Source: an uncultured Verrucomicrobia subdivision 3 bacterium (GTDB lineage: Bacteria; Verrucomicrobiota; Verrucomicrobiia; Limisphaerales; UBA11358). From it: a stretch of 64,000 bases of DNA. A program made the position numbers and the translations under genes. The stretch spans positions 1 to 64,000 of the forward strand of contig CAIQWB010000105.1 of assembly GCA_903875465.1 (NCBI GenBank), in the 5' to 3' direction. The notes beneath the pieces are model-generated. The model was not told the origin of the DNA and made no database searches. It saw only the letters and a list, made by a program, of their open reading frames with translations. Of the stretch, positions 1-64,000 are shown one piece after another. Every line of letters begins with the position of its first letter. Within the stretch, counting starts at the first letter, position 1.

Positions 1-1
1 G

Positions 2-3000
2 AACAATCTCAGTGGCGCCACGCCGGTCTTCTTCATCGCCTCACTTGCCCCCGGTATCGGGGCCAATTTCATGGGCAGTTTTATCGCGCCGACCAATTGC
101 TCCGTCACCAGCCTTGCCACCGTCACCGGCCAGAGTTATTGTGGCGGCACCATCACGAACACGGTGGCTTCCACCTGTGCGATTAATACGACCCCCGCAC
201 TGGCCGTTACGCAAACCTGTCCGGCCAGCCCGACCGCGCCGGGTGCCTTGCTGACGTATACGGGGACGGTCACCAATACCGGTAACATTACGCTGACCAA
301 CATTGTGGTGTTGAACACCCTGAGTGGCGGCACCCCGGTGTTTGCAACGTTGACCCTCGCCCCGGGCGAGGGCGCCGGTTACACCGGCAGTTATCTGACC
401 CCCACGAATTGTTCCACCACCAGCATTTCGACCGCCTCCGGGCGGAGTGTCTGCGGGATCGCCGTTACGAATGCAGTGAGCGCCACCTGTGCGATTGCCA
501 CCACGCCCGCGCTGGCCATGACCCAGAACTGCCCCGCGCTACCGACCGTGCCGGGCGCGCTGCTGACGTATTCCGGCACCATTACCAATGTGGGTAACAT
601 TGCCCTGACCAATGTGGTGGTCTTGAATAATCTCAGCGGGGCCACCCCGGTTTATACGGTGAGCAGCCTGGCTCCGGGCGCGGGCGCCAGTTTCACCGGC
701 AGTTACCTGACCCCGACCAATTGCTCCACCACGAGCACTGCCACCGGTTCCGCGCGGAGTGTTTGCGGGGTGGCCATCACCAATTCAGTCACCACCACCT
801 GTGCGATTATCACCGCGCCGGCCCTTAAATTGACGCAAACTTGCCCGGCCCTGCCAACGGTGCCCGGCGCGCTGTTGACCTATAGCGGCACCATTACCAA
901 CACCGGCAACATCACCCTCACCAATGTGGTGGTCCTGAATGATCAAAGCGGTGCCACCCCGGTTTTCACGGCCGCAAGTTTGGCCCCGGGGGTGGGTGCC
1001 AGTTTTACGGGCAGCTACCTGACCCCGACCAATTGCTCGGTGACCAGCACCAGCACCGGCACGGGCCAGAGCCTGTGCGGTGTGGCGGTCACGAATAGCG
1101 TGAGTTCCTCCTGTGCCATCACGACCACGCCCGGGCTGGTCATCGTCCAGGCCTGCCCGGATGTTCCGGTGATCCCCGGTGGTTTGTTCACGTACAGCGG
1201 ATCGATCAGCAATGCCGGTAACATCACGCTGACGAATGTGGTGGTCTTGAACAGCCTCAGTGGCGCGACCCCGCTCCTCACCATTCCCACCCTGGCCCCC
1301 AGCGCCACCGCCAGCTTTAGCGGCAGTTACCTGGCACCGACCAACTGCACCACCACGAGCACTTCCACGGTTACCGGCCGGAGCCTATGCGGGATTGGCA
1401 CCACTAGCCCCGTGACCATCACGTGCGCCATTAACACCACGCCGGTACTGAATGTGACCGAAACCTGTCCGATCCTGCCGACGGTTCCCGGCGCGTTGCT
1501 GACGTACACTGGCACGGTGACCAATGCGGGTAACATTACCCTCACCAACATTGTGGTGCTGAACAACCTGAGCGGCAGCACCCCGGTGCTTAAGGTGGCC
1601 ACCCTCGCCCCCGGCGCGGGTGCCAGTTTCAGCGGCAGTTACCTGACGCCGACCAACTGTTCCACCACGAGCACGGCGACCGCCAGTGGCCAGAGCGTGT
1701 GCGGCATCCCCATCACCAACTCGGTGAGTGCCACCTGTGCCATCATCACCACGCCCGCCCTCAAGGTTACGGAAAACTGCCCGGCCCTTGCCGTGGCCCC
1801 CGGTGCGCTGCTGATCTACAGTGGCACGGTGACCAACACCGGTAACATTCCGCTCACCAATGTGGTGGTGCTGAACAACCTCAGTGGCACCACGCCGGTC
1901 TTCACCGCGGCCTATCTGGCCCCGGGAGTGGGCGCGAGTTTCACCGGCAGTTACCTGGCCCCCACGAATTGCTCCTCCACGAGCACGGCGACCGCCATCG
2001 GCGTCAGCATCTGCGGCGTGGCCACCACCAACGCGGCAACCGCCACCTGCGCCCTTGTCACCACCCCGGCCATCGTCATCACCCAAGCCTGCCCGGTGAA
2101 TCCAGTCATCCCTGGTGGTCTGCTCACCTACAGTGGTTCGGTGAGCAATGCCGGCAACATCCTGCTCACCAACGTGGTGGTGCTGAACAACCTCAGCGGG
2201 GCTACCCCGGTCTTCACCGTGCTGGCGCTTGCACCCGGAGCGGTGACCAACTTCACCGGGAGTTACCTCGCACCAACGAACTGCGCTTCCACCAGCACTT
2301 CGACCGTCACTGGCCGGAGCCTCTGCGGCATCGCGGTCACGAACTCGGCCACGACCACCTGCACGATCCTGACGACCCCGGCCATCCGCGTGGTGCAATA
2401 CTGTCCCAGCACACCCGGGTTGCCGGGCGGCCTGCTGACCTACAGCGGCACGGTTAGCAATGCCGGGAACATTACGCTCACGAACATCATCGTGATCAGC
2501 GACCGGCCGGCACCGAATACGGTCATCTTCACCCTCGCTGCCCTGGCACCGGGGGCCACGGCCAAATTCAGCGGCAGTTACCTGACACCGCTCAATTGTT
2601 GCGTGGTGTGGAGCGATGTGGTGGCCAGTGGCCAGGGTTGCGCGGGCGTGACCGTCACCGACTCGTACACCCGCACTTGCAGTGTGTTCACCCAGCCGGC
2701 CATTGTGGTCACCAAGGTTTGCACCGCCGGCATCCTCCGGCCGGGGGATCTCCTCACCTACAGTGGCAGCGTGAGCAATGCCGGCAATATCACCTTGATT
2801 AATGTCACCGTCACGGATGCCCAGACCCCGGGCAACCCGCCGCTCCCCGCCCCGATTGATCTCGCGCCGGGCGAATCCGAGACGTTCTTCGGCTCCTACA
2901 TGGTGCCACCGGACTTCTGCGGCAGCGACACTATCATTGCCAGTGGCATGGATGTTTGCACCTACATGCCCGCGGTGAGCAGCCTCACCACCACCTGTCC

Positions 3001-3850
3001 CATCACCACGGCCCCCCGCATCATCGTGACGAAGAATTGTCCGTTGCTGCCCACGCCCCGGGGCGGGCTCTACACCTACAGCGGCTCCGTCAGCAATGCG
3101 GGCAATGTCTCGCTGATGAATGTCTATGTGGTGAACAACCAGCCGACGAACAACACGCCGGTCATCGGACCGCTCACCCTGGCCCCCGGCACGGTGGTCA
3201 ATTTCACCAACAGCTACGTCGCCCCGACCTGCTGCTGCCTGATCATTGACACTTTGACCGCCCGCGGCGCGGATCACTGCACCGGCACCAATGTCACCGA
3301 CACCTCCACGGCGGTTTGTCCGCTGCTGACCCTCCCGGGGATCGCCGTGGTGGAATATTGCCCGGCCAACGCCATTCCCATGGGCAGCCTGTTCCTGTTC
3401 AGCGGCTACGTCACCAACACCGGCGACGTCGTGCTGACCAACGTTTACGTCTACGGTCCATTGGGCACCAACCAGACCGTCCTCGGTCCGATCCAGCTCG
3501 CTCCCGGGGAAGCCGCGACCTACTTCGGAACCTACACTGCGGTGTTTAACACCCGGGCCGTGACCGTGACGGCCCTCGGTCAGGAAACGTGTGGCGGCAC
3601 CCTGGCCACCAACAGTGCCAGTTGCCCGGTGGTCACCACCCCAGTTTTTGCCCGCGGCAATGGCACCAATAGCATCACCTTCCCCACGGCCACCGGGAAG
3701 ACCTACACGGTGCAATACAAGAACCACCTGTTGGATCCCACCTGGACCAACTTGTCCACCATCCCCGGCACCGGGGCGAACCAGACCATTACGGATAGCA
3801 CCAGCGCCGGCCAGCCGACCCGGTTTTACCGCGTGATGATCGCCCCGTAA
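2..3850 (+). CDS. Giant secreted protein of DUF11-like Cys-containing repeats (5' end outside window)
   Basis: The reading frame is open from the window edge, so the N-terminus is missing; 1282 residues are visible. Almost all of it is a tandem repeat of about 104 residues (312 bp): one partial copy at the edge and 11 further copies. A unit runs through a CP motif, a PGxLLTYSG strand, NxGNITLTNVVVLN, a LAPG turn, a GSYLxPTNC motif, a xCG motif and a TCAI/TTP strand, so most copies carry about four conserved Cys that could form disulfides outside the cell. This resembles the DUF11/'conserved repeat' beta-sandwich family of surface proteins. The first seven copies are nearly alike and the last four diverge. 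The last 70 residues form a separate domain ending in FYRVMIAP, shared with other exported proteins in this window. Probable role is a surface stalk or adhesin; that is inferred from the architecture alone. Confidence 0.8.
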   Translation, partial: NNLSGATPVFFIASLAPGIGANFMGSFIAPTNCSVTSLATVTGQSYCGGTITNTVASTCAINTTPALAVTQTCPASPTAPGALLTYTGTVTNTGNITLTNIVVLNTLSGGTPVFATLTLAPGEGAGYTGSYLTPTNCSTTSISTASGRSVCGIAVTNAVSATCAIATTPALAMTQNCPALPTVPGALLTYSGTITNVGNIALTNVVVLNNLSGATPVYTVSSLAPGAGASFTGSYLTPTNCSTTSTATGSARSVCGVAITNSVTTTCAIITAPALKLTQTCPALPTVPGALLTYSGTITNTGNITLTNVVVLNDQSGATPVFTAASLAPGVGASFTGSYLTPTNCSVTSTSTGTGQSLCGVAVTNSVSSSCAITTTPGLVIVQACPDVPVIPGGLFTYSGSISNAGNITLTNVVVLNSLSGATPLLTIPTLAPSATASFSGSYLAPTNCTTTSTSTVTGRSLCGIGTTSPVTITCAINTTPVLNVTETCPILPTVPGALLTYTGTVTNAGNITLTNIVVLNNLSGSTPVLKVATLAPGAGASFSGSYLTPTNCSTTSTATASGQSVCGIPITNSVSATCAIITTPALKVTENCPALAVAPGALLIYSGTVTNTGNIPLTNVVVLNNLSGTTPVFTAAYLAPGVGASFTGSYLAPTNCSSTSTATAIGVSICGVATTNAATATCALVTTPAIVITQACPVNPVIPGGLLTYSGSVSNAGNILLTNVVVLNNLSGATPVFTVLALAPGAVTNFTGSYLAPTNCASTSTSTVTGRSLCGIAVTNSATTTCTILTTPAIRVVQYCPSTPGLPGGLLTYSGTVSNAGNITLTNIIVISDRPAPNTVIFTLAALAPGATAKFSGSYLTPLNCCVVWSDVVASGQGCAGVTVTDSYTRTCSVFTQPAIVVTKVCTAGILRPGDLLTYSGSVSNAGNITLINVTVTDAQTPGNPPLPAPIDLAPGESETFFGSYMVPPDFCGSDTIIASGMDVCTYMPAVSSLTTTCPITTAPRIIVTKNCPLLPTPRGGLYTYSGSVSNAGNVSLMNVYVVNNQPTNNTPVIGPLTLAPGTVVNFTNSYVAPTCCCLIIDTLTARGADHCTGTNVTDTSTAVCPLLTLPGIAVVEYCPANAIPMGSLFLFSGYVTNTGDVVLTNVYVYGPLGTNQTVLGPIQLAPGEAATYFGTYTAVFNTRAVTVTALGQETCGGTLATNSASCPVVTTPVFARGNGTNSITFPTATGKTYTVQYKNHLLDPTWTNLSTIPGTGANQTITDSTSAGQPTRFYRVMIAP

Positions 3851-3875
3851 ACCGCCCTTGCTCAAGGACCGCGAC

Positions 3876-3930
3876 CCGGCCGGAGAAAGGTTTCTCCGGC
3901 CGGCTTGGGCGACGCCCTTCAGCCTTTTAT
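3876..3930 (+). terminator. Strong hairpin terminator after the repeat protein
   Basis: A perfect 13-bp inverted repeat (3876-3888 against 3891-3903, CCGGCCGGAGAAA and its complement) lies 25 bases after the stop. It is followed by a small GGGC/GCCC hairpin (3907-3917) and a T-rich stretch from 3922. Rho-independent termination is likely, although the T run is displaced from the main stem. Confidence 0.6.
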
Positions 3931-3967
3931 TTTTCCATTTAAAGCTGCCAAACCAAAACCAGTATTT

Positions 3968-4990
3968 ATGAAACAATTGCTCACTTTATTCGCCGCCGGC
4001 CTCAGCCTTGGGGTCTTCAGCCTTGCCGCCCAGACAGATGGCATTCCGAAAATTCATTTTGACGAAACCGTTTATGACTTTGGGAGTACTTCCCAAGTCA
4101 CCACGGTCTCCGGCATTTTCCACTTCAAGAACACCGGCACTGGTGTGCTGCATGTGGATCCGCCCAAACCTTCCTGTGGTTGCACGGCGGCGCAAGTCAT
4201 CCCGGACACACTGCCGCCGGGAGCCGCCGGGCAAATTCCCTTCACCTTGAACCTCGGCTTCAATCGAGGCCGGCTCGTCAAGCACATCGCGGTGCACTCG
4301 AATGATCCCCTGACCCCGGAGGTTGCGCTGACCATCCAGGTGGACTACACCCCGCTCTACAATCTGGATCCACTGGCCATTTCGCCCAATATTGCGTATG
4401 GCATGCAAGCCACGAACGAATTCTCGACCCTCACGCGCACCGATGGCAAACCCCTGCAGATTCTCCGGCTCGAAACCTCCAAGCCGTGGATCACTGCCAC
4501 GGTGGAGCCGGGCGGCGGAGCGGAAGCGACGAATGCCCGGATTCGGGTGTTAATTAACCGTGACGGGCCGCCGCACCGGTTTAATGAATACGTCCACATT
4601 TACACCGCCGGTCAGCCGACGATCCCGGCCTCCAGCATTTATCTCTATGGCGAGGTGTTGGGCGAAGTTTCCACCACGCCGGAAGCCCTTTATTGGAGCA
4701 TCAACGACTCCACGAACACGCCGGTCCAGCGGCCGGAGTCCCTGATCATCCAGCACGTGAACATTCACTCCGCCAGTGGGCAGCCGCTCGCGTTGAAGAA
4801 TCCCCAAAGCACCATCAAAGGGCTTAACGTAAAACTCGTGCCCCAGGCGGATGGCCTGGCCTACGATTTGATCGCCCGGCTGGACAACGTGCCGGCCACC
4901 ACCGTGAGCGGCAATGTCTCCTTTGAAACCTCCGTGGCCGCCCAGCCGCGCATCGAGGTGCCGGTCATCGTCAATGTGTTTAAACAGTGA
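3968..4990 (+). CDS. DUF1573 domain exported protein
   Basis: A 340-residue protein. The start at 3968 is preferred over an in-frame ATG at 3905 because it places a typical signal peptide (MKQLL, then a hydrophobic stretch ending SLAAQ) at the N-terminus. The mature protein opens with a DUF1573 domain at residues about 30-130: a YDFG motif, HFKNTG and the family signature SCGCT. DUF1573 domains are Ig-like folds common in Bacteroidetes, Planctomycetes and Verrucomicrobia; their role is not established. The C-terminal 200 residues look like further beta-sandwich modules with no recognised signature. It starts after the repeat protein's terminator and has no evident Shine-Dalgarno sequence. It is probably periplasmic or surface-attached. 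Confidence 0.75.
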   Translation: MKQLLTLFAAGLSLGVFSLAAQTDGIPKIHFDETVYDFGSTSQVTTVSGIFHFKNTGTGVLHVDPPKPSCGCTAAQVIPDTLPPGAAGQIPFTLNLGFNRGRLVKHIAVHSNDPLTPEVALTIQVDYTPLYNLDPLAISPNIAYGMQATNEFSTLTRTDGKPLQILRLETSKPWITATVEPGGGAEATNARIRVLINRDGPPHRFNEYVHIYTAGQPTIPASSIYLYGEVLGEVSTTPEALYWSINDSTNTPVQRPESLIIQHVNIHSASGQPLALKNPQSTIKGLNVKLVPQADGLAYDLIARLDNVPATTVSGNVSFETSVAAQPRIEVPVIVNVFKQ

Positions 4991-5168
4991 CCGGCAGGGA
5001 AGCGCACCGATGGTTCCTCCGCCGCCGGTGGCGGGCACAACCCCGGGTTGGCCGGTCACCGGCGGTGCCATGCTCCGGCCGGCCGGGCCGGTGGGGGAAA
5101 CACCCCATCGCTGCGGCCCGCCGGACCGTTTAGGCTATTACTTCATTCAAACCAAATCCCCTCAAACT

Positions 5169-5366
5169 ATGTCACTCATGTCGCTGCTCGTTACGCTAAT
5201 CGTTGTCGGTGTGCTCCTCTGGCTGGTCAATACGTATATTCCCATGGATGGAAAAATTAAACAAATTCTGAATGTGGTGGTGGTCATCTGCGTGGTCATC
5301 TGGCTCCTGTCCGCGTTTGGCGTCCTGGGTCATGCCCATGACCTGCGGGTGCCCCAACTGCGATAA
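5169..5366 (+). CDS. Small two-helix membrane protein (Thivi_2564-like)
   Basis: A 65-residue protein with two hydrophobic helices (about residues 3-20 and 33-53) separated by the hydrophilic turn NTYIPMDGKIKQ. The VVGVLLWLVNTYIPMDG core is typical of a family of short proteobacterial and verrucomicrobial membrane proteins named Thivi_2564-like; their function is unknown. The start at 5169 gives a membrane helix straight from the N-terminus. A longer in-frame extension upstream (from 4914) is rejected because it overlaps the DUF1573 gene and is low-complexity. No ribosome-binding sequence is visible. Confidence 0.7.
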   Translation: MSLMSLLVTLIVVGVLLWLVNTYIPMDGKIKQILNVVVVICVVIWLLSAFGVLGHAHDLRVPQLR

Positions 5367-5377
5367 TATTCCCCGCC

Positions 5378-5788
5378 ATGAATGCCCGTCTGGCCATCGC
5401 CGCGCTGCCCCGCCCGCGGCCCCATATCCTGGTCGTGGATGACGACCTTTACACGCGCGAGCTGAGTGCTGGCGTCCTCATCCGTTCCGGCTACGCCGTG
5501 GATACGGCGGGCGATGGCCGCGAAGCCTGGTGGGCGCTGCACCGCGAACGCTATGACCTGCTCATTTCGGAGCCGCATACGGCCCGGGACCCGGGGCCGG
5601 ACTTGCTCCAGCAAATGCGTGAGGAGGCCATGCGCCTGCCGGTCATTCTTGCCTCCCGCCGGCCCCCGGCGGAAGGGATTCACCCGCATCCGGGCGGGCA
5701 AATTCAGGCGGTGGTCACGCATCCGTGTTCCTTGAATTTGTTGCTCCAAACCGTGCAAACGGTGTTGAACGGGAGCTGGCCGCGATAA
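5378..5788 (+). CDS. Degenerate response-regulator receiver domain protein
   Basis: A 136-residue single-domain protein with a CheY-like receiver fold. HILVVDDD (Asp21-Asp23) supplies the acidic pocket, and GYAVDTAGDGREAWWAL matches helix 2 and strand 3 of receivers. The usual phospho-accepting Asp at the end of strand 3 appears to be Glu65 (DLLISEPH), and the conserved Lys-Pro at the end of strand 5 reads His115-Pro116. No output domain follows. The protein may therefore be locked in an active-like state or act as a non-phosphorylated partner; this is inference. It begins 11 bases after the small membrane protein, so the two may be co-transcribed. No histidine kinase is nearby. Confidence 0.65.
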   Translation: MNARLAIAALPRPRPHILVVDDDLYTRELSAGVLIRSGYAVDTAGDGREAWWALHRERYDLLISEPHTARDPGPDLLQQMREEAMRLPVILASRRPPAEGIHPHPGGQIQAVVTHPCSLNLLLQTVQTVLNGSWPR

Positions 5789-5885
5789 ACACGGAGACGT
5801 GGAGCGGCGGGGTGGCGCATCCCGGTGACCGGCGCCTGCTCCCGCGCCTGGCCGTGGTGGTGGCATTTTGGCATCCCTTGCCGTT

Positions 5886-8084
5886 TCACTTCATTGTCAT
5901 GCCGAGATTTTGCATGAGGAACGCGTAAGCGTCCGCCCGTTCGGCGACCACCTGGCTGGTGGTGGGACCGGAACCGTGGCCGGTGTCCAGCCGCACCCGT
6001 AACAGCACGGGCGCGGGGCCGGCCTGCGCGGCTTGCAGCGCGGCGGCAAATTTGAAGGAGTGGGCGGGCATCACGCGCGCGTCGTGGTCGCCAGTGATCA
6101 CCATGGTGGCTGGATAGTGGGTGCCCGGGCGCACGTTGTGATACGGCGAGTAAGCGCGCAGCGCCGGGAAATCCTCCGGGTTATGCGGCACCCCGTAATC
6201 GCCCACCCAGCCGGCCCCCTGGCCAAACTGGTCAAACCGCAGCATGTCCATCACCCCCACATAGGCCAGCGCCGCCCCATAAAGATCGGGGCGCTGGGTC
6301 ACGCAAGCGCCCACCAGCAGGCCGCCGTTCGAGCCGCCCTGGATCGCCAGCTTGGGCGTGGACGTATAACCCTGCGCAATCAGCCATTCGGCCGCGCTGA
6401 TGAAGTCGTCGAAGACCAACTGCTTGTGGGCGCGAATCGCCTGCCGGTGCCAGGCTTCGCCATATTCACCCCCACCGCGCAGGTTGGCCACCGCGAAGAT
6501 CCCGCCCCGCTCCAGCCAGACCAGCCGGGTGGCGTCAAACCCCGGCAGCACGGAGATGCCAAAGCCGCCGTAGCCATAGAGCACGGTCGGATTGCTGCCG
6601 TCGAGGTGGATGCCTTTTTTGTACACGAGGGTCAGGGGAATCCGGGTGCCATCCCGGGAGGGATAAAACACCTGTTTGGTTTCCAGGGTGCGGGTGTCGA
6701 ACGCCACGGTGGGCGCGCGGTAAACTGTGCTCGTGCCGGACGCCAGGTCCAGCCGGAACAGCGTGGGTGGGGTGACCATGTCCGTGAAGGAGTAAAAGGT
6801 GTCCCGGTCCTCCGCCGCGCCGCCAAACCCCCCGGCAACGCCCCGGCCCGGCAGCACCACCGCCCGTTCGCGCCGGCCATCCAAACCGTAAAGCGCCACC
6901 TGGCTGGCGACATCGTGCAGCGACCGCACAACCAGGTGGTGACCCACCAGCGTGACGCTGCCTGAGTCGACATCCAAGGTGTCCGGTCCCTGCGGCACCA
7001 CTTCCCGCCAGGCGGGGTCGCCCGGGGCGGCCGGGTCAATCGCCACCACCCGGCCCCGGGGTGCCTGCGCCGTGGTCTCGAAAAACAGCCGGCCCTGGTC
7101 GGCGCCCACATACAGGTAATTGTTGGCGAACCCCTCCGCCAGCGCCCGGGCGGGCGCATTGGATTGCTGGAGGTCGAGCACATAGAGATTTTCCAACCCC
7201 TTGTCCCCCACCTCGCCTTCCCCCGCCCGGAGCACGAGCCAGCGGCCATCCGGGGTGAGGTGCGGCTGGAACTGCCAGTCGCGATGATCCGGCCGCGCAT
7301 ACAATTGGCGGTCGGCCGTGGGCGGGGTGCCGAAAACATGCTGGTAAATCGCATCGCCCAGATCGCGCACGCGGAGTTCCTCGCCGGGCGCCGGGGCCGG
7401 GAAGGCGCTGTAATACACGCTGTGACTGTCCCGGGCAAACACGGGTGAGTAATATTTGGTCCAACGTAATACGTCGGCCCGGTCCTGGCCGGAAGCCAGG
7501 TCGCGGAAATGCCAGTCGGTCCAGTCCGATCCGCCGTGCGACACCCCGTAGGCCAGGGTTCCGCCATCCGGACTGACCACATAACCCACCACGGCCAGGG
7601 AGCCATTCGTCGCCAGCGCATTGGGATCAAACGCCACCGTGGGGGTGCCCTCGCGCCCGACGCTGGTGAACAACACGCTCTGCGGTTGCAGCCCGCTGTT
7701 ATGGGTGTAGAAATAGTGTGCTCCCTGATGGAAGGGCATCCCGAATTTCTCAAAATTAATGACTGCGGACAACCGCTGTTTGAGCACTTCCCGGACGGGG
7801 ATGGCGGCCAGATAATCATCCGTGAGCCGCGACTCCGCCGCGACCCAGGTTCGTGTTTCCGGCGTGTCCAGGTGTTCCAGCCAGCGATAGGGATCGGCGA
7901 CCGGCACGCCGTTATAGTCGTCCATCACCGGATCGCGCCGGGCGGCGGGATAAGCGCCCAGCGGCGCCGCCCCGGCCGGGGCGGCCAGGCGCAGCAGCAG
8001 GGCGGCCAGTAAAAAGCTCCGGGCCGCGCGGCGGCAGCCGTGGGCGGTGGAGGAAGCACCAAGAATGCATAATCCGCTTACCAT
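5886..8084 (-). CDS. Prolyl oligopeptidase family serine peptidase (S9A), exported
   Basis: 732 residues, the usual length for prolyl oligopeptidases. A hydrophobic segment ending APAGAA (residues about 22-40) looks like a signal peptide. The N-terminal motif DDYNGVPVADPYRWLE is the classic start of S9A enzymes. A seven-bladed propeller follows, then the alpha/beta-hydrolase domain with YGYGGFG, the nucleophile elbow GGSNGG (Ser about 584), the Asp in GDHDARV (about 663) and the His in DTGHGSG (about 703). It would cleave short peptides after proline, probably in the periplasm. It lies downstream of the transposase gene on the same strand, across a 357-base gap holding three hairpins. Confidence 0.92.
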   Translation of the reverse strand: MVSGLCILGASSTAHGCRRAARSFLLAALLLRLAAPAGAAPLGAYPAARRDPVMDDYNGVPVADPYRWLEHLDTPETRTWVAAESRLTDDYLAAIPVREVLKQRLSAVINFEKFGMPFHQGAHYFYTHNSGLQPQSVLFTSVGREGTPTVAFDPNALATNGSLAVVGYVVSPDGGTLAYGVSHGGSDWTDWHFRDLASGQDRADVLRWTKYYSPVFARDSHSVYYSAFPAPAPGEELRVRDLGDAIYQHVFGTPPTADRQLYARPDHRDWQFQPHLTPDGRWLVLRAGEGEVGDKGLENLYVLDLQQSNAPARALAEGFANNYLYVGADQGRLFFETTAQAPRGRVVAIDPAAPGDPAWREVVPQGPDTLDVDSGSVTLVGHHLVVRSLHDVASQVALYGLDGRRERAVVLPGRGVAGGFGGAAEDRDTFYSFTDMVTPPTLFRLDLASGTSTVYRAPTVAFDTRTLETKQVFYPSRDGTRIPLTLVYKKGIHLDGSNPTVLYGYGGFGISVLPGFDATRLVWLERGGIFAVANLRGGGEYGEAWHRQAIRAHKQLVFDDFISAAEWLIAQGYTSTPKLAIQGGSNGGLLVGACVTQRPDLYGAALAYVGVMDMLRFDQFGQGAGWVGDYGVPHNPEDFPALRAYSPYHNVRPGTHYPATMVITGDHDARVMPAHSFKFAAALQAAQAGPAPVLLRVRLDTGHGSGPTTSQVVAERADAYAFLMQNLGMTMK

Positions 8085-8273
8085 GGCGGCAGCTTACCGC
8101 CGGCCGGGTTCGCGTGGCAAGCAGAACGGGCATACTTTGGAGGGGCCTCCCCCGGGCGCTTGGGCTGTCGGCATAACGTTAGCCCTGCCCAAACCCTGGT
8201 TTGATTCCCCCTGCCATTCCATCCCGCCGGATATACTGTGCGGCCATGCGCAACGCGGTGAACCGGGTGGCCA

Positions 8274-8370
8274 CAACCCCGTTGGGGTTGAAGAACCCGG
8301 CGCACGTTAACCGAAGGTAGGCCCGCTGATGGGCAACCTTGGGCTGGAGGGCGGAAGCCCGTTGGGCTTC
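8274..8370. repeat. Three hairpins beside the transposase (REP-like)
   Basis: Hairpin 1 is CAACCCC-GTT-GGGGTTG (8274-8290). Hairpin 3 is GAAGCCC-GTT-GGGCTTC (8354-8370), with the same geometry (7-bp arms, GTT loop) and a start exactly 80 bases later. Between them AAGGT/ACCTT and GCCC/GGGC (8314-8340) make a third stem. The rest of the 8085-8441 gap contains no convincing gene. The position next to a RAYT-type transposase suggests a REP-like palindrome set mobilised by that enzyme; this is inference. Confidence 0.55.
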
Positions 8371-8441
8371 AGGAAGGGGGACATGGCGGCAGCAATGGGT
8401 GGTTGTCGACAAATGCAGGAATTCGAAAACCAGCACGAAAA

Positions 8442-8864
8442 TCAGTCCCAAACATACTTCTCATCCCATTCAATTTCATGTTTGCGGAGGAGTGCCCGTA
8501 ATTCATCTTGAAAACTCATTTTCTGGTGAGGTTCCTCCTGTCCGGCGATGTACTGCTTGACCTGCTCAAGATTGGACTGGCTCACGCTGAAATCCGCATA
8601 GCCACCCTGCCACTCAAAACCGGCATAATCCCGGCTTTGCGCTTTTAACCAGCCATTTGAAACACGTTTCAACTCCTTGACCCAATCCGCCTGAGTCATT
8701 GTCCTGCCCAGCCGCGCCAGAATATGCACGTGATCCTCCACCCCGCCGACCAAAAGGGACGGGCACTCAAGAGCATTGGAAATTCCGCCCAGTTGTGCAT
8801 GCAACGCCTCGCGGAGCGCTTGGTCGCGGAGAAACGGACGCCGTTCCTTGGTGGAAAATACCAA
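8442..8864 (-). CDS. RAYT / IS200-like Y1 transposase, abnormal start
   Basis: A Y1_Tnp (REP-associated tyrosine transposase) protein. The metal-binding motif DHVHIL and the Tyr of EQVKQYIAGQEE (the candidate nucleophile) are present, and it ends in the family-typical WDEKYVWD. From the TTG at 8864 it is 140 residues. Family similarity clearly continues upstream in the same frame (QSLSAVYIH before LVFSTKERRP), but no ATG, GTG or other TTG occurs there before the TGA at 8901-8903, which is also the stop codon of the aldo/keto reductase gene. Family members commonly start MPQSL, so the normal initiator seems lost. It could start at TTG, at ATT (8898-8900), by readthrough, or be a decaying gene. 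Confidence 0.75.
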   Translation of the reverse strand: MVFSTKERRPFLRDQALREALHAQLGGISNALECPSLLVGGVEDHVHILARLGRTMTQADWVKELKRVSNGWLKAQSRDYAGFEWQGGYADFSVSQSNLEQVKQYIAGQEEPHQKMSFQDELRALLRKHEIEWDEKYVWD

Positions 8865-8900
8865 GTGGATATAAACGGCAGACAGGGATTGCCGGTAAAT

Positions 8901-10082
8901 TCAAGTCGCGCTGAGGCGTTGGACGGGTTTTTCGAAGAGCATCCGGTGGGTTTCGGCGAGGATGGCGGGGATGCGGTCGGCAAAGGGGCTGCCGCGCAGG
9001 GCGCCGGTGAGGTCGAGTTCGGCGAGTTTGGCGGCGTTTTCGCCGGGGAACCAGTGCTCGGCCTGGCCGAGCAGGTTGTACCGCATTTTGCCCCAGGCGG
9101 TCAAATCCAGGGATTTGGCGTAGGTCCAGAGGCGGAGGATTTCGGAGATATTCACCTGGCCGGGCACGTCGCCGAAATTCGGCAGGCCCTCAGACCAGCG
9201 CTGATGCCAGTCGGCCCCGACGACGCGGTCAATTTCGGCCCGCAAGCGCTGTTCGATGGGGGCGATGGTCGCGGGAATGCGGTCGTAATGGGCCAGGGCT
9301 TTGATGTGTTCGTCAAAGTCACTGGGGCGGGCGGCGCCGAGGCTCAGGGTGTGGACTTCCGGCCGGGCCAGGCAATAGAGGTCGTTAAATTCCATCGGGG
9401 ACAGGGGGGCGCAGAGGTCCACGAGTTTTTGGGGCGGTTCGTAGAGCTTGCCGCCTTTGTCGTTCGGGCTGATGATGAAGACGCCCATGTCGTGCCGGCG
9501 GGCGGCCAGGACGGCGTTCCAATTCAGGTCATTGACAAAATACCAGTGGAGATTCACGTAATCGAACTCGCCGGTGTGGATGGCGGCCTCGATGATGTCG
9601 GGGGTGGCATGGGTGGAAAAGCCGATGAAGCGCACCCGGCCCTCTTTCTGCAACTGGCGCGCGGCGGCGACGCAGCCATTTTTGCCCACGGACCAGTCGA
9701 GCAATTCCTGGTTGTTAATGCCATGCAAGGAGAGCAATTCCACATGGTCCAGTTTCAAATAGGCCATGGAGGTCTCGAAGGTTTCCAGAAATTCCTTCGC
9801 GGTGGCCTTGGGGGCGACCTTGGTTTGGACAATGAGCTGTTCGCGGGGCAGGGTGGGGAGCACTTTCCCGAGCTGCATTTCGGAGGAGCCGTAACCGCGG
9901 GCCGTTTCGATGTGATTGATGCCGAGTGCCAGCGAGCGGTGGATGGTGGCCTCGAGGTTGGCTTGGTTGGCCTGGGGGATGTCCTTGGGGTCCACATCCT
10001 GCCATTTATACTGGTAACGCATGCCCCCGCAGGAGAAGACCGGCATGGACAGTTCAGTGCGGCCAAAGCGGCGATATTTCAT
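8901..10082 (-). CDS. Aldo/keto reductase
   Basis: 393 residues from the ATG at 10082, chosen because [11 protein letters not shown] is the usual family start; ATGs at 10094 and further upstream (10196) are possible. The N-terminal two thirds form the aldo/keto reductase barrel: [29 protein letters not shown] and LLSLHG supply the acid, Tyr, Lys and His positions of the active-site tetrad. The acid is Glu where most relatives have Asp. A C-terminal extension of about 100 residues (after residue 290) is seen in some large bacterial members. It should reduce an aldehyde or ketone with NAD(P)H in the cytoplasm; the substrate is unknown. It is the upstream neighbour, in the same reading frame, of the transposase gene. 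Confidence 0.85.
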
Positions 10083-10151
10083 GCGGGCGAACATAGGTTG
10101 GCCCGGGAGGAATGGCAAGCCGGGGGGTAACAAAAATTTAAAAAATCGCGC

Positions 10152-10180
10152 TTGCCATCGCGGCCGGTGCCACGTATAGT
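10152..10180 (+). promoter_or_regulatory. Sigma-70-type promoter for rpmI-rplT
   Basis: TTGCCA (10152-10157), a 17-base spacer and TATAGT (10175-10180) each match the consensus at 5 of 6 positions and lie 35 bases before the rpmI start. There is no room for a long leader. Confidence 0.6.
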
Positions 10181-10215
10181 TCATGCTCTTTTGCAATTGA
10201 ATTAAGATTTTTTAT

Positions 10216-10431
10216 ATGCGTCGCCCAAAAGGTATTAAAACGAAGAAGGCCGCGGCCAAGCGGTTCAAGATCACGGCCACCGGCAAGGTCCTGCGTCGTC
10301 ACGCGGGGATTCGCCATCTGGCCCAAACCAAGTCGCCCAAGCGCCGCCGTGCCCTCGGCAAGGCTGCCGTGGTGGACTCCACCGACGCGTACCGCATCAC
10401 CCAGAGCATGCCTTTCAGCCACCGTGGCTAA
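10216..10431 (+). CDS. rpmI: Ribosomal protein bL35
   Basis: 71 residues, very basic. It matches bL35 throughout: KTKKAAAKRFKITATGKVLRR at the N-terminus, then HLAQTKSPKRRR and a hydrophobic C-terminal helix. The start at 10216 gives a slightly unusual MRRPKG opening but a normal total length. It precedes rplT by 41 bases, the usual pairing. The translation initiation factor 3 gene that often comes first in this operon is not upstream: a divergent aldo/keto reductase gene is. Confidence 0.93.
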   Translation: MRRPKGIKTKKAAAKRFKITATGKVLRRHAGIRHLAQTKSPKRRRALGKAAVVDSTDAYRITQSMPFSHRG

Positions 10432-10472
10432 GCCGGCAGTTTAACCTTTTAACACTTTAACATTTAGATCCA

Positions 10473-10856
10473 ATGAGAGTTACAAACGCACCAGCTTCCC
10501 GCAAACGTCGTAAACGGATGTTGACCGCCGCGAAAGGTTTTCGCATGAAGCGGTCCAAACTGTACCGCTACGCCTCCGACGCCGTGGACCACGGCCGCCA
10601 GTATGCCTATCGTGATCGCCGCGTGAAAAAACGCACGTTCCGCTATCTCTGGCAGATCCGCATCAATGCGGCCGCCCGTTCCGCCGGCCTGACCTACAGC
10701 CGTTTCATTGAAGGCCTGAAGGAAGCCAAAGTGGCCCTCGACCGCAAGGTCATTGCCGATATCGCGGCCACGGACGAACCCGCTTTCGCGGAATTGGTGA
10801 AAGTGGTCAAGGCTGCCCTGAGCGCCAAGCCCGCCGCCACCCTGGCCAAGGCCTGA
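10473..10856 (+). CDS. rplT: Ribosomal protein bL20
   Basis: 127 residues, normal for bL20 apart from a slightly long Ala/Lys-rich tail. Family motifs run in order: RKRRKRMLTAAKGFRMKRS, YASDAVDHGRQYAYRDRR and LWQIRINAAARSAGLTYSRF. It binds 23S rRNA early in large-subunit assembly. The phenylalanyl-tRNA synthetase gene that often follows is absent; a terminator and a convergent helicase gene follow instead. No Shine-Dalgarno sequence is visible in the 41-base gap from rpmI. Confidence 0.95.
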   Translation: MRVTNAPASRKRRKRMLTAAKGFRMKRSKLYRYASDAVDHGRQYAYRDRRVKKRTFRYLWQIRINAAARSAGLTYSRFIEGLKEAKVALDRKVIADIAATDEPAFAELVKVVKAALSAKPAATLAKA

Positions 10857-10878
10857 TTCCAGTCGAAATTGATTTCAG

Positions 10879-10908
10879 CGGGCGACCAGCAATGGCCGCC
10901 CGTTTTTT
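10879..10908 (+). terminator. Rho-independent terminator of rpmI-rplT
   Basis: CGGGCG (10879-10884) pairs with CGCCCG (10897-10902) and is followed at once by six T (10903-10908), 22 bases after the rplT stop. Confidence 0.75.
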
Positions 10909-10954
10909 ATTGCGGATAACCCGGTCGAGGGCAGGGCCACGACGGTAAGACTCA

Positions 10955-13006
10955 TTATCCGGCAATGGCCCGGCGGATGGCGGCGAACATGTCCTTGCCG
11001 GCTTCCGGGGCCACGGGGCGTTTGGCCTTGGCAGAGGCGTCCTCCACGAGGTTTTGCGGCAGTTCTTTCAGAAAGGGCGAGGGCTGGCAGGGCAGGATTT
11101 GGCCATACTTTTTGCGGCCGCCGCAATGGGTGATGGTCAGGGTCAGCATCGCCCGGGTCACGGCCACATAAAACAACCGTCGTTCCTCGTCCAGCGTGCC
11201 CTCGGTCTTGGAGCGGGTGTGCGGCAGGAGGCCATCTTCCAGGCCGATGATGTAGACGTGGGGGAATTCCAGGCCCTTGCAACTGTGCATGGTGATCAGG
11301 GTGACGGCGTCGCCGGTGCTTTCCTCCTCTTCGGCGCGGTCGGAATCCAGGGTGATGTTTTCGAGAAAGGTTTCCAACCGCTCGGCCAGGGTGCCGGTGG
11401 TCACCAGCGTTTCCGCCTCCTTGCCATCCATGGTGGCGATGATATCGCGGAGATTGCGGATGCGGCTCTCGGCGATTTCGGGGTTTTTTTCCGAGCGTTG
11501 CAAATCACGGTAATAGCCGGTTTCCTCCAGAAAACTTTCGCACCAGGTCTGGAGCGGCCGGGCGGCGTAAGGGGTGAGGAGCAGGGGGGCGCGGGTCCGC
11601 TCAATGAATTCCACAAAGGCCTCAATGCTTTCCCGCGACTTGGTCTGAAAGGTGGAGGTGACCAGGGGGTTCCGCATGGCCGCATACACCGAGCAGCTGC
11701 GTTCATGGCTGGCCAGGAGGAGTCGCTCCATGGTGACATCGCTCAGCCCCCGGGCCGGGGTGTTGGCGATGCGCAGCAGGCTGACGTCATCGTGCGGATT
11801 GATGAAGGTTTTGAGGTAGGCGCAGAAATCTTTGATTTCGCGCCGGTCGAAAAAGCTCTGGCCGCCAATGAGATGGTAGCGCACCTGGGCGGCGCGCAGG
11901 GCGGTTTCAATGGGGCGCGACTGCTGGTTGGTGCGAAAGAGGATGGCGTACTGGCCCCAGGTGGCGCGGCGGGTGACGCGGGCAAACTGGATTTCCTCGA
12001 TGATGGTGCGCGCCTCCTCCTCGTCATCGGCAAAGGCATGCAGATTGATGCGCGTGCCGGTGCCTTTCTCGGACCACAACTGCTTGGCGCGGCGGCGGGT
12101 GTTGTTTTTGATCAAGGCATTGGCCGCGTCCAGAATGGTGGAGGTGGAGCGGTAGTTTTGCTCTAATTTGACAATCTTGACCTCGGGGAAGTGCTTTTCC
12201 AGGTCCAGCAAATTGGCGATTTCCGCCCCGCGCCAGCCGTAGATGCTCTGGTCATCATCCCCGACCACGCATAAATTGCGATGCTCCTTGGTGAGGAGGT
12301 GCACCAGCTCAAACTGGGCGGCATTGGTGTCCTGGTACTCATCCACCATGACGTACCGATACTTGGTGCGGCAGGCTTCCAGAGCATCCGCATGCTCGCG
12401 AAAGAGTTTTAAGGTCAGCAGGATCAAATCGTCAAAATCCACGGCGTTGCAGGCGCGCAGGGCGGATTCGTAGCGTTTTTTGACATGCTCGGCCATGGCG
12501 GCGACACTGGGATCGGCAAAAATGGCGGCGCGTTCCCCGCCATTTTTATAGCGGCTGAGCAGGCCCAGGATGGCGCCGGGATCGGTTTTCTCGCCCTTGG
12601 CGGAAATTTGGCTGAGAATTTTTTTAACCGCGCCCAACTGCTCGGATTCGTCGTAAATGACGAAGTTGCGCTTGTAGCCGAGCTTTTCGATATGTTCGCG
12701 CAAAATGCGGACGCAGAGCGAATGGAAGGTGCAGATGGTGGGGCGTTTGGGCTTTTCCTCGCCCGGCCGCGCCTTGGGGCGGGGGATGAGCTGGTTGACC
12801 CGCTGCTGCATTTCGCGCGCGGCCTTGTTGGTGAAGGTCACGCCGAGGATGTGGTCCGGGGAGATCCGCTTCTCGATCATGTGGGCGATGCGGAAGGTGA
12901 TGACGCGGGTTTTGCCGGTGCCGGCGCCGGCGAGAATCAAGACGGGGCCGTGAATGGTTTCCACGGCCTGGCGTTGGGGTAAATTGAGTGAACCAAGGTT
13001 CAACAT
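10955..13006 (-). CDS. UvrD/Rep/PcrA-type superfamily 1A DNA helicase
   Basis: 683 residues with the complete set of SF1A helicase motifs: Q-motif LNLPQRQAV, Walker A GAGTGKT (about residue 27), motif Ib in TFHSL, Walker B VDEYQDTN, motif III GDDDQSIYGWRGA, motif IV LEQNYRS, motif V TMHSCKGLEFPHV and motif VI FYVAVTRA. It should be an ATP-driven 3'-5' helicase that removes proteins from DNA and aids replication restart or excision repair. The C-terminus is short and lacks a clear PcrA-type Tudor domain, so Rep is as good a name as PcrA or UvrD. It is convergent with rplT. Confidence 0.92.
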   Translation of the reverse strand: MLNLGSLNLPQRQAVETIHGPVLILAGAGTGKTRVITFRIAHMIEKRISPDHILGVTFTNKAAREMQQRVNQLIPRPKARPGEEKPKRPTICTFHSLCVRILREHIEKLGYKRNFVIYDESEQLGAVKKILSQISAKGEKTDPGAILGLLSRYKNGGERAAIFADPSVAAMAEHVKKRYESALRACNAVDFDDLILLTLKLFREHADALEACRTKYRYVMVDEYQDTNAAQFELVHLLTKEHRNLCVVGDDDQSIYGWRGAEIANLLDLEKHFPEVKIVKLEQNYRSTSTILDAANALIKNNTRRRAKQLWSEKGTGTRINLHAFADDEEEARTIIEEIQFARVTRRATWGQYAILFRTNQQSRPIETALRAAQVRYHLIGGQSFFDRREIKDFCAYLKTFINPHDDVSLLRIANTPARGLSDVTMERLLLASHERSCSVYAAMRNPLVTSTFQTKSRESIEAFVEFIERTRAPLLLTPYAARPLQTWCESFLEETGYYRDLQRSEKNPEIAESRIRNLRDIIATMDGKEAETLVTTGTLAERLETFLENITLDSDRAEEEESTGDAVTLITMHSCKGLEFPHVYIIGLEDGLLPHTRSKTEGTLDEERRLFYVAVTRAMLTLTITHCGGRKKYGQILPCQPSPFLKELPQNLVEDASAKAKRPVAPEAGKDMFAAIRRAIAG

Positions 13007-13133
13007 CGGAGGCGGAGTTTAGTGGCTGGGGTGGGTAACGCAAGTCCCGGTGCGAGCCGGGAGCTGGGTAAATGACGCGCGTGACCTTTTTTGCCTTTGG
13101 CTGACTGGCAAACCTTGGCATAGTACCCGCTCA

Positions 13134-13709
13134 ATGGACCAAACGGAAACGGAACTCATAGCCGCGGTGTTGCGAGGCGACACGGCGAGTTTCGAGCCTT
13201 TGGTGGCCAAGTATTCGCCGCGGGTGTTTGCGACGGCGCGGCGTTATGCCCGGCGCGACAGTGAGGTGGAGGACATTGCGCAGGAGGTCTGGCTCAAGGC
13301 CTTTGATAAACTCAAAAGTTTCCGGGGTGAGGCCCCGTTTGAACACTGGTTGATGCGCCTGACCGTCCGGACGTGTTTTGATTTTTTGCGCGGCCACAAG
13401 CGCAACCGCGAATCTTCCTTCACGGATTTGAGCGAGCCGGAGAATGACTGGCTGGAGCGGTTCGTGGCCGCGCCCGAATCCGCCAGCGAGCATGCCGATG
13501 CCGCTAAATTGCTGGTGGAGCGTATTTTGGACAAACTGTCGCCGGCCGCGCGACTGGTGATCACGCTGCTGGAAATCGAGGACCGTTCGGTGAAAGAAAT
13601 TGCGGAAATCACCGGTTGGTCCGTCCCGTTGGTCAAAGTCCGGGCGTTCCGGGCGCGGGCGGAAATGCGGAAAATAGTGGCCAAAATGGCCCGGGACAAG
13701 TATCTGTAA
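13134..13709 (+). CDS. ECF-type RNA polymerase sigma factor
   Basis: 191 residues from the ATG at 13134; an upstream in-frame start at 13050 overlaps the helicase promoter region and adds no conserved sequence. Region 2 covers residues about 20-95 (DSEVEDIAQEVWLKAFDKL, FEHWLMRLTVRTCFDFLR) and region 4 about 130-185 (LSPAARLVITLLEIEDRSVKEIAEITGWS, the helix-turn-helix). It would redirect RNA polymerase to a stress or envelope regulon. The two genes that follow, a small single-pass membrane protein and a Spy-like periplasmic protein, fit the usual sigma, anti-sigma, sensor arrangement. Confidence 0.9.
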   Translation: MDQTETELIAAVLRGDTASFEPLVAKYSPRVFATARRYARRDSEVEDIAQEVWLKAFDKLKSFRGEAPFEHWLMRLTVRTCFDFLRGHKRNRESSFTDLSEPENDWLERFVAAPESASEHADAAKLLVERILDKLSPAARLVITLLEIEDRSVKEIAEITGWSVPLVKVRAFRARAEMRKIVAKMARDKYL

Positions 13710-13764
13710 CCCGTGCCGGCAAGGGCGCGTCTGAATCTTTGCAGCGCCGAAACAACGACTTCAT

Positions 13765-14067
13765 ATGAACCTGGTAAAACTACAACAGACTTTGATCGCG
13801 GCCGCCCGGTTGCGGGCGCCAGACGAGCGCGTGCCGCTGGCGTTTGAAAAGCGCATCACGGCTCGCATCGCGGCGCGGGCGGTGGCCGATCGTTGGGCGC
13901 TGTGGTCGCAGGGTTTGTGGCGTTCGGCGGTTTCGTGCGCGGCGATCGCGCTGATTTCCGGGGTGTGGTTCCTGGCGACGCGTGACAACACCAATCCCAA
14001 CGACCTGTCGCAGGATTTTGAGACCACCTTGCTCGCCTCGGTGGATCAATCCGATCTGCCCCAGTGA
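13765..14067 (+). CDS. Small single-pass membrane protein, probable anti-sigma factor
   Basis: 100 residues: a basic cytoplasmic N-terminal region with two likely helices (about residues 1-45), one membrane segment (about 52-72, AVSCAAIALISGVWFLA) and a short acidic outer tail. No zinc-binding H-X3-C-X2-C motif is seen, so it is not a classic ZAS anti-sigma factor. Its place immediately after the ECF sigma gene and its overlap with the next gene (GTGA, 14064-14067) are the reason for the call; the family itself is not recognised. Confidence 0.55.
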   Translation: MNLVKLQQTLIAAARLRAPDERVPLAFEKRITARIAARAVADRWALWSQGLWRSAVSCAAIALISGVWFLATRDNTNPNDLSQDFETTLLASVDQSDLPQ

Positions 14068-14609
14068 ACGCTTGGAATTTAATTCTGGCGACGGTGGTTA
14101 TCTTCGGCACCGGGGTGATCACCGGCGGGTTGCTGGTGGACCATGTGGAGCAACCCCATGCCAAGGCCAGCCACCACGCCGCCCCCGTGGGGGTCCCGGT
14201 GGCCGCTCCGGCCAGCACCAACCGGCCGCCGGTGCCGCGTTCAACCGACCTCTTCAACTTGCACCAGCCGGAAATCCTGAGTCAGGATTTTGTGCAAAAG
14301 TTGGATGACCAGCTGCAATTTGCCCCGGCCCAGCGGGACGCCATTCACAAAATCATCGCGGATGGCCAGTGCCAGAATCAAGCGCTGTGGACCAATTGGG
14401 TGGGGCAGTCCAAACAGGTGCTGGGGGAAATCCGGCAGCACATTCGGGAGCAGCTTAATCCCGATCAACGGAAGCAGTTTGAAACCATTCTAAAGCAAAT
14501 GCATCCCGCCGGGCACCGGACCTCAAGCACGGGAACAAATGCCATGGCCATGCCGGCCACCGCCACCAACGCGGTCGCCCCAGTGGCGACCAACGTGCCG
14601 GCCAAGTAA
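14064..14609 (+). CDS. Spy/CpxP-like periplasmic protein
   Basis: 181 residues from a GTG start that overlaps the stop of the preceding gene, implying translational coupling. One N-terminal membrane anchor (residues about 5-24) is followed by an Ala/Pro/His linker and a helical core at about 70-145: an ILSQDFVQKL helix, FAPAQRDAIHKII and LNPDQRKQFETIL. These 'L-x-P-x-Q' turns are typical of Spy/CpxP and CnrX-type heavy-metal or envelope-stress sensors. The tail is Thr/Ala-rich and of low complexity. It may act as the periplasmic sensor that controls the anti-sigma protein; this is inferred from gene order. Confidence 0.6.
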   Translation: MNAWNLILATVVIFGTGVITGGLLVDHVEQPHAKASHHAAPVGVPVAAPASTNRPPVPRSTDLFNLHQPEILSQDFVQKLDDQLQFAPAQRDAIHKIIADGQCQNQALWTNWVGQSKQVLGEIRQHIREQLNPDQRKQFETILKQMHPAGHRTSSTGTNAMAMPATATNAVAPVATNVPAK

Positions 14610-14620
14610 GGTCGGCGGGC

Positions 14621-15337
14621 TTAATCGCCGTTCAAAAGCACGGTGATTTTTTTGCGCAATTCTTTCGACACTGCTGCCACCGGCTGATTGGCGTCAATAA
14701 TTTCAAATTCGTAGGATTTTTGCAGTTGCCGGAAGGCCTCCTGCATGCGGGTTTGGTAGGCTAGAAAACTATCGAACAGGTCCGGGGACAAGCCCAGGTC
14801 CATGCCGCTTTCCCAGTAATCCAGCGTGGCGCTCTTGGCCAGATTGCGCTGCACCAGTTCGCCGGGTTCCACGGAGAGGTAAAAAACGCCGTCGGGCTCC
14901 AAGGCCACGCCGTAAAGGTTTTTGAGCCAGGCCTGGTTCATGCCCCGCACCATGTCCCGGGCCATTAACGTATAAATGTACCGGTCTGCCAGGACGATGA
15001 AGCCGGCCCGCAGCGCCGGTAAAATGATGTTTTCCAATTGATCGGCAAAATCCGTGGCGTAAAAAAGTGCCAGCGTGGTGCGGCTCAAAATATTGCCTTC
15101 CTGGGCGGTTTCCAATTCGGCGCTCACCAGGGTGGAGCGCTTCAAGCCCACCTGGACGGTCGGGTGCCCGCGCGTCTCGAGCCAGCTTACCAGTTGGGCG
15201 ATTTGGGTGGAACGGCCGGAACCATCCGCGCCCTCCACGGCGATCAGCCTGCCCACCAGTTCTTCTGGATTGACCCCGGGAATGCCGTGACCATAAAAGC
15301 GCCGGCCGGTTTGCGCTTTGGGGGAATATTTCTTCAT
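14621..15337 (-). CDS. Thymidylate-kinase-like protein with altered P-loop
   Basis: 238 residues, homologous over its length to the gene just upstream and to thymidylate kinases (RLIAVEGADGSG P-loop, FADQLE, ADRYIYT for the DR[YF] motif). The P-loop Lys is replaced by Arg42 (GSGRST), which in most P-loop kinases strongly reduces nucleotide transfer. An N-terminal extension of about 28 residues precedes the domain. The start ATG overlaps the stop of the upstream paralogue by four bases (15334-15337), so the pair is translationally coupled. It may be a regulatory or scaffolding partner of the other kinase, or a kinase for a different substrate; neither is shown. Confidence 0.75.
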   Translation of the reverse strand: MKKYSPKAQTGRRFYGHGIPGVNPEELVGRLIAVEGADGSGRSTQIAQLVSWLETRGHPTVQVGLKRSTLVSAELETAQEGNILSRTTLALFYATDFADQLENIILPALRAGFIVLADRYIYTLMARDMVRGMNQAWLKNLYGVALEPDGVFYLSVEPGELVQRNLAKSATLDYWESGMDLGLSPDLFDSFLAYQTRMQEAFRQLQKSYEFEIIDANQPVAAVSKELRKKITVLLNGD

Positions 15338-16101
15338 ACGCCAGCATCCTCCTCAACCAGCGGTTGCGGGGTTTCGACTTTTTTGGTTTTCCGAACGGCT
15401 GGCGGCAGGGGCAGCGGTCCCTGGCGTTTGAAATTCGCCAGGTCGATGTTTTCCTTCACCAATTTCCGCACCAGCGTTTGCTGGATCTCGGCCCGCTCAT
15501 TGGCGTCCATCACCATAAACTTAAATTCGCGGCTCATGGCGAGGTACTGCTCAAGAATCCGGCCCTGAAAAATCCGGAAGCTCTCATAGGGATCCGTGGA
15601 AAGGTGCAGGTCCATGCCGGCCTCAAAGAATTTGAGCTTGGGGCGACCATCCAGAATGCGTTGCAGGGAAACTTCCAGGTCCGCCTTGAAGAAAAAGGTG
15701 AGGTCCGGCAGGGCCGCAAAATTATAGAGGCCGCGCACCCATTCGGGCGGGCAACCGCGCACCACATCGCGCGCGAATGCGGTGAACACATAGCGGTCGC
15801 ACAAGACCACGTAGCCGGCGCGCAGCAACGGCAGCAGATGCCGCTCGTAACGGTCGGCAAAATCCGTGGCATGAATCAGGCTGAAAGTGGTCGGGGTGAG
15901 GAGTTCGCGTTTTTTACCTTTGCTGGTGGCGGATTTTACCAGCTCGGAGGAGTTCCATTCGCTAAAGTACACCTTGATGCCCTCGGCCTCCAGCCAGCGC
16001 TTGAGCAGATAAATCTGCGTGGACTTTCCCGAGCCGTCCAGCCCCTCCACAGCCACCAGCCGCCCTGGATAGCCCAATTCCTTAAATGTCTTCATCGCCA
16101 T
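15334..16101 (-). CDS. Thymidylate-kinase-like protein
   Basis: 255 residues. A canonical P-loop (GLDGSGKST, Lys26) follows the strand RLVAVE; HATDFADRYE and LCDRYVFTAFARD correspond to the substrate- and Mg-binding regions of dTMP kinases. The C-terminal 35 residues are a Lys/Pro-rich tail unlike dTMP kinase. The likely reaction is ATP-dependent phosphorylation of a (deoxy)nucleoside monophosphate. It is the upstream member of a tandem pair and divergent from argG. An essential tmk could be here or elsewhere in the genome, so no symbol is given. Confidence 0.78.
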   Translation of the reverse strand: MAMKTFKELGYPGRLVAVEGLDGSGKSTQIYLLKRWLEAEGIKVYFSEWNSSELVKSATSKGKKRELLTPTTFSLIHATDFADRYERHLLPLLRAGYVVLCDRYVFTAFARDVVRGCPPEWVRGLYNFAALPDLTFFFKADLEVSLQRILDGRPKLKFFEAGMDLHLSTDPYESFRIFQGRILEQYLAMSREFKFMVMDANERAEIQQTLVRKLVKENIDLANFKRQGPLPLPPAVRKTKKVETPQPLVEEDAGV

Positions 16102-16173
16102 AGCCGTCAGGGGGGCAGTTTAACCGAGTCGCCCGCCGGAACAAGCGTAACTTCCAACCCGGGCAGTTTCCTT

Positions 16174-16202
16174 TTGCGTTTTGGGCGGCTTGGCGGTTTA
16201 AT
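16174..16202 (+). promoter_or_regulatory. Candidate argG promoter
   Basis: TTGCGT (16174-16179), a 17-base spacer and TTTAAT (16197-16202). The -10 ends only eight bases before the argG ATG, so if used the transcript would be nearly leaderless. Confidence 0.4.
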
Positions 16203-16210
16203 ATCCGCAC

Positions 16211-17440
16211 ATGAAAATCGTGTTAGCATATTCAGGCGGCCTCGATACCTCGGTGCTGCTCTCGTGGATCAAAGAAAAATACGACGCGGAAATGATCTGC
16301 TTCTGCGCCAATATTGGCCAGGAGGATGAACTGGACGGGCTGGAGGCCAAGGCCAAAAGCACCGGTGCCTCCAAAATTTACATTGATGACCTCCAGGAGG
16401 AATTCGCCCGCGACTTTATTTATCCCATGATCCAGGCCGGGGCAATTTACGAGGGCCAGTATTTTCTGGGCACCAGCATCGCCCGTCCGCTCATCGCCAA
16501 GCGCATGGTGGAGATTGCCAAAAAAGAAAAAGCCCATGCCATTGCCCACGGTGCCACTGGCAAGGGGAATGACCAGGTGCGCTTTGAACTCACGGCCGCC
16601 GCGCTCGCGCCGGATTTGGAAGTCATTGCCCCCTGGCGCGATGAACGCTATCGCAGCGAATTTCCCGGCCGGCAGGAGATGATTGATTATTGTGCCAAGC
16701 ACAAGATTCCCGTGCAGGCCAGTGCCAAGAAGCCGTTCTCCATGGACCGGAACCTGCTCCACATTTCCTATGAGGCGGGTATTTTGGAAGATCCGTGGTT
16801 TGACGCCGGCGATTTGAAGAATCGCAGTTACTTCACCACGCTCTCCGTGCTCCCGGAAGACGCGCCGAACAAGCCGGAGTTTGTGGAACTGGACTTCGTC
16901 AAAGGCGATTGCGTGGCCGTTAATGGCCAGAAGCTCAGTCCCTTGGAAGTCATGCGCACGCTGAACAAACTCGGCGGCAAGCACGGCGTGGGCCGCGTGG
17001 ACATGGTGGAAAACCGTTACGTGGGCATGAAATCCCGCGGCGTGTATGAGACCCCCGGCGGCGCTATCTTGCAATTTGCGCACCGCCAGATTGAAAGCCT
17101 GACGATGGACCGCGAGGTCATGCACATCCGGGATTCGCTGATTCCGAAATATGCCGAGCTGGTGTATTACGGCTATTGGTTCGCCCCCGAACGCCTGGCT
17201 CTGCAGGCCCTCGTGACGGAGAGCCAGAAGAACGTCACCGGCACGGTGCGCGTGAAACTGTACAAGGGCAATATCCTCGTGGCGGGCCGCAAATCCCCCG
17301 TGAGCCTGTACAATCCGCACATCGCCACCATGGAAGCCGATCCGACCAAGGCTTACAACCAGGACGATGCGACCGGCTTCATCCGCCTGAATGCGCTGCG
17401 TCTGAAAGTCGCGGCCAAGGTGCACGCGAAGAAAAAATAA
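16211..17440 (+). CDS. argG: Argininosuccinate synthase
   Basis: 409 residues, the normal length. The N-terminal PP-loop [16 protein letters not shown] binds [16 protein letters not shown] is the family signature, and citrulline- and aspartate-binding motifs such as TSIARP are present. It joins citrulline and aspartate with ATP to give argininosuccinate in the arginine pathway, in the cytoplasm. No other arginine gene is adjacent. The gene is followed 36 bases later by a clear terminator, so it is probably transcribed alone. Confidence 0.97.
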
Positions 17441-17475
17441 TGCAGCTCAAGTAGCGCCAGCAGCGTGAACGATCC

Positions 17476-17505
17476 AAGCCCGCGGCCAACGCTGCGGGCT
17501 TTTTT
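17476..17505 (+). terminator. Rho-independent terminator of argG
   Basis: AAGCCCGC (17476-17483) pairs with GCGGGCTT (17494-17501) and runs straight into TTTTTT. Confidence 0.8.
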
Positions 17506-17654
17506 CATTTTTCATTTGCGGTGGCTTCCCCGCCTGTGTCATTAGTATTAAAAATGATGTCATTACCTTACCAGCAGGCCGGGGGGACGATGGCAATCCC
17601 GGGGCGACACTTCACCGGACTTTCAATCATGGAGCGTGACCAAATCATGGGACG

Positions 17655-18146
17655 ATGAAAAGCCGAGGCGAAACCAAAAAGAAAGCGGCAGTCGCGGGTG
17701 ACCCGGAGGCATTATTGGCGGAATTCATCGCCAAATTCACGCCGGCGCACGCCCAACTGATTATCGATTGCCGGGCCGAACTGCGTCAACTCCTCCCCGG
17801 AGCGCTGGAGCTGGTCTATGACAATTATAATTTCTTTGTCATTGGCTACAGTGCTTCGGAACGCTCCTCGGATTGTATTCTTTCCCTGGCAGCGGCGGCC
17901 AATGGCGTGGGTTTGTCGTTTTATTATGGAGCCACGCTGCCGGATCCTGACCATCTATTGCAGGGCAGTGGCAGTCAAAATCGCTTCCTGCGCCTGCCCA
18001 CGGTGGAGGGTTTGCGAAACACCGGAGTGTTGGCCCTTATTCGGGCGGCGGTGGCCCAAGCCCGGACGCCTTTGCCGTCACAGGGTGGTAGCCGGACGAT
18101 TATTAAATCCATTTCGGCCAAGCAACGCCCACGTCGCAAGACCTGA
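17655..18146 (+). CDS. DUF1801 (YdhG-like) family protein
   Basis: 163 residues. After a Lys-rich start, the core motifs LVYDNYNFFVIGYS, ILSLAAAANGVGLSFYYGATLPDP and LLQGSGSQNRFLRL match the DUF1801 family of small cytoplasmic alpha/beta proteins found in many bacteria. Their function is not established, although some relatives are annotated as iron chaperones. The C-terminus (IIKSISAKQRPRRKT) is basic and conserved in the family. It stands alone, with no operon partner. Confidence 0.75.
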   Translation: MKSRGETKKKAAVAGDPEALLAEFIAKFTPAHAQLIIDCRAELRQLLPGALELVYDNYNFFVIGYSASERSSDCILSLAAAANGVGLSFYYGATLPDPDHLLQGSGSQNRFLRLPTVEGLRNTGVLALIRAAVAQARTPLPSQGGSRTIIKSISAKQRPRRKT

Positions 18147-18260
18147 TTTTGCGGCAACAGGTACCGGCTGAAAGCGCCTTGCGGGGGGGAGGGGAGGGGC
18201 GCCGGGCAAACCGCGCAGCAGCCGTTGCCGGTAGCGGGGCAGAAAAAGCATTTAAAACCG

Positions 18261-18288
18261 TTGACAAAAATATAATTACGCCCATAAT
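18261..18288 (+). promoter_or_regulatory. Orphan sigma-70-type promoter
   Basis: A perfect TTGACA (18261-18266), a 16-base spacer and CATAAT (18283-18288). A small CGAC/GTCG inverted repeat (18291-18305) sits at the predicted start of transcription. No gene follows within 480 bases, so a small RNA or a long leader is possible. Confidence 0.45.
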
Positions 18289-18637
18289 AGCGACTATAAA
18301 GGTCGTACTTAAATCGTTTAATGCGATAAAAAAGGTCATTTTAAGTTGGTTTTAATAAACTAATGACAATCAATATGATCGGTATTAGCGTTGATAAGCC
18401 GGCTGGTGCACTGGCCGATTTGATGAGTCGAAGGATGGCGATGCCAACCTCGGTGAACGGATGGTGTCAGCGCGGCGAAGCGCGAGGATTGTCGACGGGA
18501 CTAACGGGGGCACTGCCCCAGCCAGGGCCAGGCACGGACGGGCTTAACCCGTTTGCGGCACCACCATGGTTGCGCGGGTGGAAGGCAAGGGTGGGGAACA
18601 ATAATTTCACCAAAACTTCACAAATTTTGGCAAGTGC

Positions 18638-18661
18638 TTGGCAATTAACAAGATTTGCCAA
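18638..18661. promoter_or_regulatory. Operator-like palindrome upstream of the sedolisin gene
   Basis: TTGGCAA (18638-18644), ten bases, then TTGCCAA (18655-18661): a perfect interrupted palindrome ending 21 bases before a TTGACA -35. A further half-site TTGGCAA lies just upstream (18627-18633). The arrangement suits a dimeric regulator, of unknown identity. Confidence 0.45.
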
Positions 18662-18682
18662 TTGATTATGCTGCGGCTGGGT

Positions 18683-18711
18683 TTGACATTTCGCACGGAA
18701 GAATTTAGGAT
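18683..18711 (+). promoter_or_regulatory. Candidate promoter of the sedolisin gene
   Basis: TTGACA (18683-18688), a 17-base spacer and TAGGAT (18706-18711), 72 bases upstream of the ATG. Confidence 0.5.
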
Positions 18712-18783
18712 TTTGGAGGTAATGCGGTCGTTAACGGTCGTCTCAACGATGGCCGTACAGGGTAATCGTCAAACAAGGTACAC

Positions 18784-21700
18784 ATGAGGAAATCCGTTTT
18801 TAAGCCCGTGGTGGCTATTGGGTGGACTGCCGTATGGCTATGGTTGGCACCGGCACTGGTTGCTGCCCCCACGATGACCAGACATGCATTGGCCGCGCCG
18901 TTGCCCCAGGCGGCAAAGCAGCTCGGCCCCATCACCTCCTTGCTGGCGACGAATCAGTTGCAATTAGCGATCAGTTTGCCCCTGCGCGATGCGGCGGGAT
19001 TGAAAGTGTTTCTGGAAAACCTGCAAAATCCGGCCAGCCCCGATTACCATCAATATCTCACCCCGGCCCAGTTCACCGACAAGTACGGACCCAGCCAGCA
19101 AGATTACCAAACGGTAATTGATTTCGCAGCCAGCCATGGCTTGCAAGTCACCGGCCTGCATCCCAACCGGTTGGTATTGGATGTGGCCGGATCGGTGGCC
19201 GATATTGAAAAAACCTTTCAGGTCAAGATGCGGGTTTATCCGCATCCCACAGAATCCCGGACATTTTATGCACCCGATACCCAGCCCACGGTGGATGGTT
19301 CGCTGCCGGTTTCCTTGCTGAGTGTGAGCGGGCTGGACAATTATTCGCTGCCGCAACCGGCCAGTCTGCACCATGTGGACACCGGAACTTCCGGAACCAC
19401 CGGAACCACCGGAACCAGCGTTAGCACGGGCGTCACCGGTGTGACAGGTGTCACTGGGGCCAGTCCCCAAGGAGGCAGCGCGCCCAACGGTTCCGGCCAG
19501 TTTTTTGGCAAGGACTTCCGGCTGGCCTATGCCAATGGCACGACCCTGACCGGGGCAGGGCAGACGGTGGCATTGCTCGAATTTGACGGGTATTACTCCA
19601 ACGATATCGCGGCCTATGAATCGGCCGCAAGCATCGCCGCCGTGCCGCTCGTTAACATTCCGGTTAACGGGGGGATTGCCACACCGGGCGCGGGTAATGA
19701 TGAAGTGTCACTGGATATCGAAATGGCGGTCGACATGGCACCCGGACTGTCCAAAGTCTACGTTTACGAAGCGGGTCCGGGCACTTCCTGGCTGACCCTT
19801 TTAAGCCGCATGGCCAATGACAACCTTTCCCACCAGATTGGCTGTTCGTGGTACAAACCCAATGGTTTGGCGGACCCGGCCGCCGACCAAATTTTTCAAC
19901 AAATGGCCGCTGAAGGACAAACTTTTTTAAGTGCTTCTGGTGATTATGATGCTTACAACGGTTTGATCAGCTTCCCCGATGATGACCCTTACATCACCAT
20001 GGTGGGGGGCACGACGCTGACCACGGCAAGCCGGGGTGGCCTGCGGACGGCGGAAACGGTATGGAATAACGGATATCAAGCCAGCTCCGGGCAATATTTG
20101 GGAACTGGGGGAGGAGTCAGCACGCAGTATCCCATTCCCACCTGGCAAGCGGGAATTAATTCTTTTGGGAATAATGGCGGGGCGACGTTTGCGCGCAATG
20201 TGCCGGATGTCGCGCTGACGGCCGATAACATATATATTAAATATGGTAACGGGCAGAATACCGTGGTCGTTGGCACCAGTTGCGCCGCGCCCTTGTGGGC
20301 GGGTTTCATGGCGTTGGTAAATCAGAAAGCTGCGGCAGCGGGCCTGCCACCGGCGGGTTTCATTAATCCGGCGGTTTATGAGCTGGCGAATGAATCCACG
20401 TACAATTCAAACTTTTTCGACATCACCACGGGAAACAATTTTAATGCCGTCAGTCCCAATTTATTTTCGGCAGTGACCAACTATGATCTGTGCACCGGCC
20501 TGGGCACGCCCAAAGGCACCAATTTGATTAATGCCCTGGTCAGCCCCGATCCCCTGGCAGTGGTCTCCAACACCGGGTTCAAAGCCGTGGGAACCCCTGC
20601 GGGCACTTTCAACATCGCTGCCCAAACTTTTACCATCACGAACGTGGGTACCGGGGCGCTTTCTTGGTCGATTATCAACACCTCCCTGTGGCTGAATGCC
20701 TCCAAGACCAGCGGCACTTTGGCGGTGGGCGGCACCGACAGCGTGACGATACTTTTAAACGCGACGGCGAGCAATTTGCCGCCGGCCACTTACACGGCCA
20801 CCCTGTCATTTTCCAATGTCACCAGCCATGTGGGGCATTACCGCTATTTTGCCCTGACCACCGTTGATCCCTTGCAGGTCCTGCTGCCCAGCCCGTTGCT
20901 GTTTGCCGGCCCCCCCGGCGGTCCCTTAACGCCCGGCTTGCAGTCCATTATTTTAACGAATCCCACGGCCAGCACCTTGAACTGGAGTTTGAACAATCCC
21001 TCGGTTTGGTATACTGCGGCCCCACTTACGGGCAGTTTGCTGCCGGGTTCGCAGGCGGTTGTCACGATTTCACCGACCGCGGCCGCGAATAACCTGGGCG
21101 ACGGAAATTATTTTACCACCTTTGCCATCACCAATCTGGGCAGTCGCTATGTCCAGTTGGTGCCGAGCACCCTGGCGGTGGGGATAGTTCAGAATGGCGG
21201 CTTTGAAACGGGGGATTTTACCGGCTGGACTTTGATTGGGAATACCCATGACGGAACCAACGTTTACAACGCGGTGGTTAACACCAATTCCCTGAATGGT
21301 GGTGCCGGGCTAAATTTCGTTCACACGGGTAACTACGGGGCCTTTCTCGGGGACACGAACCTGGCCACGCTCGCCCAGAGTGTGCCAACGACCCCGGGCC
21401 AAAAGTATTTATTATCCTTCTGGCTTACCAGTCCGCAAAGCGGGACGGGGCAGCAATTTTTTGTGGATTGGAACACTAATGCCGGGGCAGCCAATCAGAT
21501 ATTTTTTGTTACCAACCCGCCCGTGCTGGCCTGGACCAATCTGACCTTCACGGTCACAGCCACGGGCACAAATACCACGCTGCTCTTTGGTGCCGCGAAT
21601 CCGCCGGATGGTTTTGGGCTGGATGACGTGGTTTTAAAAGCCATTAGTTCCCCCGGGCTGGTGAGCCAGCCCACCAATGTGACCGTGCTGGTGGGAGGCA

Positions 21701-23709
21701 CGGCCCAATTTGCCGCCACGGTCACGGGCGCGGTTCCCTTGGTGTACCAATGGCGCAAAAATGATATTAATCTGGCGAACAATCCCCAAATCGCCGGAGT
21801 GAACACGCCCACACTGACGCTGACGGGGGTCACGGTGGCCAGTGCGGGCAACTACTCATTGGTGGTAACCAATGCCTATGGGGCGGTGACCAGCAGTGAG
21901 GCGGCGCTCACGGTGTTGGATCCGCCGGTGATCACCGCGCCACTGACCAATGAAACCGTACAATGTGGCAGCGATCTGACCCTGGCGGTGAATGCGACGG
22001 GGGCCGCGCCTTTGGCTTATCAATGGAGCCTGAATGGCACGCCGGTGGCCGAGGCCACCAGCAGTAGTTTCGCCCTGCTAAATGTGCATCAACCCAACCC
22101 GTTGGTGTCGGTCACAGTGACTAATCAATACGGCAGCCTCACCAATGCCATTTACTTATATGTCGTCGATACGCTGCCGCCGGCGATCAACCTTAACGGG
22201 CCGAATCCGCTCTACGTGGAATTGGGCTCGACTTACACGGAACCCGGGGCGACGGCCAGTGATGCCTGTGCCGGGGCAGTTCCGGTGGTGGTGGCCGGGG
22301 CGGTCAATGCGAGTTTGGCTGGCACGAATCTAATCACGTACCTGGCCGATGACGGCAGTGGCAATACCAACAGTCTGGTGCGCCAAGTCATTGTGCAGGA
22401 CACCACGCCGCCGACCATTGTGTGGAGTTTCACGAACTTGATGCTGGCTGCCGGCTCCAACTGCTCGGTGGCGCTGCCGGATGTAACCGGTACCAATTTC
22501 ATTCTGGCCAGTGATGTGTCCGGGGCGATCACGATAGCCCAAACTCCCACCAATAATACGTCGCTTGGTTTGGGAACGAATTGGGTGGTGCTCACCGTAA
22601 CGGATGCCTCCGGCAACGCGGCTTATGTTACCAACAGCGTGGTCGTGAGCGACGCGACCCCGCCGTGGTTTGCCTTGCAGCCACAGGGCTTGACTAATTC
22701 TGCGGGCACGTCCGCCGGGCTTAGTGCCGCCGCCGTCGCCTGCACACCGGTGACTTATCAATGGTATTTCAATAACACCGCCTTGCCGGGCCAGACGAAT
22801 TTCGCCTTGAACTTGCCGGCGGTTAATTCCAGCAACACGGGTAACTATTTCGTGACAGCCAGTGCGGCCGGTGGTGCCACCACTAGTTCCGTCGTGTTTT
22901 TGAGCGTCGTTTTAAATAACGCGACCCTCGGACTAGCCTCCTCCTTGAATCCCGCAGGCTACCGTTCCGATGTGGCGTTCATCGCCCAAATCAGTCCGAC
23001 CAATGCGACGGGCACCGTGCAATTGCTCGCGGGCACGAACCTTTTCAATCCGCAAAGTGTGGCTGGCGCACCTTGGGTGACGAATGACCTTAACACCCTG
23101 CCTCGTGGCACCAATTTGATCACGGTGATCTATTCGGGCGATGCCAATTATTCACCGGCCACCAACACCCTGTGGGAGATTGTCACCAATCACCCGCCGG
23201 TGGCCCAAACGGTGCAGTTTACCCGAACGGCGGATCAGCCATTAGTCATTGCGGTGGGCGATCTGGCAACGAACTGGGTGGATGTGGATGGGGACACCTT
23301 GTCCTTAGTGGCAGTGGGTGTCAGCACCAACGGGGTGGTCCTGGCGGAAACTGCGGGAACCCTCACCTATTTTAGCACAAACAATGTGGCTGATCAGTTT
23401 TATGGCACCATCGCGGACGGCTTTGGCGGCACTAATGTGCAACTGATCAACATCGTGGTCACCGCGCCCACGAACTCCCTGCCCAACATCACCGGGATTG
23501 TGGCCAATTCGGATGGAAGCTTTAGTTTAACTCTGACGGGGGCGCCGGGACTCACTTATGTCTTGGAAACCTCTACCGACTTGGGGGCGGCAACCACGTG
23601 GCAACCGGTGGCCACCAATGTGGCCGGGTTAAACCCAGTGTGGAATTTTACGGATGTGCAGGCCACTAATCATTCCCAGCAATTTTACCGGCTAAGACTG
23701 GTGCAATAA
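18784..23709 (+). CDS. Secreted sedolisin (S53) peptidase with Ig/HYR tail
   Basis: 1641 residues. A signal peptide (1-28) is followed by a pro-kumamolisin activation domain (about 35-190), a Gly/Thr linker (about 199-240) made of GTTGT and GVTGV repeats, and the S53 catalytic domain (about 240-592). Candidate catalytic residues are Glu307 and Asp311 (DEVSLDIEM), Asp387 (SASGDYD) and Ser499 (GTSCAAP); DLCTGLGTP near the end suits the calcium site. About 1000 further residues carry BACON-like strands, a DUF642-like segment (NGGFETGDFTGW, about 803-955), Ig-like domains, an HYR-like domain and a C-terminal domain ending FYRLRLVQ. It should be an acid-acting endopeptidase that self-processes on export; the tail probably binds a substrate or the cell surface. 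A promoter with an operator-like palindrome lies upstream. Confidence 0.9.
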   Translation: MRKSVFKPVVAIGWTAVWLWLAPALVAAPTMTRHALAAPLPQAAKQLGPITSLLATNQLQLAISLPLRDAAGLKVFLENLQNPASPDYHQYLTPAQFTDKYGPSQQDYQTVIDFAASHGLQVTGLHPNRLVLDVAGSVADIEKTFQVKMRVYPHPTESRTFYAPDTQPTVDGSLPVSLLSVSGLDNYSLPQPASLHHVDTGTSGTTGTTGTSVSTGVTGVTGVTGASPQGGSAPNGSGQFFGKDFRLAYANGTTLTGAGQTVALLEFDGYYSNDIAAYESAASIAAVPLVNIPVNGGIATPGAGNDEVSLDIEMAVDMAPGLSKVYVYEAGPGTSWLTLLSRMANDNLSHQIGCSWYKPNGLADPAADQIFQQMAAEGQTFLSASGDYDAYNGLISFPDDDPYITMVGGTTLTTASRGGLRTAETVWNNGYQASSGQYLGTGGGVSTQYPIPTWQAGINSFGNNGGATFARNVPDVALTADNIYIKYGNGQNTVVVGTSCAAPLWAGFMALVNQKAAAAGLPPAGFINPAVYELANESTYNSNFFDITTGNNFNAVSPNLFSAVTNYDLCTGLGTPKGTNLINALVSPDPLAVVSNTGFKAVGTPAGTFNIAAQTFTITNVGTGALSWSIINTSLWLNASKTSGTLAVGGTDSVTILLNATASNLPPATYTATLSFSNVTSHVGHYRYFALTTVDPLQVLLPSPLLFAGPPGGPLTPGLQSIILTNPTASTLNWSLNNPSVWYTAAPLTGSLLPGSQAVVTISPTAAANNLGDGNYFTTFAITNLGSRYVQLVPSTLAVGIVQNGGFETGDFTGWTLIGNTHDGTNVYNAVVNTNSLNGGAGLNFVHTGNYGAFLGDTNLATLAQSVPTTPGQKYLLSFWLTSPQSGTGQQFFVDWNTNAGAANQIFFVTNPPVLAWTNLTFTVTATGTNTTLLFGAANPPDGFGLDDVVLKAISSPGLVSQPTNVTVLVGGTAQFAATVTGAVPLVYQWRKNDINLANNPQIAGVNTPTLTLTGVTVASAGNYSLVVTNAYGAVTSSEAALTVLDPPVITAPLTNETVQCGSDLTLAVNATGAAPLAYQWSLNGTPVAEATSSSFALLNVHQPNPLVSVTVTNQYGSLTNAIYLYVVDTLPPAINLNGPNPLYVELGSTYTEPGATASDACAGAVPVVVAGAVNASLAGTNLITYLADDGSGNTNSLVRQVIVQDTTPPTIVWSFTNLMLAAGSNCSVALPDVTGTNFILASDVSGAITIAQTPTNNTSLGLGTNWVVLTVTDASGNAAYVTNSVVVSDATPPWFALQPQGLTNSAGTSAGLSAAAVACTPVTYQWYFNNTALPGQTNFALNLPAVNSSNTGNYFVTASAAGGATTSSVVFLSVVLNNATLGLASSLNPAGYRSDVAFIAQISPTNATGTVQLLAGTNLFNPQSVAGAPWVTNDLNTLPRGTNLITVIYSGDANYSPATNTLWEIVTNHPPVAQTVQFTRTADQPLVIAVGDLATNWVDVDGDTLSLVAVGVSTNGVVLAETAGTLTYFSTNNVADQFYGTIADGFGGTNVQLINIVVTAPTNSLPNITGIVANSDGSFSLTLTGAPGLTYVLETSTDLGAATTWQPVATNVAGLNPVWNFTDVQATNHSQQFYRLRLVQ

Positions 23710-24104
23710 GTTTGGTTTCCACGGGATAGTGGCATGACATGTGCTTTTGATATTTCACAATACGGTAAGTGCCGTATGTAATTTGATTACAAACATTTGA
23801 AATGCGCCATAAAATACGGGGTGTTCAGCCAGTGGGCAGTGATTCCCCCGCGCGTTAGTGAGTCGAGTTCGGTGTCGCGAATCGCTCATGTGGGTGAAAA
23901 ATTTACATTGACAGGCGTTGGCCTTGGTTTAATTAATATAACATCACATATTTGGACTATGGCCACCTGGCCGGTAAAGAACAGGCATAGATATTTTTTT
24001 CATTGCCTTCCCCCCGGTCTGGAAACCTTGGCGGCCACTGGGCTCTGTCAGCCCAAGTAAAAGCAGCAGACCATACTATGCAACTAACAAATCCTTACGT
24101 AACC
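23710..24104. other. 395-base gap, AT-rich, no convincing gene
   Basis: It holds a small hairpin after the sedolisin gene (ATACGG/CCGTAT, 23760-23777, no T run) and an AT-rich promoter-like part. A short ORF at 23797-24060 has no family likeness and is not called. Confidence 0.45.
23908..23939 (+). promoter_or_regulatory. Weak candidate promoter of the prepilin-like gene
   Basis: A perfect TTGACA (23908-23913) with AT-rich sequence at the -10 position (AATTAA at 23931-23936 with 17-base spacing, or TAATAT at 23934-23939). Confidence 0.3.
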
Positions 24105-25064
24105 ATGAAACTCCAACCCCTATTTGAACACCCAGCACGCCAGCCCCAGTCGGGCAACCGCCCCTCGTTCGCGTCGGCTGGTTTTACTTTGATTGAACTG
24201 CTGGTGGTCATCGCCATCATTGCCATTCTGGCGGCCATGTTGCTGCCGGCTTTGGCCAACGCCAAGAAAAAGGCGCAGGGTATTCAGTGCATGAACAATC
24301 ACCGCCAACTGGCTTTGGCCTGGCGCATGTATTGTGATGACGCGAGTGATGTGGTGCCTTATGCCAGTACCTTTTCGGCGGGTTCCCGTGGATCAGCCAA
24401 CAGCGTGCTGATTGGCCAGGGGGCAACCCCGGCAGACGACTATGCCTGGCTCGGGATTCACATGGATGTGATGAGCGGCGGTAACCGCGCCAGTTGGGAT
24501 CCCACGCTCGACATGCAAAAGCGGCCGCTGTGGAAGTACGCGCCCAATACAGGGATTTACAAATGCCCGTCCGACACGTCCCAAGCTTCGCTGAATCAAG
24601 TGGTGCATGACCGTATTTTGACCATGTCCATGAACTTGTATGTGGGTGGCTTTGCCCCGGCACCGGGCGCATCGACCCAGCTCGGCACGGATGGCGGCTG
24701 GACGTGGGCGGATAATTACAAAATTTTCCACAAGTCCTCTTCCATTTCCCCGCCCTCCGGGATCTTCATCTTTCTCGACATGCGGCAGGACACGGTCAAC
24801 TGGAGCAATTTCATGAGTGATATGCACGGCAACAGCCCCACCGACCCGAGTCAGTACCAATGGGGCGATTTGCCGGGCTCTTACCACAATAAAGGTGGCG
24901 GTCTTTCCTTTTGCGATGGTCACGCGGAGCTGCATAAATGGCTGGATTCCCGCACCTGTCCGGCGCTGGCTCCCAACGGAACGGCTCTGAACACGAGCAC
25001 GCTGGATGCGAAAGGCAGCCAGGACGTCGCCTGGATGCAGGACAAAGCCTCCCGTCTTAATTAA
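24105..25064 (+). CDS. Prepilin-like protein with H-X9-DG C-terminal motif
   Basis: 319 residues from the ATG at 24105; ATGs at 24078 and 24003 are in frame and possible. A leader of about 25 residues ends SAG, followed by [21 protein letters not shown], a type IV prepilin/pseudopilin cleavage site and helix. The C-terminal half has the H-X9-DG motif ([18 protein letters not shown]) that defines a very numerous prepilin-like family in Planctomycetes and Verrucomicrobia; its role is not settled. It lies between two large exported-protein genes and could be handled by the pilus-like machine encoded at 32-47 kb. Confidence 0.88.
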
Positions 25065-25311
25065 ATAATGCCGCGCTTGCTTTCAACACCCCGCATGATG
25101 CAGTTGGTAGGTGCGCCGATTCAACATAACGAAACGAGTTAAATTTTGAGTCCGGCTTGCAGTTTCAAGCACACTGGCAGGCCGGCTCAAATCATAAAAA
25201 TTTCCTGACTGGGACGCCTGATTAAAAATCACGAACCGCAGGCAGGAACAGTCCAGTACATTAAAGTAACGTCAATTAACCCCGAAAAATAACAATGGAG
25301 ATTCAAGCCCA

Positions 25312-28300
25312 ATGAAATTAAAACTAAACCACAACCTTCGGCTGGCCGGCAGCTTGATGGTGGCCTTGACCGCAACGGTATCCGCCAAAGCGGATTACAC
25401 GTCCACGGTATTATCCCAAAATCCGGCTGCTTACTATCCTTTAAATGAATCGATAACCCCCTCGGTCTTTGGGGTTACCAATTCCGGTTCGCTGTCCACG
25501 GCTGCCAGCACCTATGTAAATCTGCCACCCCTCAACCAGCCTGGCCCCTTCCCCGGCAGTGTATCGGTGGCTCTGGATGGCTCCTCCCAATATATCACCA
25601 CCCCCTGGGTGGCGGGACTCAACACGTCCAGTTTCACCTTTGAAACCTGGGTCAACGCGGCGATCGTGCCGAATTTTGCCTATGTGGCTTCGGCGGTGAA
25701 TGTGAACAGCCCCCGGTCCGGTTGGTATCTGGCGCAAGACAATAACAGCACTTTTGGTTTGGGTTCCGCCTACGTGCTGCGCTTTTTTAATCAAAACAGC
25801 ACCACACCCAGTATCACGCTTTCCGCCAAGGTACCCCCGGCCGGAACTTGGGATCATCTGGTAATCACCTTTGATGGGACCACGGCCTCTTTCTACACCA
25901 ACGGGGTGCTGGCCCAAAGCGGTGTTCCCACTGCCAATGCCACCACGGGTTTGCGGTTTGTGCCGGACGATAACCAGCCGTTTACGGTGGGTTGCCGTAG
26001 TTCCCTGAACTTTTTCTGGGCGGGCAACGTGGCGCAAACCGCCATGTATGGCACCAGCCTTTCGGCTGCCAAGGTAGCGGCCCATTATGCCGCCGCCACG
26101 ACGGCCCCGGCCACGTATTCGGCCACGGTGCTGGCGGATGCGCCGTTGCAATATAACAAGTATATTGCCCCGCCGCAACCTGCCGCGCTCAACTTGGGCG
26201 CCACCGGTTCGGCGAACACCGGCTTGTACCTGGCGGATGCGGGCGTCGGCGCCCCGGGGCCGCAATCCCCGGCGGAACCTGGCTTTAGTGTGACCAACAC
26301 CGCAGCCACTTTCGATGCGGGTGGTGGCTCGGTCTTGCTGCCTGGTTTTAATTTCAACACCAACACGGTGACCATCTCCGGGTGGGTCAACGCGACCAAC
26401 GCCCAAAAGCTGGCGGCGGGCATTGTGGTGTGTGATGCCGGCGGCACCTATGCCGGTATCACCATTGACGGTGTGAGTGGTGGCTTGGGTTTGGGTTATG
26501 TTTGGAATAACGACCCGCTCACCTACAACTGGAGTCCGAGCGCGGATGCTGGCTTGCCGGCCCTCCCGGACTCGCAATGGGCCTATGTGGCACTGGTGGT
26601 GCAACCCACCGAGGCGGACCTCTATTTGGCCACGCAGGATGGCACCTTCTCCAGTGTGACCAATTATTTCAACCACATTAATCAAACGTTTTCCGGCAGC
26701 ACCACCATTGGTACCGACGCCGGCCAGGCAACTTACAGTTTCAATGGTGCCATTGATGAAGTCGGCATCTGGAACCGCTCGTTGTCCTCCGGCGAGTTGT
26801 ACACCCAATTTGGTGCCGCCCTCGGTAATGTGGCGCCGAAAATTTTCGGTGATCCCCCGAGCCCCAGCCAGCCGATTGTGGCCGGCGATACGCTGGTGCT
26901 GACCCCGAACATCGGTGGAACTCCGAGCTTGAGCTATCAATGGTACCTGAATGGCAACCCGGTTGCCGGGGCCACCAATTCAGTTTACACCAAGCCGAAC
27001 TTTAGCATCGCCGGTGATTCTGGCGCTTACTATGTGGTGGTGACGAACCTTTATGGTTCCGCCACGAGCGGCGTGGCCACCGTCACGGGCCAGATTGCCA
27101 CCGCTCCGGTTATCGTGGCTGGTCCGGTGGGCGGCACCATCTATCCTGGTGGCGTGCTTAATCTGAATGTCGTAGCCACCGGTGGTGGTCTCAAATTCCA
27201 ATGGAAAAAAGGCGGCACCAACATCGTTGGCGCCACCAGCGCACAGTATTATGTGGCCAACGTGACCAATGTTAACGCGGGTTCCTATTCCGTCACGGTC
27301 ACCAACACGTTGGGAGCCACGAACCTCGGGCCGGCCTTGGTTGTCGTTCCGACGCTCACGACGGGCAGCTACGCGCAAGTTGTCGATGCCGATGGTCCGG
27401 AAGCGTGGTGGCGTTTGGATGAATCCGCAGTCACCAATGGTACTATCATGCAGGATGGCACGGGCCGCCACTCCGGGGTTTACACCAACTTGGGTGGTTT
27501 GACATTGGGTAGCGCCGGTGCGATCAGCGGTCCGCTGGCCGGCACCGCTGCTAAATTCAATGGCGACGGCAGCTACGGATATGTCCCTTACTTCGGCAAC
27601 CTGAGCAACCAGAAGTTCTCCTTGGAGCTCTGGGCCAAATTGCCCTCGGCCCTCAGTGGCTTGGTCGCGGCTTCCTCTGAAGATAGCAGTGGCGACGGTT
27701 ACGGCATTGGCTCCGGCACCTACTGGGTGGGCTATGCTGGTGGCAAAACCTTTGGTCAGGCTCCGGGCGGCGGCTCCTCCCCGAACAATGTGAGTTACGA
27801 CCCCACCATCTATCCCGGGGTTTGGACGCACATCGTCATTGAGTACAATCCCTCCGGCAATTCCAGCTATCCTTACCAGGTTTACATCAATGGTAAAACG
27901 GACGGTTATATTTGGGGCGGGGCGGCCTTGAATAACAGCCAGCCCTTCATCATTGGTGGCTTGGGCAATGGTCCGTCCTCGATTCTGACCCGCGCCTTTA
28001 ACGGCTCGGTGGATGAAGTGGCCTTCTATACCAAACTCCTCTCGGCCACCCAAATTCAGGCGCATTATGCCGCCGGATATTTCGGCGTGCCCCCGACGAT
28101 CACCACCCAGCCCCTCTCGCAGAACGCTTTTCTGGGCCAGTCGGTGACGTTCTCGACCGCTGCTGCCGGCGCTCCGACCATCGGCCTCCAATGGCGTAAG
28201 AACGGCGTGGCCCTTGCGGGTCAGACCAACGCCACCTTGACGGTCAGCAATGTGACCTATGCCTCCGCCAGTGACGCTTATAGCGTGATTGCGACGAATG

Positions 28301-29241
28301 CGTTTGGCTCGGCCATCAGCAGTAACGCGGTAATCACCGTTTACTATCCCGCGACCTATGCCAACCTGACCAACGGTCTGGTGCTGCACCTGTCGTTTGA
28401 TGGGGATTACAAAGATAGTTCTGGACATGGCAACGATGGCACGGCGGTCGGCTCGCCCTCAATTGTGGCCGGCAAAATCGGCAGCGGCGCCCTGAGCGTC
28501 AACACCGACACCACCAATGCCATTTACAACTACGTCACCTTGGGCACGCCTTCCGACTTGCTCTTCGGATCTGACGTGGACTTCTCCGCGGCCTACTGGG
28601 TGAAACTGCCTTCGGGTTATGCGCAAGGCGACTTGCCCATCCTCTCCAGTTCCAGCACTTCTTATGGCGGCACGGGCATCACCCTTGCGCCTTCCTATCA
28701 ACGTGGTGGCTGGTCCTGGTCCATCTACGACTCGACCGGCACCGGTGCCGGTCTTTATGGACCGGACAATCAGATTAATGATGGTGCATGGCACCACATC
28801 GTCGAAGTGTTCACGCGTACCAATAGCTGTGCCACTTATCTGGACGGCGCGCTGGTCAGCACGGTGCCGATCAGCGGCATCGGCAGCATCGACTCTGGTT
28901 TGACGTTCAACGTCGGTCAGGGCGCCTCGGGCACCTATTCCGAAAGCGGTGGTTTCCTGGTTGATGACTTGGGCATCTGGAAACGCGCACTGACGGATGT
29001 GGAAGCCCGCAGCATCTATGTGGTCGGCCAGAATTATGGCAAGTCGTTCAACACCTTTGGTCCTTCGACGCTGTCGATCAACCCTGGACCCAATGGCAAG
29101 TATATCATCGCCTGGCAGTCTGGCACCTTGTACCAATCGCCCTCTCCGAAAGGTCCTTGGACGCCCGTGCCTGGCGCAACGATCCCGACCTATACGGTTA
29201 ATCCGACGGGCACCAATGTGTTCTTCGGTGTCGGTCAATAA
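25312..29241 (+). CDS. Secreted protein with four LamG domains and Ig-like domains
   Basis: 1309 residues. A signal peptide (1-28, ending SAKA) is followed by four concanavalin-like LamG domains at about 30-262, 267-503, 683-923 and 1017-1240, each with FxxETWVNA/LELWAK/ISGWVN strands and a closing GxxDExxxWxRxLSxxE motif. Ig-like modules (ITTQPxSQ..., YQWYLNG, GAYYVVVTNLYGSA) lie between domains 2 and 3 and between 3 and 4. The C-terminus is a short beta domain ending VFFGVGQ, a diverged relative of the FYR-type ends seen on other secreted proteins here. No catalytic motif is visible. It is probably a carbohydrate-binding or surface-adhesion protein. A strong terminator follows. Confidence 0.82.
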   Translation: MKLKLNHNLRLAGSLMVALTATVSAKADYTSTVLSQNPAAYYPLNESITPSVFGVTNSGSLSTAASTYVNLPPLNQPGPFPGSVSVALDGSSQYITTPWVAGLNTSSFTFETWVNAAIVPNFAYVASAVNVNSPRSGWYLAQDNNSTFGLGSAYVLRFFNQNSTTPSITLSAKVPPAGTWDHLVITFDGTTASFYTNGVLAQSGVPTANATTGLRFVPDDNQPFTVGCRSSLNFFWAGNVAQTAMYGTSLSAAKVAAHYAAATTAPATYSATVLADAPLQYNKYIAPPQPAALNLGATGSANTGLYLADAGVGAPGPQSPAEPGFSVTNTAATFDAGGGSVLLPGFNFNTNTVTISGWVNATNAQKLAAGIVVCDAGGTYAGITIDGVSGGLGLGYVWNNDPLTYNWSPSADAGLPALPDSQWAYVALVVQPTEADLYLATQDGTFSSVTNYFNHINQTFSGSTTIGTDAGQATYSFNGAIDEVGIWNRSLSSGELYTQFGAALGNVAPKIFGDPPSPSQPIVAGDTLVLTPNIGGTPSLSYQWYLNGNPVAGATNSVYTKPNFSIAGDSGAYYVVVTNLYGSATSGVATVTGQIATAPVIVAGPVGGTIYPGGVLNLNVVATGGGLKFQWKKGGTNIVGATSAQYYVANVTNVNAGSYSVTVTNTLGATNLGPALVVVPTLTTGSYAQVVDADGPEAWWRLDESAVTNGTIMQDGTGRHSGVYTNLGGLTLGSAGAISGPLAGTAAKFNGDGSYGYVPYFGNLSNQKFSLELWAKLPSALSGLVAASSEDSSGDGYGIGSGTYWVGYAGGKTFGQAPGGGSSPNNVSYDPTIYPGVWTHIVIEYNPSGNSSYPYQVYINGKTDGYIWGGAALNNSQPFIIGGLGNGPSSILTRAFNGSVDEVAFYTKLLSATQIQAHYAAGYFGVPPTITTQPLSQNAFLGQSVTFSTAAAGAPTIGLQWRKNGVALAGQTNATLTVSNVTYASASDAYSVIATNAFGSAISSNAVITVYYPATYANLTNGLVLHLSFDGDYKDSSGHGNDGTAVGSPSIVAGKIGSGALSVNTDTTNAIYNYVTLGTPSDLLFGSDVDFSAAYWVKLPSGYAQGDLPILSSSSTSYGGTGITLAPSYQRGGWSWSIYDSTGTGAGLYGPDNQINDGAWHHIVEVFTRTNSCATYLDGALVSTVPISGIGSIDSGLTFNVGQGASGTYSESGGFLVDDLGIWKRALTDVEARSIYVVGQNYGKSFNTFGPSTLSINPGPNGKYIIAWQSGTLYQSPSPKGPWTPVPGATIPTYTVNPTGTNVFFGVGQ

Positions 29242-29281
29242 GCCAGCCAGCTTGCTGGCAAGCATTTAAAGTCTAAACGCG

Positions 29282-29314
29282 AGGCGGCCGGGATTTTCCC
29301 GGCCGCCTTTTTTT
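29282..29314 (+). terminator. Strong rho-independent terminator of the LamG protein
   Basis: A 12-bp perfect stem (29282-29293 against 29297-29308, AGGCGGCCGGGA and complement) with a TTT loop is followed by seven T. Confidence 0.9.
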
Positions 29315-29414
29315 GTTTTGGTGAGCGGCCTGAGTGGTCAGCTCAAATCAGGCCGGCACGGCTGGAGGGGCGAAGTCTGGATAGGATGCCAATGTGCTGG
29401 GGCAACCGAACGAA

Positions 29415-29512
29415 GCCAGCGATCCGGCTGGCAACCCCAAGTCTACTCGCCCAAGTGGGCGCGCCAAGGTGGCAGCACCCCCCACCTGGGGCCGGTCCGT
29501 CTAGGAACCGGC
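29415..29512. repeat. Cluster of four hairpins between convergent genes
   Basis: GCCAGC/GCTGGC (29415-29432), CGCCC/GGGCG (29448-29461), AGGTGG/CCACCT (29467-29487) and GCCGGT/ACCGGC (29491-29512) follow one another in 98 bases. They lie after the LamG gene's terminator and before the end of the convergent fucosidase gene. The gap 29242-29568 holds no credible gene. The cluster could be a structured RNA, a bidirectional terminator or a REP-like remnant. Confidence 0.4.
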
Positions 29513-29568
29513 GATGCCTCAGCGTTACGGGCATTTAATTCCACTGCCCGCCCGCAACCGACGCCGAT

Positions 29569-31974
29569 TTATTGCAAGCCGTCACGCAACTGGAGCTCGC
29601 CCCCTTTTTTCAGGTCCAGTTCCCGGGTAATATCACCGTAACGCAGTACCGCTTTGGTGCCGTTCAGCGAATGCACGGTGGCAGACACTAACTGATGGTT
29701 TTGCCAGGTCAGATCCACCTCAAACCCACCACGGGCCCGCAAGCCGCTGACCGATCCATCGGGCCAGGCCGCCGGCAGGGCCGGGAGCAATTCGAGGGTG
29801 CCGTTCTGGCTTTGCAGGAGCATTTCCGCGATCCCAGAAGTGCCGCCGAAATTGCCGTCAATTTGGAACGGTGGGTGCGCATCGAACAGGTCGGGATAGG
29901 TGCGTTTGGGGCTGAGGAGAAATTCCAAGATGTGAAAGGCGTGGTCGCCATCGTGGAGGCGTGCCCAGAGATTGATGCGCCAGGCGGTGGCCCAGCCGGT
30001 GGCCTGGTCACCCCGGATTTCCAGAGATTTTTTTACGGCTGCGGCCAGCTCCGGCGTGGCGCGCAAGTCAATCTGGGCACTGGGATAAAGTCCATAGAGG
30101 TGCGAGACGTGGCGATGGTGGATGTCCTTGGCTTGCAAATCCCAATCTTTGAGCCATTCCTGAAGCTGGCCGGAAGCGCCGATTTGGAGCGGGGCCAGAC
30201 GGGCGCGAGCGGCGGCGAGCTGCTGGCCGAAGGCTTGGTCCTTCCCCAGAATGCTTTCCGCCTGCAAGCAATGGTCAAACAGGTCGCGTAATAATTCCAA
30301 ATCCAGGGTGGGGCCGGCGCAGATGCTCGTTTTGCCTTCGGGGTGGGTGTTTTCCGGCGAGAGCGAGGGACTGGTGACCAGCCATTGATGCGTGGGTTCC
30401 GGCACCAGGGTGTCGAGGAAGAATTGGGCGGCCCCTTTCATGGCGGGGTAGATGCGCTGGAGGTAATTTTTATCCTGGGTAAACAAATAGTGTTCCCACA
30501 AATTCTGGCAAAGCCAGGCCCCGCCCATCGGCCACATGCCGGAGTTGGGTCCGTCGATGGGCGCGGCCGCCCGCCAAAGGTCGGTGTTATGATGAGCCAC
30601 CCAGCCATGGGCGTGGTATTGCACTTTCGCAGTGCGCGCGCCGGAGGTGGTCAAATCCATGACCATGGCGGTGAGGGGTTCCACACATTCGGACAGGTTG
30701 GCGGTTTCGGCCGGCCAGTAGTTCATCTCGGTGTTAATATTGATGGTATACTTGCTCCCCCAAGGCGGGTTCATGGAGTCATTCCACAGCCCTTGTAAAT
30801 TTGCGGGCTGGCCACCCGGGCGGGAGCTGCTGATCAACAAGTACCGGCCAAATTGGAAGTATAACGCGGCCAGCCCGGGGTCACGGCCCTCGGCGAAATG
30901 GGCGATGCGCTCATCGGTGGGCCGGGCGGCGGCGGGGCCATTGGTCCCCAGACTCAGGCTGACCCGGTGGAATAGTTTTTGATAATCGACGATATGATCT
31001 GGAAGGGTGGTGTCGATCCCATCCGCGGCCCGACCAGTGAACCATTTGGCCCGGGCACCGTTGATTTGTTTCTGGGTGAGGGCCACGGGATCAAAGGTGA
31101 CTTCACGGTAATTTTTATAACTGGTGGCCGCGGCAATCAACAGGGTGACACTATCCGCATTGGTCACCGTGATGCTGTCCGGGCCCGGCTGGAGGCTGCC
31201 TTGCGTGGGCAGCACGCACACCCGGGCCTGAAATGTGAGCGCGCCAGCGATGCCGCCGGATTCGCCATTGACCCCGGTCAGCAGGAGAGTGGCGTCATTG
31301 GTGCAGCCAGCCAGCGGGTGGTCCGTATTGATCTCCACACTCACGGCCGCCTTTTGCGGGGTGTGCATCCCGGCGGTGAAGGAGATTTGCCCCGGCTGGT
31401 CCGCGGTGAGCTTGAGGACCATGACCTGGTCGACCGCGCTGGCAAAAGTTTCGCGCGTGAAATGGACGCCGTGGCGGGTGTAATTGACCCGGGCCACGGC
31501 GGTATCGAGGTTCAATTCCCGGCGGTACTCGGTGACGTCGTTGGTAGGAAAGTCCAGGAACAGGTCCCCGACGGATTCGTAAGGCATTTGGCGCACGGGG
31601 TGGGCCATCATCTGCTCGCTGATGATTTTTTCGGCGGTATCGTACTGGCCCGCGAAAATAAGCTGGCGCACCTGGGGCAGGGCAGCAAAGGCGTTGGGGT
31701 TGTCGGGCGTGTAGGGCCCCCCGGCCCAGAGGGTGTCCTCGTTGAGTTGCAGGTGTTCGCGCGCCGGACCGCCAAAGATCATGGCGCCAAGCCGCCCATT
31801 GCCAATGGGGAGTGCCTCGGTCCACACTTCTGCAGGATGGGTGTACCAGAGGGTAAGCGGGCCGGGGGCTTCCGTGGCCGCCAGCCGGCTGGCGCTGGCC
31901 AAAGGCATAAGGGCGGCCAGCAGGGGTAACCAAGCTGGGTGTTTCAGATGAGGATGCATGCGCTTATATGCCAC
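29569..31974 (-). CDS. Glycoside hydrolase family 95, alpha-L-fucosidase type
   Basis: 801 residues from the start at 31974; an ATG at 31959 giving [10 protein letters not shown] is equally good. A hydrophobic signal segment (about 13-34) precedes the GH95 N-terminal domain ([28 protein letters not shown], then [12 protein letters not shown]). Active-site motifs of the family are present: [12 protein letters not shown] (about 411, the Asn pair), SPSLSPEN (about 539, the catalytic Glu) and QIDGNFGG (about 704, the Asp). The family hydrolyses alpha-1,2-L-fucose or related L-galactose links with inversion; the periplasm or outside of the cell is the likely site. Convergent to the LamG gene and not in an obvious polysaccharide locus. 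Confidence 0.92.
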
Positions 31975-32160
31975 GGTGGCGGTGGCGGTCTCAAGGCAAA
32001 TCAGTGCTGGGGAAACTTGCCCGAACCATGGACCAACAACCCATGATTCACCGGGCTGGACGCCACCGGGCGATGCGCCGATTAATGGCCGCGCCCGTCA
32101 GTTTTGGCGGCCTTCTGGGGCCGGTGAAAACCCTTTCCTGTAAAAGTTTGTGACTACGCA

Positions 32161-32190
32161 TTGACATTTGCCCGGGCGCATGAAAACTAT
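32161..32190 (+). promoter_or_regulatory. Candidate promoter of the pilus-like operon
   Basis: A perfect TTGACA (32161-32166), an 18-base spacer and a weak AACTAT (32185-32190), 20 bases before the first ATPase gene. Confidence 0.4.
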
Positions 32191-32210
32191 TACGCAGTCT
32201 CCTGAATCAA

Positions 32211-33932
32211 ATGGCAGGAAGACATACAACCATTGTGGCTGAAAAAGACGATTATTTATTGGACTTGCTGGTGGACCTCGGCTTTGCCAATGCCGGACAG
32301 GTCGCCAAAGCTCGTGTGGAATCCGGCGGCAACGGCATCGTGGATTACTTGGTGGCCAACAAGGTCATCCGCCCCGGGGACGTCACGCAGGCGAAGGCCG
32401 CGCAATTTGGTGCCGAGGTGGTGCAGCTCGCCTCCATGTCCATTCCCGATGACGTGCTTTCAGCCATTCCCCGGAACATCGCCAAAAAGTACCGGGTGAT
32501 CCCGGTCTTTAGGACCGAGGGCAAGGTGGCCGTGGCCATCGCGGATCCCTCGGATCTGAATGCCATCGATTCCCTCACCCATTTGCTCAATGCGGAGATT
32601 GAACCGCGCGTGGCCTCGGAACAGGATATTGACGCGGCGCTCCAGCGTTACTATGGCGGTTCCAGCGAGTCAGTGATGGAAAAGGCGGTGCAGGAGCTGA
32701 CGATGAACGAGGTGCAGGCGACCGTGGGTCCCCTGGCCGATGACGGCGGGGTGGTGGATGCGGATGGTCCACTGATCCGCCTGGTCAACCAGATCATTAT
32801 TGATGCCTTTAAATTGCGGGCTTCGGATATTCATTTGGAACCGCTGGCAAAAAGATTCCGGTTGCGCTACCGGATTGACGGGGTGATGCAGGAAATGAAA
32901 TCGCCGCCCAAGCGGTTGCAGGCCTCGATCATTGCCCGGTTAAAACTTCAGGCGAACCTCTCCATTTCCGAACATCGCATCCCGCAGGATGGTCGTATTC
33001 AAACCAAGGTGGGGGCCAAGCTGATTGACTTGCGCGTATCGTGTTTGCCCACAAATCACGGCGAAAGCATCGTGATGCGTATTTTGGACAAGGAAGGTTT
33101 GAAACTGGGGTTGCCCGAGTTGGGTTTCTTCCAGGATGACCAGAAAACGTTTGAACGGTTAATCGCCCTGCCCGACGGTATTTTGCTGGTCACCGGACCC
33201 ACGGGCTCCGGCAAAACCACGACCTTGTATTCCTGTCTGCACTTCATCAACCGGCCCGATCGCAAGATCATCACCGTGGAGGACCCGGTGGAATACATCC
33301 TGGGCGGCATTAACCAGGTGCAGGTGGCGGACGCGGTGGGGCTGAGCTTTGCCATGGCGTTGCGCTCGATTCTCCGTCAGGCGCCCAACGTGGTGATGAT
33401 CGGGGAAATTCGTGATATTGAAACGGCGAGCATCGCGATCAACGCGGCGCTCACCGGGCATTTGGTATTCTCCACGCTGCACACCAACGACGCGCCGGGG
33501 GCGGTAACCCGTCTCGTCGACATCGGGGTGAAGCCCTTCCTGGTGGCCTCTTCCACCCGGTGCCTCATGGCGCAGCGGCTCGTGCGTAAAATTTGCAAAA
33601 AGTGCATGGGCCCGACCCAGCTGACCGACGCCGAGATGCGGACCCTGGGGATTACCGAAAACGATCTGAAAACCGCCACCCCGCAGAAAGGCCGGGGTTG
33701 CAATAATTGCAATAACACGGGCAACCGGGGCCGTTTCGGAATCTTCGAGATTTTCGTCATTGATGACGAGTCCCGCAAATTGATTTACGAACAGGTGCCC
33801 ACTTCCGTCCTGCGCGTGCGCGCCCGCGAAATGGGGATGCGCACCCTGCGCGAGGACGGCGTGCGGAAAGTCCTTGCCGGACTGACCACGGCCGAGGAGG
33901 TCATACGTTCAACCGTCGGTGACGCGGAATAA
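32211..33932 (+). CDS. GspE/PilB-type assembly ATPase, first copy
   Basis: 573 residues. The N-terminal MshEN/GspE_N domain (about 15-160) is followed by the secretion ATPase domain: [16 protein letters not shown], Walker [11 protein letters not shown] (Lys335), the Asp-box region ITVEDPVEY, Walker B MIGEIRD, the His box LHTNDAPGA, and a C-terminal tetracysteine zinc site (CKKC then GCNNC). It powers polymerisation of pilins or pseudopilins at the inner membrane. The usual RQDPD before Walker B reads RQAPN here (residues 391-393 are Ala-Pro-Asn), unlike the second copy in this operon. It is the first gene of an operon with pilT, a second GspE and gspF. Confidence 0.92.
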
Positions 33933-33939
33933 TTTTTTT

Positions 33940-35040
33940 ATGTCATATTCAATGTCCGATCTGTTGCAGTTGATGATTTCCGAAGGGGCTTCGGATTTGC
34001 ACACCCGGGTGGGGTGTGCTCCGACCATCCGGGTGCATGGCACCTTGCACCGGGTCGAAGGCCCGTCGCTCAAACCCGAGGATTCGGAAGAGTTGATGCG
34101 GAGCATCACTTCGGAAGAGCACATTCAGAATGTGCGGGAAAACGGCGGCGCGGACTTTGCCTTTGCCTTCGGTGAGGCGGCGCGTTTCCGGGTAAGCGTG
34201 TTCAAGGAAAAGGGGAATTTCGGCATGGTGCTCCGCCAGATTCCCAGCAAGCTGCTCACCTTCGAGCAGATCGGCCTGCCGGAAACGGTGAAGGAACTGC
34301 TCTTCAAACCGCGCGGCCTGATTCTGGTCACGGGACCCACCGGCTCGGGCAAATCCACCACCCTGGCATCGCTGCTTAACATCGTCAACGAGACCCGGGA
34401 CGAGGTGCATTTGATCACCATTGAGGATCCCATTGAATATTATCACCGGCACAAACGGGCGCTCATCACCCAGCGGGAAATTCACGTGGACGTGCCGAGC
34501 TTTGCCGAGGCCCTGCGCCGTGCCTTGCGTCAGGACCCGGACATGATTCTGGTCGGTGAAATGCGCGACTTGGAAACGATTGAGGCCGCCATCACCGCCG
34601 CCGAGACCGGGCACTTGGTGTTCGGCACCCTGCACACGACCGGGGCGGCCAAGACCATTGACCGTTTGACCAACGCGTTTCCCACCAACCAGCAGGAAAC
34701 CATCCGCATTCAGCTCTCCACGGTGCTGCAGGGGGTGATCTCCCAATTGCTGATTCCGCGGGTCGACAAGCCCGGCCGGGTGGCCGCCTTTGAGATCATG
34801 GTGAACACCCCCTCCATCGCCGCCTTGATTCGTGATAATAAAACCTTCCGGATTCAGTCCGACATTCAAACCGGTTCCAAATACGGGATGGTAACCCTGG
34901 ATGCGTTTCTGATGGAAAAATACCAAGCGGGGATGATTGCGCGCGAGGAAGTAATTACCAAGGCGCAGGATCCGACCACGATTCTGGCGAAATTGCAGGA
35001 ATTGGATCTGGCGGCGGCGGTTAAACAAGGCAAGAAATAA
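33940..35040 (+). CDS. pilT: PilT-type retraction ATPase
   Basis: 366 residues from the ATG at 33940, seven codons inside a longer frame and just after the first ATPase. Motifs are typical of Pil[19 protein letters not shown] at the start, Walker [34 protein letters not shown], the His box [16 protein letters not shown], and a C-terminal [10 protein letters not shown] in place of the AIRNLIRE retraction motif. It would depolymerise pilus fibres. Its presence argues for a dynamic pilus or pilus-like machine rather than a pure type II secretion system, which lacks PilT. Confidence 0.93.
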
Positions 35041-35049
35041 TTTCCCATC

Positions 35050-36759
35050 ATGGCCGAAGAAATTTCCAATCCATTATTGTCCCTGATCCGCAGTCACGGG
35101 CTGATTGACGATTTGCAGTACGAGGAAGTCGTCAGTGAACTTGAGCGCAGCAGCACGCCCGCGATCCAGGTCCTGCAGGACTTTGGGATCATGAAGATTG
35201 ATGACATCCTGCATGTCATGGCCAGTGCGGTGGGGGCGGAGGTCGTTTCGCTGCGGGACCGGGAATTTGAGCCGGCCGTGGTGGCCTCCCTGTCCAGCAA
35301 TGTGGCGCGGATGTACCGGTGCGTGCCGGTGGCCAAAAAAGACGGGGTGTTATATGTCGCCCTGGCCGAGCCGCTTGATCCGGCCCGGGCGGACGAAATT
35401 GCCTATTCCGCGAAGTGCGACGTGCAAATCTGTGTGGCCGATCCTTCAGAGATCGACAAGGCCGTGGAACGGTTGTACGGCCAGAGCGAGGCCGAGAGTT
35501 TTAATGAAATTTTAAAGGAACTGGGTTCGGATAAGGAAATTGCCCGGGAAGTTTCCGAGGCCGGCGAGGGCGCGAACGACCAGCAGGTGACCGAGCTGGC
35601 CAACGAGGTGCCGATCGTCAAATTCGTGAATGTCATCCTCCAGCAAGCCGTGCAGGACCGGGCGAGCGACATTCACTTTGAACCCTTTGAAACGGAATTT
35701 CGCATTCGCTACCGGGTGGACGGTGCCCTCTACGAAATGGCCCCGCCGCCGAAGCACCTGGCCCTGCCCGTGATTTCCCGTTTGAAAGTCATGGCCGGCC
35801 TGAACATTTCCGAACGCCGCATGCCCCAGGACGGTCGCATCACGGTGTTTATCGGTGGCCGGCAGATCGATTTGCGTATGTCCACCCTGCCGACGGCTTT
35901 CGGTGAATCCGTCGTGTTGCGTGTGCTGGACCGGTCCTCCGTGAATTTGGAAATTGAGGCGCTTGGCCTGCCGAAATCCGTTTATGAGTTTGTCGGTGAG
36001 GTGATTCTGCGTCCCAACGGGATTTTCGTGGTAACCGGGCCAACCGGTTGCGGCAAGACCACCACGCTGTATTCGTGCTTGCGCCGGGTGAACACCATCG
36101 ATTCGAAGTTGCTCACGGCCGAGGATCCGGTGGAATTTGACATTGAGGGCATCATGCAGGTGGCGATTAATGACGCCGCTGGCATGACCTTCGCCAAGGC
36201 GCTGAAATCCTTTTTGCGTCAGGATCCGGATATTATCATGGTCGGTGAAATGCGTGATTTGACCACCGCGCAAATCTCCATTCAAGCCTCGCTGACTGGT
36301 CACTTGGTGCTGAGCACGCTCCACACCAACGACTCTGCCGGCGCGGTGACCCGTCTGGTGGACATGGGTGTGGAACCCTTCCTGATTTCCTCCACCCTCA
36401 TGGCCGTGCTCGCCCAACGCTTGGTGCGGACGGTGTGCAAAAACTGTCGCACGCCCTTCGAGCCCACCGAAAACCAGCTCGCCATGCTCAACCTCTCCCC
36501 CCATGATCTGGGTGACAAGGTGTTCCATTATGGCCGGGGCTGCCAGGTTTGCCACGATAGCGGATACAAGGGCCGGAAAGGGATTTTTGAACTTCTGGTG
36601 GTCACCGACCAGATTCGGACCCTGATCAATGAGCGTGCGCCGACCGTGGTGGTGCGCCAAAAAGCCATCGAGCTGGGAATGACATCATTGCGCGAAGATG
36701 GCTTGCGTGGTATCTTCGATGGTGCTACAACCATAGAAGAAGTCGTTAAATACACGTAA
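35050..36759 (+). CDS. GspE/PilB-type assembly ATPase, second copy
   Basis: 569 residues; starts nine bases after pilT. It has the same architecture as the first copy: MshEN-like N-terminal domain (about 5-150), [20 protein letters not shown], Walker [25 protein letters not shown] (canonical), LHTNDSAGA and the zinc site CKNC with GCQVC. It therefore looks like a fully standard extension ATPase. Two different GspE/PilB proteins on either side of PilT suggest two assembly modes or a hetero-oligomeric motor; which pseudopilins each serves cannot be told from sequence. Confidence 0.92.
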
Positions 36760-36772
36760 ACCCCTTACTACC

Positions 36773-38086
36773 ATGCCTAAATTTAATTACGTAGCCCTCG
36801 ATCAACGCGGGAATGAGACGAAGGGCACCTTTGAAGTGGCCAGCCAGAATGATGCCATCGGCCGGGTCAAGGACATGGGTTTGTTTCCCGTGAAAATCGT
36901 CGAGGCCGACAAGGACACGGGCAAAGGCAAGGGGGGCAAGAAGGCTGCCCCGGCCCCCAAGGCGGCGGGCAAGGGTGGTAAAAAGGGCGTCAATATCAAT
37001 ATCAAGATCCCCGGGATGGGGAGCGGGGTGAAGCCCAAGGTCCTGACCACCTTTACCCGCCAGCTTGCCACGCTGGTGGATGCCGGGTTGCCGCTGCTCC
37101 GGGGCCTGCGGGTGTTGGAAAAGCAAGAGAAGAATGCCGCCCTCAAAGAGATTTTAGGCAAACTGGCGGTTTCCATCGAAGGCGGCAGTACTTTTTCCGA
37201 AGGCCTCGCCCAGCATCCCAAGGTTTTCAACCGGTTGTTTGTGAACATGGTCAAGGCCGGGGAACTGGGCGGTGTATTGGAAGTTGTCTTGAAACGTCTG
37301 GCCGAATTTTCCGAAAAAGCCCAGAAAATCAAGGGCAAGGTCAAGGCCGCACTCTTTTATCCCATCGCGGTGATGTTCGTGGCCATCGGCATTTTGCTGT
37401 TGTTGATGGTGTTCGTCATTCCGAAGTTCAAGGAAGTGTTCGCCGGGATGGGGGTGCAGATGCCCGGGTTCACCCTGTTTGTCATGGCGATGAGCGATAT
37501 GATCAAGAACAACATCCTCGAAACCCTCGGGGTGGTGGTCTTTATCGTGGTGGCGTTTATGCTGTTTATTAAAACGAAATTTGGCCGGCTGCTCTGGGAT
37601 AAGACCCAGTTGAAATTGCCCGCCGTCGGCCCGGTCATCAGCAAGGTTGCCATTTCCCGGTTCACCCGGACCTTGGGCACCCTGGTGAGCAGCGGTGTGC
37701 CGATTTTGCAGGCCTTGACCATCGTGAAGGAAACCGCCGGTAATGTCGTGATTGCCAACGCCGTTTCGAAAATTCATGAGAGTGTGAAAGAAGGGGAAAC
37801 CATCACTGCCCCGCTGGAAGGTTCCGGGGTGTTTCCTCCCATGGTGTGCTCCATGGTGGACGTCGGTGAGCAAACGGGCGCCATGCCCGAAATGCTCATG
37901 CGTATTGCCGATGATTATGATGAACAAGTGGATAACTCCGTGGCGGCCATGACCTCGCTGCTGGAGCCCATCATGATTGTGTTCCTGGCCGTCGTGGTGG
38001 GTAGTATCGTGATCGCGATGTTCCTGCCCTTGATTGCCATGATTAACAGCTTGAGCGGTGACGATTCAAGCAAAGGCGGCGGCTAA
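36773..38086 (+). CDS. GspF/PilC-type inner-membrane platform protein
   Basis: 437 residues. It opens with FNYVALDQRGNETKGTFEV, the standard GspF start, and has two T2SF domains (about 90-215 and 290-415) with three membrane helices at about 200-225, 240-262 and 400-425. LATLVDAGLPLLRGLRVL and LGTLVSSGVPILQALTIV are the paired family signatures. An insertion of about 40 residues rich in Lys, Gly, Ala and Pro (residues about 44-83) is unusual for the family. It anchors the ATPases to the membrane and organises pilin assembly. It is the last gene of its transcription unit, followed by a terminator. Confidence 0.93.
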   Translation: MPKFNYVALDQRGNETKGTFEVASQNDAIGRVKDMGLFPVKIVEADKDTGKGKGGKKAAPAPKAAGKGGKKGVNINIKIPGMGSGVKPKVLTTFTRQLATLVDAGLPLLRGLRVLEKQEKNAALKEILGKLAVSIEGGSTFSEGLAQHPKVFNRLFVNMVKAGELGGVLEVVLKRLAEFSEKAQKIKGKVKAALFYPIAVMFVAIGILLLLMVFVIPKFKEVFAGMGVQMPGFTLFVMAMSDMIKNNILETLGVVVFIVVAFMLFIKTKFGRLLWDKTQLKLPAVGPVISKVAISRFTRTLGTLVSSGVPILQALTIVKETAGNVVIANAVSKIHESVKEGETITAPLEGSGVFPPMVCSMVDVGEQTGAMPEMLMRIADDYDEQVDNSVAAMTSLLEPIMIVFLAVVVGSIVIAMFLPLIAMINSLSGDDSSKGGG

Positions 38087-38106
38087 CCTAGAGTAGTATT
38101 TCAGCA

Positions 38107-38149
38107 GGGGAACGCTGGCAGACCTTGGTCGCTGGCGTTTCCCTTTTTT
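38107..38149 (+). terminator. Terminator after gspF
   Basis: GGGGAACGC (38107-38115) pairs, with one G-T wobble, with GCGTTTCCC (38135-38143), followed by TTTTTT (38144-38149). It separates the ATPase operon from the toxin-antitoxin/pseudopilin unit. Confidence 0.65.
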
Positions 38150-38263
38150 ATGGCTTGATGGGACAAATGATGTGTGAGACGCCGCCGGAAGCTGCCGTCG
38201 AGCACACGTTCGCCTTTGAAAAGCCTGAAATCCACCTTTTTTAGTGGCTAAATTCCCGGGAAA

Positions 38264-38348
38264 TGTAAATACTAGGGGAAAATGTTGACAAAGGCCCACT
38301 GATTGTGTAAATACAAAGTAAACACATTGCATGGGCGTTCTATTTACA
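38264..38348 (+). promoter_or_regulatory. Promoter with repeated TGTAAATA boxes before the toxin-antitoxin pair
   Basis: TTGACA (38285-38290) with a 17-base spacer to TAAATA (38308-38313). The octamer TGTAAATA occurs at 38264-38271 and 38306-38313, exactly 42 bases apart, and as the inverted TATTTACA at 38341-38348. The second and third boxes overlap the -10 and the leader, where a CopG-type antitoxin would repress its own operon. Confidence 0.5.
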
Positions 38349-38362
38349 ATTGAACCTTTGAT

Positions 38363-38650
38363 ATGGAGTTTGATTGGAATAATCCGCCCTTCGAATTGGA
38401 TGGTTCTTTGTCTCAACGGGAAATTGAGGAATCGTTTGAAGATGCGTTCGCCATCCGGTTGCTGCCGGACTCGGCCCGCTTCGCGGTGCAGGCTCGGTTT
38501 TTTAATCTGGGAATGACCGCGGGGGGCACCGGAATTTTTAGTGTGTATCGGACCAATGGTCGCTTGATCCGGGTATTGCATGCGCGGGTGTTTGAGCCGG
38601 AAGAACGATTTTTTTACCAGCGCAAAGTGGATCAAACCCTGGCCCAATAA
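38363..38650 (+). CDS. BrnT-like toxin
   Basis: 95 residues. MEFDWNNPP at the start, the helix REIEESFEDAFAIRLLPDS, the strand RFFNLGMTAGGTGIFSVYRTNGRLIRVLHARVFEPEERFFY with its R-x-L-x-A-R core and terminal EER match the compact BrnT (DUF497) RNase-like fold. BrnT toxins cleave RNA and stop translation until bound by the antitoxin. The assignment is by pattern only. Toxin-first order and the following CopG-like gene fit brnT-brnA operons. The start at 38363 has no Shine-Dalgarno sequence. Confidence 0.6.
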   Translation: MEFDWNNPPFELDGSLSQREIEESFEDAFAIRLLPDSARFAVQARFFNLGMTAGGTGIFSVYRTNGRLIRVLHARVFEPEERFFYQRKVDQTLAQ

Positions 38651-38693
38651 AGCCCGGGGCGCGGGAAGCAGCCGAAAGTAGAAGCGGTGCACG

Positions 38694-38969
38694 ATGCAAA
38701 CTTTTGCCAACTGGGAAGAAGTGCCGATCTTCGACAGCGAAGTGGCAGAAGCGGTGTTCTGGGCGGAGAACCGCCCCGACTTGCGCCTGATGTCGGCGGC
38801 CACTTCTGGCACGAGTGAGGGCTCGGAGTCGGTGACGATCACGCTGCGCATTGACCCGCGCATGCTGGCCCGGATCAAGCGGTTGGCCCGGTCGCGGTAT
38901 TTGAATTACCAAAGCATGATCAAGCAGTGGTTGAGTGAACGGATGGAACAAGAATTGAGGGACAAATGA
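38694..38969 (+). CDS. CopG/BrnA-like antitoxin
   Basis: 91 residues. VPIFDSEVAEAVFWAENR is the usual N-terminal toxin-binding region of CopG-type antitoxins of this kind. SVTITLRIDPRMLARIKRLARSRYLNYQSMIKQWLSERMEQEL is a ribbon-helix-helix DNA-binding domain (about 45-88). It would neutralise the BrnT-like protein and repress the shared promoter through the TGTAAATA boxes. Its last codons overlap the start of the next pseudopilin gene (ATGA, 38966-38969), so antitoxin and pseudopilin translation are coupled, which is unusual. Confidence 0.68.
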   Translation: MQTFANWEEVPIFDSEVAEAVFWAENRPDLRLMSAATSGTSEGSESVTITLRIDPRMLARIKRLARSRYLNYQSMIKQWLSERMEQELRDK

Positions 38970-39814
38970 ACGTGAATGCCATGACGACAACTGCCAGAGT
39001 CAATTCCGCCGCACGCGGGCCCATGGAAGTGGGTGCCTCGCGCGTCAAGTTTAGTGCCGCCGGCGGAGCGACTTCCCAAGCTGATTTGCAAATCGCCAAT
39101 AAACTTCCCCTGGCTGGCTCCCTTGGGGCGGCGAAGGCGTTCACGCTGATTGAGTTGTTGATCGTCATCAGCATCATCGGCGTCCTTTCGGCCTTTGGGA
39201 TTGCGGCCATGATCGGGGTGGTGAAAAACAAATATATCAGCACGGCCAACGCGGAAATGGCGCTGATCCAAGCCGGGCTCGAACGGTACAAGGCGGCCTA
39301 TGGCGTTTATCCGCCGAGCAATCCTAATTTCTCCCTCCCCCGGACCGATCCGAATTTTTCCATCGTCAATCCGCTCTTGTTTGAACTATCCGGCGTGACA
39401 TTTAATAACGGGGTTTACACCACCATGGACGGGGCCAACTCGGTCAGCACGAACAAGATCCTTGCCTCATTTGGGGTGGCCGGCTTCATCAATTGCTCCA
39501 AAGGTTCGGCCGAGGACGGCGTGGCGGCCAAAGTGTTTCTGCCGGGCTTGAAGGCGAATCAAATTGGGATGGTCACCAATCCTGCGGGCTCGGGTAATCC
39601 GGCAGTGGCGATCCTGAAAACCTCGGTGGGCGGCCCTGACTTGAAGTATCAGCCGCTAGGAGCGGTGGACTTGAACCCCTGGCGCTACAACAGCATCAAT
39701 CCCACAAATAATCCCGGCTCGTATGACCTGTATGTGCAGTTGGTAATCAATGGGAAAACCAATCTGGTATGCAACTGGAGCAAACAGGTTCAGATCAACC
39801 GTCCGCTACCCTGA
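38966..39814 (+). CDS. GspG-like pseudopilin with long leader
   Basis: 282 residues. A leader of about 57 residues ends GAAKA, followed by the prepilin helix FTLIELLIVISIIGVLSAFGIAAM and EMALIQAGLERYKAAYGVYPPSN, the region typical of major pseudopilins GspG. The residue before the Phe is Ala rather than the usual Gly. The C-terminal half (PDLKYQPLGAVDLNPWRYNS) resembles the calcium-loop end of GspG-like proteins. It is probably the major or a minor subunit of the pseudopilus made by the neighbouring ATPases and GspF. It overlaps the antitoxin gene by four bases. Confidence 0.85.
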   Translation: MNVNAMTTTARVNSAARGPMEVGASRVKFSAAGGATSQADLQIANKLPLAGSLGAAKAFTLIELLIVISIIGVLSAFGIAAMIGVVKNKYISTANAEMALIQAGLERYKAAYGVYPPSNPNFSLPRTDPNFSIVNPLLFELSGVTFNNGVYTTMDGANSVSTNKILASFGVAGFINCSKGSAEDGVAAKVFLPGLKANQIGMVTNPAGSGNPAVAILKTSVGGPDLKYQPLGAVDLNPWRYNSINPTNNPGSYDLYVQLVINGKTNLVCNWSKQVQINRPLP

Positions 39815-39992
39815 TAATGATATGTGTCGCATCTTGAATTACCAACTGTGCCGCACCCAGCAAACGGTGTCCGTGGACTGGCATGATTGTGCCTGCATGA
39901 TCCCCGTCATGGTCCAAAGTCCCAAATTAAAACTACCATCGCTTAATTTGCCCGCGTCCCCAGTTTCCTCCCCCAAAGTCATGTGTCGCTCT

Positions 39993-40823
39993 ATGAAGCA
40001 TTATAATACCAGTGCCGGCTTGCCGGCGGGTCGTTCCTTGTTTGGTGGCGGTCTGGCCGGCCGGCGGTCGCTCGGCGCGTTCACCCTCATCGAACTGCTG
40101 ACGGTCATCGCCATTATCGCCATTTTGGCGGCGATGTTGCTGCCCGCCCTGGCCGCGGCCAAGCGGGCGGCCCAGAAGGCCAAGGCCAAAACGGAAATGA
40201 GCGCACTGGTGCAGGCGATTGAGAGTTATGACTCTGCCTATGGGCGGTTCCCGGTTTCCGCCGCCGCCCAGAACGCCCCGATCGTCAATCAATTGGGTGA
40301 TTTCACCTATGGGGCCACCTTCGGCAGCCCGGTCGGTACCACCACCGTGGGCACGCAGGTGAATGGGAACGTGATTGCCAACTCGGAAGTCATCGCCATT
40401 CTCATGGACCTGACCAATTACCCCGGCACCCTGAACGCCACGATTAACACCAATCATATCAAGAATCCCCTGCAACACCAGTTGCTGAATGCCACGATGG
40501 TCAGTGATGCCAAGCTGCCGGGCGTCGGACCTGATTTGGTTTATCGCGATCCCTGGGGCAATCCCTACATTATCACCATGGACTTGAATTATGACGAGCA
40601 GTCCTGTGATTGGTTCTACGGCAAGAGCACCGTCGCCGCACCACAGGGCGGTGGGCAAAAAGGCTGGTATGGCTTGTATAATAATGAACCCGGAGGGACG
40701 ACCGATCATTTCCAGTTTCACGGCAAGGTCATGGTATGGTCGGCGGGACCAGATGGAAAGATTGACCCCAATTCCTCGGCCAATTTGGGTTTCAACAAGG
40801 ACAATGTGATTAGCTGGCAGTAA
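39993..40823 (+). CDS. GspG-like pseudopilin
   Basis: 276 residues from the ATG at 39993; 39981 is an alternative, and further in-frame starts upstream would add sequence with no prepilin character. A leader of about 30 residues ends RRSLGA, followed by [20 protein letters not shown]; again Ala precedes the Phe. KTEMSALVQAIESYDSAYGRFP is the GspG-type alpha-1 C region, and DLVYRDPWGNPYIITMDLNYD is the conserved DPWGxPY pseudopilin loop. It is probably a subunit of the same fibre as its neighbour, separated from it by a 178-base gap with no other gene. Confidence 0.85.
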   Translation: MKHYNTSAGLPAGRSLFGGGLAGRRSLGAFTLIELLTVIAIIAILAAMLLPALAAAKRAAQKAKAKTEMSALVQAIESYDSAYGRFPVSAAAQNAPIVNQLGDFTYGATFGSPVGTTTVGTQVNGNVIANSEVIAILMDLTNYPGTLNATINTNHIKNPLQHQLLNATMVSDAKLPGVGPDLVYRDPWGNPYIITMDLNYDEQSCDWFYGKSTVAAPQGGGQKGWYGLYNNEPGGTTDHFQFHGKVMVWSAGPDGKIDPNSSANLGFNKDNVISWQ

Positions 40824-40828
40824 TTGCT

Positions 40829-41782
40829 GTGAAGATTTCGCACCACCCATCGCTCCGGACCGTTCCTCCATTCAGCCAATGGCCGAGTGGGGGAAGTCTC
40901 TCGCGTCGCAAGGTTGTCCCGGGCACCCACTCCCCCGCCGCTCATTGGGATCCCAGGCGGTCCTTCAGGGAGGAGCAGGGTACGGGTTTTACCCTCATTG
41001 AGTTGCTGGTGGTGATTTCCATTCTCGGGTTGATTGCCGGACTGGCCGTGCCGGCGGTGAAAAACCTGGGCAAATCCAATGTGCGGTTGAGCGCGGCCCG
41101 GCAGTTGCTGGATGCCGTGGGGCGGGCGCGGCAGCTCGCCATGGTGGAGCGCACCACGGTCTACCTGATTTTCGTGCCGACTAATTTTTGGAATACCACC
41201 TACTATTCCACCCCGCCGACCACGGCCGATTTCACGAACCTCTGCGACAAGCAGCTTACGGGCTACACCTTTGTGACGTTGCGGTCCGTGGGCGACCAGC
41301 CAGGGCAGGGGACCACCAATTATCTCGGCGCTTTCCAGAGCCTTCCCGATGGCAATTTCATTGCGCAATGGAAATTTTATCCGCACGACCTGCCCTACCC
41401 GCAGCAGACCAATATCACCGATATTGTCTCCGGCAAGGTCTACACGGTGCCGGGTTTCAACCGCACGGTGCGCAACCGCATTCCCTTTCCCAATGTCAAT
41501 TCCCCGGGAATCACGAATCTGCCCTACATCGCCTTCAATTACCTGGGCCAGTTGACGACCGAGCAACTCGCTCCGAATCCAGTGCAGCAGGATGAATACA
41601 TTCCCCTGGCGGCCGGCAGTGTGTTCCCGGCACTGGATCCGAATACGCGGGCTTACACCGTCGGCCTGGACCCGGCGGTGAAGGAGGTGCCCCCGGGCAA
41701 TAGTGTGGGTTCCAGTTACAGCCTCATTCACATCGACTGGCTCACCGGCCGGGCCCGGCAGGAGCACCAGCAGGTGCAGTGA
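40829..41782 (+). CDS. GspH-like pseudopilin (Verru_Chthon cassette protein D-like)
   Basis: 317 residues from a GTG start five bases after the preceding stop. A leader of about 52 residues ends GTG, followed by [21 protein letters not shown] and LSAARQLLDAVGRARQLAMVERTTVYLIF, the GspH-type helix and first strand. The end is a basic Gln-rich tail. Its position before two further pseudopilins and a GspK-like protein matches the order D-B-C-A of cassette genes described in Chthoniobacter; that link is by architecture, not by alignment. Confidence 0.75.
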   Translation: MKISHHPSLRTVPPFSQWPSGGSLSRRKVVPGTHSPAAHWDPRRSFREEQGTGFTLIELLVVISILGLIAGLAVPAVKNLGKSNVRLSAARQLLDAVGRARQLAMVERTTVYLIFVPTNFWNTTYYSTPPTTADFTNLCDKQLTGYTFVTLRSVGDQPGQGTTNYLGAFQSLPDGNFIAQWKFYPHDLPYPQQTNITDIVSGKVYTVPGFNRTVRNRIPFPNVNSPGITNLPYIAFNYLGQLTTEQLAPNPVQQDEYIPLAAGSVFPALDPNTRAYTVGLDPAVKEVPPGNSVGSSYSLIHIDWLTGRARQEHQQVQ

Positions 41783-41824
41783 GGACCGGATGTTGAGGGA
41801 TGAGCGAAGCCTAAAGAATTTCTG

Positions 41825-42748
41825 ATGAAAATACGCACCACACATTGCCGGATTCAGTTGGCAGCCTGCGCCCGGGCCGGGCGCGCCGGGGCGGAACTTT
41901 CAAACTCCCCGCTGCAAACTTCAGTCCCGCCACTGCGGAACCAACCTGCCCGCCGCCCTGGCGTGGCGGGCTTCACGATGGTGGAAATTGCCATTTGCCT
42001 GGCCATTATCGGTCTGGCGTTGGTGGCGATTATCGGCGTCCTGCCGATTGGGATGAACGTGCAGCGGGATAATCGCGAGGAGACGGTCATCAACCAGGAT
42101 GCCACCATTTTGCTGGAGTCCATTCGCAGCGGCGAGCGCGGCGGGACCGATTTGACGAACTATGTCTATGCGATCACCAATTATGCGACCACCTATAATG
42201 GGGCCGGCCTGCAAACTGGATTCCATGTTTACGGATATACGTATCAAGGCTCCGCGGTCGATGCCACCCCCATTCCGTTTGCCCTGACCAATAATGCCCG
42301 CATCATTGGACTGTTGAGCACCCCGGAATATCTGAATGGGGTTACGCCCCTGAACAGCCTCTTGGGCGGTGGCACCAGCAACCATGTATTTGCTTATGTT
42401 CACTCCATGAGTGGACCGGCCGTGGAAAAGCCGCCGCAGGATAATGCCATTTTGGTCGGTGATTCATTTACCTACCGGGTGCTCGCGGTGAACGCGCCGC
42501 TGGCCACGGATACCAACCTGGTGTCCCTGACCCCGGCCCAGCAGGCCTACAGCCGGCAGCTGGCTGCCAACTTGCATGAGTTGTCCCTGACCTTCCGCTG
42601 GCCCGTGCGGCCGAATGGCAACATCGGTTCGGATGGCCCGCGGCCGCAAACCCAGCGCACGCTGATTGCCGGAAACATCGCCCCCGCCGACGATGACGGG
42701 CAAAATTTGTTTTATTACCAATCGCAAACGTTCACCAACCTCCCGTGA
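41825..42748 (+). CDS. GspI/PilV-like pseudopilin (Verru_Chthon cassette protein B-like)
   Basis: 307 residues. The leader ends GVAG, followed by FTMVEIAICLAIIGLALVAIIGVLPIGMNVQRDNREET, the GspI/PilV-type N-terminus found in cassette B-type proteins. The remainder is Asn/Thr-rich and of unknown fold, with a C-terminal LHELSLTFRWPVRPNGN strand region typical of minor pseudopilins. Its TGA overlaps the GTG of the next gene (GTGA, 42745-42748). Confidence 0.75.
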   Translation: MKIRTTHCRIQLAACARAGRAGAELSNSPLQTSVPPLRNQPARRPGVAGFTMVEIAICLAIIGLALVAIIGVLPIGMNVQRDNREETVINQDATILLESIRSGERGGTDLTNYVYAITNYATTYNGAGLQTGFHVYGYTYQGSAVDATPIPFALTNNARIIGLLSTPEYLNGVTPLNSLLGGGTSNHVFAYVHSMSGPAVEKPPQDNAILVGDSFTYRVLAVNAPLATDTNLVSLTPAQQAYSRQLAANLHELSLTFRWPVRPNGNIGSDGPRPQTQRTLIAGNIAPADDDGQNLFYYQSQTFTNLP

Positions 42749-43728
42749 AACCCCGCCTGAACATGCCAAATTCATTGGAACTTAACCGCGCTCCGGGCGG
42801 GCGGGCGGGGTTCTCGTTGATTGAAATATTGCTGGTCACGGTGTTGTTGTCGCTGATCATGCTGGCCCTGATGTCGGTGTTCAATACGACGCAGAATGCC
42901 TTTCGAGCGAGCATCACGCAGACCGATGTCCTGGAGGGGAGTCGCGCCACGATGGATCTGATCAGCGGGGATTTGCGGCAAATGTATCCGTCGGGCGGAT
43001 CCAATGCCTTTTTGGCTTTCCCCAATTCTGAGCCTTACTTTTTGGCTGGGGGCTACAATCCGCCGTCCGCGCCGTTGAATTTTTATCTGAGCTCTCCCAT
43101 CTCTACGATTGCGCAAAGCTTGATCGGAGTTTCCAACGGCCAGTTGCGCACCAACCAGGTGCAAAGCTTTTTCATCCTGAGCCGCCAGAATGACATTTGG
43201 CGCGGAGTGGGTTACGTGGTGGATCCTAATTCCGACAAATATATTTTTCCTTTATACCGCTACGATTCCTTTGGCTCTTCGATTCTACCAGCCCGCCCCA
43301 CCGCCTTTCAGCTGTTCACGAATTTCCTCTATGTAACCACTTTAAGTCCCGTGCAAAAGAATCTGGACTTCAGCACCAACGTGAATCACCTGCTGGACGG
43401 CGTCCTCCATTTAAACCTGCGCGCCTATGGCACCAACGGGGTTTGGCTGACGAACGGGTATGGTCGTGGCCAGTCGGTGGTGGTGCAGAATGCCCGGTTT
43501 TTCCCGCCGGCGAGCGGCGAAGTGGCGATGTACATGTGCAGCAACACCCTCCCCGCCTCCGTGGAAATTCAAATGGCGGTGATGGAGGATCGTTCGTTGC
43601 AGCGCGCCTCCTCCATGCCCATGAACAGTGTGGTGCAGAGTAATTACCTGGCGCAGCAGGTGGGCAAATTGCACCTGTTCCGGCAGCGGGTGACGATTCC
43701 CAATGTGGATCCGGCGGCGTATCAATGA
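42745..43728 (+). CDS. GspJ-like pseudopilin (Verru_Chthon cassette protein C-like)
   Basis: 327 residues from a GTG start that overlaps the preceding stop. A short leader ends GGRAG, followed by FSLIEILLVTVLLSLIMLALM and TDVLEGSRATMDLISGDLRQM, the GspJ pattern of an N-terminal helix running into the R-x-x-x-D-L region. QVQSFFILSRQ and VEIQMAVMEDRSLQRA are typical GspJ-type strands. It is probably a minor, tip-proximal pseudopilin, interacting with the GspI-like and GspK-like proteins beside it. Confidence 0.78.
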   Translation: MKPRLNMPNSLELNRAPGGRAGFSLIEILLVTVLLSLIMLALMSVFNTTQNAFRASITQTDVLEGSRATMDLISGDLRQMYPSGGSNAFLAFPNSEPYFLAGGYNPPSAPLNFYLSSPISTIAQSLIGVSNGQLRTNQVQSFFILSRQNDIWRGVGYVVDPNSDKYIFPLYRYDSFGSSILPARPTAFQLFTNFLYVTTLSPVQKNLDFSTNVNHLLDGVLHLNLRAYGTNGVWLTNGYGRGQSVVVQNARFFPPASGEVAMYMCSNTLPASVEIQMAVMEDRSLQRASSMPMNSVVQSNYLAQQVGKLHLFRQRVTIPNVDPAAYQ

Positions 43729-43749
43729 CAGCGGTTTTGAATTTGCAGA

Positions 43750-46700
43750 ATGAAAATCAGATTACATAAAAACACCGAGGGCATTGCCCTGGTCATCACG
43801 TTGATCATGCTGGCGGTCACGCTGGTGATGGCAGTGGCGTTCCTGGCCATCAGCACGCGCGAACGCGGTTCGGTGACCAGCAGCACCGATGCGAATCATG
43901 CCCGGCTGGCCACCGAGGCCGCCCTGGCGCACGCCGAGGCCCAGGTCATTGCCAGCATTGTCGCCACCACCAACGCCTATAATTTTGGGATGTTTGTCTC
44001 CACAAATTTTATCAACCGCTATGGCTTTGACCCGGGTGCGGGCGCGAATCCCACCAATGTGAATTATGATTATGAAGCCGCCGGCGGGTCGCTCTCCCCG
44101 TCGGAACTTCAGCAGAATATCGCCAACTTGGAATATTTGCCCCGCGCGCCCGTGTTTGTCCCCACGAACCCGCAGGGGAACACCGATTTCCGATATTACT
44201 TGGATCTGAACCGCAACCACCGGTTCGATGACACGGGCAACATCACCAACATGATGTTTATTGCGGACAAGTTCACGACCAATGGCTTGATCTCGGCCGT
44301 GGGCGATCCACAGTGGATCGGCGTGCTGGAGCATCCCGACCAGCCGCACGGGCCATTGAATCCGTTCATCGCGCGCTATGCCTTTATCGCGGTGCCGGTG
44401 GGAAATACGCTGGATATCAATGCCATTTATAATGACGCCACGCGGCCCGACCAATTCATGCAGCCGGGGAAAGACGGCTTTATCCGCAACGAGGGCGTGG
44501 GTTCGTGGGAAATTAATCTGGCGGCTTTCCTGGCCGACCTGAACACGAATGAATGGGACGCCGTGAATTCGGACGGCATTTATAATTACCAGACCGCTTA
44601 CAATCTCAACAATCTGGGCGGCACCGCCCTGCCCAATACCGGCGGGGCCTTTGATGATGCCTTGTCCATGTTGCGCTACCGTTATGCGGACGGGATTTTT
44701 AACCAGCCGTCCCTAAATTCACTCTATTATAATTTCCCGAATTTGATCGATGCGGGGAACCTGACCACGGCCCATGGCAATACCATTGACGAGTACAGCG
44801 ATGGTCCGCTGATGACCAATAGTTATTTGCCCTTGGTGCCGAACAACCCCAACGCCTATTACCATCCAGACCAACCCTGGCCCGGGGCGGATAATACCAA
44901 CCACTTTTTCGGGCTCTCCGATTTTTTCAATCCGAACATCTTCCGACCCGCCGGCTATGTGGCACCGACTATTCCGGTGTTTACCGACCGGCTCTTGTTT
45001 GCCGGGACAAACATTCCGGCCGGCGCGACCGAGCCGCCGACCTACGATCGCTACACCTTTTACCGGATGCTGGAGCAACTGGGCTCGGACAGCGCCCCGC
45101 AAGTGGGCAAGCTCAACATCAATTACAACAATGTCGATGTACTGGGGGATGTGCTCCCCGCCCTGGCCGGGGCGCAAGGTGCCAGCCTGAATCTGTGGAC
45201 CAATGCCCAGACGTTTTTCACCACGGCAGCCGATCTGATGTTGCGCAGTTATTCCACCAACTGGGCGCTGGCCAATTATTTCGCCTACACCAACACCTTT
45301 GGCGCCATCACGACGAACGCCTTCGGGATTCATAACATTCCGGTGCTGGTGAGCGGGCAGTTTGTTTACACCCCGTCGGTGCAACGCTTGCTGCAACTGG
45401 CGGCGAATATTTACGACGCCACCACGAACAACCCCTATCCCTCGGTCTTCCGGCCGCAATTCACCAACTATGGGGGGGATATCTATATTGTGGGTTACAC
45501 GAATGTGGCCTATGTCACGGGCTTAAATGACCCTAGTCTGGCCCAGCCCTATGACCTTGCGGCAGTGACGAACAACCCCAGCCTGGATCTTTACAAGATT
45601 AATATTTACGGAGTGCCGTGGATTGCGGGAGCCAAGAAAGGCCTGCCAAATTTCAACGAGCTGAAAATGCAGAACACGGCGCAGGTCACCCGCAAGTTGC
45701 AGTTTACCCGGCCCACCCCCAACCCCAGCAATGCATCCGGTTACAAAACCAACCAGCTCTACATTGTGGGGATCACTAATTATGTGGGGGTGTCCCTCTG
45801 GAATTCCTATGACAAAGATTTTACCGGGGTTTATGGCAACGACGGCATCACCATTTATATGTCGGATAACCTGCGCATGGTGCTGACCAATGACCAGGGG
45901 TATTTCTACAGCCAGATTACCAATTTACAATTCTATGCCAGCATCGGCCTCTGGCCAGGCTCGGCTTGGACCACCGCCACGGCGGATGTTCCCGCCCCCG
46001 TTCCATCCTCGTTTATTGCCACCAATTGGTCTTATGCCTTTCTGCCGGAGTCGGCTTATCAATTTCAGAATAATAATTTTGTGCCGAATTCAAATCTAAA
46101 CCCGCCTTTCGAAACGAACTATGTCGGCACTCCGCCGGTGCCGCAATTGCCGAATTTCGGATTGTCGACCACCAACTGGATTCAAGCCTTCGTTCTGGAT
46201 ACACCTCCCAGTGGCAAGACTCCTGACGGTTATCCACGGGTGATTGATTATGTGCAATTAAGCGGTCCCTCGCGCACCCGGAGCCTGAATGCGGAGCTGG
46301 CCGATCCAGTTTATCCGGATAAAACGGCCGCCCGTTACATGTGGAGTACCAATGGATATTCAGGCGCAGCCGCCCCGCCTTATGGTGTGGTAAACCAGAT
46401 CGTTGTCTCGCAGGGCGGCGCCAATCCGCCTCCGGGCGGGCAATGGGCACCCACGACGCCGAGTCTGCCGACCACGGCAGCGCAAACCGCCTTTTTCTCA
46501 GGCTTTTGGGCGCCCATTTGGAATTATGCCGGGATCCGGCACACCAACAATGAATTGGCCGTGCAAGCCCCATACACGCCCACTCGCACTATTTACGATT
46601 ACACCCTCTGGCAGGCGAATGATCCGCTGGTCCATTATCTCGCCAGTGACTTGAATTACATCGATGCGAGCACCACCGGATTGCAAAAATCAGATACAGT

Positions 46701-47706
46701 GCCTGCCAACATTAAGGTGCCCGGAGCCAATCTGAAGCAAATCGGGGAACGCTACCAACCCTGGGGCTTGTCAGTGCAAATGGCCAAATTGTCCGGCGTG
46801 GATACAAATTCATTTAACCTGGCCTACAAAGACCCCATGGTGCGGGTTTCGGACGATTGGGACTTTCCCACGAATCTCTTCCCCAACATTGGCTGGCTGG
46901 GCCGGGTGCATCGCGGCACCCCGTGGCAGACGGTTTATTTGAAGTCCACGGATATTTTGAGCCAGACCAACTTGTTTACCTCCGGCACTCCCACGATGAA
47001 TCCAGGACTTAAAACCTGGATGGTGTGGAGCGGGGACACCGTGAATCCGTTCGACGCCACGAACACCTCCCCGGCGTATGACCGGTGGCTGTTTGACCTC
47101 TTCACGGCCGCGCCGAATCAAAATGCGACACTGGGCCAGCTCTCCGTCAATCAGCCGCATCTGGCCGCCTGGTCGGCGATTTTCAGCGGGCTGCCGGTGC
47201 TCACCAACAAGGCGGGGACGAACCTCACCCTCTTTGAAATTGCCGGCACGAACGGACCCAATTCCTACCTGGCCTATATTTGGAATTCCATTCTATCGAC
47301 CCGGACCAATCTGAACCTGTTTCCGAAACAGGTCTACCCCCATTTGGGCGATGTGCTGGCGGCTCCGGGCTTGACGGTTCAATCTCCCTTTTTATCCGCC
47401 GCGCAGAATGATCCCGTGCAAATCCAACGTCACACCCTGATCACCGATGAGATGTATGAATGGCTCCCGCAACAGACGCTGGGGCTCCTGAAGGTGGGGA
47501 CGCCGCGCTATGTGGTTTACTGTTATGGCCAGGCCTTGAAGCCAGCCCCAGGCGGCACCCTGGCGGGCGGCACCTATGCCCTGATGAATACGAATTACAC
47601 TGTGGTCGCGGAATCGGCGGTGCGGGCGGTGGTGGAAGTGCAGGGGGCCACGGGGTCGCGGCCCAATGTGGTTTTGAAGAATGTAAATCCGTTGCCGCCC
47701 GATTGA
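43750..47706 (+). CDS. Large GspK/PilX-like protein (Verru_Chthon cassette protein A-like)
   Basis: 1318 residues. The short leader MKIRLHKNTEG and helix IALVITLIMLAVTLVMAVAFLAISTRERG, then ARLATEAALAHAEAQVIA, are a GspK/PilX-type N-terminus with an EG-I cleavage site. The rest, about 1270 residues rich in Asn, Thr, Tyr and Pro, is far larger than normal GspK (about 300 residues) and has no fold I recognise. Size, N-terminus and position after three minor pseudopilins match cassette protein A. It may cap the fibre and present a large surface domain. It ends ten bases before the start of the giant protein, with which it is probably co-transcribed. Confidence 0.72.
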   Translation: MKIRLHKNTEGIALVITLIMLAVTLVMAVAFLAISTRERGSVTSSTDANHARLATEAALAHAEAQVIASIVATTNAYNFGMFVSTNFINRYGFDPGAGANPTNVNYDYEAAGGSLSPSELQQNIANLEYLPRAPVFVPTNPQGNTDFRYYLDLNRNHRFDDTGNITNMMFIADKFTTNGLISAVGDPQWIGVLEHPDQPHGPLNPFIARYAFIAVPVGNTLDINAIYNDATRPDQFMQPGKDGFIRNEGVGSWEINLAAFLADLNTNEWDAVNSDGIYNYQTAYNLNNLGGTALPNTGGAFDDALSMLRYRYADGIFNQPSLNSLYYNFPNLIDAGNLTTAHGNTIDEYSDGPLMTNSYLPLVPNNPNAYYHPDQPWPGADNTNHFFGLSDFFNPNIFRPAGYVAPTIPVFTDRLLFAGTNIPAGATEPPTYDRYTFYRMLEQLGSDSAPQVGKLNINYNNVDVLGDVLPALAGAQGASLNLWTNAQTFFTTAADLMLRSYSTNWALANYFAYTNTFGAITTNAFGIHNIPVLVSGQFVYTPSVQRLLQLAANIYDATTNNPYPSVFRPQFTNYGGDIYIVGYTNVAYVTGLNDPSLAQPYDLAAVTNNPSLDLYKINIYGVPWIAGAKKGLPNFNELKMQNTAQVTRKLQFTRPTPNPSNASGYKTNQLYIVGITNYVGVSLWNSYDKDFTGVYGNDGITIYMSDNLRMVLTNDQGYFYSQITNLQFYASIGLWPGSAWTTATADVPAPVPSSFIATNWSYAFLPESAYQFQNNNFVPNSNLNPPFETNYVGTPPVPQLPNFGLSTTNWIQAFVLDTPPSGKTPDGYPRVIDYVQLSGPSRTRSLNAELADPVYPDKTAARYMWSTNGYSGAAAPPYGVVNQIVVSQGGANPPPGGQWAPTTPSLPTTAAQTAFFSGFWAPIWNYAGIRHTNNELAVQAPYTPTRTIYDYTLWQANDPLVHYLASDLNYIDASTTGLQKSDTVPANIKVPGANLKQIGERYQPWGLSVQMAKLSGVDTNSFNLAYKDPMVRVSDDWDFPTNLFPNIGWLGRVHRGTPWQTVYLKSTDILSQTNLFTSGTPTMNPGLKTWMVWSGDTVNPFDATNTSPAYDRWLFDLFTAAPNQNATLGQLSVNQPHLAAWSAIFSGLPVLTNKAGTNLTLFEIAGTNGPNSYLAYIWNSILSTRTNLNLFPKQVYPHLGDVLAAPGLTVQSPFLSAAQNDPVQIQRHTLITDEMYEWLPQQTLGLLKVGTPRYVVYCYGQALKPAPGGTLAGGTYALMNTNYTVVAESAVRAVVEVQGATGSRPNVVLKNVNPLPPD

Positions 47707-47716
47707 GTTTTTGTTT

Positions 47717-50700
47717 ATGAATGCTCGTTATTTAAAACGGATTTTGCTGGTGCTGGCGGTGGTTCTGGTGGCTTGGCTGTGGTGGCCGCGGGCAGCGGTC
47801 AAGCCGGTGGCGGTCCGCCGCACGGTGGTCGCCGCCCAACCGGCGGTGCCGTTGGTTCCGGCGGCTAAGCAGCCGGCGAACTTGTTTCTGCATCCCACAG
47901 TGGTTTCCAATACGGTGGCCGGGGCCGCCGCGACCAACAAATTTGCCCGGCGGTTGACGAATACGTCGCGCTCACTGCATGAATTGATGCATGAGCCGCG
48001 GGCGATTTTGCTGGCGAATGCCTTGCTGGACACCCGCTTGCCGCTGAATCTGACCATGCCCAAAAACTTGCAGTCCCGGGGTGAACCTGGTGCCTTTATC
48101 GTCCAGGCCAACGGGGCGATTGGTGCCGATTTTCGCGCCCTGCTGGCGGCCTCCGGTGCCGAGATCGTTTCTTACATTCCGAACAACGCCTATCTGGTGC
48201 GCGCCTCGGCGGGGCAGGCGGCGGCGATATCGGCCAGCGGGTTGACGGCGGCGGTGCTGCCGTATGAGCCGTACTACAAGGTGTCAGCGAGTTTGCTGGC
48301 GCAGGCCACTCAGAACCAGCCGTTGCCGGCGGAAGCCTTGCTGAATTTGGGAGTGTTCAAGGCAGACGCGGCGGCCACGGAAGCGGCGGTGGAAAAAATG
48401 GGCGGGGTGATCGTGGCGCGGGATGCCTCGCCGTTCGGTCCGATTTTCCGGGTGTCGCCGCCGGCGGCGTGGACCGCTCTGGCGCAGTTGCCCGGGGTGC
48501 AGGTGGTGGAACCCACCTATCGCCGCCGCGAGGCCAATGACTTGGCACGGGTAACCCTCGGGATTTCCGCGGACACCCTGACGAATGCCAGTTATCTGGG
48601 ACTGAATGGCAAAAATGTAACAGTGGAGGTGAACGATTCCGGCATCGACCAGACGCATCCCGACTTTTCCCTTACCGGCACAGCGGAGACCGGACCTGCC
48701 GGGGGCTCCCGCGTCATTGGCGATTCACTGGGCAGTTTGGTGGACACGGACGGTCACGGCACCCATGTGGCCGGTATTATTGCCGGCAACGGCTCGGAGA
48801 GCTACTCGGTGACGAATTTGCCGAGCGGTTCGCTGACCAATGCGGATTTCCGGGGCAAGGCACCTTTGGCCACCTTGTTTTCGGTGGGCTTTGAAAATGG
48901 GAATGACACGCCTTACAACACCGCAGTGCGCAGCGCCTTCACCGATATCTCCGACATTTCTGATTATTATTTGCAATCCATGGCAGCCCGGACGAATGCC
49001 CTGATTTCCAACAATAGCTGGACGTATGCCGGGGATAGTTATTACGACCTCGCGGCGGCGAGTTTTGACGCCGCCGTGCGCGATGCCCTGCCGATGGTTC
49101 CGGGGTCGCAACCGGTGTTATTCGTCTTTGCCGCCGGCAATAGCGGTGGGGGCAACGATGACGGCGCGGGCGGGAATCCCGACTCGGTGGAATCACCCGG
49201 CACGGCCAAGGACGTCGTGACCGTGGGGGCGCTGGAGCAATTCCGGAACATCACGAACATTGTCACGGATCAATTTGGCAACTCGAACGCCGTCTGGCAG
49301 GCCGGGACGGATTCCGGCACCCAGGTGGCGGGCTATTCCTCACGCGGGAATGTGGGCGTGGGGGTGGAGGGCGATTTCGGGCGGTTCAAGCCGGACGTCG
49401 TCGCGCCGGGCACCTTTGTGGTGTCCACCCGTTCGAGCCAGTGGAATGACAACGCCTATTATAACCTGACCAACACGGAAACGACCGATTATCCCGCCGA
49501 GGTGGTGGACACGAATAGTTTGAATTATTACAACGTTCCAGTGCCGCCCAACGCGGTGGGCGTGACCATCCAAATCAATCCGAACAAGCTCTCCCCGAAT
49601 CCCTTTGTCAACCTGCCGATTTACGTGGAGCAGGCCACCTATCCGATTCCCCCGACGTATGATTTCCTGAAGTCGAACAACGTTGTGAACATTCCTCCGG
49701 ATGGTCCAGCCGGTTACCTCGGCCAAATTGTGGGCAACGGCTTCTGGTTTGCCATCGGCGACAGCACGAACATCCCGGTGAATTATGACGTGCAAGTCTC
49801 GATTTTAGTGACCAATGATGTCGGGGATTATTACCTGGTGCTGAGCAATCTGAACGCCACCCTGGCACCGTATTACCGTTATGAAACGGGCACGAGCATG
49901 GCGGCCCCGGCGGTTTCCGGCATGCTGGCGTTGATCCAGGACTATTTCACGAACACCTTGCAATCGATCCCCAGCCCGGCGCTGCTCAAGGCCATGCTCA
50001 TCAACGGGGCGCGCGTGACGGGCGGGAATGATTTTGCCGTGACGAACAACCCCAATTTCCAAGGCTGGGGGCTGGCGAATTTGCCCACCTCACTGCCCGC
50101 GGCCCTGACCAACCAGGCGACTCACCCCACGACCACACCGTTTTTCTACCTGGATCAAAGCCCGACCAATGCCCTGGCCACCGGGGATAGCCAGACCTTC
50201 AAGATTACCGTGGATTCGGGGGCGAATGCCGATCCGCTGCGCTTCACCCTCACCTGGACCGATCCGCCGGGCGACCCGAACGCGGCGATCAAGCTGGTGA
50301 ACAATCTGGACATCGTGGTGACCAACCTCGACAGCGCTTATGGCAGCAACACCACCCTGCATTATGTCTATTATGGGAATAATTTTGCGACCGCCGGCAA
50401 TCCGCCCTTCAGCCTGGCGGCCGGGACGAACGGTGCCCCGAACCTGGATGCGGTGAACAACATCCGCAACATTTACCTGCCCTCACCCCTCTCCACGAAT
50501 TATACGGTGACGGTTGTGGGCCGCAGTGTGAATGTGAACGCCGTTTCCGCGCAGACGAACAATGTGGTGCAAGATTATGCCCTGGTGATTTCCGCCGGGG
50601 ACGGTTACGTGAGCAACGCCCTGACGGTGGTCGCGGGGCCCGTGGTCAGCAGTCTGAATCAGGACACCACCTACGTGGCGACCACGAATGCCCCGTTGAT

Positions 50701-53700
50701 GAACCAGACGGCTGGCGAGAACACGCCCTTGCTGGGGACCAACTCCGTGGTTGGCGTGAACACCAATTCCGCCCTGGGCAGCAACAGCGTGGTGACGCTG
50801 GGCATGACCAATCAATGGCATTTTTACGTGGTGACCAACACCCTCGGCTACGCCAACGCCGCGTTCCTGACCTTCTTCCCTTATAACCTGTCGGTGCCCC
50901 GTATGGGGACTCTGGCCGGCACCACCGCCCAGGCCGTGCGGCCGGAGGGGGACATTGACCTGTACGTCGCGAGCGAGCCGGGGCTGCTGAACCTCGATCC
51001 GACGGTAATCTCCAATTGCGTGAATGGCGTTGGCGGCGACGCCGCGTCGCTCGGCCAGGGCGGCACGGAATTTGTGGCGTACTCCAACTCGGTGCAAAAC
51101 CAGGTGTATTACATCGGGGTGAAATCCGAGGATCATCAGGGCGTGAATTATGGCTTCCTGCCGGTGTTCAGCGCGTATCCCTTCAGTACCCTGAATCCGG
51201 ATGGCAGTCAGTCAGTGTATGGCTTGACGCTGCCGGCGAACATCCCCGATGGCAATCCCAAGAAACCCGGGGTGGTGAATGTGTTTGCCCTCGCTCTGTA
51301 CCCGATGACCGTTAACGAGGTGATCGAGACCAACGGAATCTGGCACCAAAATTACGGCGATCTGGCCGGGCAATTGTCGCATGCGAGTGTCATCGATGTG
51401 CTGAACAACCATGATGCCTATGGCAACACCCTCGGGTTGGACCCCATCATCTATTATGATGCGATCAACAATCCCATTAACACGCCGATCGGCCCGGTTT
51501 CGGTCTTGAACCCGCACCCATCGGACGGGCCCGGGAGCCTGGTGAATTTCCAAGGCCAGCCCGCCGTGGGGCCATGGATCCTGACCGAGACGGACAATTC
51601 GTACACCCAAACCGGGAGCGTCTCGGTGTTCGGCCTGCGGATTTATCCGCACAACCCGGCGGACAAGGGGATCCATGTCTATATCTCCGGGCAGTCGTCC
51701 TATAATGATTATGTCGATGTGCCGGCGGGCGTCACGAATTTCACCTTGAGCGTGACCAATCAGACCCTCCCGCCCACCCTGCCGCCGCTGGAACTCTACG
51801 AGCGTTTTGAAGCGCAGCCCACGCCGCAGCCGCAGCCCACGGTTTATGACGAGATGGCGGTTTGCAGCAACGGTGTGCCGCCCGGCGGATCCATTTCCGT
51901 TTCGCCCACCTCACTGCCGCCGTTGCAGCCGGGGCGCTATTACTTCACGGTTTACAACCCCAGCACCAGTCCGGCGACCAATGTTTACATCATTGCCAAG
52001 TTCGATTACGCGGCGGTGCACGGGTCGGCCGATTTCCTCAGCACCGGGTCGGTGCCCTTGAACGATGATGCGGTGATGACCAATACCCTGGTAATCACGA
52101 ACACGGAAAAAATTTATTCGGCCGCCGTTGGGGTGGTGCTGGATCATCCCCGGGTGTCGGATCTCACCCTGACGCTGCTGGATCCCACTGGCCAGCGGTA
52201 CATACTCTTTGAAAACCGCGGCGGCCCGAACGCCCAGAATCTGGGCCATCTGAATATTACCACGAACTTCTTCGGCACCGTGTCGGCGGGCGATCAAAAG
52301 GGCAACACCAATGCCATCGGGCCGGTCCCGACCCAGGGCACGATCATCATCAATTATGATTTTTACCAGGTGCCGGACCAAATTGATGTCTATTACGATG
52401 GCGTGGATATTTTCAGCAAGTTTGTGAACAACGCCGGCCAGTTTGTGATTCCCTACGGGCCGGGCACGGGGACTAACATCACCATCGTAATGGACCAGGG
52501 CGGGGACCCGTCCGGGCCATCGCTCTGGACGTACACGCCCTCGGTCGTGAACGAAAATTACACCTACCTGACGTTTACCGATGACACGAATCTGGCGCAA
52601 ATCCTGATTAAGTTTGCCCTGCCGCCGTTTGATTTGACCGATTTGGGCACGAATTACACCCTGAGCAATTTCGAGCTGACGACGAACGGCAATTATCTTG
52701 CCCCAACGAATATCTACGATGCCTTTGGCGGCTGGCTGGTGCCGACGAACATTGCCGGTGTGGGGACTAATTTTATTACGCTGACCAACAACGAGGTGAG
52801 TGTGGTGACGGATCCGGCGTCCTCCTACGACGGTAGTAATTTCCTGGCCCTGGCGAATGGGACCATCACGCGCCTGCTGACGACCGTGCCGACGCGCCAG
52901 TATTCCGTGAGCTATTCCTACCGTGGCGCGGGCATTGCCGGTTGGTGGCGCGGTGAAGGCGATGCCAACGACAGCGCCTATCCGGAAACCAACGGCAACA
53001 ACGGGCGCTTGATCGGGCGCTTTAACTTCCCCGCCGGCGAGGTGGGCCAGGCGTTCCAGATGGCGGATACCGGCCATAATTATCAATTTGCCGGGACGAA
53101 CAATTACGTCCAAATCCCGCAGTCACCCTACCTGGATGTGGGCACTGGGAGCGGCTTGACCGTGGAAGGCTGGATTAACCCGACCAACCTGTACACGCAA
53201 GCGCCCTTGCTGGAATGGCTGGCCCGGGTGCCGACCAATTCCGCGATCACCAACATATCTATTCTCGCCGGGCCGTTTTTGAATCGGTCAAGCAGTCACT
53301 ATTATTATCTGCTGGCGGCCACCAACTGGACAACTTCCGAACGCTGGGCCACGAACATGGGCGGGCATCTGGCCACGATCAATGATGCCAATGAGCAGAG
53401 TTGGGTCTACAGCACCTTTGGCAACTATGGCGGCACCAATCGCAACTTGTGGATCGGCTTGAATGATGCCCTGGCAGCAGGCAACTATGTCTGGACCAGC
53501 GGGCAGCCGTCCGGCTATCGCAACTGGCGCACCGGCGAACCCACGGATTTGAACGGCGACCATTACACCCTGATCCTGGGGGCCGCGAATACCACCCCCG
53601 GCCTGTGGGTCACCGCAGCCGCCAATGGCGCCCAGACCGGCGGTCCGGCAACCACCAATAATTACGGCGTCGTCGAAGTGGATGCTCTCCAACCCAACGG

Positions 53701-56700
53701 CGTGCAATTGTGGGTGTCCGTCACCAACTCGCCCGCCACCGGGGCGGGTATTCTCAACAGCAACGGCTGTTTGTACGCCAATCTCGTCGACGCCACCAAT
53801 GGCGCTCATGAAATCTGGTCCACGCCCGGGTTGGTCCAAAGCAACGTGTACCAGCACGTCGCATTGACCTATAACACCAACTCGGGCGTGGCCACGCTCT
53901 ACTACAATGGCACCAATGTGGGTTCCACCAACCTGGGCGTGTTCATTCCCAAGACCACCGGCGACGTGCTGCTCGGCAAGGACATGAGCCTCCTGGCGAA
54001 TAATTTCTTTTCCGGTGCGATGGACGAAATGAGCATCTACCGCCGGGCGCTCTCGGACGCGGAAATTGGCGCGATTTACAACGTGTCGGCCCAGTCCACC
54101 AACAACCCCGGCACGAATGGATCCGTGGCCGCCTTGGGCAAGTTTAATCCCCAGTATCACCCGGCGATGAGCCTGGCCATGGCCACGGTGACGCTGGACA
54201 CCCGCACGAACCTGATCTTTGGCGACAACACCAACTGGCAGCGCGTGACCTACACCTTCATCGCCACCACCAACGCCACTTTGTTCCAGTTCACCGGCTT
54301 GGAACCCGGCATATTGCTGGATGACTTTACCGTGAGCGAAGCCGCGCTGGGTAATCTGTATTACCATCCCGAGGAACCGCTGTCCGGCTTGGTGGGCGAG
54401 AGCGCCGCTGGCACGTGGACCCTCGAAATTCAGGACAACCGGGTAGGGGCCACCAACGCCATTCAAAGCCTGGTCAGTTGGGAGTTGAATCTCGTGTTGC
54501 AGACCAATACCCCGGTCCCGCTGACATTGTATCCCCAAATGCCCGGTACCAACACCATTCCTCCCGGCCAGACTGCCTACTTCACGGTGCCGGTGCCGGA
54601 TTGGGCACATTTTGCCACCAACCTGCTGGTCTCCGCCAACGCCCCGGTGAATATGTACTTCAACCAGACCAATTTCCCGAGCGGGACCGGTCCGGGCGAT
54701 GTCACCCTGCTGGCGAACCAAACCAGTGGCCCTGGTCAGCCAATCATGATGACCAATGGCCTGTACCCGGCGAACCTGCCCCTGTACACGAATCAGTCCT
54801 ATTTCCTCGGCGTTCAGAACATCAGCACGGTGCCGGTGACCGCTGTGGTGGAAGTGGATTACGATATCACCGCCTTGACCAACAGCGCCCCGCTCACCGC
54901 CACCCTGGCCACCAATGAAGCCGTCCGCTACTTCTCATTTGACGTCAACTCCAACGCCTATGCGGCCACCTTCCAGTTACTCAAACTCTCTGCCAATGCG
55001 AATTTGGTGGCGAGCTTTGGAACGCCGCTGCCCACCCCCACCACGGCGGCCTATGGCAGTTTCAATTCCTCCAACGCGGATCAGAGCATTTACGTCCTGA
55101 CCAACTCCACCCCCGTGCCGCTGATGGCCGGTCGGTGGTATCTGGGGGTTTACCGCACTGCCCCTGGCCCGGTCACTTACAGTGTGCTGGCCAAGGAACT
55201 GGACACGCCCACACCCACTGTCATTAGTCTGACGAACAACGTGCCCTTTACCTTCACGATGGGCCCCGGTGCTGCGCTGACGAACTTCTTCCTGTTCTCG
55301 CCCACCAATTACGCCCGTTTGGCCCCCGCCATGCATTTTGAGTTGTACCATCTGTCGGGCAATGGCGATTTGACCGTGCAAACCAACGGCCTGCCCTTGA
55401 CCCCGCCGTTTTACCAAAGCAGCCAGGAACCCGGCCAGACGTCCGAGTACGTCACCGTGCGCACGAACAGCGCCCTGACCAATCTCACCGGCCTGTGGTA
55501 TCTGGGCGTTCCCAACCACGAGCTGACGAACCTCACCTACACCATTCTCGCCGCGGTGGATACGAATGCCCAATCGGCGTTCCCGGGCGCCGTGGGCACG
55601 GGGTCCGAAACCCCCGGCGGCCGTGGCGGTACCAACATTTATCATGTCGTCAATTTGAATGACGATGGTCCGGGCAGCTTGCGGTACGGCCTCAATACGG
55701 TCGGCACCAACCCCGCCAGCATCCTGTTCGATGTGTCCGGTAATATCGCGCTGCAATCCCCGCTGGTGATCACCAACGCCTACCTGACCATTGCCGGCCA
55801 GACGGCCCCGGGCGACGGCATTACCCTGCAAAATTTCCCGACCCTGTTTTCGGGGGCGCACGATGTTATCATGCGCTATCTGCGCTTCCGTCCGGGCAAC
55901 ACCGGCACGAATGTTACCTCCATCCTTTACGACGGTTTTAATGGGCCAACCTTGAGTTCGGAATGGCAGGCGACCCTGCCCAGCCCCGCCTTGAATGCAA
56001 GCTCCCAGGCCACCTATGTGGGCGCGCCGAATTACGGCTTTGAGACCCTCACCACCAATACCGTGTTACGTTTGACCAACACGCTCACCGACCTGACCCG
56101 CCGGGGCTGGAGCACGGCCTCCAGCTTTACTGGCAGTAATTTTGTTTACGATGTCCGCTTCAACACCCTCGTGCAATCCGCCGCGACCAGCATCGATGGA
56201 TTCCTCGAAATCTGGCTCATTAATGCCACCAATAGCAGCCTGTACGACATCGTTTCGCCCTTTGGCGGGAGCTATGATGCCAGTAAAACCTTCTGGACCG
56301 GCAGCAGTATTGACGGCAGTGGCGGCAATGCCTCTGGTACTTATAATTACCAAGACAACACTTGGTACCACTTGGTGTTGAAAGCCAATGGCAACCAAAA
56401 CATTCACGCCTCCCTCACCGCTGATGATGGCACCGAATTGGCTGGCGCGGACTTTAGCCACACTGCCGCCGCCTTCGGCTCCGGCTTTCGCTTGGGCTTG
56501 TCCCAGTCGGTGGGTTTACCCGGGTCACCTTATCCCGTGGATGCTGCGGTGGATTACGCGTCACTGACCGGCCAGATCACCGAAAATCTGCCGGCGAATG
56601 CCAACTTTGGTGTCGGTGACTCACTGGCTTTTAGAAATGCCCGCAACATCATCATCGACCACGTCTCCGCCTCCTGGAGTACGAACGCCCTCGTGGAAGT

Positions 56701-59700
56701 GCTCAATTCCAGCAATATCACCGTGCAGTGGTCGGTGCTCGCCGACAGTTTCCACAGCACCAATGGCCTGGCCGGGCAGGGGTCGGTGCTGCGGTTTGGT
56801 AATGGTGCTTTGAGTTTCAACCACAATCTCTACGCCAATAACTACACCGCCAATCCGCTCTTGGGCGATAATCTGGGCCTGGATTTTGTCAATAACGTCG
56901 TTTACAACTGGGGCATTCTCCCCGGTGCCAGCATCACCAACGACCCGGTGGCCGATCCCAAGGGTTTCACCAACCTCCTTAACTTTGCCGCCAATTACTA
57001 TCTGGCCGGAACCGCTTCCGCGACCAATTACATCGCCTTCTGGGGCGGCAACATCAATACCTGGATATTCCAGACCAACAACTTCATTGATGCCTACACC
57101 ACTCAACAAACCGTCGGGACCAATACCCTGTTCATCTTGAATGGATCCGATACTGGCTGGAGCATGTTCACCAACCAGTATACTGGCTTTGGCCTGCCGT
57201 TCACGCTGCCCACGCCGGATGGCACTAATACGGTGTTCCCCTCCGCGCCCGCCGAGCCCGCCTATCAGGCTTATGAGCGCGTCCTGGATTTTGCCGGGGC
57301 CCAACTCACCCGCGACCGGGTGGATTTGTCCACCATCAACCATGTGCGCACCCAGTCGGGTCGCTTCATCGATTCCCAAGACCAGGCGGGCGGCTGGCCC
57401 GGCCTGAGCAGCCAGCCTGCGCCCCTCGACACGGACCAGGACGGCCTCCCCGATTATTGGGAGACCACCTTTGGCCTCAACCCGACCAACTCCGCGGATG
57501 GCGCCAGCCTGGTTCCGAACACCGGCTTCAGCCAATTGGAAACCTACCTCAACTGGCTGGCCAGCCCGCATGCTGTGACCATCAAGGCCAGGCCGGTCAG
57601 TGTGGACTTGTTCACCCTCGCCGGTGGCACCGGTCGTTTGTCGTTCTTCGTCACCAATGCTCTGAACGGATCGGTGCGGCTGACCAATAATGTCATCACC
57701 AATTATTTCCTGGCGAATGGCATCTATACCAACTCCGTGGTAATCCGGAGCAACAGCCTGGCCATCTTCACGCCCACGAATACCTACACTAGCTCCCTCA
57801 CCAATCCGGCCGGCTTTGACTTCTATGTCACCAACCGCGACACCCTCGCTTCCCTCGGACCGGTGAGCGTCAGTGTGGTGGTCAGTGCCACCAATCTCGC
57901 CTCGGCCCCTGTCCTGATTGATCTGACCAATGGCGTGCCTTACACTCTGACCAATGGCAATCCCGGGGCCGTCCTGGCCAGCATGTTCCGCTACACCCCC
58001 ACCCATGCCTCGCCGGGAGCGCTGGCTTTTGAGTTGTACGCCCTCAGTGGGAATGCCGGACTCGTCGTGCAAACCAACGGGCTGCCCGTGGCTCCCAATT
58101 ACTTCGCCAGCAGCACCAATGGCGGGACCAACGCCGTATTGATCCTGGTGCAAACCAATGCCGACTTGACGGATATTGGCAGCCGCATCCTGCCCAACCT
58201 CAATGGGCAATGGTACCTGAGCGTGCCGAATTACACCTCCAATAACCTCACCTATACCATCTTGGTCCAGGAGATTCCGACCGCCCCGACGATCATCGAC
58301 CTGACCAACAACGTGCCGTTTACCTACACCGCTGGTCCCGGGCCCGACCTGACGAATTTCTTCCGCTTCACGCCGACGGGTTCGCCCAGTTCCGTGCTGT
58401 TCCAATTGTATAATCAGACGGGCAATGGCGACCTCACCGTCCAGACCAATGCCCTGCCGTTCGCCCCGGTCCTTTACCAGGCCAGCCAGCAACCGGGCAA
58501 TAGTCCCGAGTCGATTCTGATAACTACAAATGGCGGACCCGCCAGCCTGAATGCCCGGTGGTACTTGGGCGTGCCTAATAACGAGGCCACCCAGATTACC
58601 TACACCATTATGGCCGGGGCAGTTCCCAATCTTTCGGGCACTGTCACGCCGGGTACACCCCTGACCAACTCCGTGCCGCCGAACAGCACTAACTTCTACC
58701 TCGTCAATGTGCCCATCACTGCCGATTGGGTGACCAACACCCTGCTGTTTGCCACGGGGCCCTTGAACGTTTGGTTCACCACCAATACTCCCCCAACCAC
58801 CGGAAATCCAACCGATGGCTTGCTGCTCACCAACGCCACCAGCGGGCTGAATGTCTTTGGCACCAACCTCACGAACCAGGTATTTGGCCAGGCGCAATTG
58901 GTGCCCGGTTCCTTCTATTATTTGGCGCTGGTCAACACCAACCTGAATGTTCCTGTGACCAATGCCGTTCAAGTGGACTTCCATTTGGTTCCGCCGGCGG
59001 CCTCGGCGCCGACCGTCATTACGCAATCCGCGACCAATATCACCGCCTTCGCCGCGACCTTGCAGGCCTCGGTAATTCCCCATGGCGGCACCACCACGGT
59101 CTGGTTCGCCTATGGTCTCACCACGAATTATGACTCCTTCTCCACCACCACCGTGCTGAGTAGCAATTTGTACAGCACCTGGCCGCTGGCAACGGTGGTG
59201 GGCAGCTTGTTGCCGGGTAACACCTATCACGTTGAAGCGATTGCTACCAATAATCTCGGCACCAACTACGGTGGCGATGTGACCTTTACCACACCGCCCG
59301 CTCCCCCGGCCGTTACCACGCTGGCCGCCAGCAATATTGTTGCCACGGCCGCCTCGCTCTGGGCCCAGGTCAATCCGAATGGTGCCGCCAGCACCGTCTG
59401 GTTTGAGTATGGCACCGACACCAGCTACGGCTTCACCACCCCGGTCACTGTGCTGGGCAATAACCTGAATCTTTCGCAAGCCGTGACCTTCGGCATCGCG
59501 AATCTCCAACCCGCACTCCTGTATCACTTCCGTGCGGTGGGTGCGAACCCCGCCGGCACGAACTACGGTCCGGATGTGTCGTTTACCACCCCGCCGGCCG
59601 GGCCATCGGTGCTTACCACGCCCGCCGTCAATGTCACCGCCACGGGTTCCACCCTCCAGGCTTTGGTGGTGCCGAATGGCGCCGATACCACGGTAAGGTT

Positions 59701-60988
59701 TGCCTACGGCCTGGACACGAGCTACGGCAGTTATTCGGGTAACGTCCTGGTAAATGGCAATCTGACCGGTCCCCAACCGGTGGGCCTGAGTGTGGGCAAC
59801 CTCCAACCCGGGCTGGTGTATCACTTCCAAGCCATCGGTATTAATGCTTATGGCACCAATTACGGTGGCGACCTGACCTTCACCACCCTGGCGGCGATCC
59901 CCGCCGTCACCACGCTCGCCGTAACGAATCTGACCGCCACCAACGCCACCTTGCCGGCGCTCGTCAACCCCAATGGGCTGGCCACCGCCGTGTACTTTGC
60001 CTATGGCACCACCACGAATTACTTCGCCACCACCACTCCGGTGCCGTTGACGGGCAGCTTGACCGCGTCGCAATTAACCAGTGCCCTGCTGTCCGGTTTG
60101 CTGCCCGGCGTGGTTTATCACTATCAGGCGGTGGCCACCAACGGCGTGGGTACCAACTACGGCGGCGACCAGAGCTTCACCAACCCGGTTTCCCCGGTTG
60201 AGATTGCCAGCATCGTGGCCACCAACCAGGGCGGAATCAATGGTTACCTGCTGACCTGGCTGGCGCCGACCAATTACCAGTTCAAGGTCCAGTGGAACGC
60301 CGCGCTCGGCTCGGTCACCTGGATCAGCTTTACCAACCTGGTGAGTTACACCGGTCCGGTCTCAACCACGAATGGGCTGTTCACGTATTTCGATGATGGC
60401 AGCCAGAGCAGTGGCTTGGGAGCGTTGCGCTTCTACCGGTTGCTCCTCAACCTCCCGCAGGTCTTCACCACCCCGCCGCAATTGCCCCCGAGCGGTGCCG
60501 TGTATCGGGTCAATCCGCTGACGCCCTGGACGGTGAATAATGCCGCCACCGATTCCAACGCTCTCGCCGTGCTCAGCTACACGCTCACCAGCACTGTGAC
60601 CGGCACCAACCAGCCGGTCATTGGCACCAACAGCGGTATCATTACCTGGACCCCAGACTTGAGCCAGGTCGGGCAAACCGCTGTGCTGACCACCGTGGTG
60701 ACCGACAACGGAGCCATCCCGCTCAGTGCCACCAACTCCCTGACCGTGATCGTGAATCCGATCCCGTACTTTTATTCCGTGAAAGTCAATACGGAGGGCG
60801 TGACCCTGCAATGGTCGGGAGCCGCGAGCAATCAGTTCCAAGTGGGCTATACCACCAACCTCGCGAGCCCGTGGACCTATGTGCCCATCGCGCCGCCGTA
60901 CCTGACCTCGTCTTCGACGAACTTCACGTATCAGGATACCAACGCCGTGCTGGGAACGAAGTTCTACAAGCTGCGCCAGTTGCCGTAA
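47717..60988 (+). CDS. 4423-residue exoprotein: subtilisin, P domains, LamG with lectin insert, beta-helix and FnIII-like repeats
   Basis: Starts at the ATG 47717 (a TTG two codons earlier is not needed). A basic start and hydrophobic helix (about 7-24) form a signal or anchor. A subtilisin S8 domain has Asp307 (NDSGID), His347 (DGHGTHVAG) and Ser727 (GTSMAAP); His to Ser spans 380 residues, much longer than the usual 160. Then come a beta-sandwich (about 800-970), a P/Homo-B domain (about 1440-1590), a LamG domain (about 1740-2120) with a C-type-lectin-like insertion (about 1850-1995), a second P-type segment (about 2208-2257), PPC-like modules, a pectate-lyase-like beta-helix (about 2635-3235, itself interrupted), more PPC-like modules (about 3405-3760), four FnIII-like repeats (about 3765-4158) and a domain ending FYKLRQLP. 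It is probably the cargo or adhesin of the adjacent pseudopilin machine. Confidence 0.85.
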   Translation: MNARYLKRILLVLAVVLVAWLWWPRAAVKPVAVRRTVVAAQPAVPLVPAAKQPANLFLHPTVVSNTVAGAAATNKFARRLTNTSRSLHELMHEPRAILLANALLDTRLPLNLTMPKNLQSRGEPGAFIVQANGAIGADFRALLAASGAEIVSYIPNNAYLVRASAGQAAAISASGLTAAVLPYEPYYKVSASLLAQATQNQPLPAEALLNLGVFKADAAATEAAVEKMGGVIVARDASPFGPIFRVSPPAAWTALAQLPGVQVVEPTYRRREANDLARVTLGISADTLTNASYLGLNGKNVTVEVNDSGIDQTHPDFSLTGTAETGPAGGSRVIGDSLGSLVDTDGHGTHVAGIIAGNGSESYSVTNLPSGSLTNADFRGKAPLATLFSVGFENGNDTPYNTAVRSAFTDISDISDYYLQSMAARTNALISNNSWTYAGDSYYDLAAASFDAAVRDALPMVPGSQPVLFVFAAGNSGGGNDDGAGGNPDSVESPGTAKDVVTVGALEQFRNITNIVTDQFGNSNAVWQAGTDSGTQVAGYSSRGNVGVGVEGDFGRFKPDVVAPGTFVVSTRSSQWNDNAYYNLTNTETTDYPAEVVDTNSLNYYNVPVPPNAVGVTIQINPNKLSPNPFVNLPIYVEQATYPIPPTYDFLKSNNVVNIPPDGPAGYLGQIVGNGFWFAIGDSTNIPVNYDVQVSILVTNDVGDYYLVLSNLNATLAPYYRYETGTSMAAPAVSGMLALIQDYFTNTLQSIPSPALLKAMLINGARVTGGNDFAVTNNPNFQGWGLANLPTSLPAALTNQATHPTTTPFFYLDQSPTNALATGDSQTFKITVDSGANADPLRFTLTWTDPPGDPNAAIKLVNNLDIVVTNLDSAYGSNTTLHYVYYGNNFATAGNPPFSLAAGTNGAPNLDAVNNIRNIYLPSPLSTNYTVTVVGRSVNVNAVSAQTNNVVQDYALVISAGDGYVSNALTVVAGPVVSSLNQDTTYVATTNAPLMNQTAGENTPLLGTNSVVGVNTNSALGSNSVVTLGMTNQWHFYVVTNTLGYANAAFLTFFPYNLSVPRMGTLAGTTAQAVRPEGDIDLYVASEPGLLNLDPTVISNCVNGVGGDAASLGQGGTEFVAYSNSVQNQVYYIGVKSEDHQGVNYGFLPVFSAYPFSTLNPDGSQSVYGLTLPANIPDGNPKKPGVVNVFALALYPMTVNEVIETNGIWHQNYGDLAGQLSHASVIDVLNNHDAYGNTLGLDPIIYYDAINNPINTPIGPVSVLNPHPSDGPGSLVNFQGQPAVGPWILTETDNSYTQTGSVSVFGLRIYPHNPADKGIHVYISGQSSYNDYVDVPAGVTNFTLSVTNQTLPPTLPPLELYERFEAQPTPQPQPTVYDEMAVCSNGVPPGGSISVSPTSLPPLQPGRYYFTVYNPSTSPATNVYIIAKFDYAAVHGSADFLSTGSVPLNDDAVMTNTLVITNTEKIYSAAVGVVLDHPRVSDLTLTLLDPTGQRYILFENRGGPNAQNLGHLNITTNFFGTVSAGDQKGNTNAIGPVPTQGTIIINYDFYQVPDQIDVYYDGVDIFSKFVNNAGQFVIPYGPGTGTNITIVMDQGGDPSGPSLWTYTPSVVNENYTYLTFTDDTNLAQILIKFALPPFDLTDLGTNYTLSNFELTTNGNYLAPTNIYDAFGGWLVPTNIAGVGTNFITLTNNEVSVVTDPASSYDGSNFLALANGTITRLLTTVPTRQYSVSYSYRGAGIAGWWRGEGDANDSAYPETNGNNGRLIGRFNFPAGEVGQAFQMADTGHNYQFAGTNNYVQIPQSPYLDVGTGSGLTVEGWINPTNLYTQAPLLEWLARVPTNSAITNISILAGPFLNRSSSHYYYLLAATNWTTSERWATNMGGHLATINDANEQSWVYSTFGNYGGTNRNLWIGLNDALAAGNYVWTSGQPSGYRNWRTGEPTDLNGDHYTLILGAANTTPGLWVTAAANGAQTGGPATTNNYGVVEVDALQPNGVQLWVSVTNSPATGAGILNSNGCLYANLVDATNGAHEIWSTPGLVQSNVYQHVALTYNTNSGVATLYYNGTNVGSTNLGVFIPKTTGDVLLGKDMSLLANNFFSGAMDEMSIYRRALSDAEIGAIYNVSAQSTNNPGTNGSVAALGKFNPQYHPAMSLAMATVTLDTRTNLIFGDNTNWQRVTYTFIATTNATLFQFTGLEPGILLDDFTVSEAALGNLYYHPEEPLSGLVGESAAGTWTLEIQDNRVGATNAIQSLVSWELNLVLQTNTPVPLTLYPQMPGTNTIPPGQTAYFTVPVPDWAHFATNLLVSANAPVNMYFNQTNFPSGTGPGDVTLLANQTSGPGQPIMMTNGLYPANLPLYTNQSYFLGVQNISTVPVTAVVEVDYDITALTNSAPLTATLATNEAVRYFSFDVNSNAYAATFQLLKLSANANLVASFGTPLPTPTTAAYGSFNSSNADQSIYVLTNSTPVPLMAGRWYLGVYRTAPGPVTYSVLAKELDTPTPTVISLTNNVPFTFTMGPGAALTNFFLFSPTNYARLAPAMHFELYHLSGNGDLTVQTNGLPLTPPFYQSSQEPGQTSEYVTVRTNSALTNLTGLWYLGVPNHELTNLTYTILAAVDTNAQSAFPGAVGTGSETPGGRGGTNIYHVVNLNDDGPGSLRYGLNTVGTNPASILFDVSGNIALQSPLVITNAYLTIAGQTAPGDGITLQNFPTLFSGAHDVIMRYLRFRPGNTGTNVTSILYDGFNGPTLSSEWQATLPSPALNASSQATYVGAPNYGFETLTTNTVLRLTNTLTDLTRRGWSTASSFTGSNFVYDVRFNTLVQSAATSIDGFLEIWLINATNSSLYDIVSPFGGSYDASKTFWTGSSIDGSGGNASGTYNYQDNTWYHLVLKANGNQNIHASLTADDGTELAGADFSHTAAAFGSGFRLGLSQSVGLPGSPYPVDAAVDYASLTGQITENLPANANFGVGDSLAFRNARNIIIDHVSASWSTNALVEVLNSSNITVQWSVLADSFHSTNGLAGQGSVLRFGNGALSFNHNLYANNYTANPLLGDNLGLDFVNNVVYNWGILPGASITNDPVADPKGFTNLLNFAANYYLAGTASATNYIAFWGGNINTWIFQTNNFIDAYTTQQTVGTNTLFILNGSDTGWSMFTNQYTGFGLPFTLPTPDGTNTVFPSAPAEPAYQAYERVLDFAGAQLTRDRVDLSTINHVRTQSGRFIDSQDQAGGWPGLSSQPAPLDTDQDGLPDYWETTFGLNPTNSADGASLVPNTGFSQLETYLNWLASPHAVTIKARPVSVDLFTLAGGTGRLSFFVTNALNGSVRLTNNVITNYFLANGIYTNSVVIRSNSLAIFTPTNTYTSSLTNPAGFDFYVTNRDTLASLGPVSVSVVVSATNLASAPVLIDLTNGVPYTLTNGNPGAVLASMFRYTPTHASPGALAFELYALSGNAGLVVQTNGLPVAPNYFASSTNGGTNAVLILVQTNADLTDIGSRILPNLNGQWYLSVPNYTSNNLTYTILVQEIPTAPTIIDLTNNVPFTYTAGPGPDLTNFFRFTPTGSPSSVLFQLYNQTGNGDLTVQTNALPFAPVLYQASQQPGNSPESILITTNGGPASLNARWYLGVPNNEATQITYTIMAGAVPNLSGTVTPGTPLTNSVPPNSTNFYLVNVPITADWVTNTLLFATGPLNVWFTTNTPPTTGNPTDGLLLTNATSGLNVFGTNLTNQVFGQAQLVPGSFYYLALVNTNLNVPVTNAVQVDFHLVPPAASAPTVITQSATNITAFAATLQASVIPHGGTTTVWFAYGLTTNYDSFSTTTVLSSNLYSTWPLATVVGSLLPGNTYHVEAIATNNLGTNYGGDVTFTTPPAPPAVTTLAASNIVATAASLWAQVNPNGAASTVWFEYGTDTSYGFTTPVTVLGNNLNLSQAVTFGIANLQPALLYHFRAVGANPAGTNYGPDVSFTTPPAGPSVLTTPAVNVTATGSTLQALVVPNGADTTVRFAYGLDTSYGSYSGNVLVNGNLTGPQPVGLSVGNLQPGLVYHFQAIGINAYGTNYGGDLTFTTLAAIPAVTTLAVTNLTATNATLPALVNPNGLATAVYFAYGTTTNYFATTTPVPLTGSLTASQLTSALLSGLLPGVVYHYQAVATNGVGTNYGGDQSFTNPVSPVEIASIVATNQGGINGYLLTWLAPTNYQFKVQWNAALGSVTWISFTNLVSYTGPVSTTNGLFTYFDDGSQSSGLGALRFYRLLLNLPQVFTTPPQLPPSGAVYRVNPLTPWTVNNAATDSNALAVLSYTLTSTVTGTNQPVIGTNSGIITWTPDLSQVGQTAVLTTVVTDNGAIPLSATNSLTVIVNPIPYFYSVKVNTEGVTLQWSGAASNQFQVGYTTNLASPWTYVPIAPPYLTSSSTNFTYQDTNAVLGTKFYKLRQLP

Positions 60989-61053
60989 GCGGTGGCATGG
61001 CGTGGATTTTCGCTAAGGATCGGTGCCGGCAATGACTGGCCGGTAAAATGAAT

Positions 61054-61089
61054 CCGCCGGCCAGCTCTTCCTAGCTGGCCGGCGGTTAT
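61054..61089 (+). terminator. Terminator of the giant-protein operon
   Basis: A 13-bp perfect stem (61054-61066 against 61073-61085, CCGCCGGCCAGCT and complement) has a six-base loop and is followed by TTATT. The T run is weak but the hairpin is very stable. Confidence 0.7.
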
Positions 61090-61095
61090 TAAGCC

Positions 61096-61266
61096 TTTAA
61101 CCCGAACTCCGAAATTAAAATGGCTGGGATGCGTCCAGATCTTGGAGCCGAAACGCTTTGGCAAAATCGCCGCATACCCGCAGTGGTCTGGTGAGATTTT
61201 TCCAAAGCGTTTATGCCCAAGAGATTGATGCAGACCGGCCGTTTTAATTTCGGAGTTCGGGTTTAA
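61096..61266. mobile_element. MITE-like element with terminal inverted repeats and TTTAA flanks
   Basis: CCCGAACTCCGAAATTAAAA at 61101-61120 is exactly inverted at 61242-61261; both ends are flanked by the direct repeat TTTAA (61096-61100 and 61262-61266), the pattern of a target-site duplication. Inside, AAACGCTTTGG and its inverse CCAAAGCGTTT form a second nested pair, so the whole 161-bp core can fold back on itself. It has no ORF. It lies between a terminator and the convergent inositol-phosphatase-like gene. Confidence 0.7.
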
Positions 61267-61295
61267 CCAGGCTGGGTGCCTGATTTCCCTCGGCC

Positions 61296-62072
61296 TTACG
61301 GCAGCAAGTTGTCCACCGCAAGTTTTTTCCGGAGCTTGCCGTTATCCGCTACCATCGCGTAACGATACTGGCCTTTGACCACCAGGGTGTGAAATTCGCC
61401 CCCGGCGGCTTCCACCATCAAACCACCCGCCGCAAAATCCCACAGGCTGATGCGCCGCTCCACGTACGCGTCCAGCCGGCCGCTGGCCACGTAGGCCAGT
61501 TCGAGCGCGGCGGAGCCCATGATGCGCAGTTTCTTGGCCTTGCGTGCGAGCCGGTTCACATGCGGCAGGCACTTTTCCAGACTGCTCTGGCTTTTGGAAA
61601 ACCCGATTGCAATGATCGAATCCTCCAGCCGCGTGTGGGTGCTTACCTTTACCGGCCGGCCGTTCAGGCGCGTGGGCCCGCCCCGGATCACTGTCCAGAG
61701 TTCATCCGCAAAGGGATCGTAAATGACGCCCACCACGGATTGTTCCTGGTGTTGCAGCGCGATGGAAACCGCGGCATGGGGAATGCCAAATGCATAATTC
61801 ACCGTGCCATCGATCGGATCCACCACCCAGCGATATTCCGCCCCCATGTCGCCGGTGATCCCTTCCTCGCCTAGCACCGGGACTTGGGGGAAAGCGCGGC
61901 GCAGCGATTTCTCGATGAGCTTTTGGCAGCGCACATCCAGTTCGAGCTTGATGTCATGCGGATCGTCCACGTTGACGTGTTTGGGCTTGTACCAGTTCGC
62001 ATGCATGACGGCACCCGCCGCGCGCGCGGCACTGACGGCGGAGGCCAGGGCGGATTTTAGATTCAAATTCAC
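61296..62072 (-). CDS. Inositol-monophosphatase family protein
   Basis: 258 residues from the GTG at 62072, which gives a family-typical start 14 residues before AARAAG. A GTG at 62120 is possible but lies inside a hairpin. Metal-binding motifs are intact: LGEEGI, WVVDPIDGTVNYAFGIP and the C-terminal SLWDFAAGGLMVEAAGG. These enzymes remove phosphate from inositol-1-phosphate or related sugars (or act like SuhB) in a Mg-dependent way in the cytoplasm. It lies 105 bases downstream of the antiporter gene on the same strand. Confidence 0.88.
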   Translation of the reverse strand: MNLNLKSALASAVSAARAAGAVMHANWYKPKHVNVDDPHDIKLELDVRCQKLIEKSLRRAFPQVPVLGEEGITGDMGAEYRWVVDPIDGTVNYAFGIPHAAVSIALQHQEQSVVGVIYDPFADELWTVIRGGPTRLNGRPVKVSTHTRLEDSIIAIGFSKSQSSLEKCLPHVNRLARKAKKLRIMGSAALELAYVASGRLDAYVERRISLWDFAAGGLMVEAAGGEFHTLVVKGQYRYAMVADNGKLRKKLAVDNLLP

Positions 62073-62116
62073 GGTTGTTTTATGCCAGCAGAAATGCCGC
62101 GGGTCGAGATCAAAGG

Positions 62117-62139
62117 ACACCCCGCTAAAGTTGGGGTGT
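62117..62139. repeat. Hairpin between antiporter and phosphatase genes
   Basis: ACACCCC (62117-62123), nine bases, GGGGTGT (62133-62139). There is no adjoining T run, so it is more likely an attenuating or mRNA-processing structure than a terminator. The alternative GTG start of the phosphatase gene (62118-62120) lies inside it. Confidence 0.4.
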
Positions 62140-62176
62140 GGTTCAAAATTCGGCTGAGGCCCCGGTTTGGGGGCGG

Positions 62177-63889
62177 TCAGGGAATCACTTCCTTGCGTTC
62201 TCCCACCGCTTCGCGTTGTGCCCGGCTCTTGAGCGGCAGCAGGCGGTTTTCGGCGGCTTCCAGCGTCTCCAGCAAATTGGCCGCCTCCAGCAACCGGGGG
62301 GTGCTCACGTAACTCGCCCCGGCGGCATACAGTTCCTCCACCTGGCTGAGCAACTCCGCATGCATCATGATCATGGCGTCCGGGTTCAGTTCCCGCAACT
62401 GCCGCAGCATTTTCAGGTTGTCCGCCCCCTTGAGTACTGTGTTCGGCAGCGTGCAGATAATGTACTCCGCCGCCGGCACCCCCGCATGCACCAGCACGTC
62501 CCGGCTGGTGATGTCCCCGTACACGGCATGCACCCCGCGTTGATGCAGCCGTTCGTGCACCACGGGATTAAAATCAATCACTACGATTTCCGGCAGCAAG
62601 TCGGGGCGTTGCCGGTGGACCTCCTCCATGAGCGAACTGGCCGTCCAGGAAAAGCCCAGCACACAAATCCGCCGGTGGCGATGGTCCCCGCCGGCCGGTT
62701 CCGGCGTGGCCGGGAGATCTTTCAGCCCGAGCCGGTTTAACCAGGGCACGGCCCCGCGCAAGATCGCGTCATTGGCCAGAATCGCATACGTGGACCCAAT
62801 CGCCAGGAAGGCAAAGGCAAACGCCGCAATGCCAATGGTGTTGTCCGAAACATCCCCGCTCGCCTTGCCGAGGGCCAGCAGCACCAGCGAGAGCTCGCTC
62901 ATCTGGCTCAGATTGATCGCCGGCAGCAGGCTCGTCCGATAACCCTGGCGCATCAGGTAGAGGGCCGGGAAAACGGTCAAGAGCCGGCTGGCCACCAGGA
63001 ACAGGCTCAGGCCCAGGGCCCAGAGCATGAAACTCCACGTGGGCACCGGAATTTCCATGCCCAGGCCCACGAAAAACAGGGTGATGAAAAAATCCCGCAG
63101 GCTGGTCACCTTGGCGACCACGTCCAGGGTATAAGGAAAGGTGGAGACCATCATCCCCGCAATGAGCGCGCCCATGGCCGGGGAGAGTTTCAGGTAATCT
63201 GCCAGGCCGGCCAGCGCAAAACACCACGCCAGCGCCCCCACCAATACCAGCTCCGGCAGCCGGGCAATCGAGCGAAACACCGGCGGCAGCACGAAGCGGC
63301 TCGCGAGAAAGGCCACCGAAACCAGCACCACCACATGGCCCAGCGCCACCAGGATCAGCCCGGGCGCGGGGTGCTTCAAATTGGGCTGGAGGGCCAGGAA
63401 CAGAATCGTCGCCATGTCTTGCAGCACCATCACGCCCACCGTCACCCGCCCGGAAAGCGTCTCCAGTTCACGCTTGTCATACAGGATTTTGACGATGATC
63501 ACCGTGCTGCTCATGGCCATGGCCACGGCCAGGTACAAGGCTTCCAGGTGATTGGCCGCCGGCCCAAATAAATTCAAGACCAGGCAGCCCAGGCCGATGC
63601 CGCCGAAAATCTGCCCCAGGGCGGTGAGCGTAATCACCCGGCCGGCGCTCAGCATTTTTTTCAAGTCAATTTCCAGCCCGATCATGAACAGCATCAGCGA
63701 GAGGCCGATGCCGGAAATGGTTTCAATGGCCGTCTTGTCCTTGATCCAGCCCAGCGCCTGGGGACCGATGAGAAACCCCGCCGCCAGATAGGCCAGCAAG
63801 AGCGGCTGCCGGGCCAGTTGGGAAATCACGGCCACCCCCCAGGCGGCGATAATGCAAATGGCGATGTCGGTTACGAGACCTTGTTCCAT
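62177..63889 (-). CDS. CPA2-type cation/proton antiporter with TrkA-N-like domain
   Basis: 570 residues. About 12-13 membrane helices (residues 5-385) carry the Kef/CPA2 signatures LLAYLAAGFLIGPQALGW, MLFMIGLEIDL, MAMSSTVIIVKIL, LQDMATILFLAL and LSPAMGALIAGMM. A C-terminal nucleotide-binding (TrkA-N/RCK) domain (about 405-520) reads RICVLGFSWTASSLM, then VVIDFNP and GVHAVYGDITSRDVL; its glycine motif (GFSWTA) departs from GxGxxG. It should exchange K+ or Na+ for protons across the inner membrane. It is probably transcribed together with the downstream phosphatase-like gene. Confidence 0.9.
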   Translation of the reverse strand: MEQGLVTDIAICIIAAWGVAVISQLARQPLLLAYLAAGFLIGPQALGWIKDKTAIETISGIGLSLMLFMIGLEIDLKKMLSAGRVITLTALGQIFGGIGLGCLVLNLFGPAANHLEALYLAVAMAMSSTVIIVKILYDKRELETLSGRVTVGVMVLQDMATILFLALQPNLKHPAPGLILVALGHVVVLVSVAFLASRFVLPPVFRSIARLPELVLVGALAWCFALAGLADYLKLSPAMGALIAGMMVSTFPYTLDVVAKVTSLRDFFITLFFVGLGMEIPVPTWSFMLWALGLSLFLVASRLLTVFPALYLMRQGYRTSLLPAINLSQMSELSLVLLALGKASGDVSDNTIGIAAFAFAFLAIGSTYAILANDAILRGAVPWLNRLGLKDLPATPEPAGGDHRHRRICVLGFSWTASSLMEEVHRQRPDLLPEIVVIDFNPVVHERLHQRGVHAVYGDITSRDVLVHAGVPAAEYIICTLPNTVLKGADNLKMLRQLRELNPDAMIMMHAELLSQVEELYAAGASYVSTPRLLEAANLLETLEAAENRLLPLKSRAQREAVGERKEVIP

Positions 63890-63986
63890 GTCTGCAACTA
63901 TGATAATTCAGCCTGCGTTGAGCGTCGAGGAGGGATTCGGGCCGGCGAATAATCCCCAAAAACTCACTTGCCTTTTGATCCAGCTT

Positions 63987-64000
63987 GTGAAAAATTTCAC
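63987..64000. promoter_or_regulatory. Palindrome at window edge upstream of the antiporter gene
   Basis: GTGAAA-AA-TTTCAC is a perfect 6-2-6 palindrome about 98 bases before the antiporter start. It could be an operator of the antiporter or of a divergent gene beyond the window. Confidence 0.3.

Follow-up and report, generated by a model that had tools for sequence, protein, structure and literature searches.

A three-stem repeat module beside a decayed tnpA gene in an uncultured Verrucomicrobia bacterium and its probable relation to a single-strand transposase

Results

The hairpin locus in the window

The question raised by this locus is whether two matched hairpins located next to a putative RAYT gene are, as proposed in the initial annotation, the REP-like target of that enzyme and the mark of its mobile unit. 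The window, that is, the whole analyzed stretch of 64,000 nucleotides from an uncultured Verrucomicrobia subdivision 3 bacterium (assembly GCA_903875465.1), contains the hairpins HP1 (CAACCCC-GTT-GGGGTTG, plus strand, 8274-8290) and HP2 (GAAGCCC-GTT-GGGCTTC, plus strand, 8354-8370), both with 7-bp arms and a GTT loop and with a start-to-start distance of 80 bases, and between them a middle stem with an internal loop (plus strand, 8311-8343). Both the sequence and the predicted folds confirm this arrangement, which had been described from the letters only. HP1 and HP2 are present in the minimum-energy single-stranded (ss) DNA structure of either strand; the middle stem is present in the minimum-energy structure of the minus strand and in the centroid structure of the plus strand, the minimum-energy structure of the latter pairing its outer part differently. 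The z-scores of the ssDNA folds are −2.10 and −2.23 for the two strands, with 6 and 7 out of 200 shuffled sequences folding equally well.

Perfect 7-bp-arm hairpins with a GTT loop are represented in the window by HP1 and HP2 only, and a first-order Markov null model gives 0.03 such hairpins per window and two within 100 bp in none of 60 null windows. The simplest explanation, chance hairpins in G+C-rich DNA, draws on the fact that short hairpins are not rare here, since there are 13 perfect 7-bp-arm hairpins with any 3-nt loop in the window against 5.85 in the null. It is nevertheless refuted by the genome-wide hairpin-pair search suggested in the initial annotation: the pattern CCCGTTGGG-N{62,80}-CCCGTTGGG occurs at 29 places in the host genome and at none for the reversed control, so the hairpins are not unique in the genome; uniqueness was the outcome named beforehand as speaking against the proposal. 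Considering also the covariation and the oriented association with tnpA genes described below, a chance origin is extremely improbable.

Elsewhere in the window, positions 27-3444 are occupied by about ten copies of a tandem repeat of approximately 312-318 bp, apparently a repetitive protein-coding region.

A family of three-stem modules

With positions 8200-8450 of the window as the query, BLAST retrieved 63 host-genome matches at E values up to 1. Thirty of the host-genome copies were used to build the covariance model R1, which recognizes a complete module HP1 - middle stem - HP2 in the window (plus strand, 8271-8369; 88.2 bits, E 2.9e-15, the window sequence being among the 30 building copies), which is intergenic and present as a single copy. 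R1 has at least 67 matches in the host genome, the count being a minimum as scoring covered 137 of the 4231 first-look candidates, and 24 out of 29 relatives possess matches as well, in modest numbers of 0-30 modules per relative.

According to the aligned copies, the module is about 97 nt long and consists of HP1 (CAACCCCGTTGGGGTTG), the middle stem (CCCAGGGTAG...CAACCCTGGGCT in the family consensus and CCGAAGGTAG...CAACCTTGGGCT in the window) and HP2 (AATCCCGTTGGGATT). The window hairpins and stem are one copy of this folding unit of about 100 letters, which recurs in the host and its relatives. Within the middle stem, the motif GTAG occupies part of the 5′ arm and of the internal loop (plus strand, 8317-8320 in the window) and is found on the module's own strand in 209 of 226 aligned modules versus 18 of 226 on the opposite strand; at the foot of HP1 or HP2 it is absent from the consensus of the same 226 modules. 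Modules can also be chained via a shared hairpin with an overlap of about 15 bases, as in L036 (3502-3592/3578-3674) and L041 (1040-1136/1121-1213).

All three stems covary. Cells changed on both sides of a pair number 118 in one alignment of further matches, compared with 15.2 after shuffling, and 228 compared with 47.9 in the other, with both-side changes seen at 16 and 15 of the 20 pairs, respectively, although both alignments were fitted to the structure of the model and, being made with it, lean towards the R1 structure. Alignment A4 comprises 125 rows, two of which come from locus L308, an exact duplicate of L114.

Modules carried by an ISL3-type MITE in the host genome

Out of 59 host-genome modules examined, 47 are accompanied by the arms of a miniature element (MITE) and 12 are free. 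The MITE is 349 bp long in copy L045 (921-1269) and has terminal repeats of about 22 bp, GGTTCCTCGCTGTTTTCGGTGG, of which 65 ends with up to 3 mismatches are found in the host genome and none in the control. One inverted pair of such ends (C1:36484-36505 / C1:37790-37811) brackets an ISL3 transposase gene (L328:1539-2804; PF01610, 200 bits), and the MITE is probably moved by an ISL3 transposase. The commonest host modules belong to two subtypes, A and B, arranged head-to-head inside the MITE whenever they occur together. In 11 MITE copies, 8-bp target duplications are exact in four cases, match at 7 of 8 bases in three and are absent in four, and several of the exact ones share one site in another repeat, so the insertions are not all separate events.

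That other repeat carries the MITE in several copies at the same point, with GGCTGGGA duplicated (L045:882-920 and 1270-1411), and L043:2896-3071 looks like the same repeat without the MITE. Several host contigs begin or end inside the MITE, e.g. at C14:1, the end of C59, C137:1 and C138:1, so the assembly is probably interrupted at the MITE and undercounts its copies.

The abundance of modules in the host genome mainly reflects this MITE carrying a module pair, and the spread of the 47 modules inside it is therefore not evidence for TnpA. Host-genome copy number had been considered as proof of TnpA mobility and was rejected as such after the MITE was found. These data raise the possibility that the modules in general are passengers of a DDE transposon, spread inside the ISL3-type MITE and adjacent to tnpA genes by coincidence. 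For most of the copies examined in the host genome, the passenger account stands. It does not extend to the module of the window, around which there are no terminal repeats with 8-bp duplications, or to the modules flanking the tnpA paralogue on contig C53, all of which are located outside the MITE.

Mirrored module pairs in the relatives

Pairs were surveyed in 60 loci fetched around modules among the matches listed, 56 of them from relatives and four from the host. All 35 close pairs found there (34 in relatives and one in the host) are head-to-head, i.e. '-/+' with HP1 inward, and the spacer measures 14-45 bp in 28 of them and is longer in three, the modules overlapping in the remaining four. 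Module midpoints fall inside ORFs of at least 150 aa in 20 of 96 cases, compared with 247 of 360 control points. The idea that the hairpins occur as intergenic pairs thus holds for the family, whose close pairs are mirrored modules lying mostly outside genes, but not for the window copy, which is a single module.

In the relatives, the similarity between copies stops at the outer foot of HP2. The outer flanks of 92 modules contain no common sequence past the last hairpin pair and display no visible target preference outside HP2, except for a C or G extending the hairpin. A flank match of at least 3 bases is absent in 32 of the 35 pairs, compared with 85% in the null, so target duplications are not seen. 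Pairs without a gene can outnumber the gene, as exemplified by the relative G023 with seven close pairs and one tnpA of the clades described below. In architecture, such gene-less inverted pairs resemble REPINs, with a repeat that is far larger.

Association of the modules with tnpA genes

The TnpA set includes 50 related proteins from the host and its relatives, 11 of which had been labeled as module-flanked prior to tree building. These 11 fall into two clades within a larger, poorly resolved group; the tree needs 2 changes to account for the label, compared with 10.1 on average after shuffling. Ten of them possess a '-' module upstream and a '+' module downstream within 450 bp, the exception being the window copy. 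Beyond these, L108, belonging to the same clade as the window gene, has a module upstream (43.8 bits) and none downstream; downstream modules (49.1 and 38 bits) are present at L146, which belongs to neither clade, and L134 shows matches of about 30 bits on either side; some other TnpA genes have weaker matches and the remainder none. As a control, the same search at E values up to 0.05 revealed no module in any of 13 Y1 loci having both NHFH/NHYH and YVH[LF]NP motifs.

The rule was then applied to outside loci, namely the best 80 of 455 loci from a protein scan, reduced to 71 by dropping nine exact duplicates of discovery loci. A '-' module upstream together with a '+' module downstream within 400 bp is present in 51 of the 71, and at least one module within the same distance in 68, with none found in L289, L290 and L298; 20 loci lack the two-sided arrangement, some of them through contig ends. 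By record title, the loci following the rule belong to Limisphaerales, Pedosphaera, other Verrucomicrobia, Planctomycetes, Acidobacteria, Hydrogenedentota and Candidatus Accumulibacter, although they are not phylogenetically independent, several MAGs giving two loci each, and many are MAG contigs which may be misbinned. The head-to-head rule is weaker around these tnpA genes than in the 60 fetched loci, as 45 close pairs include 29 '-/+', 12 '+/-', three '+/+' and one '-/-'.

The oriented association in loci from several phyla, the outer flanks without common sequence and the lack of visible target duplications in the relatives all speak against the passenger account as a general one, and it is unlikely that the proximity of modules and tnpA is incidental. 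Relatives with an intact TnpA of the two clades contain on average 12.7 modules (n = 9) and those without it 5.0 (n = 20; Mann-Whitney p 0.006, phylogeny-uncorrected), and 15 of the latter 20 still hold some modules.

Downstream modules often begin at the stop codon of tnpA and upstream ones are often located 9-30 bases before its start. Modules abutting start and stop codons in this way, as well as the covariation of the stems, would be expected if they functioned as RNA elements that terminate transcription, form mRNA ends or regulate the translation of tnpA, rather than as transposition substrates. The covariation cannot decide between RNA and DNA since ssDNA would form the same structure. 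A terminator, however, needs no mirror-image partner across the gene, gene-less inverted pairs occur at loci fetched regardless of tnpA, and positions 7900-9000 of the window gave no matches among 4227 Rfam families at E values up to 5. All this makes a role confined to RNA highly unlikely, and the module is probably the DNA that the single-strand transposase recognizes and spreads.

Comparison with known systems

In the window, TnpA, an HUH/Tyr single-strand transposase, is encoded on the minus strand (8442-8897) by a decayed gene, of which the ORF 8442-8864 matches PF01797 with 62.8 bits. The nearest among PDB sequences in a profile search is the IS608 transposase 2a6m (E 2.1e-07). A paralogue on contig C53 (L036, 3723-4178) with modules on both sides shares 89% identity with the window TnpA. 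The available part of the TnpA_Y1 survey by Quentin et al. (2018; PMC6006769) describes subclass 1.2 as having the motifs Y---Q--HH, DH[IV]H and WQ and a length of about 148 aa, and lists it as lacking REPs and as occurring predominantly in Cyanobacteria and Bacteroidetes. The TnpA proteins considered here resemble this subclass in the DHVH, WQ and Y---Q--HH motifs, the length of about 150 aa, a conserved C-terminal tail and the low copy number. The full signature is present in the C53 copy; the window copy has PH in place of HH. Unlike subclass 1.2 as presented in that part of the survey, the genes are flanked by repeats and found mostly in records titled Verrucomicrobia.

Similarity to REPtrons and REPINs with their RAYTs (TnpA_REP, class 2) lies in a low-copy Y1 HUH gene flanked by palindromic intergenic repeats and in dispersed inverted pairs with short spacers and no target duplication seen, the window copy having only one module. 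In this respect the suggestion of a REP-like target of the adjacent enzyme is supported, as the modules are a dispersed family flanking IS200-like/RAYT-like genes across genera and, judging by record titles, phyla. The enzyme itself is not a canonical RAYT. The Tyr motif is Y---Q--HH and not the Y---NP of canonical RAYTs, and all four proteins compared with the NCBIfam RAYT model NF047646 score 15.8-23 bits against a cut-off of 80. The repeat is different too: the unit of about 97 nt with three stems contrasts with a single palindrome of 20-40 nt in REPtrons and REPINs, and GTAG is placed within the middle stem as described above, whereas canonical REPs have GT[AG]G at the hairpin foot.

IS200/IS605 elements such as IS608 and ISDra2 provide the nearest solved structures and the nearest NCBIfam model (NF033573; 49.8, 43.1, 49.7 and, in one relative, 57.1 bits against a cut-off of 55) and also have hairpins at the element ends. 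The ends of IS608 are single hairpins in the same orientation. In contrast, the ends described here are large inverted modules, and gene-less pairs can be more numerous than the gene. Nor do the two host tnpA copies, with the identity given above, resemble a recently active multicopy IS.

In the available part of the paper by Di Nocera et al. (2013; PMC3733652), Y1 transposase genes are reported to have long inverted repeats on both sides, and dispersed dimers of these repeats are described as well, features shared by our modules and the TIRtron/TIRYT systems. REP dimers contained in larger palindromes are also reported there, so elements of this general kind are already known. A module of three stems is absent from the available text of that paper, and the present family may overlap its repeats, those of R. 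baltica and O. terrae included. A further difference is that, in PMC6006769, subclass 2.1 with its C-terminal HTH accounts for 20 of 26 TIRYTs. No recognizable description of the module or of subclass 1.2 repeats was found in the literature searched, which mostly lay outside subscription journals, supplements and figures; the terms RAYT and verrucomicrobi do not occur in the RepRanger paper (PMC12306157).

The flanks of 38 other subclass-1.2-like TnpA genes were compared as well. Inverted repeats exceed the 99% level of mismatched flank pairs in 8 of the 38, a weak test because direct matches exceed it more often (15 of 38) and several module-flanked genes (L031, L148, L141 and L139) fall below it. 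Because the matches there are both direct and inverted, the similar-looking repeats beside these 38 genes are no more than suggestive. By eye, the flanks of L097, L107, L120, L125, L133 and L134 have a hairpin - middle stem - hairpin appearance with different sequences, and in several of these six TAG stands at the foot of the middle stem.

Discussion

Proposed element and its movement

The window feature is, quite probably, one terminal module of an IS200-like, REPtron-like element moved as ssDNA by TnpA. A complete element of this type would consist of an inverted module, tnpA and a second module, with both HP1 hairpins facing the gene and a total length of about 0.65-0.7 kb; its gene-less version would be two inverted modules around a short spacer, of the size found in most of the close pairs. 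When the element becomes single-stranded, e.g. at a replication fork, each module would fold into hairpin, middle stem and hairpin. By analogy with IS200/IS605 and RAYT enzymes, a TnpA dimer would then bind the folded modules and cut beside them with its Tyr, and the unit would move as ssDNA without target duplication, in cis for the gene-bearing unit or in trans for the gene-less pairs.

We are somewhat inclined to a broader interpretation, in which these repeats constitute an undescribed REP-like system of subclass-1.2-type TnpA_Y1 enzymes, each with a cognate triple-stem module. Diverged clades would share one grammar while their sequences differ, which would mean co-evolution of enzyme and module in Verrucomicrobiota, Planctomycetota, Acidobacteriota and others; the modules would spread as mirrored pairs, one of which was captured by the ISL3 MITE and amplified a second way. 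If this is true, a repeat partner is provided for a transposase group left without one in the available part of the PMC6006769 survey, and REP-like elements come to include a three-stem unit besides the single palindrome. How Y1 transposases read the shape of ssDNA could then be tested directly on the many enzyme-module pairs existing in nature. The host genome, in which a REP-like pair is carried by a DDE transposon, calls for caution in using REP counts as evidence of RAYT activity.

The window locus as a decayed remnant

Mirrored pairs with or without tnpA are consistent with the suggestion that the hairpins mark a mobile unit; the window itself has one module and a decayed gene, and the view of it as an intact mobile unit is contradicted. 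At the position of the ATG in the paralogue, the window tnpA has TAC (8895-8897), with an in-frame stop two codons ahead of the missing start, and the first usable start is TTG at 8864. The Tyr motif reads YIAGQEEPH, compared with YIAGQEEHH in the C53 copy, EEHH being nearly invariant in the alignment. Without the ATG and with a Tyr motif departing from HH, the gene is no mark of an intact mobile unit.

The sole module is situated on the 3′ side of the gene, 73 bp from its 3′ end, with HP2 and not HP1 facing the gene, which reverses the usual orientation, and upstream of the window tnpA no module was found. The nearest downstream module has the window-like orientation in 5 of the 54 outside loci having one, and a module placed like that of the window is found in L141 as part of an extra pair.

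The neighbors of the locus are a gene for a peptidase and one for an aldo/keto reductase, the tnpA frame directly following the stop codon of the latter (8901-8903). Comparison with ten relatives revealed no clean empty site; the similarity does not extend beyond the vicinity of the reductase stop codon, and even the closest relative (L226) has another gene next to the reductase than the window, so the exact excision point was not obtained. The locus is best read as a decayed remnant, and the single module and start-less tnpA between the peptidase and reductase genes would be what is left of the element. Another decayed element is represented by L162 (G012:C94:22145-25700), where a like tnpA is divided between two frames and adjoins an inverted module pair.

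Follow-up and report, generated by a model that had tools for sequence, protein, structure and literature searches.

A giant S8 protease with nested binding-type domains adjoins a minor-pilin operon and may be a filament-linked protease-adhesin

The closest described counterparts of the protein reported here are the PilY1 tip adhesins of Myxococcus xanthus and Pseudomonas aeruginosa, known together with the minor pilins FimU-PilV-PilW-PilX (PMC7541494, PMC13190605) and built of a conserved part and a variable part. The M. xanthus PilX, which is without Glu5, is placed beside PilY1 and has been compared with GspK (PMC7541494). In Streptococcus sanguinis, PilB and PilC are modular pilins that equip a type IV pilus with lectin-type adhesion modules (PMC8179133, PMC9934059), and the Kil/Tad pilus tips of Myxococcus are pilus-end complexes with variable domains (PMC12075869). 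PilY1 and such modular or interchangeable pilus tips may serve as working analogies for the protein considered below (PMC13190605, PMC9934059, PMC12075869).

The locus lies in a window (the whole stretch of DNA that was analysed, 64,000 nt) from an uncultured Verrucomicrobiota bacterium, in which a gene for a 4,423-residue protein, hereafter called the giant, directly follows a set of type IV filament genes. The main features, other than the domains detailed further below, are these:

32211..38086, + strand: two PilB-type ATPases and one PilT-type ATPase of the type IV filament, with a PilC-type platform protein
38966..43728, + strand: five prepilin-type genes with Glu5
43750..47706, + strand: PilX/GspK-like protein, 1,318 aa, with a prepilin-type N-terminus without Glu5; the adjacent partner
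47717..60988, + strand: the whole giant gene, an S8 protease carrying binding-type domains that are nested and exchangeable, 4,423 aa
47738..47788, + strand: N-terminal hydrophobic segment, a signal peptide or signal anchor without a prepilin motif (from sequence)
59084..60271, + strand: four FnIII-like repeats of 99 aa each (from repeat spacing; weak Pfam matches)
60749..60985, + strand: C-terminal FYx tail, found in most homologues whose C-terminus is reached and in two other large window proteins

The giant is encoded by a single uninterrupted frame from the ATG at 47717 to the stop at 60988 (4,423 codons). A colinear full-length homologue (locus L038; 4,447 aa) is 69% identical to it and many more homologues share 40-60% identity, so the giant is neither a chance frame nor a chimeric assembly. 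The closest named homologue records are drafts of uncultured Verrucomicrobia subdivision 3 or Limisphaerales, and no near-identical DNA was found among the plasmids of PLSDB. Pfam searches with the whole protein retrieved Peptidase_S8 (8e-37), Laminin_G_3 (1.2e-17), P_proprotein (4e-12) and Lectin_C (3.3e-7), and sequence matches in the PDB comprised KP-43-type subtilases and the pectate lyase 9buj, whose match is broken into two pieces by a gap. The gene is real and intact. A preliminary description, made from the sequence, had listed FnIII-like modules among its parts, and rightly so; the four repeats are spaced by exactly 99 aa. The modules it saw joined in one chain are indeed present, except that they are nested rather than arranged in tandem. 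Between the giant and a convergent inositol-monophosphatase-type gene there is a GC-rich hairpin of 13 pairs (61054-61085), which is terminator-like on the minus strand only and scores no higher than in shuffled sequences.

The giant gene starts 11 bases after the PilX/GspK-like gene, and upstream of the five pilins are PilC-, PilB-, PilT- and PilB-type genes; PilM and several secretins are encoded on other contigs of the genome. A survey of 188 genomes of the class gave clear homologues of the PilX-like protein and the giant in the window's order only, and there the two genes adjoin on the same strand in all 30 genomes that have both; likewise, the giant stands beside the PilX-like gene in 16 of the 16 fetched loci with a PilX-like match. 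The gene thus sits, as PilY1 does, beside minor pilins and a PilX-type gene. The giant itself lacks at its N-terminus the prepilin cleavage motif that a type IV pilin or a modular pilin would have. Three orphans homologous to the large C-terminal part of the PilX-like protein (L183:7183-10107, L185:7374-9920 and L187:6670-9315) are without a pilin-type start and have no adjacent giant.

The combination of a conserved core, a pilus partner and a variable array of binding domains suggests a filament-linked protease-adhesin. On balance we consider it probable, if by no means certain, that the giant is a secreted S8 protease-adhesin in the PilY1 place of a minor-pilin operon, shown on or exported by the type IV filament and diversified by domain insertion; we infer both its pilus location and its ligands. 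The main rival is release as a substrate of a type II secretion system: a type II-secretion-like pseudopilus with a GspK-like tip would push the giant out as a soluble exoenzyme that binds and digests particles away from the cell. The PilX-like protein, being large and without Glu5, is as GspK-like as it is PilX-like, the genome has several secretins, and the binding modules and the FYx tail, shared with other large proteins of the window, are what such an exoenzyme might carry. The strict, order-wide adjacency of the two genes, however, is more in keeping with a structural partner than with one substrate among many, and the cluster contains a PilT-type gene; we regard release as rather unlikely.

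The FYx tail deserves separate mention. A tail ending FYx-L/V also occurs on the unrelated window proteins 71-3850 and 18784-23709 and may be a sorting signal of the order; its presence there speaks against filament display inasmuch as it would fit general secretion equally well. The former protein has about eleven DUF7507/DUF11-type repeats and a W..FYR tail resembling that of the giant. The latter (1,641 aa), encoded near the pilus operon, has a pro-kumamolisin activation domain (S53 type) followed by Ig-like and other surface domains, and a further large protein (25312-29241; 1,309 aa) has four LamG and two Ig-like domains.

The N-terminal third of the giant contains the protease core:

48593..49462, + strand: S8 catalytic domain, first part, aa 293-582, with D307, H347 and N475 (Pfam and alignment)
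49463..49870, + strand: insert preceding the catalytic Ser of the S8 domain, aa 583-718; L049 and several further families do not have it
49871..50551, + strand: S8 domain, second part, with S727, then a KP-43-type jelly roll, aa 719-945

The catalytic triad (D307, H347 and S727) and the oxyanion N475 of an S8 subtilase (PF00082) are all present, as the preliminary description had stated for the triad, and the core shows none of the degeneracy that would have spoken against it. Among 18 homologues, Asp and Ser are kept in all, His and the oxyanion Asn each in 17, and the complete triad in 17; the protease of the window giant thus appears intact and under strong conservation, as judged from the alignment. 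In L044 the catalytic His is lost and an in-frame TAG stop (L044:15038-15040) lies inside the pectate-lyase-like (PL) part, which resembles decay, and this is likely a decaying copy of the giant. The insert before the catalytic Ser is about 135 aa long. The order has a further S8 protein whose size hardly varies (about 1,720-1,850 aa in many genomes; L184:3692-8956 and L186:4215-9362); it has neither the S8 insert nor a split P-domain.

A fixed protease joined to variable cargo would also be expected if the S8 domain were a maturation protease, acting mainly on the giant itself or on pilins, with the remainder being a plain adhesin. We identified no cleavage site or processing signal in support of such a role, which we deem quite unlikely, and the broad binding modules fit secreted degradative subtilases as well, such modules being typical of these enzymes too.

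In the segment following the protease core, domains are placed inside domains:

51254..51682, + strand: first P-domain-like copy, free of any large insert, aa about 1180-1322 (its match is weak in the window and exceeds the Pfam cutoff in L174)
52055..52291, + strand: second P-domain, N-half, aa 1447-1525 (PF01483 positions 4-62)
52292..52636, + strand: beta-sandwich X, aa 1526-1640, without a Pfam match; a second C-type lectin domain instead in L042
52637..52936, + strand: DUF642-like carbohydrate-binding-type domain, N-half, aa 1641-1740 (a related L040 domain matches DUF642)
52937..53218, + strand: LamG domain, N-half, aa 1741-1834
53219..53698, + strand: C-type lectin domain inside LamG, aa 1835-1994 (PF00059, 4e-8)
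53699..54085, + strand: LamG domain, C-half, aa 1995-2123 (PF13385 positions 46-150)
54086..54346, + strand: DUF642-like domain, C-half, aa 2124-2210
54347..54511, + strand: second P-domain, C-half, aa 2211-2265 (PF01483 positions 55-86)

The P-domain profile (PF01483) matches as two halves, aa 1469-1525 and 2225-2259, about 700 aa apart. As read from relatives, the P-domain holds X and the DUF642-like domain; LamG splits this second domain and is in turn split by the C-type lectin domain. The lectin domain is recognized by both fold and profile (PF00059); of the motifs relevant to Ca2+-dependent sugar binding it has EPT, with WVT where WND is usual, which counts against the protease-adhesin reading. 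Relatives with none, some or all of these inserts indicate stepwise insertion. In L157, X is present and the DUF642-like domain is not detectable; L048 and L056 have no LamG and a whole DUF642-like domain; L049-L053 and L057 have LamG without the lectin; and L038-L041 and L043-L046 have the full set, while in L047, which is ended by the contig edge, the LamG and lectin part is visible. Other relatives fill the same P-domain differently: the second C-type lectin domain of L042 occupies the position of X, and L054 has a tandem of three DUF642-like domains, with LamG splitting two of these. The length of the slot ranges from 152 to 1,109 aa (median 543) in the 50 family proteins with both P halves. 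Elsewhere in the order the P-domain is commonly found whole, and within the giant itself the copy free of a large insert precedes the split one.

The AlphaFold model of the nested block has a mean pLDDT of 64. Its LamG part aligns with 187 of the 206 residues of AbnA domain 4 (Z 18.5) across model residues 297-683, so that in the model LamG is one fold surrounding the lectin. With this model confidence, and with pLDDT below 50 for the insert in the PL part described below, the nesting rests on the sequence and on the intermediates, and the fold match serves as support. Structure-search matches to clostridial neurotoxin binding domains were dismissed as reflecting the common concanavalin-type fold of the LamG part, with no functional meaning. 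The nested appearance could in principle stem from faulty assembly or from weak profile matches, given the fragmented draft state of the genome and the modest scores of the Pfam halves. Such an artefact we consider extremely improbable: the colinear domain order recurs in about a dozen genomes, un-inserted forms exist (L048, L056 and L157), both P halves occur in 50 proteins, and the parts of LamG on either side of the lectin align with a single continuous domain. The colinear homologues likewise led us to reject a chimeric assembly.

A second slot lies further downstream:

55547..55900, + strand: PL1-type beta-helix, first part, aa 2611-2728
55901..56602, + strand: beta-helix insert, LamG-type, SO2946-like_C, aa 2729-2962; other domains or none here in homologues
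56603..57646, + strand: PL1-type beta-helix, second part, aa 2963-3310, in which the active-site motifs are degenerate

The pectate-lyase-like beta-helix announced by the preliminary description is borne out by the sequence match to 9buj (PfPL1; E 1e-24) and by the predicted structure, a right-handed PL1-type helix with Z 46.4 to 9buj over 380 residues at 2.1 A; both halves are predicted with mostly high confidence. The insert matches SO2946-like_C with E 1.9e-5, just below the curated cutoff. The same slot is filled by a DUF642 domain in L040 (E 8e-7; similarly in L044 and L045), by an NHL-repeat domain in L060 (E 3e-10) and by another domain of about 194 aa with a weak fn3_3 match in L039, and it is empty in L041-L043, L046 and L047.

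The fold did not bring the proposed activity with it. The preliminary description had envisaged a polysaccharide-lyase attack on glycoprotein or cell-wall material; the motifs SWSVDE, HGYG and SRNPR, mostly kept in stand-alone PL1 relatives of the order, read SWSTNA, GQG and TANPL in the window giant, the acidic, metal-binding pair being lost together with the histidine and the arginines. An arginine is catalytic in PL1 enzymes (R218 in PelC). The acidic pair is also gone from homologues that have the nested block, some of which retain one Arg. The window beta-helix is thus probably a pseudo-lyase, and this loss, mostly shared by close homologues, makes a binding or scaffold role likelier than lyase attack. 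That the giant is a double enzyme, with an active polysaccharide lyase working beside the protease, would accord with the PL1 fold, the intact protease and the still intact lyase motifs of the giants L066 and L077 (those of L078 and L079 are part-way). As the window protein retains none of the acidic pair, His and Arg motifs, the lyase half is rejected and we hold such a double enzyme to be very unlikely; annotating genes of this kind as pectate lyases is probably wrong.

On a tree of the protease core (52 proteins), the state of the cargo, i.e. the binding part, changes at least 15 times, an approximate count since weak profile matches may miscount some states. Lectin-bearing giants cannot form one clade on this tree, a single origin of the lectin form that tracks the core being rejected (p-AU 0.0009). 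Cargo has thus been gained, lost or exchanged independently of the core. A recent foreign origin of the inserts, sought as odd base composition, was rejected, as GC and GC3 of the individual modules within the giant are near the gene average.

How the giant may work can be outlined as follows. The minor pilins and the PilX-like protein would dock it to, or export it via, the machinery of the type IV filament; its lectin, LamG and DUF642-like modules would attach to extracellular glycans or particles; the protease would cut proteins of the captured target or process the giant itself; the degenerate lyase would serve as a binding or scaffold rod; and domains inserted into fixed loops would diversify the binding part around an unchanging protease core. 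The tethered enzyme of the preliminary description remains plausible, by a different route: the lock to a minor-pilin operon with a PilX/GspK-like partner, which it did not name. More tentatively, it is possible, if somewhat doubtful, that the order at large has a display platform in which a fixed protease sits at the tip of a type IV filament and insertion hot spots (the candidate loops being those of the P-domain, the PL beta-helix and the S8 domain before Ser) swap unrelated, even nested, binding domains, permitting fast changes of targeting with the same enzyme.

If the filament-linked protease-adhesin is real, a large and mostly uncultured order has a pilus-linked protein built on a protease instead of PilY1. 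Function aside, the family provides a natural series for the origin of nested domains, with hosts of fewer or more insertion levels in related genomes; one loop takes several unrelated folds, and rules of domain insertion are directly testable. Among open-licence papers we found neither a description of the giant family nor any account of a protein that stands in the PilY1 place, is based on a protease and has insertion slots and living intermediates. Nested domains as such are already known, with six levels in RNA polymerase (PMC13114784).

Compared with PilY1, with which it shares the minor-pilin operon, an adjoining PilX-type protein without Glu5 and the division into conserved and variable parts, the giant has an S8 protease as its base, is far larger and bears nested inserts; the conserved C-terminal PilY1 domain (PF05567) is not among its Pfam matches, and a search of 59 genomes gave no match, its controls being silent too. 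The S. sanguinis modules are grafted on pilins, whereas the giant is an enzyme without a pilin N-terminus, and the Kil/Tad tips belong to a different pilus class, have no protease core and vary via alternative tip gene clusters. KP-43-type subtilases (1wmd) share the S8 catalytic domain followed by a jelly roll, to which the giant adds the insert before Ser and about 3,400 further residues. PfPL1 shares the beta-helix fold, which in the giant has lost the active-site motifs and received a LamG-type domain. The Si3 insertion of cyanobacterial RNA polymerase is alike in its recursive insertion of domains into domains (PMC13114784); the giant differs in being extracellular, in the kinds of domains involved and in having living intermediates for each step.
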